From NCBI GenBank assembly GCA_948567375.1, contig OX419761.1, positions 9,338,243 to 9,402,242 on the forward strand: a DNA stretch of 64,000 nucleotides, read 5' to 3'. The stretch comes from Lunularia cruciata. Taxonomy: Eukaryota; Streptophyta; Marchantiopsida; Lunulariales; Lunulariaceae. The translations under genes and the position numbers were made by a program. Each line of letters starts with the position of its first letter. Within the stretch, counting starts at the first letter, position 1. Positions 1 to 64,000 of the stretch are shown here, piece after piece. The notes below the pieces were generated by a model. The model saw nothing but the letters and a program-made list of their open reading frames with translations. It ran no database searches and was not told where the DNA came from.

Positions 1-879
1 CAAGTAGCAATTTTGCTAGCCTACCTCTTATCCAAGGGATATATGCATTGATAGATTTTATGTGCAACACATGATAGAAAGTAGAACAAGTTAGAATCAA
101 GCACCATTAGGATAACAACTCAAAAATAATTCCCTCATTCACTCCTCAAATAATTCATTCTCTCTCTTTTACCAAAGCTATTCCAAAATGTCCCATAAAA
201 TAAGGTTTCACTAATGTCAACATAAAAGGTCCTTGCCTCACACTCACAAAAGGATCTCCTACAATTAAAGATCCTTGCAGGATGAATATTATAATACCAG
301 CACTCTCAAGTAGAAATCTCACTCATTACTTAGGACATATAGTTTGTTATCACAAACCATCATTCTTTTCACTCACTCCATGTTCCAAGCTCAATAAGCT
401 CTTTCTTTTACTAAGTCTCTCCTAACATACTCACCAAAGTTACTATAATAAATACCTTTTTCTTTACAAACTCTCAACTTTACCTCAATTACTCTAGATA
501 AGGAAACTTAGCTCAATTGGCACTCACATGAGTTTTTGGCCTCACATACCTCCTTTTAGAAGCTTTCAACAATATTCCCAAGTAATCTAAACTATTCTTT
601 TATTCTTACAATATATTCTAAACTCAGTCAAGTGTACCCAACCTAACCAAACTCTACTATCAAAGATTATCTAACTAGATCAAGCTAATCAAAATTTGAT
701 AGCTCATATATACCAAGTCAATTTCATACTGCAAAGTCCAAAATGAAAGTACTAGTCTGACATAATCTAATACATAATCCCTATAAAACATATCTCCCTA
801 GTATAAACTAAAATTCCTCTAATATCAAATTCTTTTAGAAGGTCTCACTCTAATCCAAATCTAATTTAATATTCATTAG
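1..879. other. AT-rich stretch without a recognisable gene
   Basis: I see no coding region, RNA gene or clear repeat here. The stretch is AT-rich, with many short runs of A, T and CT. It ends where the copia LTR begins. It could be old decayed repeat sequence. Confidence 0.5.
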
Positions 880-1149
880 TGTTGGGACTCCAAGCTCTCT
901 ACATGTATGAACTAGTTCAAGGTTAGACTGAACTAGTATAACATTGAGTTCTCACTTAGTATACTTGTTATAAAGTTAGTTGGGAAGCCGCCGCCTATGT
1001 GACACACTTGGTTCTTGGTCTACCTTCTTCTTATCATAGCACATTTCACTCTGATCTGCTTATATAATAGGGGTTGAAGCCTTCCCAGATCATTCTATTG
1101 GTTTATCCCCATGCTATCTCTCTTGTGTATGTGCTGCAAGTTCTTGACA
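880..1149 (+). repeat. 5' LTR of a Ty1/copia element
   Basis: The segment begins TGTTGGGACTCC and ends TTCTTGACA, the TG...CA form of an LTR. It is followed at once by a tRNA-Met-like primer site. A TATA-like stretch (TTATATAATAGGG) lies near 1060. The length of 270 bp is normal for a small copia LTR. No 3' LTR partner is present because the element is cut off at about 3204. Confidence 0.75.
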
Positions 1150-1162
1150 TGGTATTAGAGTG
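1150..1162 (+). promoter_or_regulatory. Primer binding site (initiator tRNA-Met type) of the copia element
   Basis: TGGTATTAGAGTG starts directly after the LTR end. It differs from the common plant retrotransposon primer site TGGTATCAGAGC mainly by a C-to-T change. Reverse transcription of the element would have been primed here. Confidence 0.7.
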
Positions 1163-1661
1163 CAATAAAGAGCATGGAGTTCCCTACATGTATGTTGGTG
1201 CAAGGTGAGCAAGAGAAGTGCAGCCTAGAGATATAAATCCTCATTGTGGTGTGTAGCAAGATGTGTTGCTAGACCAAAAGTTCCATTAGCCAGACAATGG
1301 CAAAGAAAGGTGCCAATTATTAGTGTTACCAAAACTTCCATTATGTTTTTGAGAGCCAAGATGATTATTTGGACCAAAATGACATCTTCAAGCTCCTTTA
1401 GAATGGTCTTGATCAGAAGGATCAAAGTTAGTTGCCAACCAAGTTTTAGTACAATCGGAGACCATTGCACTTTATATAGGTGTTTTCCCTATGTTTTATG
1501 ACAGAATTCTTGACTTTCTTGTCTTCTTTTGGGGTTGATATACATCCACATTCAGAGTAGTGTAGAGTTAAGGGTAGAGGTGTCATTGTGAGTGAGGAGG
1601 TTTTGCTTTATTGGAGGAAATGGTTGTATAGTTAACTTTCCTTTTTGAGTACAAATCAACC

Positions 1662-3204
1662 ATGGCTGAATTTAGTGTGAGCTCCATCACAAGCAAGAAG
1701 GTTCACAAGGGCAATTGTGTTGTATGGAAACTATACATGAAGTATTTCCTTATTGGACAAGAACTATAGGAGATTGTCACAAGGGGGGAGATGAAACTAG
1801 AAGGGGATGATAAGAGTTTGAAGGCGCAAAAATAGAAGAAGCAAGCCAACCAAGTCTTGCATTACCTAATGCTTTCCATTTCTGCCTCCATGTGTGGCTA
1901 TGTTCAAGGTGCAAAGAAAAAACAAGATGGATGGGAAGCAATTGGGAAGGTGTTTGAGACATCTACCAAGGCGCATAAGTTGTAGTTGAAGTAGAAGCCT
2001 AATGTTATCAAGAAGGGATCACAATTTGTGAATGAGTACATTCTATCCATAAGGAGTATTGTTGACCAACTTGGCAACATTAGAGCCACAATAGATTATG
2101 ACAATTTGACCTTGATTTCCTTACAACAATTGGGTCTTGAGAACCAATATTTTTAGATGTAGATTGATGTGCATGAGACTTTTCCAGATCTAACTCCCTT
2201 GTTGGTAGGTGAAGAAATGAAATTAATAGGAAACCAATGGTCTTCCTCAATTTTACAACAACATGATCAAGATTTATATGCAAGTGCAAGCAGAGGTAGA
2301 GGTCATAGATTTACTTTTGGATGTGAGAGTTTCCAACACAATTTTAATGGAGGAGGTGCTTGTGGATATCTACATAAGCATCCACATCCAAATTATTACC
2401 AAACTCATGGACCGGCCCAACTACAATAGAGTAAACATTGTGGTGCAAAAGACCACTATGCTTATGATTGTCACAAGTGGCAACAACAACAACACCATAA
2501 TACTGGTCAAGGCTATGTTGCTCAACAAAATTTCACATCCTATGATTTTGACAATTATGATGATCTTGAAGGAGAGAGTCTATTGACAATGACTTATGTC
2601 ATGGGGACTATGGTTCAGCCCGCTAAGGAGTGGTACATTGATTCTAGAGCCAACAATCACATGATAGCACATCAAGATTGGTTTAGTCATCTCAAACTAG
2701 TTCAACATCTTATTATTTTTGTTATAAGCAATGATATCTAACATAAGATCACTCATAAGGGTACATAAAGTGCATTTTGCAACATTGAAATCCAATACTT
2801 TTTCATTTTATGATGTTTTTGTTGTACCCACCATCACTCACAATCTTACCTTAATAGGCCAATTGGTAGAGTCTGATGATCAAGTTCTATTTAATCTAGA
2901 CGGTTGTATGATTTAGAGTATTGCTACGGAGATAGTGATAGGTATAAGAACTAGATATGGTAGGTTGTTCAAACTAAACATCACAATGCCTTAGATTCAA
3001 GCAAAAATGTATGGATAGAGTGGACCACAAGTGATTGATATCCAGATTTGGTATAATTGCCTTGGCCCCATGAATGTCCAAAAGCTCAAGATCTACCAAA
3101 CATTATTGTAGTTATAGGTCTTTTATAGTTTACATGTAGTGATTGTGCAAAGATTTGCCTAACATGTCAAGTTCCCAGTTTGTCAATGTTCTCCAAATTG
3201 TTAG
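1662..3204 (+). pseudogene. Decayed Ty1/copia gag, protease and start of integrase
   Basis: Reading from ATG 1662 gives a copia-type polyprotein broken by stops. The gag part is followed by a degenerate zinc knuckle (HCGAKDHYAYDC near 2430-2475). A protease region follows with WYIDSRANNHM near 2630, where families normally have WYVDSGA. A GAG-pre-integrase-like motif (LGPMNVQKLKI) lies near 3060, then the first cysteines of the integrase zinc finger near 3140. RT and RNase H are missing: at about 3204 the sequence changes abruptly into a minus-strand Ty3 fragment. Nearly all in-frame stops in gag are TAG where Gln (CAG) is expected, for example near 1767, 1830, 1980 and 1992. It is non-functional. 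Confidence 0.75.
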
Positions 3205-4282
3205 GGGAATTGTTGGCATTTGATCAATAGACCAGGAAAATAAATCCTAGTACTCAATGAACAAGGCAATCTATCCTACCAACTTGTTTGAAGTGATTGT
3301 CTTGGATCTTTTCAAAATTTTGCATTCTTCCAAGACTACATCTTGATAGTCATTGGAGTTGATACACCTTTGACATGACTGACTTGGCTCAACCTAAGTT
3401 GAATGGAGTTCAAACCCCCTTCTTCCAATCTTTATTACCCAAGGTGACATTGTATAAATCTTCTTCTTTGACCTCCACCTCATAGCATTCCAAATAATTT
3501 ACTTGGACTTCTTCATCCAAGTCTTTTGAAGACAAAGACAACAAATCTTTGGATTCATCTTCATCCTTTGACAAAGTAGTTTCTCCAAGGTGGGGAACCG
3601 TTGTCCAACTCATTGTCACCAACTTTTGGTCTTCAAATGAGATGTCCTTGAACCTTAGCTTTTGTTGGTGCCAATCCACAACAACTTGAGCAATGTACAA
3701 TTAAGGCCTTCCAATCAGCAATGGGTAACCAGTTTTGGTCAATGATCTATGTACAATATAGTTCAGCTTGAACAATACACCTTCAATAATCATGATGATA
3801 TTAGACATCATGCCCAAAGGTCGTCACCTGGTTTGATATGCAAACTTCAAGATTTGGAGTATTGGTTCAAAAGGATGATATCTCAATCAATATTTAGTAT
3901 CCTTTTTCATGACATTCACACTTGATCTTGAGTCAATGGGTATAGACATGATGATGCAACCCATAATCTTTGCATCTACTTTTGGAGAACTGAAATCTTC
4001 TTGCTCAATATGGTATATTGTTGGTAGATCTTTCTTGAGGATTGTCCTTACTTTCTTGAGGGTCAAACAAAGTTGTTTCTTATACAACTTGTTGTCCTCC
4101 AACAATTATTTAAAGATTATATTGGCTTGGGTGGACACCAGATCTACCACAAAATCATATTGCGGTACTCTCTTAAGTTTCACCCTCTTTGACTTCATCT
4201 TTGGGATTGAAGTCTTGATCCTACTTCACTTTGGGTCTCTTCAAAATAGTGATTGGAGCCCCGGTGGTTTGAACCCAAGATA
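3205..4282 (-). pseudogene. Protease region of a Ty3 element (same family as the 17.2-26.5 kb element)
   Basis: On the minus strand this encodes the stretch upstream of reverse transcriptase. DSRSSVNVM near 3920 is the aspartic-protease active site (DSGSSVNVM expected, so the catalytic Gly is changed to Arg). GRP-LYIAQVVVDWHQQ near 3690 and an acidic linker follow. The LYSAQVVVDWHQQKLRF-like part and the linker match 23830-24150 closely, which places this fragment in the large-LTR family. It lies next to LTR fragment A in the same orientation, as in the 17.2-26.5 kb element. Both copies have lost the LTR end, primer site and gag between LTR and protease. Several stops and frameshifts make it non-functional. 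Confidence 0.7.
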
Positions 4283-7095
4283 AGGCACAACTTCCTTGAT
4301 CAAAATTGCTTTGAATCAACCATGTGCTACACTCACAAATGCAAAATAGTACCAACACTACAATTCCGCTCAGATCTGTCAAGGCATTGCTTTGATTGCA
4401 GTTCATTCCATATCAAACACACAAAATGAAGATCAAGGCTACAGAATTCAACATCCAACCAGCATACTGACTTGCACTTCAAATTTCTCCACACACTTAC
4501 AAACACACAATTGCAAGATTGATACTTAAAATTAAGCTCAAGCGATGAGCACTGAGATCTATCACTTTGCTTTATCTATCTTCAGAAATTACAAATATTG
4601 AACAACAAAACACTACAAATGCCTCCTTTAAATAGGCAAAGCTTTTGATAGTTATCTAACTTCCTAAACAAATTCCTAACAACTTTACCAATGTGCATAT
4701 TCAAAATGACAATGCACCTCTTAATATCCGCCTCTTCAAATCTCAAAATTGTCCTAATCCAATTTGATGTCAACCTCAACTTTAGCTTCTAAACCCAATG
4801 CTACTTCAAGAATCTCCCCTTCTTTGGGTGTACCTAACTCTTCTCCATATTCCTCTAATTTTATCACTCCCCAACTACAATCTGCATTTACAAGCATGGA
4901 TAATCTATCTATGTCACTATCTTGCAACCCACTCTTCTCAAATGTATCAAACAGTTGATCCAAAGACACTTGTGCTCCTACGTCTGCAACTTCAGACTTT
5001 GTCTTGAACTTCATCTTACTACAAAGTCCCTCTTATTCCAAATGTACTAAATCTTATTTGAGACACACATTGTCTCCTACTTCTAATATCTTCTTATCTA
5101 CTTGATCTCTCAAGCAAATTAACAACTTATTCAACTCAATGTCTTTTGCTTTCTTCCTCCTCATTTCCTACACTAACAATTTCAATTTATGCAGTCTTGG
5201 TTCCTTCAATTGAACCTCAGACATTGTATCCAGCATTTCCTTCACTCTCACTACCACCTCTTTGATTGTCTCCGGCCCCACCGTTTGTAGCTTCTTTCTC
5301 TCTTTACTAATAATTCCTCTCGATATATCTTCACCTCATCTTCTAACTCAGCCTTCAATGCTTCCTTCTCCTTCACACTTTGTATGAGTTGTTCTTTTAT
5401 TCCTCTGACCAACCCATGCAATCAATACCCTTAACATGATCTTATGTAGCTAACTCCCTTTGTCAAGCCCGATCTTTCTCTGCCGCACTTGCCTTCAAGC
5501 TTTCCAACTCTTGTCCCATGATAGTAGCCATGGCCTTCAAATTGATGACTTCCATTGGTGTATCACTCACTTCTGCCCTCAAGGCCTCAGTCTTCACAAG
5601 CTGCTCCTTCCAATCTTCTTCTTGGTTTGTCATGGCTTTGCTTCTCTTTACAAAGTCTTTTGTCAAGCTCTCAATCTCCTTCCTCCTTAGCTCTACATTA
5701 GTTCTAAGTTCTACTAATTTGCACTCTCCACAAATTAAATGTTTCCTCAACTCCAAATTTTCATCACTCATATACTGCACTATTGCCAATTCATCTTCCA
5801 CTCCTTAGTGATCTCTCTTCAACTCTTCTCTCTTCTTCTGTAATTGCAACAACAAGAGACAAACTATCTACAACAAGTACTCTACCCCATCAAAGATGCA
5901 TAAGCTTTCAGATTGCTTTTGTTCTTCTCTCCTCACTTCTTCTATTGGAGCTCTACTCCAAAGTCTTAATCTTCTAACTCTCAAAGGCAATTCATTTGAG
6001 CTTTCTTCCTCCTCCACTACCAGGCTTACATTACTTGCTTCTGCCCCCGTAGTAGGAACACTCCTTCTCCCTTGTTACCCTTCTGAATTTTTGACTTTGG
6101 ATCAGCCTCCAAAGTTTCTTCTATCTCTGTGCTCGGCAATTCTTGGCACAAGTTTCCATCTCCTTCTATATGATCAATTGCCGCATGGAACTCTTTCTCT
6201 TTGTTGCCAGCATCATCTTCTCCTTGTTGCTGAACTTATACCTCCTCTTCACTTCCATTGCTTGACTCTTCACTTCGTAATGTCAACTCTGATTGTTCTT
6301 CTTCTCCCAAGTCTTCTATCTTATACTTGGCTTTGCCTTCCAATTCTTCTACCCCCAATGACTCATCAACCACTACAACCTCTTGCCTTTGGTTCACCTT
6401 CCTTGTCTTCTTTGGCTGAATTGGTGATACTCTCCTTAGGACAATGTTGCTTCCTTGTCTTTGGGATGTTCCTTGATACTCACATATATTGCCCCGTTCT
6501 TGCATAGTGTTCATCACTTCTTTGGATGAGTTGGATATATTGCTATTCCTCATCATCTACAGTCTTTTGTAGGTCCGGATGAAAATGCGACACCATCTTT
6601 TTTTGCTCAATCTCCTTCATCAGATTCAGTCTAAAGTAGAAATGGGCAGCAAATGGCACCAAATAGTAAGGAGCATCCTGATCTCTCCGACACCACACCA
6701 TTTATTTAATTCTTTAATGAAAGCACTTTGCCCAATTCACCTGTGCTCCTCAAACATCTGGTGGAAAAAGACTGCCATCATTGCCCCAACAATGCTTTGC
6801 CTAACCGGGTCCCAATAGGTATCAAATTTGTACTTGTTCTTTGTGCAAGGCACAGTACAGGAATTTTGAATTTCATCCATCTCCTCCATAGACTCTCCTT
6901 TCCCAAGAAACATTGCCCCAACTTCCTCACCGGCCTCTCTTCCCAATACCAATCCCCAATCTGACTCTATCCATCAAGCCAAATTGCCTCTCTTCCCTTC
7001 ATTCTCAGGTCCTTCTTCATAATCACTTGAAGCCACATATATCATGAACCTTGGAAAACTCAAGTTCTAATTCCATGCCAAAAAAGTGATCTAAA
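4283..7095 (-). mobile_element. LTR fragment A of the large-LTR Ty3 family
   Basis: The sequence matches the interior of the 3.7-kb LTRs found elsewhere in the window. It has the R/U5-like block with CACTACAATTCCGCTCAGATC near 4360, the TATA region near 4625 (TTTAAATAGGC), and the U3 reading frame above that. Both termini are missing. The lower end stops about 330 bp short of the LTR end and joins protease sequence. The upper end, near 7095, runs into an unrelated Ty3 gag. I take it as the remains of a 5' LTR whose element lost its leader and gag by deletion. Confidence 0.7.
4754..7095 (-). pseudogene. U3-encoded coiled-coil protein, copy A (broken)
   Basis: This is the LTR-borne reading frame of the large-LTR family, here truncated at the N terminus. 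Conserved blocks can be read on the minus strand. WNWN-type sequence (third residue changed) lies near 7060, VLGREAGEE near 6940, VRQSIVGAMMA near 6790, FHQMF near 6750 and HFHPDL near 6590. An acidic linker around 6240-6556 and a long heptad-rich coil around 5460-5800 follow. The tail has LEAKVEVDIKLD before the stop at 4754-4756. Several stops and frameshifts interrupt it. The function is unknown. Plus-strand open frames at 5460-6507 are mirror images of the coil codons. Confidence 0.6.
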
Positions 7096-8160
7096 GTCTA
7101 TTTAGTACTTCTTATCCAATACTCCTTATCATGTATCCCATATCAAAACTAGACTGCTTGGGCCTCAATAACTCCTTGAGTGAAACTGATCAGCCACCTC
7201 ATGCGAGTGTAGGCCTCACATAGGCTCTCTTTTGCCTTTTGTTGGAACTCTTGCAAGCTCCTCAACTTGTCAGTCCACACTCCTTGGTAGTTCTACCTCA
7301 AACATTGGAAGAACTCCACTATGGAGTTAAACCCTGGTTCTACACCACCTCCTGTAACGATACCTCCACTTGTAGTAGCACTATCTCTAGATAGTGCACC
7401 TCCACTAGCTCCACCAATGCTACTTGAGCTAGAACTCATGGGTACAGCCGATCTACCCCTGGCACCGATCTTGAAGTGACAAAGACATAATTTGGAGACC
7501 AATATTGTCTCCATAACTCAATCTCCTCCAAGTGAGCTCTCTTGAACTCATGGTAGTTGTGCATTGGAGAACCCTCCAAGTGCTAAAATAATCCCTTCCA
7601 TGTCATGAAAGGTGTGAACAAAGTTGAGTTCCACATCTGTTGTAGATCACACCAACTATCAAACTCTTGGATGAAGTCATGCAACTCAATGGTACCCACT
7701 ATAGCAGAGTAATGCTTGGGGCCTTTGGAGGCCCCATAAATCTTGTCCATGTCCCATAACAAAAGTGCAGACAAGCCAAGTGCACTCCCAAATTCAGTCA
7801 AATGAAGCCTTTCTTCTTACCACTTTGAGCTCCCTCCAAATCTGGACAAAATATGACATAAAAATCCAGCAAAAATTTGACGTAAAATCTAACATAAACC
7901 CTAAAGTTAGCTGACCACTAAATCCTCCGCTAACTCTTCACTTGGGCCAAATTGAAAAAATAGGTTTCTCCAAATTATAAATTCACGAGGATAGGTTCCC
8001 AACTCCACCTTCAATTTCACTTTTTGTGCCCAACGCATAACACATTGGTCTTGCTTTAATCTCTTGAGCTCAAAATCACAACCACTAATCAAAAATTGCT
8101 TCTCTTTACTCAAAACTTGGCCAGCGCTTCCGCACAACCTCTACCTCATAGCCAAATTTG
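7096..8160 (-). pseudogene. Ty3/gypsy gag remnant (family of host 1)
   Basis: On the minus strand I read capsid-like blocks of a plant Ty3 gag. These include FDSWCDLQQMWN and FTPFMTWKGLF near 7600-7660, a Ser/Gly-rich linker near 7350-7440, and TDKLRSLQEFQQKAKESL followed by ISVTQG near 7170-7240. Stops and frameshifts separate them. Upstream (8170-8581) lies sequence shared with the 3' region of host 1 at 56.05-56.34 kb. This is therefore the LTR, leader and gag of a second, minus-strand member of that family. It is truncated where LTR fragment A begins. Confidence 0.55.
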
Positions 8161-8169
8161 CATCAATCA

Positions 8170-8586
8170 ATGAGCTTCTACACACTAGGGAAACCTTGAA
8201 CTCTGATTGAGCTACCAATGATCCCTTGAGCTACCAACTATCCATTAAGCTTGGAGATACCACCAACACTTGGAATTCCTGCACCCAACTTCCCCTTGAC
8301 CTCACTTCCGTGATGTAATTAGTTTATTTACACCACTTGAATCAACTCAACTCAGATCAATACTTGACCTATTGCTCTATAATTGCCAAAAATTTGGCAT
8401 TGATTACAATCAAGCCACACCTACTCTAGCTAAGAGAATCCAAGTGATGCTCACTAGCCTCTATCCACCATAGCCAGGAATGCAAAGGCTCAATATCAAA
8501 GAAGTGAGCTCTTTGGAGTTGCACTTAAAAAATATACCCTTGGACTCAAGCTAGGTCTAAAACCCTAACGGTCCAGCTGATGGCAC
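8170..8586 (-). repeat. LTR/leader of a minus-strand host-1-type Ty3 element (right-hand part continues at 12357-12542)
   Basis: The reverse complement matches 56100-56340 in order: the ATTAGGG block, CTCCAAAGA-CTCACTT, GGCTATGGTGGA, and CACTTGGA-TCTCCTAGCTAGAGT. Solo LTR B interrupts it, and the match resumes at 12362. A degenerate primer-site-like TTGGTAGCTCAATCAGAG lies near 8200. There is no gene here. Confidence 0.55.
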
Positions 8587-8995
8587 CATGGTACCCACAT
8601 TTTTGTTTTGAGTTACTTTAAGGGGTCTTTCAAAGAAGTGTACAATTGAAGGAGAATTGAGCGTGAAGGATGGAAGAAGAAGATTCATGTTTTTGTATCA
8701 ACCCAACAAAAGTTACCTTGGGTCAGTAATTGCCAATACTCAAATCGGATCTGTCAAATTTCAACCTGAACTAAGAATACTTTGCCTTGGGATGATCAAC
8801 TTGATGCAAAATTTCCTTTGGAATTGAAAATTGAAGATTGCACCGCACACAAAATGGTTTAGGCGCAATCGGGAGAAATTGATAGTGATAAGAGAAGTGC
8901 ATGCAAAGGGTGTGATTTCTTGGTATATGAGCATTCAAAGAACGATTGAGAAACGTCAGACAATAAATTCAGGTTTTGAATCAAGAAAGAGACAA

Positions 8996-11562
8996 ATGAC
9001 AAGTGAATTTCCTTTGCCTTTGCAAAGTTGTCCAGAGGGAGACCAGGGGAGAGGAGTGGTAGTGAGTGAAGTTTTTCTGAATCCAAGAGGATTTAGAATT
9101 GCACGCCTAGGGGACAAGAGAATTGTCTTGCAGAAGTGTAGCATGAAGGAGAGTAGAATGAAAGGAAGTGCCCAGTGAGGAACCCAGTGATTAGGAGGTT
9201 AGATTTTATGGCTTGCATCAAAGTTCTTAATAAATTTTGAATTACTTTCCTTGCATGGAATTGGAACTTGAGCTTTCCCAAGTTCATGGTAGAGATCACG
9301 GCCAGTAAGTGTGTAGATGGCCTAACAACAGTAGGGAGAAGAGGCAATCCAGCTTGATGGAAAGAGTCTGATTGGATATTGGTGTTATGAGAAGAGAGTA
9401 GGGAAGAGCATGGGGCTACATTCTTGGGGAAAGGAGAAGTTGTAGAAGAAACCCAAGACGGCAAAATTTGTTCACCTCAAAGCATACAAAGAATTGGTAC
9501 AAAGTGGAAACCTATTGGAACTGAGTGCGGAAAAGTATCATAAGTGCAATGATGGCATTTTTTAAATCCAAGTGCACCTCCTACATTACAAAGTAGCAGG
9601 CGGTGTTCTTCCATAAAATGTTTGCATGAGAGCTGATTAATAGAGAAAAGTGTTTTTATCAAAGGACACGATAGATGGTGCTAAATTGGAGGAGTTTGAC
9701 ACCACCACATTACTTCATTCCTTTTGCAGTGCACTTTTACCTCTGGTTGAACTTGCTGAGTAGCAATGAGAAGAAGAAGATCATGTCTCACTTCTATCCC
9801 AATCTGCGTCAAGAAGTTTATGATGAGGAGTGACTATATTTGGCAATTGAGAAGCAATGATGACCACTATGCAAGAATGGGACAGAATAAGAATATGTTT
9901 GTACCCATGCCAAGAAAGAAGAAAAGGAGCCAACTTGAGGTGGAGAGCTCTCTAGTATAGTCTCATAAGTTAAGAAGGATTAGGTAGAGGGAAGGAAAGC
10001 AAATTTAGAATACTGCACCGGAAGTCAAATTAAAAGGAGAAGCAGAATCTGCATTGGAGGTGTTGGAGGAAGGAGAAGTAGAGCTAACCTTGCAAAGTGA
10101 AGAATCTAGTGAGGATAGTGAGGGAGAAGCCAAGGTGCAAAATGATCATGAGAAGGTGACTTCCTTGCAAGAAGAAATTGAGCAACATGAGGAAGGAGAG
10201 AGGATTGTGGCCGAGTTGGTGATAGAAGAAGAAGAAGGATTGGTGGCCAAGCCAAGGAAGTCATGCAAGAAGGAATTCTTTTGAAGGTGGCACATCACAT
10301 CATCAATTTGGATGATGATGAAAGTTTGGAGGATGATGTATTGTTGGAAGTACAAAGATCCCAACTTTGTAGTAAAGCATCTGATTCAAAAGGGAAGAGG
10401 AAGGTTGACAAAATCCTTGAAGAAAAGGTAGAAGAGGAAGAAGGGTGTGAAGGAGTAGAGTACCTTTGAGATGTTGTATGTATGCTGTTGCTGTAGATGG
10501 AGAAGAAGAAGAAGAAGAAGAAGAAGAAGAAGGAGATGCAGAGTAAGCATTCTGATGTAACAAATGTATTGCAGGTGTTGGAGAGATTAGAATCTAAAAA
10601 TCTGAAGTTGAAAGAGAGTATGACCAAAGGAGAGGAAGAACAAATAGTGTTGCGTGTAGATGCAGCATTGCAGAAGAAGATAAATGAAAATCTGCAAGAG
10701 AAGTTCAAAAAGCAAGGAAGAGAGTTAGCAGTGAAAGTGAAGGAAGTCACACAAAAGGGACTTTGGGTAGAAAAGTTACAAGCTGAAGTAAAGTTAAAGC
10801 AAGACAATAGAAGGGAGTTGGTTGAAGCTAAAGAGGAAGAGCTCAACGCGTTCTGACACAAAGTAGAAGAGAAGACAATAGCTTGGCAATGGGAATTAAC
10901 CAAGCACCATCAAGAAAAGGGAGGTTGAGAGATCTTGTGAACACATTAGAGGCAAAGATTTACCAGTATGTGAAGGAGTTGGAGGATTGTAGAGTGGAGT
11001 ATGAAGAGGAATTGAAAGTAAGTAGAGTTGTGATGGAGAAGAAGCAATCAACGGAATCTGTTGAGGAAGCAATTATAGAGAGAAGGTGAGGTTAATTATT
11101 GAAGCCAAAGTAAGAATGAAGGAGTCAAGGTTACACAAGTTATGATTGTTTGTGCAAGAGATGAGGTGTAAGAATGCAAAGGACAATGACTTGAATGCCT
11201 TGTTGGTCAGTCTTAGAACTTGAATAGACATAAAGATGTTAGATGTAGAGAATAGTATTTCTATCAAGCTAGGTTTGGTTAAATTGGAAATAGATAATCT
11301 TTGGAGTACTATATATGTCAGACCCAAAGTAAGAGAAGTAGAAGTTCAAGTGACTTCAGATTTATCATTGGAGACTTTAGAGAAGAGTAGTTTGCAAGAT
11401 AAGGATGTAGATAAGTTACCCATGCCTTTGATTGCAGATCAGAGTGCAGACATGTTAGAATTGGTAGAAGAATTGGAAGTTGTAGAACCCAAAGTACATG
11501 AGGTGAAGAGACTTTCCTTGGGTTTGGAAGCCAAAGTAGAAGTAGACATCAAATCAAAGTAG
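8996..11562 (+). pseudogene. U3-encoded coiled-coil protein, copy B (broken)
   Basis: The likely original start is the ATG at 8996 (MTSEFPLPL), matching MSSNF or MTSNF starts in other copies. The stop is TAG 11560-11562 after EAKVEVDIKSK. The globular half (9200-9800) is badly broken. The acidic linker (10054-10284) and coiled coil (10497-11090) are largely open. The conserved C-terminal segments (11236-11562) are intact, with LGLVKLEIDNLWS and LEKSSLQDKDVDKLP. A GAA repeat at 10502-10532 adds a run of lysines at the start of the coil. The product family is unknown; the coil suggests self-association. It is not functional as it stands. Confidence 0.6.
10498..10534 (+). repeat. (GAA)n microsatellite inside copy B
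   Basis: About ten GAA/AAG triplets lie in the coil-coding part and encode a lysine-rich run. The other copies of the family lack it, so it expanded after insertion. Confidence 0.8.
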
Positions 11563-11683
11563 AAACAATTTTGAGATAAGAAGAGGCAGATATGAAGAGG
11601 TGCATTGTTATTTTGGATCTGTAGGTTGGTAAAGTTGTTAGGAAATAGTTTAGGAAGTTAGATAACTGCTGAAGAGTTTCTCC

Positions 11684-11691
11684 TATTTAAA
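11684..11691 (+). promoter_or_regulatory. LTR promoter TATA box (copy B)
   Basis: TATTTAAA lies about 670 bp before the LTR's 3' end and about 120 bp after the U3 reading-frame stop. The same box is at 16273 in D, and in inverse orientation near 17845 (E), 28200 (G), 38290 (I), 47378 (L) and 51500 (M). Its constant place marks the U3/R boundary, which puts the whole reading frame in U3. Confidence 0.65.
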
Positions 11692-12356
11692 GGGGGTATT
11701 TGTAGTGTGTTGTAGTTCAATTTTCATATTCTTGAGAAAAGATAAAGCAAAGTGCTGATCTCAATGCTTGTTGCTTGAGCTTAAGTTTGAGTATCAATTA
11801 TGTGTGTGTGTTTGTGAGTGTTGGGAGAAATTCAAAGTGCAATTCTAAGTTTTAGATGTTGGATTCTACATCTTTGATTCCATTTTGTTTGTTTGATCTT
11901 GAGTAGATAGCAATTGAAGCAATGCCTTGATAGATCTGAGAGGAATTGTAGTGTTGGTAGTATTCTGCATTTGTGAGTGCAGTGTAGTGTTGATGTGAAG
12001 CAATTTTGATCAAAGAATTTGTGCCTTTAATGGAGGGATTGAATGCAATTCTAAGGCAAAGTCATTTTAAAGCAAAGTAGCCATTTTTGGGAGGGACTAA
12101 ATCATCACAATCAAGATTGTTTGGAAAGATTTGAAAGCATTGTGATTATGGGTTTTATGGTTTGTGACAAGATTGCAATCAAGTCCTTGTTACTCTCTTC
12201 AGGGTGTAGTTTCTACCTGAGAGATTAAAGATGCAACCAAGAAGAACTGTTTGTTACTATTTGACTTTGTATTTGACCAATTCTGAATTTTATCTCTATG
12301 GGAACAAAATTTACTTACCTAATTCTCATAAAAGTGATATTTGCCAGGTTGTTGTA

Positions 12357-12542
12357 GGCACTCCCAATGGTGCAAATAGTGCGGTGATAGTGTACCCCAC
12401 CATGAAGTCAATACCTCAAACATGAAATCTGACCATTGGAAAGTAGTCTATGAGTGATTGCTAAAATACCTCTAACTACTATCACCGTAACTCCAATGTT
12501 TGAGCAATCTAGATGCGACACTTCAAATAGCGTGATATGTAT
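12357..12542 (-). repeat. Right-hand part of the host-1-type Ty3 LTR split by solo LTR B
   Basis: The reverse complement matches 55940-56110 at the end of host 1, for example GCACTATTTGCACC and ACATTGGAGT. It is the continuation of 8170-8581. The match fades near 12542, where LTR C starts in mid-sequence. Confidence 0.6.
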
Positions 12543-13290
12543 CACCTATATAACAAAACAACACGCGGTGTTCTTCCATCAATTGTTCACAAGAGGAAGG
12601 GTGAATTATGCAAGGTGTTTCCACCAGCAAACAAGGTAGATGATTGAGAATTAGAGGATACAAACAACCCTGCATTACTTCATACCATTTGCAATGCACT
12701 TTTATTTGGGATTGAATCTGCTTAACTTGGAAGAGAAGGAGAGGATTGTGTCTCACTCCTATCCTGATCTTTGTTGAGATGCAAATCAAGATGAGAAATT
12801 TTACATGAGGGTAATTTGAGAAGAGATGTCCACTCTCATTCCATGGCCAAGGTCAATGAAGCAAAGTAGACCCAAGGAGGTTGCGTCACCAATTAAGCAA
12901 CATAAGACGTGGTGATTGAACCCAATGCATGAGATGGTGGTAGCAAACCTATAATCAAGGGCAGAGTTGGAAGGCAAAGAAAAGTCCACGGATGAGGACT
13001 TAGAGAAAGAAAAAGATGAGCTCACCTTGCAAAGTGAAGGGTCAAGTAGTGGAAGAAAAGGTGGGCCCAGAGTACAACAACTGGGGGAAGAGGTTGTTGA
13101 AGAAGAACAACTAGAGTTCCATATAGAGATTGATCATATGGAAGGAGGCAATGGCCAATACATGGAACTACAAACAGAAGATGTTCATGAGGAGAAAGAG
13201 AAGTAGCTTGTATTGGTATCTCCAAGGGGAGTAAGGACAAAGCAAAGTTTGCAAAATGTAGGAGTGTGATTGAGCTGTTGTGGAAGACAA
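12543..13290 (+). pseudogene. U3-encoded protein, copy C, N-terminal half fragment
   Basis: This encodes the middle of the globular domain (HAVFFHQLFTRG, HYFIPFAMHFYLGLNLLNL) and the acidic linker (12967-13206), which is open for 80 codons. The N terminus is missing because C is truncated at 12543. The coil part follows after D, at 16950-17176. Stops such as TAG for Gln are present. Confidence 0.5.
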
Positions 13291-13292
13291 AG

Positions 13293-16200
13293 AAAGCTCA
13301 AAATAATGTGTTTGGCATAAGCCTAAAATTGACCTCGAGTCAAAGTCAGAAGGATTTGGGTGAAGTAGATAGAAGTAGGACTTCATATTGGGATGCACAA
13401 CCCAATCTAAGAACCTACAACAACTTTTCCTCAGGTTCAACCAATCAAGAAAGTACATGGGAAGAAAGTTACTACCTCGAGATCAAGATGACCTTGAAAG
13501 TAGTAAGAAATCAACCCGTAGAATTGATGGGTAAATGGGGAATTGACTGAAGAATGACCAATCAGAAAAGGACCATAAAATTAAGATTTTAACAAGGAAG
13601 CACTACAATGTCTAGATGATATCCTATTCCTATTCAGAGTCACCCTAAAGGAATGCAAACTACAAGTATGCAAGAGGAGTGGGTTAGAGTCTCAAGGTTG
13701 ATCTTTCATGAATAGAGAGTGAGGAAGCACATGATGGCCCCAAAGGGAAATAAGTAGAGTGTGGTAAGGGGTCTTGCAATTCATTGATTAGATGTAGTGG
13801 CAAGGATTGAAGTCTTGACCAGAATTTGCATCACATTTTTGGCCTAGATTTGGAATTTGAGCTTTCCAGGGTTCAGGACAGAAATTACTACCAACAATTG
13901 CAAAGATGGGCCCAAGCATGAAGGGAAGAGAGCAAATCCGACTCAATGGACTGAGTTGGATTGGAGATTAGTCCTAGGGAGAGAAGTAGGAGAAGTAGGA
14001 GGCGTTACCTTCTATCAAAAGTGTGAGTCTTTGGAAGAAATTGCCAAGGTGAGGAATTCTTCAATAGACCTTGCACCAAGAATGGGAACAAGGTAGATAA
14101 CTACAAGGACCAAGTATGAAGGGGGATTGTCAACACAATGATGGCTATGTTCAAGCCAGAGCAAACCACCTATGTAATTATGCAACAAGCAATCTTCTTT
14201 AACTAGATGTTTACAAGAAAGGCGGTAGATTAGGCAAAGTGTTTGCACTATCAAGTTGGGTAGATGATTACCAATTGGAGAATGGATATGCGCTCCACTA
14301 TTTCATACCCTAGGCAGCCAACTTCTATTTCAGACTAAACCTACTTAGCTTGGAGGAGAGAGGATGGATAGTCTTCCACTTTCACCTTGACTAACAAAGA
14401 GAAGTAGATGAGGATGAACAATATTACATCGAGCGGGTGCATGAAGGCAATGACTACTACCTAAAGAGTGGAAAGGAGAGGATAGTGGTAGTGGAAATCC
14501 CCATGCCAAGGAAGAGAAGTAGATGCAAAGAACAAATAATGTTGGTGCATCCCTAAAAGATATGAAGACTTAATCCAAAGCCCGCACCAATAGAAGTGAA
14601 GGAATCGTCTTTGGAGGAAGAATCAAAAGGAGAAATAGAGTCAAAGGGTGAAGACTCAAGAGTGGAAGAAGAATTTATGCTATGGAGTGAAGAGTCTAGC
14701 AATGGCAATGAAGAAGATGTCAAAGTTCAGCAATCAAGAGAAAGGGATTATTGGAGAAGAAGAGTTGGAGTTTCATGAGGCAATTGATTGCATGGAAGGA
14801 GGAGATGAGTTGTGTTTGGAGTTGCTGGTGGTGGAGTTGGAAGATGAACAAGTAGGAGAGGTTGCCTTAGTATTTCCAAGAGCAACAAGATCAAAGAGAA
14901 GCACTCAAGTTGTAGTTGCAAGACCAAGCAAAGCTAAAGACAAAGAGGAGAGCTTGGATGACAAAACATTGAAGATACAAAGACACCAGCCAAAGAAGCA
15001 CCAATCAAAGACAAAGACATCAGGAACAATGAAGGAAGATATGTTGGAGTTGAGTATCTATCAAAGACTTGTTTGTCCTTTGTTGGTGCATCTATAGCAA
15101 AAGAAAGCAAAAGTGAAGGAGAATCATCCGGGAGTGAGGGATGAGTTGGAGGTAGTAAAGAAATGGAGTGAGGAAACCTTGAAGTTAAATAGTAAGCTAA
15201 CCTGAAGAGAGAAGGAAGCCAAAGAAGTTTAGGCTGAAGCAATTCTTCAATGGAAAAGCTTGGATACCTTGTAGGAGAACTTCATAAATTGTAGTGAAGA
15301 ACTGATGGAGTAGAAGGCATTGATTGAGAAGATGAAATGTGAAGTTGTTGATGCTCAAGTAGAGGTCATACACTTGAGTGCAATTGTGGCAATACTAGAG
15401 CAATAGTTGGAGATTTTGAAGAAGAGTGCAATAGAGAAGGATCAAGCTTACCAATAAGAATTGACAAAACATAATTGGGAAGAGGAATGATTGAGGGGGC
15501 TACTCCAAGGAGTTAAAAGTCAATTAGTTTAGTATGTGCAAGAGAAGGAGGTACTAAAGGCCAAATTTAGAGATGAGTCAAAAATGTACTAGGGTAGAGA
15601 GAAGTAAGGAAAAGGTAGTTTTGAGTGTGGAGTCAGATGTAGTAAAAGAAAATGTGAAGGAGATGAAAGTGATGCTAAGTTTTAAAGCCAAGATTAATTT
15701 AGAATAAGTGAGGCTGCATGAGTTGAAGTTGTTGGTGCAAGAGATGAGAAGAAGTGTAGCAAAGGATGTAGAATTGAATAATCTATTGATTTGCTTGAGA
15801 GATTGTGTAGATAGGAAGATGTTAGAGGTGAGAGACAATGTATGTCTCAGATTAGATTTTGTTAGAACAGACTTACATAGACTCTGTAGTGATATGAAGA
15901 TGAATAAGAAGTCCAAAGTTGTAGATGAAGGAGTGCAAGTGTCTTTGGGTGAGTAACTTGAGACATTAGAGAAGAGTGGGTTAATGGCTAAAGACATAGA
16001 TAGATTACCCATGTCTGTAATTGTAGTTCAGTCTAAAAGAGATTGTAAAAATAGTTGATGAAGAGGTAGTTTAAAGAGACCCAAAGAAGGAGAAATATGT
16101 GAGGGAACATTAGGTTTGGAAATTGAAGTCAAGTTTGACATTGGATCTGAGTAGAAAAAAAATTGAGATATGAAGAGGCAGATATGGAGAAGTGGTTTGT

Positions 16201-16949
16201 CTTTCAGATCTTCACATTGGTAAAGTTGTTGTCAAATGGTATTTTAATCAGTTACTATTAAAGTGCTCAACCTATTTAAAGGAAGCATTTTTATAGTGTG
16301 TTATTGTGTAGTATTTATATTTTGAAGTTGAGTAAAGCAAAGTGCTATAACGTAGTGCTCGTTATTTCAGCTTAATTTTGAGTATCAATCTTGTGTTTGT
16401 GTTTGTGTTTGTCAGAGTTTGGAGAATTTCAAAGTGCAATTCAGTAAGCTTGTTGGATTCCACAACTCTAATTTCATTCTATGTGTTTCATCTTGAGTGG
16501 ATAGCAATCAAAGCAATGTCTTGATATATGTGAGAAGAATTGTAGTGTTGGTAGTATTCTTCATTTGGGAGTGCAACATTGGATTGATGCAAAGAAATTT
16601 TGATCAAGGAAGTTGTGCACTTAGTGGAGGGGTAGAACACAATTTGGAGGTGAAGTGGTTTTGTAATGAAGTAGCCTTCTTTGGGAAAATCTAAATTATC
16701 ACAATCAAGATTGTTTAAAAAGATTTGATGAAGTTGTGATTATAGGTGTTATTAATTTGTGACAAGACTGTAAATCTGTGCTTTTTACTCTCTTGTTTGG
16801 GTGGTTTTTACTTGAGAGATTATAGAAGAACTCAAGAAGAACTAATTGTTGCCATTTACTTTGTATTTGACTATTTTTGACTTGTATCTTTATGAGAATG
16901 AACTTTACTTATTGATTACCGCAAAAGTGACACTTACTATGTTGTCACA
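13293..16949 (+). mobile_element. Solo LTR D of the large-LTR family, inserted in C
   Basis: Homology to the LTR 5' leader is visible from about 13300. AATCTAAGAACCTACAAC corresponds to AATCCAAAGAACCTGTAAC in E. The 3' end GTTGTCACA is at 16949. The exact 5' terminus is uncertain because the usual TGTGGTACCCACA is not recognisable. CAAAG at 13288-13292 and 16951-16955 may be a worn target duplication. The coil reading of C continues on both sides of D. The TATA box is TATTTAAA at 16273-16280. Confidence 0.6.
13608..16154 (+). pseudogene. U3-encoded coiled-coil protein, copy D (broken)
   Basis: The span from ATG 13608 (MSR-YPIPIQSHP) to TAG 16152-16154 (EVKFDIGSE) is 849 codons, the family length. 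The globular domain has VVRGLAIH near 13765, SFPGF near 13860 and WRLVLGREVGEVGG near 13965. The linker is at 14596-14870 and the coil at 14950-15700. The tail has LRLDFVRTDLHRLCSD near 15850. Stops occur in many places, including TAG for the first Trp of the WNWN motif (13845). Function is unknown; this copy is not functional. Confidence 0.6.
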
Positions 16950-17176
16950 CCAAAGATGATGATGCAAGAGAATTCAATGGAGAAGATTCTTTGATAAAGA
17001 TAGTTTGTCCTTTACTTTTGTAGTTGCAAAAGACAAACAAGGAAGTTTAAAAGATCATCCAATAGTGAAGAATGAGTTCCAAGTAGTGCACTATCTGAGT
17101 AAAGAAGTCTTGAAGATGAAGAAGAGGTAAACTTGAGGAAAGGAAGAAGCCAAAGTACTTCAAAATGATGTATTGG

Positions 17177-20100
17177 TGTGACAACCTGGCAGTATCACTT
17201 TTGCGGTAATTGGGTAAGTAAATTCTGTTCCCATAGAGATACAAGTTAGAATTGGTCAAATACAAAGCAAAGTAACAAGTTCAATTCTTCTTGGTTGCGT
17301 CTTTAATCTCTTAGGAAGAAACCACACCCAGAAGAGAGTAACAAGCATTGATTCACAATCTCATCACAAATTCACACTTCTTAATCACAACTCCATCAAA
17401 TCTTTCCAAATAATCTTGATTGTGATGATTCAGGCTCTCCCAAAAACGGCACTTCACTGCAAAACAACTTCACCTCAGAATTGTGTTCCACCCCTCCACT
17501 AAAGGCACAACTTCCTTGATCAAAATTGCTTCACATCAACTTTGCAATGCACTCACAAATGCAGAATACTACCAACACTACAATTCCTCTCAGATCTGTC
17601 AAGGCATTGCTTCGATTGCACTTCACTCAGGATCAAACACATAGAATGAAGATCAAGGCTGTGGAATCCAACAAGCACACTGACTTGCACTTCAAAATTC
17701 TCCCAACACTCACAAACACAAGCCCAACGTTGATACTCAGAATCAAGCTCAAGCGACAAGCACTCCTTCACAGCACTTTGCTTTATCTATTCTCAGAATT
17801 ATGAGCACTGAATAACATAAGACTACAAATGCTTCCCTTAAATACTAAAGCAAACGGCAGTTCTAACAAATATACCATTCTACAGCAACTCTTCTAACCT
17901 ATAGATCCAAAATGACAATGCACCTCTTCATATCTACCTCTTCAAATCTCAATTTTGTTTCTAATCCAATCCGATGTCTACTTCGTCATCGGCTTTCAGA
18001 CCCAAACCCAAAGTAACCTCATTGACAACTATCCTATCCTCAGGTCTCATAACTCCTACATCCTCTACCAATTCTACTAATTCTCCACTCTAATCTACAA
18101 CTGAGGTCTTGGGTAACCTTTCTACTACTTTATCTTCCGACCCACTCTTCTCTAAAGTGTCAAATGTCAAATCCAAAGACACCTGCACTCCTACTTCTGA
18201 AACTTTGGGTCTTCTTACTTCTTCTACCTCACTACAAAGTTTTGCTATTTCTGTCCTAATCAGGTCTAGTCTGAGACACACATTGTCCCCCACCTCTAAC
18301 ATCTTCTTATCTACACAATCTCGCAGCCGGATTAACAGATTATTCAACTCGGTGTCCTTCGCCTTCCTCTTATGCGTTTTCTACACTAGCAACTTTAACT
18401 TGTGCAGCCTCGCTTCTTCGAGTTTACACTCCACTTCTGTACTCAGCATGGCCTTAATTTTGTTAGAGACACCTTTTACTTCACTAGTTTCTTCCATCAC
18501 CATACACTTCTCCTTCTTCCTCTCTTCTTCCAATTCACTACGATACATTTGAAGCTCATCTTCAAAATCAGCTTTCAATGCTTCCTTCTCCTTTTGACGT
18601 ATTGAGAGTTGTTCCTCTGCCTTGCGCACCAACCCTCTCAAACAATATTCTTCTCTACTACGCTCTATCAACTCTCGTTGCCAGGCCTGATCTTTCTCCG
18701 CTGCACTCTTCTTAAGGCTCTCCAACTCTTGCTCCATCACCGCAACAGTTGCCTTGGAGTGTATTAATTCGACACGCACCACTGCGAGTTCTCCCTTCAA
18801 TCCCACAATCATCACAGTCATCTCCTTCACTTCCTCACAATTCTTGACTAGCTCTTCCTTTGTCACCTCAAAGTGCTTACTCCAAAGAACCTCCTCAACC
18901 CAAAGTTCTCCAACCTCCATCTCCACTCTTGTCAGCTTACTTTGTAACAATGAAGTTTCGGCATTCCAGGCTTTTACCACCGCTAATTCATCGGGTATGT
19001 CGAGCTTGGCACTTATCATCTCCAGCTTCCTCTGCTGCAACATCGCCAACAATGGGCATACTACTTTGGACAAATAGTCCACTCCTTTGCTCCTTGCATC
19101 CTCGGCTCGGACTTCGGGTTCCGACTCCTCTATACTTGGTACCTTGCTCCAAAGTCGAGATCTTTGCACTTTCAAAGTTTCCTCCTCGGAACTTTCTCCC
19201 TCCTTCTGAGTAAGGTTACAAGGCCCCACTGCCAATATACTCAAGACATTATCATGCTTGGCAGCTTGAGGTTGTGCTTAGACTTCTTCTCCTTTCTTCT
19301 TAGTGCACCTTTCTAGCATGGAAACCTTGGGACTTGGCTTTCCGACATCTTCCATCGGCTGTATCACTTGCAGAACTTCCACCTTGCCTTTGCTGCCACT
19401 ACTTGATTCTTTGCTTCAAAGCATAAACTCCTCTTCTTTGCCTGACACTCCTCCCTTCGATTCAGTTTCTCCTTCAGACTCTTCTTCTTCTTCATGCACA
19501 ACTTCCTTCGACTTCACCATCACCGCCATTGGGTTAAGCCTTGGAACTTTCTGGGGTTGTACACAACTCTCAGGCTTGGTCCTCTCCCTTGCCCTTGGAA
19601 GGTCAATTGCTATGATCTTTTCTCTCCCACTCTCTTTGTAGTACCTATCCCCCTCTCACACTCTCCATATAATATTGCTCATCTGCATCGGCTTCCTTGC
19701 ACAAATCAGGATGAAAGTGCAACCTCATTTGACTTTGCTCTTCCAAAGTGAGTAAGTTCAACCCAAAATAAAAGTGCACTGCAAACGGCACAAAATAGTG
19801 TGGTGGCATATCCATTCTCCACCCTGAAATCATCTGCCCCACTCTCTGATGCAGGCACTTCACCCAATCTACTGCCTCTCTCGCAAACATTTGGTCAAAG
19901 AACACCACCTATTGCATAGTAACATAGGTGGTTTGCTCTGGCTTGAACATGGCCATCATTGCGATTACAATTCCTCTCCGCTCAAGATCTCTATAGCTAT
20001 CCACCTTATACCCATTCTTTGTGTGGGGTCGATTGAACGACTTCCTAACTTTGGCAGTTTCTTCTAAAGCATCACACTTCCAATAGAAGGTGGTACCTCC

Positions 20101-20962
20101 TACCTCTCCGGCTTCCCTTCCCAACACTACCCTCTAATCCGCCTCTGTCCATCAAGCAGTATTCCCTAACTTCCCCTCATGCTTCAGCCCATCCTTGCAA
20201 TTGGTAGTTGCAATTTCTACCATGAAACCTAGAAAACTGAAATTCTAGTTCCAGGCCAGGAACGTGATACAAAGTCTTGTCAAGACTTCAATCTGCACTA
20301 TTACCTCCAATCTACAAATTGCAAGCCCTCTCACCGCACTCTGCTTGCTCACTTTTGGTGCCATCGTGTGCTTCCTCACTTTTCTCTTATGTAAGATCAT
20401 CCCCAAAATCCTAACCCACTCCTCTTCTTACGGATTTGTGATTTGCATTTCTTTGGGTCGACTCTGAATAGGCATTGGGTAGCAACTCGACATGGCTCCT
20501 TCTTCTTGTGCACCATGTAATTTTATAGTCCTGTGCCAATCAGTCACTCTTCAGTCACTACTCCTCTCAAATTTCTGATTCGGTGAAGTTGTTGCCTGTC
20601 ACTATCAAGAAGTTCTTGATCCCCAGGTCATTACTTTCTTTGCCCGTACTTTCTTGATTACGCCAACTCCAAAGAAGTTTGTTACAGGTTCTTTGGATTC
20701 ACTTGCGCTGCCCGATACAAAGTCTCTCTCTCTCCATCTTTGTGTTTGGCTTCTTCTTCACGTCTTGACCCAAAGTTGACTTTGGGTTTCATGCTGACAT
20801 GGCAAGTCGGAGTACTTTGCCTTATGACCCAAAGCCAAGTTACCTCCGGTTTCATCCCAAAGACTCTTTTCTTCACCTTCTTTGGTCATACAGGCACAAT
20901 CCAACTTCTCTATAAACTTCTTCTTCTCCATTTTGAAAAAAACAAAAAATGTGGGTACCACA
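17177..20962 (-). repeat. 3' LTR (E) of the large-LTR Ty3 element
   Basis: The LTR is 3786 bp. On the minus strand it runs from TGTGGTACCCACA (20962) to GGTTGTCACA (17177). The polypurine tract abuts its start, as required for a 3' LTR. U3 holds the 17961-20493 reading frame. The TATA box (TATTTAAGG) lies near 17845, with R/U5 below it. The 5' LTR (24165-26456) is closely similar where both exist, so this insertion is among the younger ones. Confidence 0.8.
17961..20493 (-). pseudogene. U3-encoded coiled-coil protein, copy E
   Basis: The best start is ATG 20493 (MSSC), in the place where other copies have MSSNF or MTSNF. An upstream ATG near 20547 is possible. The stop is at 17961-17963 after DDEVDIGLD. 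Order: an N-terminal tail; a globular domain with VLGREAGEVGGTTFYWKCDALEE (20030-20125) and PPHYFVPFAVHFYFGLNLL (19745-19815); an acidic linker (19300-19500); an unbroken 287-codon coil (18381-19244) rich in Glu, Lys and Leu heptads; and a C-terminal tail (18090-18347). There is no zinc knuckle, protease or transmembrane segment. Stops include TAG in the WNWN motif (20245) and one at the coil/tail boundary. Function is unknown; a structural or assembly role is only a guess. Confidence 0.65.
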
Positions 20963-20975
20963 TACCCCCTTCCTC
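20963..20975 (-). promoter_or_regulatory. Polypurine tract before the 3' LTR
   Basis: The minus strand reads GAGGAAGGGGGTA immediately before TGTGGTACC. A purine run next to the LTR's TG primes plus-strand DNA synthesis in LTR elements. Its position is the strongest proof that the 3.8-kb unit is an LTR. Confidence 0.85.
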
Positions 20976-21066
20976 AAATGTGAGCGTCCCTGTGAACATA
21001 GACTTTGAGTGTCTTAGAAACTTCCAAGTCTATGGTCCAATATCTCTGAACTCTCTACCCATTTAC

Positions 21067-24000
21067 TCAAAAGGCAAAAGGATTGCCCTCTAGGTCTACA
21101 AGTTGAGTGGACCCATTTTCATAAAGATGAAGAACTTGATAAGGCCCTATCCATCTCAAATGCAACTTGCTTGGAAAAAATATTTGGCAATTGTCGTATA
21201 ACAAAACCAAATCTCCTTTGTGCATAGCTACAGGCTTGATATGCTTATCATGCCTGACTTTCCTTTGTGCTTGTACTTCCTCCATGGTTTGCATTGCATC
21301 GTCTCTTTTCTCTTCTAACCACATTAGTTGATGGATCCAAAGATCTTGGCTTTCTTCCCCCGACATTCGTTCTTTGCAAAGAATCCGATATGTCGGTACT
21401 TCAAATTCAAATGGTAGTATGGGATGCAAGCCATATGTCAAGAAGTATGGAGTTTTTTTGGTTGTTCTCTTTTCTGTCATTAGATATGCCCACAACGCGG
21501 CTGGTAATTTTGTATCCCAGTCATAGGCATAATTGACAGTCACCTTATTCAAAATTTTGCAAAGTAACCCATTTGCCTTTTCCGTTAAGGCATTTGCTTT
21601 TGGGTTATAAGGAGTTGTCGTCCGATGTTTAATATAAAAGTACTTGGTTAATGCCTCCATTATAGAGTTCAAAACATGTGTCCCTTGGTCACTGACCAAT
21701 TCCAGAGGACACCCATATCGGGAGATGATGTTTCAAAAGAAAAATTCTACCATAGTTTTGGCATCATCTCTACGAGTTGCTTCAGCTTCAACCATCTTGG
21801 TAGCATAGTCAATGCAAACCAAAATGTATTGCTTCCTTGTGACTCGGGTCACTGGTTGAATGCGACCCACAAAATCAATTCTCCATTTCTCAAATGGGGC
21901 CAAGGGCAAAATTGGTCTCAAAGGCCATTGCAAAGTAGCCATCGGCTTCCCCATTCTTTGACAAGCATCACAGCTTTGGATATGAGCATGTGTGTCTTTG
22001 TACATCACAGGCCACCAATACCCTACCAAAAGAATCTTCTTTACATTATTCTTCAGAGCATAGTGTCCTCCCGATGCTTTGGAGTGTAAAGACTCAATCA
22101 CACCTCTTACTTCATATCACTCCAAGCATCGCCGAAGTACTTCATCTTTGCCCATCTTGAATAGAATGTGTGTTTGAGCTAGTACAGCCCCATTTTCCTG
22201 AGAAAGACTGCCCTCTGCTCCGGGTCTATCCCTTCAGGACAATGGAGAGTAAGCAAATAATGATATTTTGCTGCATACCTCGTACTTCGCATTGCTATTA
22301 ATTGATATAATTCTTCATCAGGGAATCGATTGTCAATTTCCACTCCTGGTCTTGAGTTTCTAACCTGGACAAGAAGTCCACATTTGAATGCAAAGCTCCT
22401 TTCCTTACTTGTATAGTATATGTGAATTCTTGTAACAACAAGATCCATCTTGCAATTCGCCCGGACAAATCTGCCTTCTTGACCAAATGTTGCAATGCGT
22501 AATGATCAACATAGAAGACAAACTCATATCCCAGCAGATAGTGGCGAAATTTCTTGTAAGCATACACCATTCTGAGTGCTTCTCTTTCAGTCATCAAATA
22601 GTTCTTTTCAGAAACTAAAAGTTGTCGGCTGGCATAATACACCGGGTAGTCCTTCTTCTTCTTGTCCTTCTGACTTAAGACAATGCCGATGGCCATGGAT
22701 AAAGTGTCCACATATACATGAAAAGGGACATCCCAATTCGGGGCACTCATAACTGGTGCTTCAACCAGTTTCTTCTTCAACACCTGGAAAGCTTCTTCTT
22801 GATTTGCTTCCCACGGATAGTCTTCAGATTTCTTCAGAAGCTTTGTAAGGGGTGTAGCAAGCACCGCATAGTTGGACACAAAGCTTGTGTAGTATCCAAC
22901 ATGTCCCAAGAAGGCTCTCAGCTCCCGGATGTTCTTCGGGGATTCCAAAGCTGCGATTACTTTAACCTTCTCGACATTGACTTCAATACCTTGGCTTGAT
23001 ACCCGATGCCCTAGAAGAATTCCCTCCTTCATTGCAAAGAAGCATTTCTCTAGGTGTAATGACAAGCCAGCAAAACAACACCTTTCAAAAGTTTGGCAAA
23101 GGTAATCCAAATAAACATCTCTTTGCCCAAATACACAAAAATCATCAATGAATACTTCCACAAATTTGCACAAGAAATCTTTGAAGATTGAATTCATCAT
23201 CCGCTGGAAAGTAGCGGGAGCATTACACAACCCAAAGGGCATTTGATTGTAAGCAAAAGTCCCCCAATCAGTCGTGAATGTAGTTTTATCCTTGTCCTCT
23301 TCTTGGATGGATACTTGATTGTACACTGAAAATCCATCAAGAAAGCTACCAGCTACTTGGTCTAGAATTGTATTGGTAAAAGGCAAGGGATGATGATCAT
23401 TCCTTGTGACTGCGTTCAACTTACGGAAGTCTTGGCACACTCAGATCTTCTCTGTTTTCTTCTTTGGGATAATGACAATGGGGGAGACCCATTCACTGCT
23501 TAAGACAGGGATGATGTTTTTGGCCCCTAAGTATTGGTCGATTTCATCTTTTACCAAAAGTGAGTACTTCGGGTTCAGACAGTATTATCGCTGCCGAACC
23601 GGAATTGCACCTTCAACCAGATCAATCCGGTGTTCTCCAAATTCTTGTGGATCACCCAACATTTGATCAATAGACCAGGAAAATACATCCTAGAATTCTA
23701 TAAACAGGGCTGTGTATCCTGCCAACTCCTCCAAAGTGATTGTCTTCGAAATTTTTAAAATTTTCCCTTCAGTCAAAACAACATGTTGACAGTCATTGGG
23801 GTTGATGAATCCTTCAACATGGCTTACTCAGCTTAACTCAAGGCGAGCTGCCATCAAACCCCCTTCCTCCAAGTCAGGTTCACCCGGGGCGAGGTCATAT
23901 GGATCTTCATCTTTGACGTCCACCTCGTAACATTCCAAGTAATTGACTTGGACTTTGTCTTTGGATTCGTCTAAGGACAAAGATGACGAGTCTTCGTATT

Positions 24001-24150
24001 TGGCCTCATCTTCTGACAAACAAGTTTCCCCAAGATGGGGAACTTTCGTCCAACTCACAGTCACCAGCTTCTGGTCTTCGGACGAAATGTCCATGAACCT
24101 TAATTTCTGCTGATGCCAATCCACCACAACTTGGGCACTATACAACCAAG
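21067..24150 (-). pseudogene. Ty3/gypsy pol: protease tail, RT, RNase H, integrase
   Basis: Minus-strand order is as follows. Protease end RPWLYSAQVVVDW (24130). RT (22298-23440) with QMPFGLCNAPATFQRMMN and VFIDDFCVFG as catalytic motif. RNase H with DTLSMAIGIVLSQK, TEREAL and FYVDH. A frameshift near 22350 leads into a linker. The integrase zinc finger has the CDAC cysteines (21960-22100). Core acidic residues lie in WRIDFVGRI, SDQGTH and TEKANGL, ending at 21067. RT lacks the usual first catalytic Asp region (GFSVYNQVSI). An in-frame TGA follows EFFF near 21733. The Met at 23440 is internal; RT homology continues upstream of it past a stop. RT is otherwise well preserved for this window. 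No chromodomain is seen. Confidence 0.8.
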
Positions 24151-24164
24151 GCCTTATCCAAGCC

Positions 24165-25990
24165 AAGCCTGATCTTTCTCCGCTGCCCTCTTCTTAAGGC
24201 TCTCCAACTCTTGCTCCATCACCGCAACAGTTGCCTTGGAGTGTATTAATTTGACACGCATCGCTGCGAGTTCTCCCTTCAATCCCGCAATCATCGTAGT
24301 CATCTCCTTCACTTCCTCACAATTCTTGACTAGCTCTTCCCTTGTCACCTCAAAGTGCTTACTCCAAAGAACCTCCTCAACCCAAAGTTCTTCGACCTCC
24401 ATCTCCACTCTTGTCAGCTTACTTTGTAACAATGAAGTTTCGGCACTCCATGCTTTTACCACCGCTAATTCATTGGGTACGTTGAGCTTGGCACTTATCA
24501 TCTCCAGTTTCCTCTGCTGCAACATCACCAACAACGGACATACTACTCTGGAAAAATAGTCCACTCCTTTGCTGCTTGCATCCTCGGCTTGGACTTTGGG
24601 TTCCGACTCTGTTATACTCAATACCTTGCTCTGAAGTCGAGATCTTCGCACCTTCAAAGTTTCCTCCTCGGGACTTTCTCCCTCCTTCTGAGTAAGGTAA
24701 CTGGGCCCCACTGCCAATACACTCAAGACATTATCACGCTTGGCAGCTTGAGGTTGTGCTTAGACTTCTTCTCCTTTCTTCTTACTACACCTTTCTAGCA
24801 TGGAAACCTTGGGACTTGGCTTTCCGACATCTTCCATCGGCTGTATCACTTGCTGAACTTCCACCTCGCCTTTGCTGCCGCTACTCAATTCTTTGCTTCA
24901 TAGCATAAAATCCTCTTCTTTGCCTGACACTCCTCCCTTCAATCTGGTTTCTCCTTCCGATTCTTCTTCTTCCTCCCGCACGACTTCCTTCGACTTCACC
25001 ATCACCGCCATCGGGTTAAGCCTTGGAACTTTCTGGGGTTGTACAATCACAACACGACTCTCAAGCTTGGTCCTCCTTCTCCCTTGCCCTTGGAAGGTCA
25101 ATTGCTATGATCTTTTCTCTCCCACTCTCTTTGTAGTACCTATCCTCCTCTTGCACTCTCTCCATATAATATCGCTCATCTGCATTGGCTTCCTTGCACA
25201 AATCTGGATGAAAGTGCAACCTCATTCGACTTTGCTCTTCCAAAGTTAGTAAGCTCAACCCAAAATAAAAGTGCACTGCAAACGGCACAAAATAGTGTGG
25301 TGGCATATCCATTCTCCACCCTGAAATCATCTGCCCCACTCTCTGATGCAAGCACTTCACCCAATCTACTGCCTCTCTTGCAAACATTTGGTGAAAGAAC
25401 ACCGCCTATTGCATAGTAACATAGGTGGTTTGCTCTGGCTTGAACATGGCCATCATTGCGCTTACAATTCCTCTCTGCTCAAGATCTCTATAGTTATCCA
25501 CCTTATACCCATTCTTCGTGCGGGGTCAATTAAACGACTTCTTAACTTGGCAGTTTCTTCTAAAGCATCACACTTCCGATAGAAGGTGGTACCTCCTACC
25601 TCTCCGGCTTCCCTTCCCAACACTACCCTCTAATCCGCCTTCGTCCATTGAGCGGGATTCCCTCTCTTCCCCTCATGCTTTGGCCCATCATTGCAATTGC
25701 TTTGCTGTAATTTCTACCATGAAACCTAGAAAAATGAAATTCCAGTTCCAGGCCAAGAACGTGATACAAAGTCTCGTCAAGACTTTGATCCACACTATTA
25801 CCTCTAATTGATGAATTGCAAGCCCTCTCACCGCACTCTGCTTGCTCACTTTTGGTGCCATTGTGTGCTTCCTCACTTTTCTCTTGTGGAAGATCATCCC
25901 CAAAATCCTAACCCACTCCTCTTCTTGCGGATTTGCGATCTGCATTACTTCAGGTTGACTCTGAATAGGCACCAGGTAGCAACTCGACAT
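24165..25990 (-). pseudogene. U3-encoded coiled-coil protein, copy F (C-terminus deleted)
   Basis: It starts at ATG 25990 (MSSCYLVPI) or the upstream ATG at 26044. It keeps an intact WNWN motif (25740), unlike E. The first part is open for 118 codons (25688-26044) and the coil for 190 codons (24154-24726). The globular middle carries GNPAQW, VLGREAGEVGGTTFY and MPPHYFVPFAVHFYFGLSLL, with small frameshifts. The deletion at 24165 removes the last third of the protein. E and F together give a near-complete view of the protein family. Confidence 0.6.
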
Positions 25991-26456
25991 GGCTCCTTCT
26001 TCTTGCGCACCTTGTAATTTTATAGTCTTGCGCCAATCAGTCACTCTTCAGTCACTACTCCTCTCAAATTTCTGATTCGGTGAAGTTGTTATCTGTCACT
26101 ATCAAGAAGTTCTTGATGTGAGGTCATTACTTTCTTTGCCTGTACTTTCTTGATTACGCTGACTTTGAAGAAGTTTGTTACAAGTTCTTTGGATTTGCTT
26201 GCGCCACCCAATACGAAGTCTCTCTCTCTCGTCATCTTTGTCTTTGGCTTCTTCTTCACATCTTGACCCAAAGTTGACTTTGGGTTTCATGCTGACAAGG
26301 CAAGTCTGAGTACTTTGCCTTATGACCCGAAGCCACGTTACCTTGGGTTTCATCCCAAAGACTCTTTTCTTTGCCTTCTTTGGTCATACAGGCGCAATCC
26401 AACTTCTCTGAACACTTCTTCTCCATTTTGAAAAAATAAAAAATGTGGGTACCACA
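24165..26456 (-). repeat. 5' LTR (F), 3' part deleted
   Basis: This matches 18684-20962 of the 3' LTR almost base for base, then stops inside the coil-coding region and joins protease sequence. The minus strand starts TGTGGTACCCACATTTTTTATTTTTTCAAAATGG-like. Because the LTR 3' end, primer site and gag are missing, the element cannot be reverse transcribed on its own. Confidence 0.75.
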
Positions 26457-26520
26457 ACTGGTTTGGGACCAGAAGTTGAAGGGTATGCATGAGAGTTTTG
26501 AGGAGTGGAGTAGAGTAAAG

Positions 26521-27075
26521 TTTTGCGGTAATCAGGTAAGTAAAGTTTGATCCCACAAAGATACTATTCAGAATTGGTCAAATACAAAGCAAAGTAACAA
26601 CTTCAGTTCTTCTTGGGTTCTTCTTTAATCTCTCAGGTAAAAACCACATCCAGAAGAGAGTAACAAGCACTGACTCGCAGTCTTTGTCAAAATTTGTCAC
26701 ACTTAATCACAACTCTATCAATTCTTTCCAAACAATCTTGATGTGATGATTCAGTCTCTCCCAACAATGGCACTTCATTGCAAAATGACTTTGCCTCAAA
26801 ATTTTGTTCCACCCCTCCAGTAAAAGCACAACTTCCTTGATCAAAATTGCTTCACATCAACATTGCGCTGCACTCACAAATGCACGATACTATAGATACT
26901 ACAATTCCTCTCAGAACTATCAAGGCATTGCTCCGATTGCACTTCACTCAAGATCAGACACACAAAATGAAGATCAAGGCTGTGGAATCTAACATCCAAC
27001 AAGCACACTCATTTGCACTTCAAAATTCTCCATACATTGACAAGCACAATCACAAAGTTGATACTTGGAATTAAC
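26521..27075 (-). repeat. Fragment of a large-family LTR, 3' part, reversed
   Basis: It starts TTTTGCGGTAATCAGGTAAGTAAAG, a few bases inside the usual LTR end, and runs through the R/U5 block (CACAACTTCCTTGATCAAAAT near 26826). It breaks off near 27075, where a plus-oriented LTR end begins. The head-to-head arrangement suggests rearrangement inside C. Confidence 0.6.
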
Positions 27076-27194
27076 CCAAGAAGAATTGAAGTTGTTACTT
27101 TGCTTTGTATTTGACCAATTTTAAATTGTATCTCTACAGGAACAAACTTTACTTACCTGATTACCACAAAAGTGATATTTACCAGGTTGTCACA

Positions 27195-27526
27195 ATAATG
27201 GTAAACCTTGTTAGGCAGCTTAAAGCCACTTTACCTATGCTCATGACTTTCTTAAGCTCCCATGCTTTTCAAGTGGTAGGTAGTATAGTAGTTGGTGGAG
27301 CCAATGTAGATGAGAGAGAGAAAGCCATGGGTTTCTATACCAAAATTACTATCATTTTAGTAATGCTAGATGCATCCAAGCATCAAGTGTTAGGCAAGGC
27401 TATGGACCTAAACTATTTGACTTGGATTGTGAGCCTTTGATTGGCTGAGCAACATAAGATGTGCTTGATAGGCATCACCACTTGAACATTTGAGAGATTT
27501 ATGCCTATCAAGACAATTGAGGCACC
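27195..27526. other. Short unassigned stretch between LTR C and solo LTR G
   Basis: A plus-strand open stretch reads through to 27440 (LVRQLKATLPML, KAMDLNYLTWIVSL), but I do not recognise it. The sequence continues after G at 31158. It may be the 5' part of host 1, upstream of its RT, but I cannot show this. Confidence 0.35.
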
Positions 27527-28237
27527 TATGACAACCCAGCAAATATCACTTGTGAGGTAATTAGGTAAGTAAAGGTTTGTTCCTATAGAGATATGATTCA
27601 GAAAGTTCCAAATACAAAGTCAAATGTCACAAATGTGGTTCTCCTTAATTTCTTCTTTAGTCTCTCAAGTAGAAACAACACCCAAAAGAGAGTAACAAGC
27701 ACTGGTTTCTAGTCTCATCATAACAATTTGTCACCCATAATCACAACTCCATCAAATATTTCCAAACAATCTTGATTGTGATGATTCAATCTCTCCCAAA
27801 ATGGCACTTCATTGCAAAACAACTTTGCCTTGGAATTGTGTTCCACCCCTCCACTGAAGGCACAACTTCCTTGATCAAAATTTCTTCACATCAACACTAT
27901 GCTACACTCACAATTGCAGAATACTATCAGCACTACAAGTCCTCTCAGATCTGTCAAGGCATTGCTCCGATTACATTTCACTTAGGATCAAACACACAAA
28001 ATGAAGATCAAGGCTACAAAATCTAACATCCAACATGCATATTGACTTGCACTTCAGAATTCTCTAAACACTCAACAACACACACGCAACGTTGATACTT
28101 GAAATCAAGCTCAAGCAACGAGCACTGAAATCAGCACTTCATTTTATCTATTCTCATAATTATGAGTATTGAACAATATAAGACTATGAATGCAACCTTT
28201 AAATAGTAAAGCAATTGACAATTGCTAACAACTATAC

Positions 28238-28325
28238 AACAACTACAACAACAACAACAACTATACAACAACTATACAACTATACAACTATACAACTATA
28301 CAACAACTACAACAACTATATAAAC
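28238..28325 (+). repeat. Imperfect ACAACTAT minisatellite in solo LTR G
   Basis: Many CAACTATA and CAACAACTA units lie between the TATA box and the reading-frame stop. Other copies have only one or two such units in this place, so this is a local expansion in U3. Confidence 0.75.
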
Positions 28326-28392
28326 CTATAGATCCAAAATGACAATGCACTTCTTCATATTTGCCTGTTCAAATCTCAAAATTGTTACTACT

Positions 28393-30744
28393 CCATTTTA
28401 TGTCTACTTCTTCCTCGGCTTCCAATCCCAAAGTAATCTTGCATACAACTCTATCCTTGGGTTTCACAACTACTAATTCTTCTACCAATTCTACTACTCC
28501 TTCACTCTGATCTACAATTCCCGTCATGGGTAACCTACATACATCTTCTCCTTGCAACCCACTTTTCTCTAATATCTCCAATGGCAACTCTGAAGATATT
28601 TGTATTCCTATCTCTTCTACTTTGGGTTTCTCTCTAATATCCTTCCAAATTTTATCTATCTCTAACTTAACTAAATCTAATCTAATCTAATCTTGATATT
28701 GTCTTCCACTTCCATTGTCTTTCTATCTACACAAGCTTTGAGACTAATCAGCAAAGCATTCAAATCCTTATCTTTTGCATTGCTTCTCCTCGTCTCCTTC
28801 TCTTTCTCTTTTTGCACTACCTTCTCTTCCAAATTACAAAGTAATTCCCTCAGTCTTTCTTCTTCTCTATACCTCACTATTAACTCTCTTTGTTAGAGTT
28901 GCTTCTTCTCTTCTACACTCTGCATCACTCTATCAAGCTCTTGCTCCTTGTTTGTGACTCTTGCCATAGCATGGATGATTTCTAATTGTGAATCAACAAA
29001 CTACTATTTCAAGATTCATACTCAACTATCTTTCCTTGGCTATGACATTTTTCTCTACTACTCTCTCTCTTTACTTCCCACTTCTCTCTTTAAATTCTCT
29101 ATTACTTGATTCTGTACCATTGCATCTACTCGTAGTACCTCCCTCTGCTCCTCTCCTTGGGTTATACTCTTCTTCAACTCCAAGTTCTCTCCTTCTAACC
29201 TCTCCAACACTTGCAACACAGTCTTTACCTCAGACTTTACTAGCAATGGGCATACAATCTCTTGTAGATACTCCACTCCTTTGCTCTAATTCACTTCTAC
29301 TTGCGGGATTTTCTCCTTCTTTGATTCTTCTTCACCTAACACTCTTCTCCTCAGCCAAAGTCGCCTTATTGGAATGGATTGCTTGTTCCCCAAACTTTCA
29401 CTTTCCATTTCTCTTCTTCTACTTGGCTCCGCCTCATATGTTGCATTTCTTCTGGAGCAGACGCCTCTCCTAATGATAATCCTCTTCTCATCTTTCTTTG
29501 GAAATTTGTCTTCTAACTTTGGGTTATCTTCTTTTGCCATTTCCAACTTTCTCTCTTCTTCCTCTAGTACTGGCTGCATCTCCACTCTATCTTCACTCTT
29601 GCTATTTGGTTCACTACTCTACAACGTGAGTTTAGGTTCTTCTTCTCTCTTTGAGTCTTCTGACTTGTACTCGGCTTCACCTTTTGATTCTACTCCCGGT
29701 GATGCGATTACCACCAGGTCCTTCTTTGGGTTAACTTTCTTGGTCTTCCAAGGTCTCATTCTTACTACTTCATCTTCTGCTTGACTCTTCTTCTTTGACT
29801 TTGGAGCATTGACCGCCAACCGCACACTTTGCCCTATTTGTGCATAGTACTCGTCACTCCTCCTGATCTGAAGAATGTATTGTTGCTCCTCCGCATCAGC
29901 ATCTCTTCTTAAGTTGGGATGGAAGTGTGACACCATTTTGTGTCATTCCACCATATTCAATAGATTTAATCCCAAATAGAAGTGGGCTGCAAACGGCACA
30001 ATTTAATGTAGAGGCAACTTGTCCCACAAATTCCACACCATTTGTCTTGTGCAATGATGGAAGCACTTTGCCCAATTGATTGGTTCCCCTGCAAACATCT
30101 TATGGAAAAACACCACTTGATGTTTCATCACATAAGTGGTTTTCTTTGGCTTAAAGATAGCCATCATTGCTCCTATGATGCCTCTCCTCACAAGGTCCTT
30201 GTAATTCTTGACTTTTTAACCATTCTTTGTGCATTTTGAATAAAAGGTGTCTCGCACTTCTTGGGTTTCTTCAACTATCTCTCCTTTCCCCAAGAATGTG
30301 GCTCCTTGCTCCTCACCCGCCTTTCTTCTGAGTACTAACCTCCAATCCAACTCTATCTATTGAGCCGGATTTCCTCTCTTACCCTCTGCTTTAGGTCCGT
30401 CTAGATATTTACTCTCAATGATCTCGGTCATGAAACCTTGAAAACTAAGGTTCCAATTCCATGCCAGAAATGTGATCCAAAGCAAGCTCAAGACTCCAAT
30501 CCTTGCAATCACATCTAACTTCCGAATTGCATGATTTTTGAATGCAAATTCCGAGTTCTTCTTTCCACCTCCCATCTTACATCTTACTCTCTTCCACTTT
30601 GGGTTGGTGACTATTCTTCCACCCAACTCCTGGACTAACTCTCCTGACTTCCTCTTGATGCACAAACACATCTCTTACTACACTCCCTTTTCCTTGATCT
30701 CCCTCAAGATGACTCCTAAATGGCAATGGGAAATTACTTGTCAT
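28393..30744 (-). pseudogene. U3-encoded coiled-coil protein, copy G (broken)
   Basis: The start is ATG 30744 (MTSNFPLPF). The globular blocks include an intact WNWN (30450), RRGIIGAMMAIFKPKKTTYVMKH (30120-30190), FHKMFAGEPINWAKCF (30065-30110) and HFHPNLRRDADAEEQQYILQI (29870-29930). An acidic linker follows (29286-29640), then coil (28677-29280). The tail near 28600 has LEKSGLQGEDVCRLP. The stop is lost to a small deletion near 28393. This copy belongs to the same subfamily as I/K and J. It is broken by several stops. Confidence 0.6.
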
Positions 30745-31162
30745 CTCTTTGTTTCTATCCCAAATTTTATAGTGGTGTGCCTCCTCAGTCTTTCTTCACT
30801 TTGAGTTTCTACTGGGAAATCACACCTTTTGCATGCTCTTGTCAATGTCAATTCTCCCCCCGCTCATAGGCCAGCCATTTTTATATGCGGTACCCTCTTG
30901 AATGTCCAACCCCAAAGAAAAGTTGTTACACTATCCTTGCTTTGAGTTGAGCACCACTGAGACAAATCTCCTTACTTTGGGTTGAATGCTGACAAGACCC
31001 ATCTGAGTACTTTGTCTTCTAACACAAAGTCACTTTACCTCAAGTTACAACCCAAAGACACCATTATTTACCTTCTGATGCCATACAAGCACAATACATC
31101 TTTATCAGTACACTTCTTCTTCATAAATTAAAAAAAAACAAAAATGTGGGTACCACAGCACC

Positions 31163-31690
31163 TATTGGGGCAATGGACCAAGAGGGCATGGTAATCTTGG
31201 GACAAAGCCATTGGCTACAAGTGAGAGTGGTCTTCTTTGAGTACATCTTGGTGAGCATGATCTACTTGAGTTACATCCTTGGGATGTAGTTAGAGGACAT
31301 GTGGAGCTTATAGCTAGAGCAAAGGGAGTTTTTTGCTTTGAGTTTAGGGACTCCAATAGTTGGGATCATGTCATTACTGCTCTTAAAGGCCTAGTGTAGT
31401 AGCCAATCAGTGCATCTTCCACTTCTACATTAGTTATAGAGGATATCTAGGAGCTAAATCCAAGCTTACAAGAGTGGAAAGACAAAGAGTTTGGAGGTTC
31501 TTAGGAGCTACATGAGTTGTTTTACCTTCAATATGAAGGATTTGAATGCTCTAAAAGAACTTTGTATTTTGATTGAGTTGACTAGTGATACCAAAAAAGT
31601 GTAACACCCTTGTAGATATAGTGATATGGAGAGAGCATTGATTCAAAGCTAGAATAGAGACATTTTTTAGGCTAGTTTGATGGAGATTTC
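31163..31690 (+). other. Unassigned plus-strand stretch, probably upstream part of host 1
   Basis: It directly continues 27526 once G is removed. One plus-strand frame reads WDVVRGHVELIARAKGVFCF near 31260-31330, which I do not recognise. It leads into RT of host 1 without a visible boundary. Confidence 0.35.
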
Positions 31691-31699
31691 ACATGAGAC

Positions 31700-32163
31700 T
31701 ATACTTCAGCTATAGTGATGCCAACTAAGAGGGACATGCATGGTAACTACAAAACTAGGCAGATGTATCAATTGCCAATCAAGGAAGAGGACAAGTTCAA
31801 GATAGCATTTGGAGTTACTGATCCTCATGGCAAGAATGTATGGTATCAATAGATGTTCTTATCATTTGGATTAAAGAACTCTCCTACCAAGTTTTAGAGG
31901 GGCATGTGTAAGATACTAATAGGATTAGATTTTGCTCAATGTTATATTGATGATATTTTAGTCTATAGCACTATTGTGGAGGAGCATAAGAGACATTTGT
32001 TGGAGGTGTTTGAGAGATCAAGATCTCATAGACTCAAATTACATCTTAGGAAGTGTAGATTTTTCCACAAGCAAGTTGAGTATTTGGATCACACTATCTA
32101 CCTCGGTGGACTTGGTGTTTAACGGACCAAGGTGGAAGTTATTACACATATTACTTGGCCTAT
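31700..32163 (+). pseudogene. Host 1 Ty3/gypsy reverse transcriptase (first part)
   Basis: Plus-strand RT motifs are TKRDMHGNYKTRQM (31720), EEDKFKIAFGVTDPHGKN (31790), FGLKNSPTKF and the catalytic CYIDDILVYS (31945). RLKLHLRKCRFFHKQVEYL (32040) follows. The frame stops at THITWP, where the chromovirus is inserted (target CCTAT). RT continues at 46241 with MDISRVQEFLG. A few stops and one frameshift are present. Confidence 0.75.
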
Positions 32164-32675
32164 TTTAAGGTTTTAAGGATAAGAGAAACCCCAAGAGAAA
32201 TATAAGGTTTTATTTCTCAATACCATCATGTCCCAAAGGTGCACCTTCTCTTTATTATATAGCAAATAGGATCTATTCAAAGGAGCTACACCCTTGGATC
32301 AAATACATGGATTGGTGACATGTTGATTCTTGTCTTATTTGGTTGGTCAATCAAGCTTGACCAAATGGAATCTTTGGAGAATCTTCTTGGATGAAGTTGA
32401 AAACAACATGGATGAGAGAAAGCTCTTGATGTGACAAACAAGGAGAGAAGGAAATTTCTCTCTCCACAAAGGGTTAATATCTTATTTTTGAGGCCTAATT
32501 CATTTGTTTAGGCCTTCAAATTTAGCTTTAAAGTCTTTGTAGTGTTTTTGGCCTCTATGTTATTAAAGGAAGTCCTCTTTTGGTGACATCTCTATCTAAT
32601 CTACTTAGACCACCATATATAGCATCCCAAGCCAATTTCTACTTCTAGATAATTTGTCAAACTAATGGTATTACA
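32164..32675 (-). repeat. 3' LTR of the chromovirus
   Basis: It matches 45656-46240 over most of its length. Shared blocks include CCAAGAGAAATA-AAGGTTT-ATTTCTCAA, TCTTTATTATATAGCAAA and GCTACACCCTTGGATCAAATACAT. On the minus strand it starts TGTAATACCATTAG. Its far end has decayed. Confidence 0.75.
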
Positions 32676-32691
32676 AACCTCTCTCTTTAAG
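32676..32691 (-). promoter_or_regulatory. Polypurine tract of the chromovirus
   Basis: The minus strand reads AAAGAGAGAGGTT directly before the LTR's TGTAATACC, in the correct place for plus-strand priming. Confidence 0.7.
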
Positions 32692-32699
32692 ACGTAATG

Positions 32700-32904
32700 T
32701 CATCATTTCAAAGTTGTTGCTCAAAAGATTGCACAAACACTTGTGCATTGGTCAAATTATCTATGGGCTCCCATGTTGCCTCATACAATGAGTACCTTTT
32801 CCAATTTACAAGATATTCCACACGTGGATGGTAGGTAGCACAAATGTGTTTTTGGAGAATATGTTTGACTTTGTATTCCTTTGTGCAATCAATGAGTGTT
32901 GGAC
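32700..32904 (-). pseudogene. Chromodomain at the integrase C-terminus of the chromovirus
   Basis: The minus strand encodes EYKVKHILQKHI, YLVNWKRYSLYEATWEP and IDNLTNA, the standard chromodomain pattern with its aromatic residues. Chromodomains of plant chromoviruses steer integration to marked chromatin. The domain itself is open; it is cut off from the integrase by the repeat at 32905-33595. Confidence 0.8.
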
Positions 32905-33595
32905 TGTGAGCCGGCCTGTCTCTCACTCAAGATGGCTCTTTGATGGCTCTTATTGTAGCATACCATGGACTAAGAAGGAAAAGAACCCCAACTCCATCAT
33001 AATACTCCAAGGCTAACACTCCAAGACTCATGCCATTGATCACTAGAGAACTCAATAAGAGAGATATAGTTGCAAATGAAAGGATGATGAATACCTCCTC
33101 ACTCCTTGTTTATATACTTGTGAAACAATTATGCACTAAAGTTAGTATTTACAACAATAACTCAAGTTACTAGGCTAAAAGTCAAGTAAAGTCAAAATTA
33201 TAAAGGAATATCCATCCACATGGGCATATTCCACTAAGCATGTGATCTTATATTGACCCAACCACTAAGTCAAGGATTCCTTCACATGGGCTATCCTTGG
33301 ACTAAAGAAGAATCTAAAAAAAGAAGGCTTGCAGGCCCAAGAGTTCTCAACACTTTCCTCAAAGCCGAACACCTAGGATTAATACCAAGTCAACACACTA
33401 GAATCCAGAATAGTGGTGCTCATCTTTTCCACTTCCTCTAAAGTAAGGTCCCCACTATCTTAGCTATGACTAAGTTTAGCTAATCATGACTAATGTAGAA
33501 CCATCCTTTATCTCTATATAAATAATACCTCTCAACTACTTGTAATACCAAGCTAAATATCACAATACCACATACATGCACAAATGGGTGTTATA
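32905..33595 (-). repeat. 0.67-kb repeat, copy 1 (inverted relative to copy 2)
   Basis: The reverse complement matches 34559-35238. It starts TATAACACCC against TGTAACACCC and ends near GAGAGACA-GCC-GCTCACA. It lies between the integrase C-terminus and chromodomain of the chromovirus and so is a later insertion. The size and the TG...CA form suggest a solo LTR of another element. I cannot find a clean target duplication. Confidence 0.6.
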
Positions 33596-34558
33596 GAACA
33601 AGGTTGAGCTTCTTATTTGGATGGAAGTGGAGCGGTTGTGGTGCATATTTGCATAGCAAGGAAACATGAAACACTTGATGGATCTTCTTCATGTGTGGCG
33701 GTGGCTTGAGGTGATAGGCCACTTTGATGGATGATGAGAAAAGGGCCAATAAAACAAGGTTTGAGCTAATGAGGGCCAACTAACATGAGGTCGGTTGTGG
33801 AAATCCACAATAGATCCTCAATGTTGAACTCCATGTGCTTGCAATGTGCATGTACATATTGTTTTTATTAATTTTGGGCTATTTGCAACTTGTGCTTTGT
33901 GTTCTCTACACCTTGTTAAAGTCTAGAAACAGAATTGTTGATAGCATCAACTTTTGTAGCCAATAGGTGGATCTTTACCAAGCTCAAAGGTGTAAAAGAA
34001 TTTTCTCCATACTTGAGGAAGAATAATGTGATCTATGTAGATGCATTCATTGAATTGTTGTAGGAAAATTCCACCAATGGAGGTAAGGTATCCCAAATTT
34101 CTTGCTCCTCTAAGGTGAAGCCTTGGAGCATGTCCTTGATAGTGTCATTGGCCCACTTTTTTTATGTCCATCAAATTGTGGATGGTATGCCATGGAACAT
34201 GCCAAGTTTTGTTTTGAAGATACCAAAAAGTGTTCTACAAAAAAAACTAGTGAATTGAATGCCTTGATTGATGATGAGCACTTGAGATTTAGGCACTAAC
34301 TGCTAAGTACAATTGAGCTAATTGTGGAGTAGTCACATCCTTGGGCATATGACACACATGAATCAGTTTTTATGTTGGTCTACAAAGACTACAATAGAGT
34401 CAAAACTTGAGTAATTGGGTAATTTACAAACCAAATCACAAACCAAATCTATGTTGATTTTCTCCAAATGTTGTAAAGGAGTAGGGAAGGGTTGAAGGAG
34501 TCTTGCAAGAGCCATGATTTGAGGCTTTGTTTTGTTGATAGAGTAGGAAACTTTGAAT
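33596..34558 (-). pseudogene. Chromovirus integrase core and C-terminus (broken)
   Basis: On the minus strand, KTKPQIMALARLLQPFP and the following LEKINIDLV (34430-34530) correspond to the start of the integrase core, with D-SIVVFVDQ near 34385. VAYHLKPPPHMKKIHQVFHVSLL (33640-33720) is the conserved integrase C-terminus. The part between carries many stops. Copies of the 0.67-kb repeat bound it on both sides. Confidence 0.7.
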
Positions 34559-35238
34559 TGTAACACCCATTGATACATGTTTGCTCTATAAGGTAATTAA
34601 ATTTGGTATTGCAAGTAATGGAGAAATATTATCTATATGGAGTTTAGCTAAGCTTTTACATTATTCATGATAAGCTAGACTTAGTCCTAGCTAAGGAAAG
34701 TGGACTTTATGTTAGAGGAAGGAAAAAGGTGAGCACCACTATTTTGTCTTATATTGATTTGGTATTATTCCTAGTTATTTGACTTTGAGGAAAGAGTTGA
34801 GAACTCTTGGGCCCACAAGTCTCGTTTATGCAGATTTTTCTTTACTCCAAGGATAGCCCTTGTGAAAGAATCCTTGATTTAGTTGGTTGGTGAGCATAAG
34901 ACTACCTACCTATAGGGTTATTCTCATGTGCTTGGACATTCTTTTAGCTTTTATTTGACTTTATTTGGCCTAGTACCTTGAGTTACTCTAATAATTAGTA
35001 ACGTTGGTGTGTAAATCTTTCACAAGTATATAAGCTAGGGATGAGGAAATACTCATAATCCTTTCATTTGCAACAATATCTTTCTCATTGAGTTCTCTCA
35101 TGAGCAATGCCTTGAGGCTTGGAGTTCTAGCCTTGGAGGAGTGTGATGGATTTGTAGTTCCTTGCCTTCTTAGTCCATGGTATGCTACCTTAATAACCAT
35201 CAAAAGTTCATCTTGAGTGAGAGACATGCCAGCTCATA
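34559..35238 (+). repeat. 0.67-kb repeat, copy 2
   Basis: It starts TGTAACACCCATTG and ends near CTTGAGTGAGAGACATGCCAGCTCATA. It is inserted in the chromovirus integrase between the zinc finger and the core. Together with copy 1 it forms an inverted pair about 1 kb apart. A minus-strand open frame (34988-35227) within it has no recognisable product. Confidence 0.6.
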
Positions 35239-35720
35239 GGACTTACTCTATCATATCATTGCTCATCTTGGGCCAAAAGTAATAGTGTTTGATTGCACTA
35301 AGGTATTGTCCACTCCAACATGACCTACAATGGCAAAATCATGACATTTTGCTAGGATGGTGGTTTTTAGATCTGGAACATCTGGGATCCATAACTTGCC
35401 ATCATGAAAGAAGAGTCCTTAGGTCATACCATTTCAAGATTGAAGCATGTAGTAATACATTTTTCAATTCTTGAAAGGCTAATTCTTGTGTGGTTCCCCA
35501 CATCCACTTCTTTCCCTTGCTAAGTAGTGTCATTAGAGGTTGTATACTTCACATTGTACTTTCCTTCTTCTTCACAAATAAGACAAGAGCTCCATATAAT
35601 GATATACGGGGTTGGATACATTTGTAGCATGTACTCAATTTGAGCCTTACACTCCTCCAATTCATGAGGTGATAGTTGATATGTGGCCTTACAAGGAGGT
35701 GTCTTCTTAAAAAGTATCTC
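35239..35720 (-). pseudogene. Chromovirus integrase zinc finger joined to RT remnant
   Basis: The minus strand starts with an RT N-terminal block, TYQLSPHELEECKAQIEYML (35610-35690). It jumps by deletion to an RNase H-like lead (KKWMWGTTQELAFQELKN, 35440-35520). It then reaches the integrase finger DGKLWIPDVPDLKTTIL and CHDFAIVGHVGVDNTL (35300-35410). The YIDD region and RNase H catalytic sites are gone. Confidence 0.65.
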
Positions 35721-35853
35721 AATTTTATGATCTACTCTAAGTTTTTATGGTAATCCTAAGGGTAAATCATCAAGAAAAACATCTTGAAACTCATTGACCA
35801 CATGTTTCAAATTCCCAAAAGTTTTTTCATGAAGCTATGCACTCTATCCTCTA

Positions 35854-36060
35854 TTAGACCCATGAAACATCTATGTATCTACCAATAGTAGTTGTCCTTA
35901 TGACATAAAGAGGTAGTTCCTGCCTTTGGGATCTTTCCTTATCTCCAATTATCTTCCGTTGGCTAGTTCTTACTATTTTCCTTCTCCAATCTACCATGAG
36001 GTTGTAGTGCTCCATCCATGACATGTCTAAGATCACGTCATAATAAGCTAACCTTATCAC
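35854..36060 (-). pseudogene. Chromovirus protease fragment
   Basis: YYDVILDMSWMEHYNLMVDWRRK on the minus strand matches the conserved YDVILGMDWL---IDW block after the protease of Ty3 elements. The active-site Asp region upstream is not recognisable. Confidence 0.65.
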
Positions 36061-37613
36061 TTTCCACTCAATTTCTTCCTTATACTCTACTAAAAGGAGT
36101 GTTACCTATCTAGGTAACAATTTTATCCTCTTTGTCTGACTATTAGGTACCTCTACTTCTTCATTCTTATCCTTCTCTAGTTCCATCTTCAACCTTAATG
36201 TAGTAGAGAGATAATAAATTCTCTATTGCTCCAAGGTCTATCAATAATCTTTCCTAATTGCCTTATGAGACTCCATTGGCAACAATCAGTTATGCATTCA
36301 TCTTCCTCAACCTCTGTGCACTTTTCCTCTTCTACCTTCCACCTCTACTCCTCTTCTTTGAAGAAGTAAGTCAATAAGGTACATTTACTTGCAATCTTTG
36401 TTTCTCTATATGATTTAAGCATCCTCCTCTTTGATTTGTCTCTCCAAGTTGTTCAAAGATTGTATGTATGGAGGCCAAGGGTCTTAAAAGGTGGGCATGA
36501 CAATTGATAGTTATGTGCCCAACTTAGCCACAATTGTAATAACATTTTTGTTCTACTTGAACCCCTTTTCTTTATGGGGCTCCATCTCTCCTTTCTTTGA
36601 CCCGGACTTGTTCTCCTCAGAGCTATTGAGCTCCTCGGTCTTGGAAACAAATATTATCCAATTCTATAGGGACTAGTCCACCAAAGAGAAGTGTTTCAAC
36701 CCAATAGCATTTTGTCAAGACTACTCCTTCACCTCCTCCAAGCACTCCTACTATTCTCTAAGCACATACAATAGCTTCAAAAATGGTGCAAGGATTTTGT
36801 ACCATTACCTCTTGGCAAATGTGCTCTTTTAACCCCCATTTGAAATTGTCAAGAGCTTTTACTGAGCTCATATCAATTATCACAACCTTCATATCAAGAA
36901 ATACTTCCATAAATTCTTGTATTTTTTTTCTTTTGCTTCAACCTCATAGTCTAGCTCAAACCATATGCATAGAATCTATGGATTAGAAATTCTTTAGCAA
37001 CTCTTCTTGTATTGCAGTCCAAGTGATCTCTCTTCTTTTAGCCAATATTGATCATTCCCAAGCATTGTACCATGTGAGTGCTTTATTGGTTAAGTATCCA
37101 CATGCAAACACACATTTAAAATGATCATTGATCTTGATTATAAACAATCAAAAGCATTGATTCATTCTTGAGATCAAGTTTTCTATTACTATTATGGAAC
37201 ATTGTCCCTTGTAAGGCTCAATGTTAGATGTTTTTTCATCTATAGTAACAATGTGGCTTCATTGTTGATCAAAGCTGGTGTCATTGGCATGAGTGATTCT
37301 CCAAGTACTTTAGTAATTGTTATTGGCTTTTGGAATGATTCCTCTTCTTGCATTACATGGTCATTCTTGAAGGTACATATTTGACTTTGTAATGCCTCCA
37401 TTTCCATTTTGATCTCCCAAACTTGTTCAACATCCCTTGCATCAAATCTTGCAACTATAGCTCCATGATACAAATGGCAAATGCTTAATTGATACTTCCT
37501 ACTTCAACAAAGTGTTAATATGATCACTCTCGAGAGGACACACAAAACTGGGACTACCATTGAGACCTTAGAGGCTATCACTTGATAATATTCCTCACCA
37601 AAATTGTGGACTA
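36061..37613 (-). pseudogene. Chromovirus gag remnant
   Basis: The start region (37240-37473) encodes a coil-like N-terminal gag segment (EIKMEMEALQSQICTF). A zinc-knuckle remnant (CYYNCG-VGHITINC) lies near 36510-36545. Between them, weak capsid-like sequence has many stops. Gag is interrupted upstream at 37618 by solo LTR I/K and its target duplication TCCCT. Confidence 0.55.
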
Positions 37614-38689
37614 TCCCTTGTGACAACCCGGCAAATATCACTTTTGCAATAATCAGGTAAGTAAAGTTCATTCCCATAGAGATACTGGTCAGAAATATCC
37701 AAATACAAAGTCAAATGTCACGATGTAATTCTTTTTGATTGCATCTTTAATCTCTCAGGTAGAAATCACACCTAGAAGAGAGTAACAAGCATTGATTTGC
37801 AGTCTCATCACAAAGTAATACTCCTTAATCACAACTCCATCAAATCTTTCCAAACAATCTTGATTTTGATGATTCAGGCTCTCCTAAAAACACCTTCACC
37901 ACAAAACAACTTTGCCTTAGAATTGTGTTGTACTCCTCTACTAAAGGCACAACTTCCTTGATCAAAATTGCTTCACATCAACTTTGCACAGCACTCACAA
38001 ATGCATAATACTACCAACACTACAATTCCTCTCGGATCTGTCAAGGCATTGCTTCAATTGCACTTCACTTAGTATCAAACACACATAGTAAAGATCAAGG
38101 TTGCGGAATCCAACAGCCAACAAGCACACTGACTTGCACTTTGAATTTCTCCACACACTCACAAGCACAATCACAACGTTGATACTCAGAATCAAGCTCA
38201 AGCAACGAGCACTACTTCACAGCATTTTGCTTTATCTATTCTCAAAAATAATGAGCACTGAACAACATATGATTGAGAATGCCACTCTTAAATAGTGAAG
38301 CAAACGATAGTTCTAACAAAAATACCATTCTACAACAACTCTTCTAACCTATAAATCTAAATTGACAATGCAACTCTTCATATTTGCTTCTTCAAATCTC
38401 AAAACTGTTACTAATCCAATCCAATGTCTACTTTGTCCTCGGCTTTCAAACCAATCGTGAAGTAACTTCACTCACTACTACTCTATCCTTGGGTTTCACA
38501 ACTCCTAATTCCTCTACCAATTCTAACAGTTCTCTTTCCTTATCTGAAATTCCACTAGTGGGTAATCTATCTAACTCCTTATCTCCCGACCCACTCTTCC
38601 CCAATGTTTCCAATGGTAACTCTGAAGACATCTGCATTCCTACGTTATCTACTTTAGGTTTTGCTTTGACATCCTTCCAAATTTTATCT

Positions 38690-38846
38690 ATCTTTAATTT
38701 TACTAAGTCTAATCTAATTGTGATATTGTCTTCTACCTCCAATATCTTTCTATCTATATGAGTTCTTAGACTATCTCTAATTTTACTACGTCTAATCTAA
38801 TTGTGATATTGTCTTCTACCTCCAATATCTTTCTATCTACACGAAA
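38690..38846 (-). repeat. Tandem duplication of about 82 bp within copy I
   Basis: The block TCTAATCTAATTGTGATATT to CAATATCTTTCTATCTA occurs twice in a row. No other copy of the family has it doubled. It duplicates part of the C-terminal tail codons. Confidence 0.75.
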
Positions 38847-40173
38847 TCTTAGACTAATGAGTAAGGCATTCAAGTCTTTGTCCTTCACATTTCTCCTCCT
38901 TGTCTCCTGCACCAACAACTTCAACTTGTGCAGTCTCGTTTCTTCAATGTGCATGTTGTCCTCTGTACTTAGCATCTCATTCATCTTGATCACAATCTCC
39001 TTCAATAGCTCCAATCTCATTTCCTCTCCCATTCTTGATCTACAAGCCAATCTTCTCTATACATTGCCAATTCTGCTTCAAACTCAGCTTTCATAACTTC
39101 CTTCTCCTTCTCTTTCTGCACAATCTTTTCCTCCTGATTGCGAAGTAACTCTCTCAACCTTTCTTCCTCTCTATATCTCACTGTCAACTCTCGTTGCCAC
39201 AATTGCTACTTCTCCTCTACACTTTCCATCACCCTATTGAGCTCTTGATCTTTCTCTGCTACGCTTGTCATAGCATGGATAATTTTTCATCTCAAATTAG
39301 CAAACTGTTGCTTCAAGATTTCATACTCAGCTACCTATCTTTCCCTTGCTATGACATTCTGCTCTATTAGTTCCTCCCTATTCCTTGCTTCTCTCCTCAA
39401 GTTCTCAACCACTTGATTCTGTACTAGTGCATCTAGTCGTAGTACTTCCCTTTCCTCCTCACCTTGGATTATACTCTTCTTTAATTCCGAGTTCTCTTCT
39501 TCTAATCTTGCTAACACCTGCAACACAGCCTTCACCTCCGGACACTTTGACTGCATCTCCTTCTTCCTGTGCTCTAACTTTACTAACAATGGGCACACAA
39601 CCTCCCACAAGTACTCTACTCCTTCACTCGGAGTTCCCTCGACTTGTGGACTGATCTCCTTCTTCACCTCTTCCTCACTTGACACTCACCTTTTAAGCTA
39701 CAGTCGCCTTATAGGAATGGATTCTTTGCTCCCCAAACTTCCATCCTCCTCTTTTCTTACCTTACTCGGCCCCACTACCCACTTTGCTTCCGTCTAGAAT
39801 GAACTCCTCTTTGAATGGTAACTCTCTTCTTCTCTTGCTCTAGAACTTTGTCTTCTAGTTTTGAGTTACTTTTCTCCTCCATCTCTATCTTGGCTTCCTC
39901 TTCCTTGGGTACCGATGTCATCTCCCCTCCATCGTTGCTATCACAATTTGTGTCTCTACTCTACAGTGTGAACTCGGGTTCTTCCTCTCTTTTCGAGTCT
40001 TTGGACTTGCATTCGGCTTTGCCTTCCAATTCTTCTTCCGATGATGCAATAACCACCATTCCTTTCCTTAGGTTTACCCTTCTAGCCTTCCAAGGTCTTG
40101 CTTTCTCGACTTCTTCTTCTCCTTGTAGACTCCTCTTCTTTTCCTTTGGAGTACTTACTTCCAATTGCACACT

Positions 40174-43100
40174 TGTGGTACCCACAATTTTTTTTTCAAA
40201 ATGGAGAAGGAGAAGTGTATAGAGAAGTCGGATTGTGCCTGTATGGCCGGAGAAGGCGAAGAAAAGAAGGTTTGAAATGAAACCCAAGGTAACGTGGCTT
40301 TGGGTCATAAGGCAAAGTACTCAGACTTGCCCTATCATCATACAACCCAAAGTAAGAAGTCTTCATATCAAGGGGTGCCCAACCTGAGGCAAAGATAGTG
40401 TAACAACTTTTCTTTGGGGCAAGAAATTCAAGAAGAGACCGTTTAAAAAAACCGGCGGTCATACACATGAAGTACACTTGACAGTGACAGGCGCATGCAA
40501 GAGGTGTGATTTCTGAGTAGAAACTCAAATTGAAGAGAGACAAAGAAGGTGCAACTCTATAAAAATTGGGCTAATAACAAAGCAATGTCGAGCAATTTTC
40601 CTTCACCGTTGAGGAGTCATCCTATAGGAGATCGTGGGAAAGGAAGTAGAGTTGAAGATGCGCAAGTGTGTAGAGGAGAATTTGAGAGAGCTAACCCGAG
40701 AGACAATGAGGAAGAAAGAAAGCTGGGAGGAGGAAAGAAGAACTCCAAATTTGCAGTGAGATATCATGCAATTTGGAGGTTAGATGTGATCGCAAGGATC
40801 AAAGTCTTGAGCCGACTTCGGATCACATTTTTAACATGGAATTGGAATGTTAGTTTTCCAGGATTCATGAACGAGATAATCAAGAGTAAATGTCTTGATG
40901 GCCCCAAGGAAGAGGGGAAGAGAGGAAATCCGGCTTGCTAGACGGAGTCGGATTGGAGATTAGTACTTGGAAGAGAGGCAGGCGCGGAGCAGGGTGCCAC
41001 GTTCTTGGAGAAGGGAGAGGTAGCCAAAGAAACCCAAGAAGTGAGGGATGCATTCTCTTTGAAGCGGACAAAGAATGGGTGCAAAGTAGAGAGTTACAAA
41101 GATCCGGTCAAGAGAGGGATCGTGAGTGCTCTCATGGCAATCATGAAGCCGGAGAGAATGACTTATGTGATGAAACACCAAGAGGTGTTCTTCCATTAGA
41201 TGTTTGCAGGAGAGCCAATCAACTATGCAAGGTGTTTTCATGGGTGAACGAGGCAGATGGTGTAATTTGCGGTATAAGTTGCCTCCACATTACATTGTGC
41301 CGTTTGCAGCTTATTTCTACCTCGAGTTGAATCTGCTCAATGCGGCGGAGCGCAACAAAATGGTGTTGCATTTTCATCCCGACTTAAGAAAGGAGGTCGA
41401 CACGGAGGAGCAGCAGTACATTCTTCAGATCCAAAGCAGTGATGAGTACTACACGCCGACGGGAAGAGTGCACAAGTGGAAGTAAGTACTCCAAAGTCAA
41501 AGAAGTGGGGTCGACAATGAGAAGGCAAAGACGTAGAGAAAGAAGACTCGGAAGGTGAAGCCGAGTGCAAGTCCAAAGACTCGGAACACAAGGAAGAACC
41601 CAAGCTTACACTACAGAGTGGGGATACAAGTAGTGACAGCAATGAAGGCGGGAAGATGACGTTGGTGCCCATAGCAGAAGAAGAAGTTTGGATGGAGCTC
41701 GAGGAAGAGAGTAATGCGAAGTTGGAAGACGAAGTGCCCAAGCAAGAGGAGAAGAAGATTACCATTCAGAGAGGAGTTTGGTCCAGGCACAAGGCAAAGT
41801 GTGAAGCGGGTCTAAGCAAGGCAAGGGAAGAGGAGAATGCCAGTTTGGGGAATGAAGCATCCATTTTGATACGACAATTGTAGAGAAGAAGGCAAGTATC
41901 AAGAGAAGAAGAGGTAAAGAAGGAGATCACTCCGCAAGTTGAAGTAGTCGTGAGTGATGGAGTGGAGTACCTGCAAGAAGTTGTGTGTCCTCTCTTGGTG
42001 AAATTAGAACACAAGAAGAGGGAGATGCAGTCAAAGTATTCGGAGGTGAAGACTGTATTGCAGGTATTAGCACGACTAGAAGAAGAGAACTTGGAGTTGA
42101 AGAAGAGTATAATCCGAGGTGAGGAGGAAAGGGAAGTACTGCGAGTGGATGCAGTACTGCAGAGTCAAGTGGTAGAAAACTTGAAGAGAGAAGCAAGGTA
42201 TCGAGAGGAACTTGTGAAGCAAAGTGATATAGCAAAGGAAAGACAAATTGCCAAATAGGAGATCTTGAAGCAGTAGTTTGCTGATTCAAGACTAGAAATT
42301 ATCCATGCTATGGCAAGGGTAGCAGAGAAGGAACAAGAGCTCAATAAGGTAATGGAGAGTGTAGAAGAGAAGAAGCAACTGTGGCAACGAGAGTTGGCAG
42401 TGAGATATAGGGAAGAAGAGAGATTGCGAGAGTTACTTTGTAATCAAAAAGAGAAGGTTGTACAGAAGGGGAAGGAGAAGGAAACTGTGAAAGCCAAGTT
42501 CAAAGCAGAATTGGCAATGTACCAAGAGGATTAGCTTGCAGATCGGGAGTGCAAGAGGAAGATGAGATTGGAGCTCTTGAAGGAGATCATAATCAGGATG
42601 AATGTGATGTTGAGTACAAAGGCTAGTGTGCGTATAGAGGAGACGAGGCTGCGTGAGTTGAAGTTGTTGGTGCAGGAGACAAGGAGGAGACATGCAAAGG
42701 ATACCAATTTGAACACATTGTTGATTAGCCTCAGAACTCGTGTAGATAGGAAGATATTGGAGGTAGAAGACAATATCACAATCAGATTAGACTTAGTAAA
42801 GTTGGAGATAGATAAACTTCGGGAAGATGTTTGAGCAAAACCCGAAGTATATGAAGTAGGCTTACAGATATCTTTGGAGTTACCATTGGACACATTAGAG
42901 AAGAGTGGGTCGAGAGATAAGGAGTTAGAAAGATTGCCCACTAGTGAAATGTCAGATCAGGAAAGAGAACTATTAGATTTGGTAGAAGATGTAGGAGTTA
43001 TGAATCCCGAGGATAGAATATTAGGAAGTAAAGTTACTTTGAGATTGGGTTTGAAAGCCAAAAAAGAAGTAGACATCGGATCGGATTAATAACCAATTTG

Positions 43101-43885
43101 AGATTTGAATAGACAGATATGAAGAGGCACATTGTCATTTTGGATCTGTAGGTTTGTAGAGTTGTTAGGAAGAGGTACATTAGGAAGATAAATGTCAATT
43201 GTTTCACTACTTAAGAGTGGCATTCGCAGTCTTATATTGTTTAGTGCTCATAATTTCTGAGAATAGATAAAGCAAAGTGCTGTGAAACAGTGCTCATCAC
43301 TTAAGCTTGATTCTAAGCATCAGCTTTGCAATTGTGTTTGTGAGTGTGTGGAGAAATTCAAAGTGCAAGTTAGTGTGCTTGTTTGATGTTGGATTCCGCA
43401 GCCTTGATCTCTATTTTGTGTGTTTGATCCTGAGTGAAGTGCAATCGAAGCAATGCCTTTATAGATCTAAGAGGAATTGTAGTGTTGGTAGTATTCTACA
43501 TTTGTGAGTGCAGTGCAAAGTTGATGTGAAACAATTTCAATCAAAGAAGTTGTGCCTTCAGTGGAGGGGTGGAACACAATTTTGAGGCAAAGTTGTTTTG
43601 TAGTGAAGTGCCATTTTTGGGAGAGCCTGAATCATCACAATCAAGATTGTTTGGAAAGAGTTGATGGAGTTGTGATTAAGGAGTGCTAATTTGTGACAAG
43701 AGTGAGAATCAGTGCTTGTTACTCTCTTCCGGGTGTGGTTTCTACCTGAGAGATTAAAGACGCAACCAAGAAGAACTACATGTTACTATTTGACTTTGTA
43801 TTTGACCAATTCTGACTCGTATCTCTGAGGGAACAAACTTTACTTACCCAATTACCACAAAAGTGATATTTTCCAGGTTGTCACA
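40174..43885 (+). mobile_element. Solo LTR J of the large-LTR family, nested in I/K
   Basis: This is a complete LTR of 3712 bp with intact ends TGTGGTACCCACA and GGTTGTCACA. The target duplication ACACT is perfect (40169-40173 and 43886-43890). It is the innermost and so the latest layer of this nest (host 1, chromovirus, I/K, J). Its reading frame is the best preserved among the solo LTRs. Confidence 0.9.
40585..43089 (+). pseudogene. U3-encoded coiled-coil protein, copy J (best-preserved full-length frame)
   Basis: ATG 40585 (MSSNFPSPL) to TAA 43087-43089 is 835 codons. Two small deletions (about 2 bp near 41270 and 1 bp near 41466) cancel, so the frame is open to the end apart from about ten stops. 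Globular part: TFLTWNWNVSFPGF, GKRGNPA, DWRLVLGREA, RGIVSALMAIMKPER, QEVFFH-MFAGEPINYARCF, PPHYIVPFAAYFYLELNLL, FHPDLRKEV. An acidic linker follows (41500-41880), then coil (41950-42650) and tail (LVKLEIDKLRED; LEKSGSRDKELERLP; KKEVDIGSD). Stops are mostly TAG for CAG or TGG and TGA for CGA. The function is unknown. Confidence 0.7.
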
Positions 43886-45215
43886 ACACTCTTCCCTGTC
43901 TGTGTGTAGTACTCATCACTGCTCCTGATCTGAAGAATGTATTGCTTCTCCTCCGCTTTGACATGTCTTCTTAAGTCGGGATGGAAATGTGACACCATCC
44001 TATTGTGCTCCGCCACATTGAGCAAGTTCAACCCCAGATAGAAATGGGCTGCAAACGGCACAATGTAATGTGGAGGCGACTTATCCCGCAAATTCAACAC
44101 CACTATCTCGTCCTCCCATGAAGACACTTCGCCTAGTTAATTGGCTCTCCTGCAAACATCTTATGAAAAAACACCGCTTGGTGCTTCATCACATAAGTTG
44201 TTCTCCCCTGCTTCAAGATTGCCATTAGAGCACTCACAATCCCTCTCTTCACGGGATCCTTATAGCTCTCTACTTTGTAACCATTCTTTGTGCGCTTCAA
44301 AGAGAAGGCATCTCTCACTTCCTGGGTTTCTTCAGCTACTTCCCCCTTCCCCAAGAATGTGGCACCATGCTCCACGCTTACTTCTCTCCCGAGTACTAAC
44401 CTCCAATCCGACTCTGTCCAGCGAGCCGGATTACCTCTCTTCCCTTCTTCCTTAGGGCCATCAAGACACTTACTCTCAATGATCTCAATCATGAACCCTG
44501 GAAAGCTAACATTCTAGTTCCATGCCAAGAATGTGATCCAAAGCCTACTCAAGACTTCAATTCTTGTGATCACATCTAACCTCCGAATTGCATGATTTCT
44601 CACTACAAATTCATAATTCTTCTTCCCTCCTCCCATCTTTCTCTCTTCCACTTTAAGTTGGAGACTATTCTTCCTACTTATTCCCAGATTAACTCTCTTG
44701 ATTTCTTCTCAACACACCAGCGTGTCTTTGACTCTACTTCCCTTCCCACGATCTCCTGCATGAGGACTTCTTAATGGTGATGGAAAATTGCTTGTCATTG
44801 CTTTTTCTTTAGCCCAATTTTTATAGATTCGCGCCTTCTTTGTCTTTCTTCAATATGAGTTTCTACCAAGAAATCACACCTCTTGCATGCTCTTGTCACT
44901 GTCAATTGTCCTTCACGCGTATGACCACTATTTTTAAATGGTCCCTTCTTGAATGTCTCGCCCGAAAGGAAAGTTGTTACACTATCCTTGCCTCGGGTTG
45001 AGCACCCCCAATACAAAGACTCCTTACTTCGGGTTGTATGCTGACAGGGCAATTTTGAGTACCTTGCCTTATGACCCAATGACACGTTACCTTGGGGTTC
45101 ATCCAGAGGACACTTTTCTTTGCCTTCTTTGGCCATACAAGCGCAATTTGACTTCTCTATACACTTCTTCTTCCAAATTTTGAAGAAAAACAAAAAATGT
45201 GGGTACCATATCCCT

Positions 45216-45641
45216 AAATATCACTTTTGATCTAGTTACATGATGGATTTCTACTTGAGTGTTGAAAGGGAGAGGATTTGGTATATTCAAATCCATTACA
45301 TCATAACAAAATATAAATTATCAAATTTTACTCTCTATCATATATCATTACAAGTAGAATCAAAGGGTTGGCAAATTCATTACTACATCCATAAACTCTA
45401 CTCCAAAATGGTAAATGAGTTATACTCTCACTTGCTCACACTAGATGTACATCATTTTAATGTGGAATGGATTCAAGAAATGAAAGTGAGGTACAGGAAA
45501 TTGCACTCTAAGAGCATCCATCCCATCCTCTCTCTCAAACACTCAAATCTATCAATTGCACTATTTTTTCTCTCCTTGAAATTACTCAGTCTTAGTAACC
45601 TGTATTCCTCCAAGAGGGGCAATCCACATGAGTTAAAACAC
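45216..45641 (-). other. Chromovirus leader between primer site and gag
   Basis: The stretch continues the chromovirus after I/K. I see no clear reading frame. It is probably 5' leader or decayed gag start. Confidence 0.4.
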
Positions 45642-45655
45642 CTACTTTGATACAT
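45642..45655 (-). promoter_or_regulatory. Primer binding site of the chromovirus
   Basis: The minus strand reads ATGTATCAAAGTAGG directly after the LTR end CATTACA. It resembles the initiator tRNA-Met site TGGTATCAGAGC with several changes. Confidence 0.55.
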
Positions 45656-46240
45656 TGTAATGTTCCAAGCACAAAAAAAAATTCCAAGAGAAATACAAGG
45701 TTTCATTTCTCAAGACTTTGATGCTCCAAAGAAGCACATTGTCTTTATTATATAGCAAAGAAGATCTACTCAAAGGGAGCTACACCCTTGGATCAAATAC
45801 ATAGATTGGTGATATGTCAGCAAGCTCCACCCTTAGATTAGCTGCATGGATTGGTGACATGTTGATCCCTATCCTATTTGGTTCGTCAAACAAGTTTGAC
45901 CAAAGGTAATCTTTGGGGAATCTTCCTTTAGGAAACTCAAAACAATATGGGTGAAGTACCATTGGAAAGCTCTTGACAAGACAAAAAAGAGAGGGAGAAG
46001 TGATGTCTTTTTCCTTGGTGTGGTGATTAGTCTATCTTTTGAGGTCTAAGTCATTTTTTTAGGCCTCCAAAATTGACTTTGAAGTTTTTAGGGTGTTTTT
46101 GGCTTCTACCATATTAGTGAAAGTAATCTTCTAGTGACACAAATATTTTATCTACTTAGATTGATCATATATAAAATCCCCTAAAGATTTTACCAAGCCA
46201 ATTTCTACCTCTAGATATCTATCTACCTAATGGTATTACA
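45656..46240 (-). repeat. 5' LTR of the chromovirus
   Basis: 585 bp. The minus strand starts TGTAATACCATTAGG and ends GGAACATTACA. It pairs with 32164-32675. TATA-like TTATATAGCAAAG is shared by both. The host 1 target CCTAT follows at 46241. Confidence 0.8.
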
Positions 46241-46703
46241 CCTATGGATATAAGTAGAGTGCAAGAATTCCTTGGATGAATTTCTATTGCCAATATATAA
46301 GAAGATTTAGTGCCATTGCCAAGGCCTTGACTAAGTTGACCAAGCTTACAAAAGAGTGGTGTTGGGAAGATGAGTAGGAGAGAGTTTTTATAGAGCTCAA
46401 GGAGAGGTTAACTTCTACACCTATTCTCAAGAGATCAATCAAAGGATGACCATTCTAGGTTCATATTGATTGGAGTATGTTGGAGCTTGGAGCAATGCTC
46501 ACCTAATAGGATGATGAGGGTAAGGATTTTGTAGTGGCTTATGCTGGTTGCTCCAAAAATTTAGTGGATGTGAAGTATAGTTCATATGAGGGAGAATGCT
46601 TGGCAACAATGTGAACAATAGCACTTTTGTGATATTACATATTTGGTAACCCCTTCATTGTCATCAATAATCATCAACCATTGAATTGGTTGATGGAGTA
46701 TGA
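46241..46703 (+). pseudogene. Host 1 Ty3: end of RT and RNase H (first part)
   Basis: MDISRVQEFLG continues RT from 32163. RNase H follows: HIDWSMLELGAMLT, VVAYAGCSKN, SSYEGECLATM and NNHQPLNWLMEYD. The third acidic site has Asn where Asp is usual. Solo LTR L interrupts at EYD (target TATGA). There are several stops, including TAG and TGA for Trp. Confidence 0.75.
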
Positions 46704-49700
46704 TGTGGCAACCCAACAAGTATCACTTTTCTGGTAATTAAGCAAATAAAGTTCATTCTCACAAAGATACAAATCAAAAATATTCAAATACAAAGACAAA
46801 TGGTAACAAGTAGTTCTTCTTGGTTGCATCTTTAATCTCTCAGGTTAAAGCACACCCAGAAGAGAGTAACAAGCATTGATCACAGTCTTGTCACAAATTA
46901 ACACTCACTGATCATAACTCTATCAAATTTTGTCCAAACAAATCTTGATTGTGATGATTCAGATCCTTCCAAAGATGGCTACTTCACTGCAAAGCACCTT
47001 CACCTCAGAATTGTGTTCCACCCCTCCACTGAAGGCACAACTTCCTCAATTGAAATTTCTTTGCATCAACCATGTGTTGCACTCACAAATGTAGAATACT
47101 ACCAACACTACAATTCCTCTCAAATCTATCAAGGCATTGCTCAGATTGCACTTCACTCAAGATCAAACACATAGAATGAAGACCAAGGTTGCGGAATCCA
47201 ACATCCACCAAGCACACTAATTTGCACTTTGAAATTCTCTCATCACTCAAAAACACATACACATAGAATTGTTACTCTGAATTAAGCTCAAGCGATGAGC
47301 ACTAAAATCAGCACTTTGCTTTATCTATCTTCAATAATTATGAATATTGAACAACATTTGACTAAAAATACCTCCTTTAAATAGTAGAGCAATTGATAAT
47401 TGCTAACAACTATACCGTTTTACAACAATTCTACCAACCTACAAATCCGAAATAACAATGCACTTCTTCATATTTGCCTCTTCATATCTCAATTTGTTTC
47501 TACTCCAATCCAATGTGTGCCTCTTCTTTGGCCTCCAACCCCGATGATCCTCCAATCACTTCTCCTTCTTTGGGTTTATCTGATTCTACTAATTCCTTTG
47601 CTATCTCTAACACTTCTTCACTCTAAACTACAATTGCACTCATGGGTAATCTATCTAACTCTTTATCTTTTGACCCACTCTTCTCTAATGTCTTAGGTGA
47701 CAACTCCAAAGACCCATGCACTCCTACTTCTACAACTTTGGACTTCTTCTCCTCCTTTACACTACTCCTAAGTCTCTCTTACTTTGAGTTCACTAAATCT
47801 TATATGAGAATTACATTGTCTCCTACTTCAATTATCTTCCTATCTAATTGCTCTTTGAGACATATTAATAGAGTATTCATTTCTACGTCTTTCTCTCTTC
47901 TCTTCTGAGATTCCTGCACAAGAAATTTCAATTTGTGCAATCTCGCTTCCTCCAATCTTCCTTTAGATTCTATGCTTAGCATTGCACACAATCTTCCAAC
48001 AACTTCTCCTATTGACTTTAATGCATATCCCAAGATTGTTCTACCTTTGATTCCTCTTTGTACATCTTCAACTTGTCTTTGTACTTAGTAGCAAGCATCT
48101 TTTTTTCCTCCACATATTGAGCACTTTGCATCTCAACACTTCTGACCAAGCCTTGCAATATTTCCTTCTCTTGGTGTGGATCGCCAACTCCCTCTGCCAT
48201 GCTTGATCTTTCCGGCCGCACTCTTCTTCAAGCTCTCTAACTCATGCTCCATCACAGCCGCCATTGCCTTTACATGAATACCTTCAATGCAAAATTCACT
48301 AACCTCCTCTTTCATCTTTTCCAACAACACCATCTACTCTTTCAACTCTTTGGCTTGATTGTGCATCTCTCTTCCCCGCTTCTCAAAACTCTCTTTCAAG
48401 TTCTCTAAACTCTTCTTCTTCAAGACTGCATCCAACCAAAGTTCCTCAGGTTCTTCTCTTTGGGTTACACTCTCTTTCAATCCCTTCACTTTGTCCAGCA
48501 TATACTTCACCACCTGCAACTCATTCTTCACCTTCATACGATCTTGCAAGATTACCTTCTTCTGCGTATTGAGTAGCTCCAACTATGGAGTCATAATTTG
48601 CATTAAGTATTTTTCTCCCTCAAAGCCTTCTTTGTCTTTGGCTTCATCTTTGTACTTTGCTTCTTCCGCCAAGCCTTCTCCTAAAGTCTCAATCTTTGTA
48701 CCTTTAGTGATATTGCCTCCAAGCTTTCTTCTTCCTTACAGATTGAGCTCAGACCTACAAGTTCAACCATTATTCACTTCTTGGCTCTGCATCCTTTTTG
48801 GTCTTCCTTCTTTGGCTCTTCATCTATCTCCTCCATGGCTAATTCTAAGCAAGGGTTATTTCCTCCTTCCATACAATCATTAACACATGGAATGCCTCAT
48901 TTCCTTCCGCCTCAATTGCTTGCAGAACTTCATCTTCACTATCACTCTCACTTTTGGATTCCTCACTCTATAGTGTGATCTTGGCTTCTTTTGAGTCTCC
49001 TCCTCTAGACTCTGTTTCTCCTTCAAACTCTATTTCTGAAGTCTCCTCCTTCACCGCATGCTTACATAAGTCTTTGGGTCTTTCATTGTGGCTAGGGAAA
49101 TGCTACCTCTTTGGGCTTAGTCCGCTTCTTCATCTTTGGTCTTCTTCCTTCCACCATCTCCCTCTGCCCTTTTCTGCTAAAGTGGTGATTGTTGGCTCAC
49201 AATTGTAGCATATATTGCTGCTCTTCTTCATCTACTTCTTGTCATAGATCAAGATGGAAATGTGACACCATGCGCTACCTCTCCTCAATTTTCAGCAAAT
49301 TTAATCCAAAGTAGAAGTGTGTTGCAAACGGTGCAAAGTAATGTAGAGGCAAATTGATTCTCCAATTGACAATCATCTGGCTCGTTTGTTGGTGGAAGCA
49401 CTTTTCCAATTCACCTTCACTCCTGCAAACATCTTGTGTGAAAAGACTGTCTACTGCATGTTCACGTATGTCGCTCTTTTGGGTTTGAACATGGCCATTA
49501 TTGCTCCCACAATGCTCTGCTTGATTGAATCCCGATAGGACTCCACTTTGTAACCATTGTTAGTACACATAGCAAAGAACAAGTTTTTGATTTCCGTGGT
49601 CTCCTCTGCAGCATCACACTTCCAATAGAAGGTGGCCCTAGTTGCCTCTCTTGCTTCCTTCCCCAATACTAACCTCCAATCCGACTCAATCCATTGAGCC

Positions 49701-50485
49701 GGATTTCCTCTCTTCCCCACGACTTTGGAGCCTTCCTCATAATTACTAGCACCTATTTCTACCATGACACTTGGGAAACTGAAATTCTAGTTCCATGCTA
49801 GGAATGTAATCCAAAGTCTATTCAAGACCTCAATCCTAGCTATGAAATGTAATCTCCAAATTGCAAAAATCCTCACAACGAGTACATTCTTAGTCTTCTT
49901 TGCCATGATTTGCTCTTTGGTTCTTTAGCATTGGAAGAATATCCCTTCTTTTGGATGCAACACTCTAAACCCTTTTAGACTTTGGAAAATTTCACTCTCA
50001 ATTGGCTTCTTGATGCGCATTACCAAAGAATGATTACTCAGAGGAATAGGATATCTACTTGACATATTTGATTTCCCCTTGCATAATTGTAATTTTATAG
50101 TACCCCGAAGTGTAGTCATTCTTCAGTCAATTTCAAAATCAACTCCCATTTATTCTGCATGTTGGTTTCTTGTCATTGTCAAAGTATTCTTCCCCTGCCT
50201 ATGCTATTTCTTGAAGTGTATTTTCTTGCCTGGCCTGACACTTAGAAAGGTTGTTACACCATCTTTGTATCGGCCTTTGCTTCCTGGTCCAAAGACACAC
50301 TTCTTCAGATTTGTCTCTTCATAGCCCCATCCAAGTACTTTTGGTTCTTGACCCCGAGTCAACCTCTTTGGGTTTCCTCCAAAGACACATAAGTCTCTTC
50401 TTTACTTTGTAATTTGGCTCCCTCAATACACTTCTTCTTCAATATTTTAACAAAACAGAACAAAACAAAAAATGTGGGTACAACA
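46704..50485 (-). mobile_element. Solo LTR L of the large-LTR family, inserted in host 1 RNase H
   Basis: 3782 bp, with ends TGTGGCAACCC and GGGTACAACA. The flanks are TATGA (46699-46703) and CACGA (50486-50490), which differ by two transitions. Removing L restores host 1 RNase H as EYDKLSRKLA in frame. It has a U3 reading frame, TATA near 47378 and R/U5. There is no internal domain. Confidence 0.8.
47500..50065 (-). pseudogene. U3-encoded coiled-coil protein, copy L (broken)
   Basis: The start is ATG 50065 (MSSRYPIPL) and the stop 47500-47502. The globular part (49451-49765) is open: GKRGNPAQWIESDWRLVLGKEA, TRATFYWKCDAAEETTEIKN, GYKVESYRD, KQSIVGAIMAMFKPKRATYV. WNWN has a TAG (49787). A weak linker follows, then coil (47800-48582) with KSAAGKIKHGRG, and the tail. 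It forms a subfamily with M. Confidence 0.6.
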
Positions 50486-50490
50486 CACGA

Positions 50491-50833
50491 TAAGCTTTCA
50501 AGGAAGCTTGCATGATGGGCTCTAATTTTACAAGAGTATGAATTCATGGTTATTCATAGACCTAGAGTAGTGAATTATGATGCAAATGGGTTGAGTAGAA
50601 ATCCATCTCCTAGCCAATAAGATCAAACTGAAGATGTAATAGTGAGACAAATGAGAAGATGGTTTTAGGTTGGCATGCATCTACCTTTTTGTATATATGT
50701 TTTGAGGCTCTAATGGTATGTCTCTCAATAAAGGAGTTTAGTTTAGATTGGAGCGCAAACACATTCTTTGTGCATAGGAGGATAGTAGAGTGCAAGTAGT
50801 ACTACTTCCATCTCAAAGACCACAATTGGTATA
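50491..50833 (+). pseudogene. Host 1 Ty3: end of RNase H and integrase lead-in
   Basis: KLSRKLA-WALILQEYEFMVIHRPRVVNYDANGLSRNPSP (50491-50611) is the conserved end of Ty3 RNase H. The next part leads towards integrase and is cut by solo LTR M at target GTATA. Confidence 0.75.
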
Positions 50834-53800
50834 TGTGACAACCCGGCAAATATCACAATCGTGTAAGTAAAGTTTGTTCTCACAGAGATACGATTCAAAA
50901 TTGATCAAATACAAAGTCAAATAGTAATATATAGTTCTTATTGATGTCCTCTTTAATCTCTCAGGTAGAAACTACACCCAAAAGACAATAACAAGCTCAC
51001 AATCTTGACAACTTGTCACCAATTCACACTCCTTAATCACAACATAGCAAATTCTATCCAAACAATTCTTGATTGTGATAATTCAGATTCTCCCTAAGAT
51101 GGCACTTCACTACAAAAACAACTTTGTCTCAGAATTATGTTCCACCTCTCCACTGAAGGCACAACTTCCTTGACCAAAATTGCTTCACATCAACTTTGTG
51201 TTGCACTCACAAATGTAGAATACTACCAACACTACAATTCCTCTCGGATCTGTCAAGGCATTGCTCTGATTGCACTTCACTTAGGATCACACACACAGAA
51301 TGAAGATCAAGGCTACGGAATCCAACATCCAATAAACACATTGACTTGCACTTCAAATTTCTCCCAACACTCACAAACATAGACACAGAGTTGATCCTCA
51401 AAATTAAGCTCAAGCGACGAGCACTGAAAACAACACTTGACTTTATCTATCTTCAAAAATATGAATACTGAACAACATAACACTGCAAATGCCACTCTTA
51501 AATAGTGAAGAAAATGACAGTTCTAATAGAAATACAGTTCTACAACAACTCTTCTAACCTGCAGATCTGAATTGACAATGCAACCCTTCATATCTGCCTC
51601 TTCAAATCTCAAATCTGTTTCTACCCCAATCCAATGTCTACCTCGTCATCGGCTTCCAAAACCCAATGATCTTCCTATCACCTCTCCTTCTTTGGGTATA
51701 TCTGATTCTACCAAATCCTTCACCATTTCTACTATCTCTTCACTAGAATATACAATTGAGGTCATGGTTAATCCATCTACTTCTTTATCTTTTGACCCAC
51801 TCTTCTCTAATGTGTCAAACAACAAGTCCAAAGACACCTGAATTCCTACTTCTGCAACATCAGACTTCCTTTCCTTTGTCACACTACTCCTGATTCTCTC
51901 TAACTCTGACTTGACTAAATCTAATCTGAGATTGACATTGTTTCCTACTTCTAACATCTTCCACTCTACTTGCTCCCTTAATCACATCACTAAAGTGTTC
52001 ATATCCACATCTTTGGCTTTCCTCTTCCGAGTTTCCTGCACAAGCAACTTTAACTCATGTAGACATGCTTCTTCCAATCTCCCTTTAGCCTTTGTACTCA
52101 AGGTTGCTCGCAATTTTCATGCAACTTCTCCTACTGATTTTGACTCATTACGTTGAGATCGCTCTGCCTTCAACTCTTCATGGTACATCTTCAACTCATC
52201 TTTGTACTCATCAGCAAGTATCTTCTTCTCCTCTGCATACTGTGAACTTTGCAACTCAGCACTTTGTACCAGCTTGCTCAATCTTTCTTCTTCTTGATGC
52301 TTGACTGCCAACTCTCTCTGCCATGCTTGATCCTTCCCAGCTGCACTCTTCCTCAAGCTTTCCAACTCCTGCTCCATTATTGCAGCCATTTCCTTCACAT
52401 GAATACTTTCGATGCGCACATCACTGACCTCCTCTTTCATCTTGGTCAGCAACATTGCCTGCTCTTTCAATTCCTTGGCTTGCTTTTGCAGTTCCTGACC
52501 TCTTGACTCAAAACTCTCTTGCAACTTCTCAAAATTCTTCTTCTTCAAGATTGCATCCACTCAAAGTTCTTCAACTTCCTTATCTCTTTGGACTACATGC
52601 TCTTGCAAACCCTTCACTTCAACCAGCAAATACTTCACCACCTACAACTCATTTGTCACCTTCATACAATCTTGCGGAATTACCTTCTGGTGCTCCTTCA
52701 ACAGTTCCAACAATGGAGTGACAACCTTTGATAGATACGGTATTCCGCCAAAGTTCTCTTTGTCTTTGGCCCCATCTTTGTACTTTGCCTCTTCCATCGG
52801 CTCCTTCTGCCAAAGTCGTGATCTTTGTATCTTCAAAGATGCTACTTCTGAGCTTCCTTCTTCCTTACCTACTAAACTCGGTCCCGCAGGGTACTCCTTC
52901 CGTCTTTCAGCCCCCTTCTCTTCCACAACTAGGGCTACACAATCGTCTTTCCTAGTACACTGTCAATCATTGCATGACAAGCTTCACCCACTCCAACCGA
53001 TTGCTGAACCTCGTGTTCCCCCTCACTCTTACTTCCGGATTCCTCACTTTGTAAAGTGAGTTTGTCTTCTTTTGAGTCCTCTCCTTGAGACTCTGTCTCC
53101 TCTTCGGACTCGGTTTTTGATGGTGCTTCTTTCACCATCTTCTTACTTTGCAGAACCAATCTTTGGGTCTTCCTTTGTGTTGGAGGTGACTTTGCATCTT
53201 TGGGTTACTGCACTTCTTCCATCTTCCATTGTCCCCTCCTCAAGAAGTGGTCATCACTGGCTCGCAGGTGTGCCATATATTGTTGCTCTTTGTCATCCGC
53301 TTCCCATCTCAAATCATGATGGAAATGTGACACCATGCGACGCCTCTCCTTTGTTGTCAGCAAGTTCAACCCAAAGTAGAAGTGTGCTGCAAACGGTGCA
53401 AACTAATGTGGAGGCAAACCTGTCCTCCAATTGACCACCATCTGCCTTGTTTGTTGGTGAAAACACTTTGCCCAGTTCACCTTCTCTCCTGCAAACATCT
53501 GATGGAAAAAGACCACATGTTGCATGTTCACTTAAGTTGTTCATTTTGGTTTGAACATGGCCATTATTGTCCCCACGATACTTTGTTTAATAAGGTCCCA
53601 ATAGGGCTCCACCTTGTAACCATTTGTGGTACACGGAGCAAAGAACAAATTTTTTATCTTCGTCGTCTCCTCTGCAGCATCACACTTCCAATAGAAGGTG
53701 ATCTCCGTCGGTTCTCCTGCTTCCTTCCCCAACACTAACCTCCAATCCAACTCAGTCCATCAAGCCGGATTTCCTCTCTTCCCCTCAACTTCGGGGCCTT

Positions 53801-54531
53801 CCTCATAATTACTGGCAGCTATCTCTGCCATGACTCCTGGGAAACTGAAATTCTAGTTCCATGCTAAGAAAGTAATATGAAGTCTATTCAAGACTTCAAT
53901 TCTTGCTACGACGTCCAACCTACAAATTGCAAAAATTTGCACTGCTAGAGTATTCGTGACCTTCTTTGCCATGATCTCCTCTCTCATTCTTTGGCACTGG
54001 AAAACTATTCCCTCTCTTGGATGAGACACTCTAACCCCTTCTGGATTTTGGAAAATTTCACTCTCAATTGGCTTCCTAACATGCATTCCTGACACACAAT
54101 CAAAGGGATTGGAAATCTACTTGACATACTCAACTTGTCCTTGCGTAATTGCAATTTTATATTTCCCCAAATTGTAGTCATTCTTCAGTCAATTTCAAAA
54201 TCGACTTCCACTTCTCTATGTGTTGCTGCCTTGTCACTATCAAGACATGCTTCTTCTACCTCCGCTGTTTCTTGAAGTGTACTTTCTTGCCACGTACCAA
54301 GGTTGTTAGATGGTCTTTGTATCGGCCTTCATTTCCCGATCCAAAGATGATGCTCTTCGGACTTCTTTCTTTGTACTCCTCTCTTGAGTACCTCCATCAT
54401 TGGATCCAAAGTTGACTTCTTCAGATTTTCTCCAAAGACACTCCCGTCCATTCCTTTTTTTGCAATTCAGCTTTCTTTGCTTACTTCTTCTCCCAAATGC
54501 TAATAAACAGAAAAGAAATGTGGGCACCACA
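50834..54531 (-). mobile_element. Solo LTR M of the large-LTR family, inserted in host 1
   Basis: 3698 bp, with ends TGTGACAACCCGG and GGGCACCACA. The target duplication GTATA is perfect (50829-50833 and 54532-54536). It carries the U3 reading frame, TATA near 51500 and R/U5. No pol sequence is present. Confidence 0.9.
51621..54127 (-). pseudogene. U3-encoded coiled-coil protein, copy M (broken)
   Basis: ATG 54127 (MSSRFPIPL) to the stop at 51621-51623, about 836 codons. The globular part (53541-53750) has DWRLVLGKEAGEPTEITFYWKCDAAEETTKIKN, with a conserved HVSMVSHFHHDL-like block near 53330. The linker (52935-53159) is Ser/Glu rich. The coil (52117-52560) is open for 147 codons, with VKEMAAIMEQELESLRKSAAGKDQAW. 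The tail (51646-51957) has LRLDLVKSELERIRSSV and LEKSGSKDKEVDGL. Stops include TAG in WNWN (53854) and TGA for Trp near 52562. Confidence 0.65.
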
Positions 54532-54536
54532 GTATA

Positions 54537-55740
54537 TCATGCTCATAAGGACATTTTGGAGTAAAGTGTAAATATAGCTTACTCTAGAGTCATTATTGAT
54601 GGCATGGTATACAAACCAATGTGTAGTAATTTATTGCTAGATGTGTGATTTATGACCAAGTTAAAGCATCATTCAATACTCCCACACAAATAGTTGCACC
54701 TATTACCTATCACAAGATTAGGTTATCACTTGAGTTGGAAGTTTGTTGGACCTTTACCATTGACTATAAGACATCATTGATATGTTTTGGTTATGGTGGA
54801 GCACTTCTCCAAGAGGGTTGAGTTGGTGGCACTTCCTAACAAGTCCAATGAAAGGATACTGATCTAAGAACACTTATTCTTAGATCAGATTCTTAGTCAT
54901 TTTGGTGCACCAAGTAAGGTTTTGATTGATTAGGGTAAAGAGTTATTGAGAAAGTTTAAAGTCTTTTGTGAAAAGGCTTTGATTGACAATTGTACTACCT
55001 CCCAAGATCCTCTTAAGGCTTAGTAAAGAGAGTGTTTCAAATGAGGAAGAGAGGATTGCATAAGTATGGTTTGTAGAGGGGCCACTTGGAAGATTGGGAG
55101 ATTGGCCATGGGCTATCGTTTTAGTTGGCAAGCCTCCTTAGCATCCTTCTCCTTACTTTCTACTCTATAGATGAGATCTAGATTTACTTACAACTATTCA
55201 TCATGATGTTGTTGTAGTTTTTGACTTGGATAATCCAAATGTATGGGTAAGCACATGTTGTCAATAGGCACAAACCTTTTAGAGAGTGATACTAATGGCT
55301 TTTGAGAACTTAGCAATTGCTCAACATATGGCTACCTTATATTATGCTACTATTTGAGGAGGAGTTTATATCCTTAATCCATCAATTTCATCTAGGTGAT
55401 TATGTATATTTACAACAAACTATGCTAATGTGGCTATATAACCCACTATCTTGAGAGTAGGTGAGGTTTTGCCTTCTAGAGTCCTTGTGTTAGAAGGACA
55501 TGACATGTTGTTTGGAAGGATCATGTGCACAATGCCACCTCCCAAACATTGATGGCACTATGGACCCAAGTTGGCTATTATACATGCAGGCTTGTGGTGT
55601 ATGTTATATGGTTCTTCTTGTAGAGTTGCTATTATGTTGGTGTGTGATAGTTGTTTGAGAAGATTGCATATGGCATATTTGACTCCTCCGCTCATGTTGG
55701 TTCCTCAAGGACAATGGATATGTCCTTGATAGCACTCTAT
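54537..55740 (+). pseudogene. Host 1 Ty3 integrase with C-terminal PHD-finger-like motif
   Basis: Plus-strand blocks appear in shifting frames. WKFVGPLPLT (54745) and VMVEHFSKRVELVALPNKS (54790-54850) are integrase core. RKRGLHKYG and AMGYRF---ASL (55040-55140) follow. DLDNPNVWV (55215) and MAFENLAIAQH (55290) belong to the C-terminal part. ILRVGEVLPSRVLVLEG (55445-55500) and a linker lead to a PHD-finger-like end (55580-55730): C-x2-Y, MLVCDSC, LHM-x-YL, PPL, QWICP. Two zinc ligands have become Tyr. Many stops are present. PHD fingers read histone tails, so the intact relative may target chromatin. Confidence 0.65.
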
Positions 55741-56350
55741 CTCTTGATCTTTGCCCACCATAGGGCATATCACATACTTGAAGTAGATGGCTATCTAGAG
55801 TTTAAGGGATCTAACCGCTAGCTAGGGGAGGATTATGGTACTTTAGAGTTCATGTATGACTTTTTTATGAGTTATGCTTCTATAGTGTATGATGTTGATG
55901 GTGATGTATGTTGTGTAGCAATGTATATATGCATGAAAACTATCATAATAGTTTGCAATGCCAAAGCTAGTTTGCTTGGACATTGGAGTGATAGTCTTGG
56001 CGGTCAAAGTTATATTAGTGGTTGCTCATATACTACTTAGTGGTGGCCAGATTTTGTGTTAGGGCTATTGATCACACAATTGAACCCACTATGCCTTGCA
56101 CTATTTGCACCGTAGATAAGCCATCAACAACACTATTAGGGATAGAGATCCAAGTTGAGTAGAGGAGTATACCTTCAAAGTGCAGCTCCAAAGACCTCAC
56201 TTATGTTGAGCATTTGAGTTGTTGGCTATGGTGGACAAAGGCCAACGAGCGTCACTTGGAGTCTCCTAGCTAGAGTGGGTCTCATTATTAGTGTGCATCT
56301 CATTACTTGATTTCAATGACTTTTAGAGTCACCCCTGATTAGCGTGGATC
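55741..56350 (+). repeat. 3' region and probable LTR of host 1
   Basis: From about 55930 it matches the reverse complement of 12357-12542 and 8170-8581, another member of the same family. I cannot place the exact LTR ends. An open stretch at 55852-56040 inside it has no recognisable product. Confidence 0.5.
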
Positions 56351-57337
56351 ACACAAAAATATACTAATAAGGGTTTGAAATAATGAGTGTGTATCTACTT
56401 TGTTTCGGGATGAAATTTATAATGTATATCACATTATTGTAGTATATAAATAGAACAATAGTTCTAGGATAGTAAAGATCAATAAGTTTCAAGAAATAGA
56501 GGATTTAGGGTTTAGTTGACTTGAATTCGAGCAACCTTGTAGAAGATAATGGGACAAAAAAATATTCTAAATGGTAAAAAATTTGTTTGGATATTGAAGA
56601 AAATACCTATAAAATTTAAAGAATAATCTTATACATATCATTTTGGAAATATTATAATCTTTTTGTATGAATTGGGAATATTCTTTTAATAATCCAACTC
56701 CTATCGTAGTCAATGTTAAGCCTACAATTTTTCTTCATTTCATTCATTAGGTTTACACATAAATTAAGTATTCATACTAGTTATAGAAAGAATGTAGGTA
56801 ACTTAGAGTACCTATATCATATAGGTCAACGTACTAATTATGGAGAAATGTAGATACAATCAGGGTACCTTTATTATACAATTCAACAAAAAGCTACTAC
56901 AATTTAATCTTTGGTTGGTTAATGTGGTTTACTTGGATAACACTACTATAGCCTAAGAGCCTCTTGAAGCTCATCTCTTTGACATTTGAAGGTGTTTGCG
57001 GCCACCATTGCCAAAGGTCTCTTGAAATCCGGCGGGAGAGAGTACCTTCAACTCGGAATCTTACAGATGGGTTTAGAAGACTCGAGGTTTCGGGTTGGGA
57101 TAGGCTTCTTAAGATTCGATAGAGGTAGATGCTTTGATTATAACAAGTCATTGTCCTTTAAGGTGTTGCTATTAACAAAATTGGTAATGTGTTGTTTTTA
57201 TTTAAACCATTATGATTAAACAACAGTAACCATAATGATAATGGTTATTCGTGTTGCATTTGCGAAATCAAGAGGTTCATCTGAGATTGTTAAATCTAGT
57301 CAATGTAAAAATCGTTTACTTCTAGATATTGCAATTT
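56351..57337. other. No gene recognised; edge of the repeat block
   Basis: Very AT-rich at 56560-56760. I find no retrotransposon domain after about 56350 and no further copy of the large LTR. Short open frames on both strands at 56897-57219 overlap each other and look accidental. Confidence 0.45.
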
Positions 57338-57730
57338 AATATAGGTGTGCAAAAGCCGCTGGTTTTGCTCAAAATGGAAATTATCTATTTTACCTTCTAG
57401 AGTTTGCAAAGTAGTATAGGTGGGTGAAAGCAAATGGCTTCTCTCTGTCCAGTCAAAATAAAAATGTCAATTTGACCTTCAAGAAACTGCGGAGTATAGT
57501 AGCATTGGTGGAAAGTAGATGGTTTTCTTTATCCATTCAAAACAAAAATGATCAATTTAGCCTTTTGGAAATCGTAGAGTAGTGTAAGTGGGTAAAAGCA
57601 GGGTGATTTTTTCTCACACCAACCGGAATGGAAAAAGTTGTTATTGTTTTCAAGAGATTACAGCGTAGCGTAGGTGCCAATCAAAATGGACATGATCAAC
57701 TTTCACTTTTGGAGATTGCAAAGTAGCTTA
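57338..57730 (+). repeat. Diverged tandem repeat, period about 85 bp, about 4-5 copies
   Basis: A GTAGTRTAGGTGGGTRAAAGC-like start recurs near 57338, 57411, 57494, 57579, 57664 and 57723. Each unit goes on with TCAAAATGGA or TCAAAACAAAAATG and TTTGCCTTTTGGAGATTGCA-like sequence. The copies are quite diverged. The array is non-coding. Confidence 0.7.
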
Positions 57731-59665
57731 GGTGCGTGACTGCATGCAGATGTTCTGTAGCTAGTTAAACTGTAGAATGTGGATCAGTCTCTTTATATCC
57801 TCTATTCTATAATCCTGAGTTTTTGAAGCCATGCTTCTTTAGACAGATTTAGTACAAAATTAGTAGCGTTTCCGTTTGACTCAATTAATTCACAAAATTT
57901 ACATCATCGACATTTTGGTAACGGTTAATGCTAGTGTTACCATCAAACATTCTTGTAACAAGAATAAATAATTTCATTTGCTTACGATAAATCACAAGAG
58001 TCCCACGAATAGCGACATATTACCATTGACAAAGATTTCATCAAACATTCTTAAAATAAGCAATTTCATGCGATTACCGAAAAATCACAAGTATCACACA
58101 AACAGCAAGGTATCACTATTAGCAAATATTTCCTACTCGTGTGGAAAGAGTTGAACCGTTTCATGATTGATCAATTAACATTAGAATACTCAATTATCTA
58201 TCTTAAAATAAGTGCACAAGCCAAGAAGCCTCCACTTTTAACAAAGAAATTTGTTTTGGAGTTCGCAATCTGCAGTAGTTTAGTCTTTCTGCATACTTGG
58301 CGCACTGTGAGATCGAAGTGCCATATTTGCGATACTGTTAAGTTTTCCGTTCATATGCCTCCAAATGTTTATATGTTTCACGATACTGTACTTTTCGTGA
58401 CTCCCTCTGAGCCAGACGTCAAGCAGTATGAACTGAGATAATCTGTCCACGAAATGTCAAGAGAGGATATATACCAGTTAAACTTAAGTTGATGGGTACA
58501 TCTAGCACATTATCCTCTAAGACTGGTTTACAAACTCATGTACATCTATTGAAGTGTTAAACATCGGTGCCTGTCTTTATTGTACAGTCGACATGCTTGC
58601 CTTTTGTTAGCGTAACAAGAGTATCGGGAACTCGAATCAAAGAGCGAGAGTGAACTTAAGACCAAATGTCACGAGCGATGAAGAAGGAAGTCAAGTTAAG
58701 AACTTTCACACGGGAATGATTCACGTGAAGTGCATACCGTGGTACAATGCGCATAACAAATCGATACGATTTTCAGGAATTCGATCCTTCATAACAACTA
58801 TAGACAAATTATCATCTCAATCGGTACGACACTGTCAGTATTATCCATAGTACTTACGCGGTAACGAATTTGCCATCTAGAAACATCGTTTAAAAAATTC
58901 TCCTAGTAAGAGCCAGAATATTTCAACACATACTATTTCTATAAATTGTTAGACAGCAGCGTGCAGAATGATAAGAGTAGTTGGTATCGTTAGCGAGAGT
59001 AGACGAGTAGTCAACAATTGCAGCATTGCCGATGGTGACTTTAAGTCTGATTCTAGGTTCCTGGTTGCTGAACGTTTTCGCGTGATGAGTAGTTCTGGGT
59101 TGAGACTCAAGCATCAGAGATACAACTGATGGATTTTCATCTACAGACTTGGAGGAAGGGTGGTCTCTGCATGAATAAAGCCCACTAAGAAATGAGGTCC
59201 ACTGTGAGTTACATTCTTTGAAGTAACACTATTTCACTTGTTACTTGATAGGATGTCAGAACATTGGCGCTTAATGTGTGGGAAAAGCTCCAGATGTGTA
59301 GGAGTAATATCTCAGCTCCCCTGCATCGATTATCTAAACCGACTCAACAATTTCGAAAGGGAAAGAGTCATTTCTGTTGGTGCAATGTGTAAATAAAATA
59401 TGTAAATGGCTTGAATCTGTGTGCATGGAAAATTTTTAACGTTTGGAGATGGTACAATGACGCCCTGCCAACTACTAACTTCATAACTACTATCTTATAT
59501 CTATGTAAGAACCCTGTGCATCACTCGATGTGCTTCGACGGGTGAAGCCATACAATGGTACTCAGTTTGTATATACCTCTTCTCCGTCGGGCACGCGACT
59601 ACTGTACAGTTGCATGTAATATCTATCATTTAAAACAACAGGGGTCTTATTCCGGTGGGAACATC
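57731..59665. other. Intergenic, no gene recognised
   Basis: Open frames at 58139-58441 and 58650-58850 show no domain or codon pattern that I recognise. The sequence is AT-rich up to about 58100 and becomes more balanced towards the P450 gene. Confidence 0.45.
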
Positions 59666-59671
59666 TTTATT
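59666..59671 (-). terminator. Candidate polyadenylation signal of the P450 gene
   Basis: AATAAA on the minus strand, about 190 nt past the P450 stop codon. It is a standard hexamer at a plausible 3' UTR distance, but not proof of the transcript end. Confidence 0.4.
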
Positions 59672-59858
59672 CCAGAGGTTGAGGTTCACCCATGATAGTC
59701 AGCGATACCTTGTATTCCTGTATTGCTCACGAGAGCAACTCCGCAATCACAAATACAAATTCCGATTTTCGACGTTAACATCTTTGTGCATGTTACTCTG
59801 ACCTCAAAATGCAGAGGTAAGGACTATATCGCCTAGTGGACGATTCGAATCTATCTAC

Positions 59859-61756
59859 TTAGTATAAATTGCACACAGGGTAACGTGGTTTAGGTACCAG
59901 CTGCAAAGGAACGGCTTTGAAACAGGTCAAGCCGAAGTTTTCGTTCATGTCAATCTCTTTTGGATTCTGCCAAGATGGTGAACTGAAATCTATGCCGTGA
60001 AGCAGACGGGCCAAACTCATTTGCACCATTATAAGACCAAGACTCATTCCTGGACAGATTCGTCTCCCGGATCCAAAAGGTAAGAGCTTAAAGTCCTGTC
60101 CTCTGCAATCAATGTTCATGTCCACTTCGAGGAAACGTTCGGGAACAAACTCCAGAGCTCTGTCCCATACATTTGGGTCACGTCCAATGGCATACGCGTT
60201 CACGTACAAGCGGGTTCTAGCTGGAATCTTGTACCCCTGCAGCTCACAAGCCTCGATAGACTCATGAGGAATCAGCAAAGGAGCAGGAGGATGGAGTCGA
60301 AGTGTCTCCTTTACAACAGCATAGAGGTAAGGGAGCTCAGGTAGGTCGGACTCCTCGACCTTGCGGTCACTACCTACAACCCCGTCGATCTCTTCCTGCA
60401 ATCTTTTCATCTTCTCTGGCTCCCTGATAAGATTTGTCAGAGCCCACTCGATGGTGCTTGATGAGGTATCGACTCCCGCGGTAAGTATATCCTGATGAAC
60501 GCGTGGAAAGGTTAGATTGAAATTTAACAGACTTTAAGCTGCATATTCTCGCGACAAGTGTAATTTGACAGTATATAGCTCGTTCGAAATTTTCTCGAAT
60601 AAATTATACAGGAACTTTTAGACTATAAATGTCTAAAGAGATAATGCCGCCATCATGTTCACAATCCTGCTTTTCAATACTGACTGCAAATCAATTCACA
60701 CTCAATTTCAGTTGCATAGGGACACCTCTATTTTCAATTCACGTGATGGTCGAAACGCCTTTCGACTATCACGTGAGAATAAATGTGGTTGCTACTTACC
60801 AGCATTACGGCTACCACTTTCTCGTCACTTAGATTCCCATCCTCTCCAGCAGGAAGAGAAAGAAGAACATCCAGTAAGTCTTTCGGTTGAGCATAGTCTC
60901 GCTTTTCGTTTGACTTTCGATGTTCATCAATCATTTGATATACAAGTTTATCCAAGTTTCGAACAGCAACTCTCATGCGTTTCTCGTAGCCCTGCAGATC
61001 GAGTCGTCGGATCATGGGGAAATAATCACCAAGGTTAACAACGCCAGAAAGACCAAAAATCTCCTGGATGATATCCCGGAACTTCTTCGATTCTGCAGCT
61101 ACTTCCGCGGAGCAGCCCCAGCGAATAACACTCTTGCCCATAACCATTCGTGTCACGACATTCAACGTGAGCTGAGTGAGCTTGAGGCTCATGATCACAG
61201 GTTCTCCAGAGCTGGACTCTTCCACCATATTTTTGACCATATGAGAGGTCTCTTCATCTCTCATGTATTGGAATGTTTCGAGCCTCTTCGGGGTGAAGAG
61301 CTCAAGCAAACAGATCTTCCGCATGTGCCTCCAGTGAGGACCATATGGTGCACCGGCAATGTCGTTGAAGTTGTGTGAGAAAATCTCAAAGGCAGCTCCT
61401 TCGGTGATACGCGATGCAAATGTCCTGTCATGCGTTTTCAGAACCTCTTTGGCCATCTCTACTGAACTTGCTACTATACAGTCTGAACAACCCAGGCGGA
61501 GATAGTAAAGAGGCCCATACTTTTCTCCGAGCTTGGCCATGCCAACATGAGGCTGAGCTCCGAGAAGATGAAGATGCCCGATAATGGGCAGCCGAGGAGG
61601 AGAAACAGGCCATCGCGCAACAAGCCGGCGCTTTGGCGAGACCATGTAGTATACTCGGTACATAATTGCAGCTGCTATGGACCCTGCTGCGAGAATCGCG
61701 GCAATCAAGAGAAAGTATCCTTGCTCGAGCACCCACGACGTCGAACTAGGATCCAT
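59859..61756 (-). CDS. Cytochrome P450, CYP71 clan (two exons)
   Basis: Exon 1 is 61756-60800 (319 codons) and exon 2 is 60491-59859 (210 codons plus TAA), giving 529 aa, normal for a plant microsomal P450. Visible features: membrane anchor (residues about 14-37), proline-rich hinge PPRLPIIG (53-60), helix C WRHMR (142-146), helix I AGVDTS (324-329), ExxR ETLR (381-384), PERF (436-439), and heme loop FGSGRRICPG with Cys465. All catalytic signatures are intact. It is a heme monooxygenase of the ER membrane that would use a P450 reductase. The substrate cannot be told; A-type relatives act on phenylpropanoids, flavonoids, terpenoids or fatty acids. ATG 61756 sits in the context GGAATGGAT, and an N-terminal anchor follows at once. 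No cluster partners are visible. Confidence 0.92.
60492..60799 (-). other. Intron of the P450 gene
   Basis: 308 bp, phase 0, donor CTG|GTAAGT and acceptor CATCAG|GAT on the minus strand. Joining the exons restores VAVML|DILTAGVDTS, the expected helix I region. Without splicing the frame would stop 21 codons past the donor. Confidence 0.92.
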
Positions 61757-63289
61757 TCCGACAATGCGACTTCTGCAGACTTGTGACTGGTATATGATAG
61801 AATAAAACTATCTTACCTCGTTTGTTTCCCTGTCTACTTCCAGGCTGGAAGAGAGGACTCTGAGACTTCTAAGTTTAACCAAGTGTTTGAAACTAGAACT
61901 GCTTCGTAAACACGGTCTCCTGGAAGAATCAGCTTCCACGACTGCCACAGGAACCCACTTCCGACGGAGAATCTGGAGAATTATCAATCCTCGGAAGTTT
62001 TCTTGCGTCGCGTAGCTCTACCACAACGCCCCGGAGTGGACAACACAAATACGGCACAACTTCTTGTCACTGGAAACCTTCTTTCGTCAGCTTCAGATAT
62101 GAGTGCTAGGCGGGAAACTCCGGAACTCTAGTAGGAGTCCTGGAGCTGAACAAATAGGACTCGGAGATCTCTCTACTTGGTGTGAATATCCGGGACGAGA
62201 AGGACAGTGATCCAGAAGATTTGAGGTCCGGGTAAGAAAGAAACAATAGTCTGGTTAAACGAGGCCCGCGACGTCGAGCGACGCTGTTCGCAGCAACAGA
62301 TGGACGCCAAGAAGAATATGTTGACCACTGTTAGAGTACGCTGCGAAATAAAACGGATGTGTGTAAGTTGTCTTCAAGATGGGATCTTTCAAAGATTTTG
62401 AACTAAACTGCGCTATCCGTCTGCTCCTCGTCAACGAACTTCTTCTCGTTTCGGCGGCTGCGCTGCACTGTCTTTACTAGGACTACTGCCCACAACAGCA
62501 CGAATGCAAATTCGGCGCATAAGGGAAGACACCGACTGTTCAAAGACTAGGGTCCCCTCCGTCTGCTTGGGGTTGTACACTCGTAGCTTCGTCTGTTCAA
62601 CGTGATGCGGTTATGAAACATTTATACAGAAGCAGTTCTCAGCTGGATGTTGAAACACAACGACCCTGTAACCCATGCACATGCACCCACGCACGACACC
62701 AGACCCCCCAACCGAGAACTCCGGGGATATATTACTCACCATAAAAATAAAATTGGAGTGTGCATGGGCAGGGATGGCTCTTGATATACGACAACGTGCT
62801 ATCAATCGAGGTCCGAAGCGCTGACTATAATCGCTAATTTACCACGAACAATTTCAACATTTGCGTTAAAAACGTTTCAACCATACTGTGTACCGAGCAG
62901 CGTCGAATCGTTGGCTTGCGGGACGATTTACTTGTGACGGGGCCCATCGACTTCACAGGAGATTTACAGCTCCTGCTTGGAGCTACCAGCATTGGGAGGT
63001 GAGGTGACCTTTTACTTTTCTAGTCCATTGGGTCTGATCATTCAATCTCTTTTGTCTAAACGTGTCAATGATTTGGCAAATCACGTGTGGACAATTTGTA
63101 AAGAACAAGTAACTGCACCCACCCCAGCGCGATGGATATAACTCCTTCCATAAAAACAGGAGCTTGACTCAGGTGTCGTGGGCGTTGAAAGCAATTCTTA
63201 CCATACGTAAAGTGATAACCGCCAATTCATGCAGACAGTTTGAGACACAACGGACTCTGTTAGATGGCAAGGAGTTGGAAACGATGGAA
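61757..63289. other. Upstream region of the P450 gene, no gene recognised
   Basis: The first few hundred bases are the likely 5' UTR and promoter. On the minus strand TTTTATTCTATCATATACC (near 61790-61808) could include a TATA element, but this is weak. GC content is higher than in the repeat block. I recognise no protein or RNA gene. Confidence 0.4.
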
Positions 63290-63307
63290 GGCGACCGCAT
63301 TGGATAA

Positions 63308-63531
63308 CAAAAAGGCTCGGGAGACCTCATCAAGCCGTACAAGGATAAAAGAACATAGATAGATAAAATAGGAAAAATGCGACCGCGTAGGAAAAACGAA
63401 GGATGGGAAGACCCCATCAAGCCGTTCAAGGTCGAGAAAAAAAAGGTAACATGGGGCTTAACGAAGGATGGGAAGACCCATCAAGCCGTACAAGGGAGAG
63501 AAAAAAAAGTATCATGGGGCTTAGCCCCATG
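63308..63531 (+). repeat. Short tandem repeat with terminal palindrome
   Basis: Two near-identical units of about 64 bp start at 63398 and 63462 (CGAAGGATGGGAAGACCC, then TCAAGCCGT-CAAGG and GAGAAAAAAAAG and CATGGGGCTTA). A weaker half unit lies at 63312-63345 (GGGAGACCTCATCAAGCCGT). The second unit runs into the perfect hairpin CATGGGGC-TTA-GCCCCATG (63513-63531). GATAGATAGATAAAAT occurs on both sides (63355 and 63543). It may be part of a small non-autonomous repeat. Confidence 0.7.
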
Positions 63532-64000
63532 TTAAATAAAATGATAGATAGATAAAATGGGGTTAAGCAATAATAGTATTTGCATGAGAAATCTGTCCTC
63601 CCGCACGTAAAAATAACAAGCCGGAAACTAGAAGAAACCTTGCAACAACTCCTACAAGACGACGAGACCTTAGACTAGCAGTGGACCTGCAGGGACTCTT
63701 GCTCTTACCGGCCGCGTTGTGTGTACGGGCGGCTGATGTTCTTTCGCTGTGAACTGGACAGAGCGGTTACCTCTTCGGAGATCTGAGACCACCAAATACT
63801 CTGATTTCTGTCGTCCCGCTCACTTGTACATCTATTAATTACCGTTAACACGATACGTGAATCGGTCTGCCGGCTACGTGACGGAGAAAACCTCAGGGGT
63901 TTCACTTCAAAGACGACACTGTGCTACAGCGAGTGACGGAAGACTGCTGATGGGAGTGCGCTACTCAATAAAATAACGACTTGGCAGTTGTCAGCGTTGA
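63532..64000. other. No gene recognised
   Basis: The open stretch at 63705-63905 on the minus strand has no recognisable domain. Nothing else is visible up to the end of the window. Confidence 0.4.

What the first reader, a model, noticed from the sequence alone, without database searches (positions are those of the whole stretch)
40174..43885. An ~835-codon protein gene inside the U3 of plant Ty3 LTRs
Seen: J, B, D, E, G, I/K, L and M are 3.6-3.9-kb LTRs, and each carries one long sense frame that starts about 400 bp after the LTR start (MSS/MTS-NF) and ends about 120 bp before the LTR's TATA box (DIG-D/E stop). The same order of conserved blocks, acidic linker, coil and tail is found in every copy, although these copies are strongly diverged from each other at subfamily level. 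That suggests the frame was kept by selection while the family was active. Known: protein genes in U3 are documented in some retroviruses (for example Sag of mouse mammary tumour virus). I know of no described plant counterpart of this size. Inference: a new accessory protein of this retroelement family.
Basis: partly seen in the sequence, partly recalled or inferred. Interest (0 to 1): 0.9.

Follow-up and report, generated by a model that had tools for sequence, protein, structure and literature searches.

The report
Protein gene inside plant retrotransposon LTRs
In a plant genome, a jumping gene of the Ty3 type carries a large, apparently undescribed protein gene inside its terminal repeats, with what looks like its own start signal, and natural selection kept that protein's sequence while the family was spreading.

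Summary
Ten copies in the window carry one sense frame of about 835 codons inside long LTRs. It starts about 410 nt into L and ends 119-124 nt before a TATTTAA-type box in seven of nine copies (184 in D; E3 missed by the pattern). The units are LTRs: perfect 5-bp target duplications in five of seven insertions with both ends found, an LTR pair around RT and integrase, and a genomic element ordered LTR-gag-pol-PPT-LTR. Past selection was strong: dN/dS 0.19-0.31 between subfamilies, against 0.76-1.24 in shifted frames and 0.54 within one LTR pair. New here: TATAAA lies 27 or 34 nt before the ATG in 6 of 8 independent copies, so the LTR looks like a gene cassette. No relative was found in Pfam, PDB or 5.8 billion proteins, which hold plant retroelements. 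All 20 copies aligned are broken. Plant extra ORFs in the review read lie in the internal region, so this is a new variant. Function is inferred only.

The parts
40174..43885 (+). LTR copy L (solo LTR), 3,712 bp, inserted into LTR M
   Evidence: TG...CA ends, TSD ACACT on both sides
40558..40565 (+). TATA-1 of L (TATAAAAA), 27 nt upstream of the ORF start
   Evidence: conserved in position across copies
40585..43089 (+). U3 ORF of L, 835 codons plus stop; broken by 9 stops and 2 frameshifts
40750..41455 (+). Conserved N-terminal domain of the U3 ORF (about 236 residues; end approximate)
   Evidence: alignment A1, 39 invariant columns; pooled dN/dS 0.17
43208..43217 (+). TATA-2 of L (TACTTAAGAG; TATTTAA in the other window copies), 121 nt after the stop codon, probable promoter of the genomic RNA
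37619..45210 (-). LTR copy M (solo LTR, TSD AGGGA, starts TATGG), interrupted by L; ORF from 44798 down to 38411
17177..26456 (-). Element E: 3' LTR 17177-20962, internal remnant 20963-24161, truncated 5' LTR 24162-26456; flanks CCAGT/CCAAT
   Evidence: 92% identical LTR pair, PPT next to 20962, RT and integrase
17961..20493 (-). U3 ORF in the 3' LTR of E (9 stops, 1 frameshift); TATA-1 at 20527
24163..25990 (-). U3 ORF remnant (columns 1-601) in the truncated 5' LTR of E
22298..23440 (-). Reverse transcriptase and RNase H of E; integrase follows at lower coordinates
   Evidence: Pfam PF00078, PF17917, PF17919; PF17921 and PF00665
27527..31157 (-). LTR copy D (solo LTR, TSD GGTGC); ORF from 30744 down to about 28389
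50834..54531 (-). LTR copy I (solo LTR, TSD TATAC); ORF from 54127 down to 51621; TATA-1 at 54161
46704..50485 (-). LTR copy G (flanks TCGTG/TCATA, 3 of 5 alike); ORF from 50065 down to 47500; TATA-1 at 50099
8587..12356 (+). LTR copy B (solo LTR, TSD GGCAC, end bases mutated); ORF 8996-11562
13608..16949 (+). LTR copy J from the ORF start to the LTR end (LTR start not found); ORF 13608-16154, 27 stops
4281..7111 (-). LTR copy A: ORF columns 73-835, LTR end lost, LTR start not found; followed by an internal-region remnant at 3187-3710 (75% to E's DNA just before RT)

Best explanation
The frame is a real accessory protein gene of a Ty3-type plant retrotransposon, lying in the U3 part of its unusually long LTR. 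Shown: it is in the LTRs; it sits in many diverged copies; its protein sequence was under purifying selection in the lineages that gave rise to the copies; the element has a separate gag and pol; a TATA box lies at a fixed short distance before its ATG in most copies, and a second box about 120 nt after its stop. Inferred: the upstream box (TATA-1) drives an mRNA for this protein from any LTR, ended at the poly(A) site in R, while the downstream box (TATA-2) drives the genomic RNA. Reverse transcription would copy the gene with U3 into both new LTRs, so a full element has two copies and a solo LTR keeps one. The protein has a conserved N-terminal domain, an acidic linker, a partly coiled-coil stretch and a tail, and no membrane segment consistent between copies, so it is probably a soluble, self-associating factor. 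My commitment on function, held at about 0.35: a trans-acting nuclear regulator of the element's transcription, silencing or integration, rather than an envelope or structural protein.
For: Frame in 10 of 10 window copies, in 8 of 8 genomic copies scored out of 10 fetched with both flanks, and in 2 of 3 further 3' LTRs downstream of a stop-free RT, the third matching only its first 438 nt. Stops 129/8,028 codons against 745 and 530 in shifted frames. dN/dS 0.19-0.31 in this frame only, rising to 0.25-0.50 within the L subfamily and 0.54 in an LTR pair, as expected if selection ended at insertion. TATAAA at 27 or 34 nt in 6 of 8 independent window copies, ATAAA in 8 of 8; TATAAA at 27 nt in 6 of 8 genomic copies. 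TATA-2 at the aligned place in nine window copies, eight TATTTAA and one TACTTAA. Separate gag with zinc knuckle.
Against: No transcript or protein data. TATA-1 is only 27 nt from the ATG in L, M and D, so transcripts could start at or past the ATG (typical plant spacing about 30 nt, recalled). TATA-2 reads TACTTAA in 6 of 8 genomic L-type copies. All 20 copies aligned carry at least 3 stops. Among the best-scored genome matches, 0 of 80 L-type and 1 of 78 E-type C-terminal pieces lack a stop, against 48 of 108 for RT (counted by eye), so constraint may have weakened lately. Deep pairs are saturated in dS. In the LTR pair the baseline is not 1 but 0.54-0.69 in all frames. A heptad peak shows only in the windows starting at columns 400 and 450.
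Confidence: 0.8

Rival explanations
1. TATA-1 is the promoter of the genomic RNA. The ORF would then lie in a very long R-U5 and be the first gene of the full-length RNA, not a U3 gene.
For: TATA-1 is a textbook TATAAA, and ATAAA is the longest invariant run in the upstream alignment. The frame starts just where such a transcript would start. In most genomic L-type copies TATA-2 is the weaker TACTTAA (6 of 8).
Against: A second box lies 119-124 nt after the ORF in seven of nine copies and leaves an R-U5 of about 650 bp, a usual size (recalled). A 3.3-kb strong-stop product would be unusual (recalled).
Confidence: 0.17
2. The U3 gene is expressed like MMTV sag or lentiviral nef: from a spliced subgenomic RNA that starts in the 5' LTR and ends in the 3' LTR; TATA-1 is incidental.
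For: This is how U3 genes of retroviruses are commonly expressed (recalled).
Against: No pyrimidine-rich acceptor is visible before the ATG (alignment, judged by eye). The position of TATA-1 is kept across subfamilies.
Confidence: 0.15
3. A host gene captured once by this lineage and carried along.
For: No counterpart in other retroelements was found by the searches made.
Against: No relative among 8,000 and 2,277 scored candidates of 5.8 billion proteins, a set that holds many plant retroelement proteins, and no Pfam or PDB match. Sister species of the host may be missing from that set, and the host genome itself was searched only for the best matches, which were capped.
Confidence: 0.08
4. 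No gene: a purine-rich LTR that happens to have a long open frame in one direction.
For: The strand is purine-rich and the antisense frames also have rather few stops (228-313 in 8,028 codons).
Against: dN/dS 0.19-0.31 only in this frame, also on translation-blind alignments; 39 invariant residues in the N-terminal domain among copies 50-81% identical to L.
Confidence: 0.01

Closest known systems
Extra or additional ORFs of plant Ty3 retrotransposons (Athila env-like ORF, Retand ORF4, Grande gene23, PvRetro13 ORF2); review PMC7264820, parts 1 and 2 of 3 read
   Same: Large additional protein gene beside gag-pol, kept in most copies, no clear database relatives. [quoted passage not shown] PvRetro13 ORF2 has an SMC domain.
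   Different: Those described there lie in the internal region, most often between pol and the 3' LTR, sense or antisense. Here the gene is sense and inside the LTR, so it is present twice per element and kept by solo LTRs.
sag of mouse mammary tumour virus and nef of lentiviruses (recalled)
   Same: Protein gene in (or reaching into) U3, copied into both LTRs.
   Different: Retroviruses of mammals; much smaller proteins; Sag is a membrane protein (all recalled). No direct sequence comparison was made; Pfam scans gave no such match.
Retrosat2 of rice (PMC3485330: outline, abstract and passages seen)
   Same: Plant LTR retrotransposon with LTRs over 3.2 kb and an extra ORF0 without assigned function.
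   Different: The passages seen describe ORF0 as an ORF found only in the grass family and list regulatory signals, no ORF, for the LTR. I did not read where ORF0 lies; the ORF here is inside the LTR.
BARE LTR with two TATA boxes (mentioned in a passage of PMC3485330)
   Same: Two TATA boxes in one plant LTR, both active according to that passage.
   Different: The passage does not speak of a protein gene between them.

Membership tests
Ty3-type LTR retrotransposon | RT, RNase H, integrase in that order, with gag upstream | tested here: met
   RT-RH then H2C2 and rve in E; Retrotrans_gag 7.7e-7 and zf-CCHC 3.6e-6 in genomic copy L021, RT and integrase after it
Ty3-type LTR retrotransposon | TG...CA ends and 5-bp target duplication | tested here: met
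   Duplication perfect in L, M, D, I, B; 4/5 in E; 3/5 in G; ends of J and A not both found. Terminal bases are mutated in M, D and B
Ty3-type LTR retrotransposon | Polypurine tract next to the 3' LTR | tested here: met
   Purine tract directly before the LTR in E, L027, L029, L030-L032
Ty3-type LTR retrotransposon | Primer binding site for a tRNA next to the 5' LTR | tested here: inconclusive
   Deleted in A and E; only L021 was looked at for the junction and no tRNA was assigned
Extra ORFs of plant Ty3 elements (eORF/aORF) | Additional ORF of at least 250 codons beside gag-pol | tested here: met
   835 codons; threshold from a passage of PMC6317226
Extra ORFs of plant Ty3 elements (eORF/aORF) | Located in the internal region | tested here: not met
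   Frame lies within LTRs in all copies examined
Extra ORFs of plant Ty3 elements (eORF/aORF) | Shared transposon-type domains such as PF04195 or PF20167 | tested here: not met
   Domain of ten copies and longer pieces (five stretches) against Pfam-A: no such match at E up to 10 and 0.1; HMMER's filters drop most weak matches; profile-profile comparison was not possible
Env-like protein | Transmembrane segment | tested here: inconclusive
   Hydropathy only, in four of ten copies: best 19-residue mean 1.28 (M), 1.33 (L), 1.53 (I), 1.68 (E3); E3 and I peak at the same spot (residue 61), L and M elsewhere; only E3 passes 1.6, a line recalled
Env-like protein | Position between pol and the 3' LTR | tested here: not met
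   The frame starts about 410 nt inside the LTR
MMTV sag-like U3 gene | Sense ORF in U3, present in both LTRs | tested here: met
   Both LTRs of E carry it; the U3 assignment rests on TATA-2
MMTV sag-like U3 gene | Sequence relation to Sag | tested here: inconclusive
   No match in Pfam-A scans; no direct comparison made

The most novel reading that the evidence does not exclude
The LTR itself is a complete gene cassette: own promoter, protein gene, terminator. Solo LTRs, usually taken as dead remains, then stay protein-coding copies that can supply a trans-acting factor to the family, and a genome can keep the function after losing the rest of the element.
Probability: 0.3. Interest if true: 0.85.

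Novelty: new variant of a known kind. Interest (0 to 1): 0.7.

Why it matters
LTRs of plant retrotransposons are generally read as control regions, and the review and survey seen here place extra ORFs between them. Here a large frame under strong past selection lies in the LTR, in a family with many copies (80 L-type matches scored out of 24,010 first-look candidates). If LTRs can hold selected genes, annotation may have missed a class of retroelement proteins, and the question whether solo LTRs can act in trans becomes testable by RNA 5' ends and ribosome profiling in one genome.

Tried and rejected
Chance frame: rejected by stop counts in six frames and the codon test (shifted and antisense frames, translation-blind alignments).

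The 3.7-kb unit as a DNA transposon or as a mobile unit of its own: considered because most copies stand alone; rejected because of the 5-bp duplications, the LTR pair around pol and the PPT-LTR junctions.

The frame as the element's gag: rejected, a separate gag with zinc knuckle lies in the internal region.

Conifer host: my first guess, from the P450 gene; for it I looked at passages of PMC2633040 and paper listings.

Led nowhere: protein searches with the frame, PDB profile search, Pfam (in 37 one of ten members gave Toxin_17 at E 0.17, taken as chance), scans of viral and prokaryote contigs, Rfam and tRNA scans of the window, a plasmid search with the P450 (10). Paper searches for an ORF in a plant LTR: none seen in titles and abstract starts, but most lists were capped (for instance 20 of 123 and 12 of 251 shown); one search found 2 papers, one using 'protein-coding LTR-RTs' in another sense (passage), the other seen in the listing only. 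I had a resemblance of the N-terminal domain to a Pfam plant-transposon domain in mind from memory; no call supports it.
Full report
What is there. Much of the 64-kb window is a nest of one family of long LTRs next to a plant cytochrome P450 gene. L (40174-43885, +) is a complete LTR of 3,712 bp that starts TGTGGTACCCACA and ends TTGTCACA, with ACACT on both sides; it sits inside M (37619-45210, minus), which has AGGGA on both sides. D, I and B also have perfect 5-bp duplications; E, an element with two LTRs, has 4 of 5 and G 3 of 5; the two ends of J and of A could not both be found. E's LTRs are 92% identical over 2.3 kb; a purine tract stands before its 3' LTR, and RT-RNase H and integrase lie between. 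So the units are LTRs, five of them solo with perfect duplications.

The frame. I aligned every copy codon by codon to the frame of L, allowing frameshifts. All ten copies carry it: 40.5-72.3% identical to L, 741-835 columns in nine and 583 in the truncated E5, 5-27 stops and 1-8 frameshifts each. E3 and E5 are the two LTRs of one element, so there are nine independent copies; A lacks the start. Stops in this frame are 129 in 8,028 codons; the other two sense frames have 745 and 530, the antisense frames 313, 228 and 308. Of 118 stops at aligned columns, 66 stand where the other copies mostly have Q, W or R, which fits C-to-T decay after insertion.

Selection. For pairs with dS up to about 1.1 the ratio is 0.21 (L-M, 95% bootstrap 0.17-0.26), 0.19 (L-D, 0.14-0.24), 0.19 (M-D, 0.15-0.25) and 0.31 (G-I, 0.25-0.38); the same stretch read one or two bases later gives 0.76-1.24 and antisense 0.78-0.95. 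Translation-blind MAFFT alignments give 0.21, 0.19 and 0.28 for L-M, L-D and G-I, so the result does not come from the codon aligner. Of 45 pairs in all, 40 are deeper (dS above 1.5, five not computable) and I do not lean on them. The fifth shallow pair, E3-E5, whose two LTRs were identical at insertion, gives 0.54 (0.39-0.78) with 0.62-0.69 in the other readings: that is the neutral baseline here, not 1. Pairs within the L subfamily lie between (0.25-0.50, median 0.36, 36 pairs). The order fits selection while active and decay after insertion. By sector, pooled over L-M, M-D and G-I, the N-terminal domain and the coil are most constrained (0.17, 0.18), the tail least (0.38).

Two TATA boxes. 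The binomial values printed there treat copies as independent, which they are not fully. ATAAA is the longest invariant run in that alignment. In 8 genomic copies TATAAA stands at 27 nt in six; one has lost its ATG and box (L009), one its box (L017). After the stop, a box stands at 119-124 nt in seven of the nine copies (L, M, G, I, B, J, A), at 184 in D, and was not matched by the pattern in E3, although the alignment shows it there; it is TATTTAA in eight copies and TACTTAA in L. In the 8 genomic L-type copies it stands at 121 nt, TACTTAA in six and TATTTAA in two. I take the second box as the genomic promoter and the first as the promoter of the gene; both are inferences.

The rest of the element. 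The genome search answered four times. The window lies in a 566-Mb genome of 74 contigs. Of ten L-type genomic copies that I fetched with both flanks, four are solo LTRs with perfect duplications, two have 4 of 5, two are interrupted by other LTR sequence before their end, and two belong to elements (a 5' LTR, L021, and a 3' LTR after a purine tract, L027); duplications were read by eye. L021 goes on into gag (7.7e-7) and a zinc knuckle, RT and integrase, a purine tract and a 3' LTR that is 91% identical over about its first 710 bp and then interrupted. So gag and pol are separate from the LTR gene. The eight copies scored (the ten less the two interrupted) all carry the frame, with 3-14 stops each. 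Of three 3' LTRs downstream of a stop-free RT, two carry the frame over 788 and 828 columns with 3 stops each and TATAAA at 27 nt; the third matches only the first 438 nt of L.

Against this reading. None of the 20 copies that I aligned is intact. Among the best-scored genome matches, 0 of 80 pieces of the L type (539 residues) and 1 of 78 of the E type (563 residues) lack a stop, while 48 of 108 RT matches (about 369 residues) do (RT counted by eye). LTR matches include solo LTRs and the pieces are longer, so this is not a fair match, but recent loss of constraint is possible. There is no RNA evidence. The distance from TATA-1 to the ATG is short.

Relatives. Neither the D frame (8,000 candidates scored) nor the domain alignment (2,277 candidates) has a relative in 5.8 billion proteins. 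The same collection gives 2,179 matches at 1e-20 or better to the RT of E among 4,977 candidates; among the 120 listed, the best is an unnamed 71% match, and named ones include liverworts (Calypogeia, Marchantia, 53-58%) and flowering plants, so plant retroelements are represented. PDB gave nothing and Pfam nothing of note (weak coiled-coil families; Toxin_17 at E 0.17 for one of ten members). Scans of viral and prokaryote contigs found none.

What it works like. The protein has a conserved domain of about 236 residues, an acidic linker, a charged stretch with little P or G and a heptad peak in the windows starting at columns 400 and 450 only, and a tail. Hydropathy in four copies gives one value above 1.6 (E3, 1.68; I has 1.53 at the same spot, L and M peak elsewhere), so a membrane helix is unlikely but not excluded. 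That points to a soluble, self-associating protein. The review of additional ORFs (PMC7264820, parts 1 and 2 of 3 read) describes Grande gene23 as nuclear with its own promoter and PvRetro13 ORF2 as having an SMC domain; both lie in the internal region. PMC6317226 (passages) classes extra ORFs of 250 codons or more by position in the 5' or 3' part of the element. No described plant ORF within an LTR was seen in the listings of my paper searches, most of which were capped. So: a new variant, an accessory gene lying in the LTR with its own probable promoter, rather than a wholly new kind.

Verdict. Observation confirmed, interpretation supported, function open.

Noticed in passing
59859-61756 (-): Plant cytochrome P450 gene in two pieces (340 and 183 aa), next to the LTR nest; the best solved relatives of the first piece are sugiol synthase and ferruginol synthase.
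   Followed up: partly
whole window and 10 fetched genomic copies: Solo LTRs dominate: five of seven window insertions with both ends found stand alone with perfect duplications, and six of ten genomic copies look solo.
   Followed up: partly
31769-32161 (+) and 46261-46698 (+): Remains of RT and RNase H of other Ty3-like DNA (26-35% identical to the RT of E).
   Followed up: partly
26521-27194: Two LTR-end fragments in opposite orientation side by side (minus 26521-27074, plus 27076-27194).
   Followed up: no
just after the ORF stop, e.g. 43090-43150: A stretch between the ORF stop and TATA-2 that looks, by eye, strongly conserved in nine copies; possible control element.
   Followed up: no
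L021:3793-3900: Junction of LTR and internal region without an obvious standard primer binding site; the priming tRNA is not known.
   Followed up: no
5896-6507 (+), 10295-10903 (-), 28988-29473 (+): Long ORFs antisense to the frame in copies A, B and D, probably a by-product of purine-rich coding.
   Followed up: no
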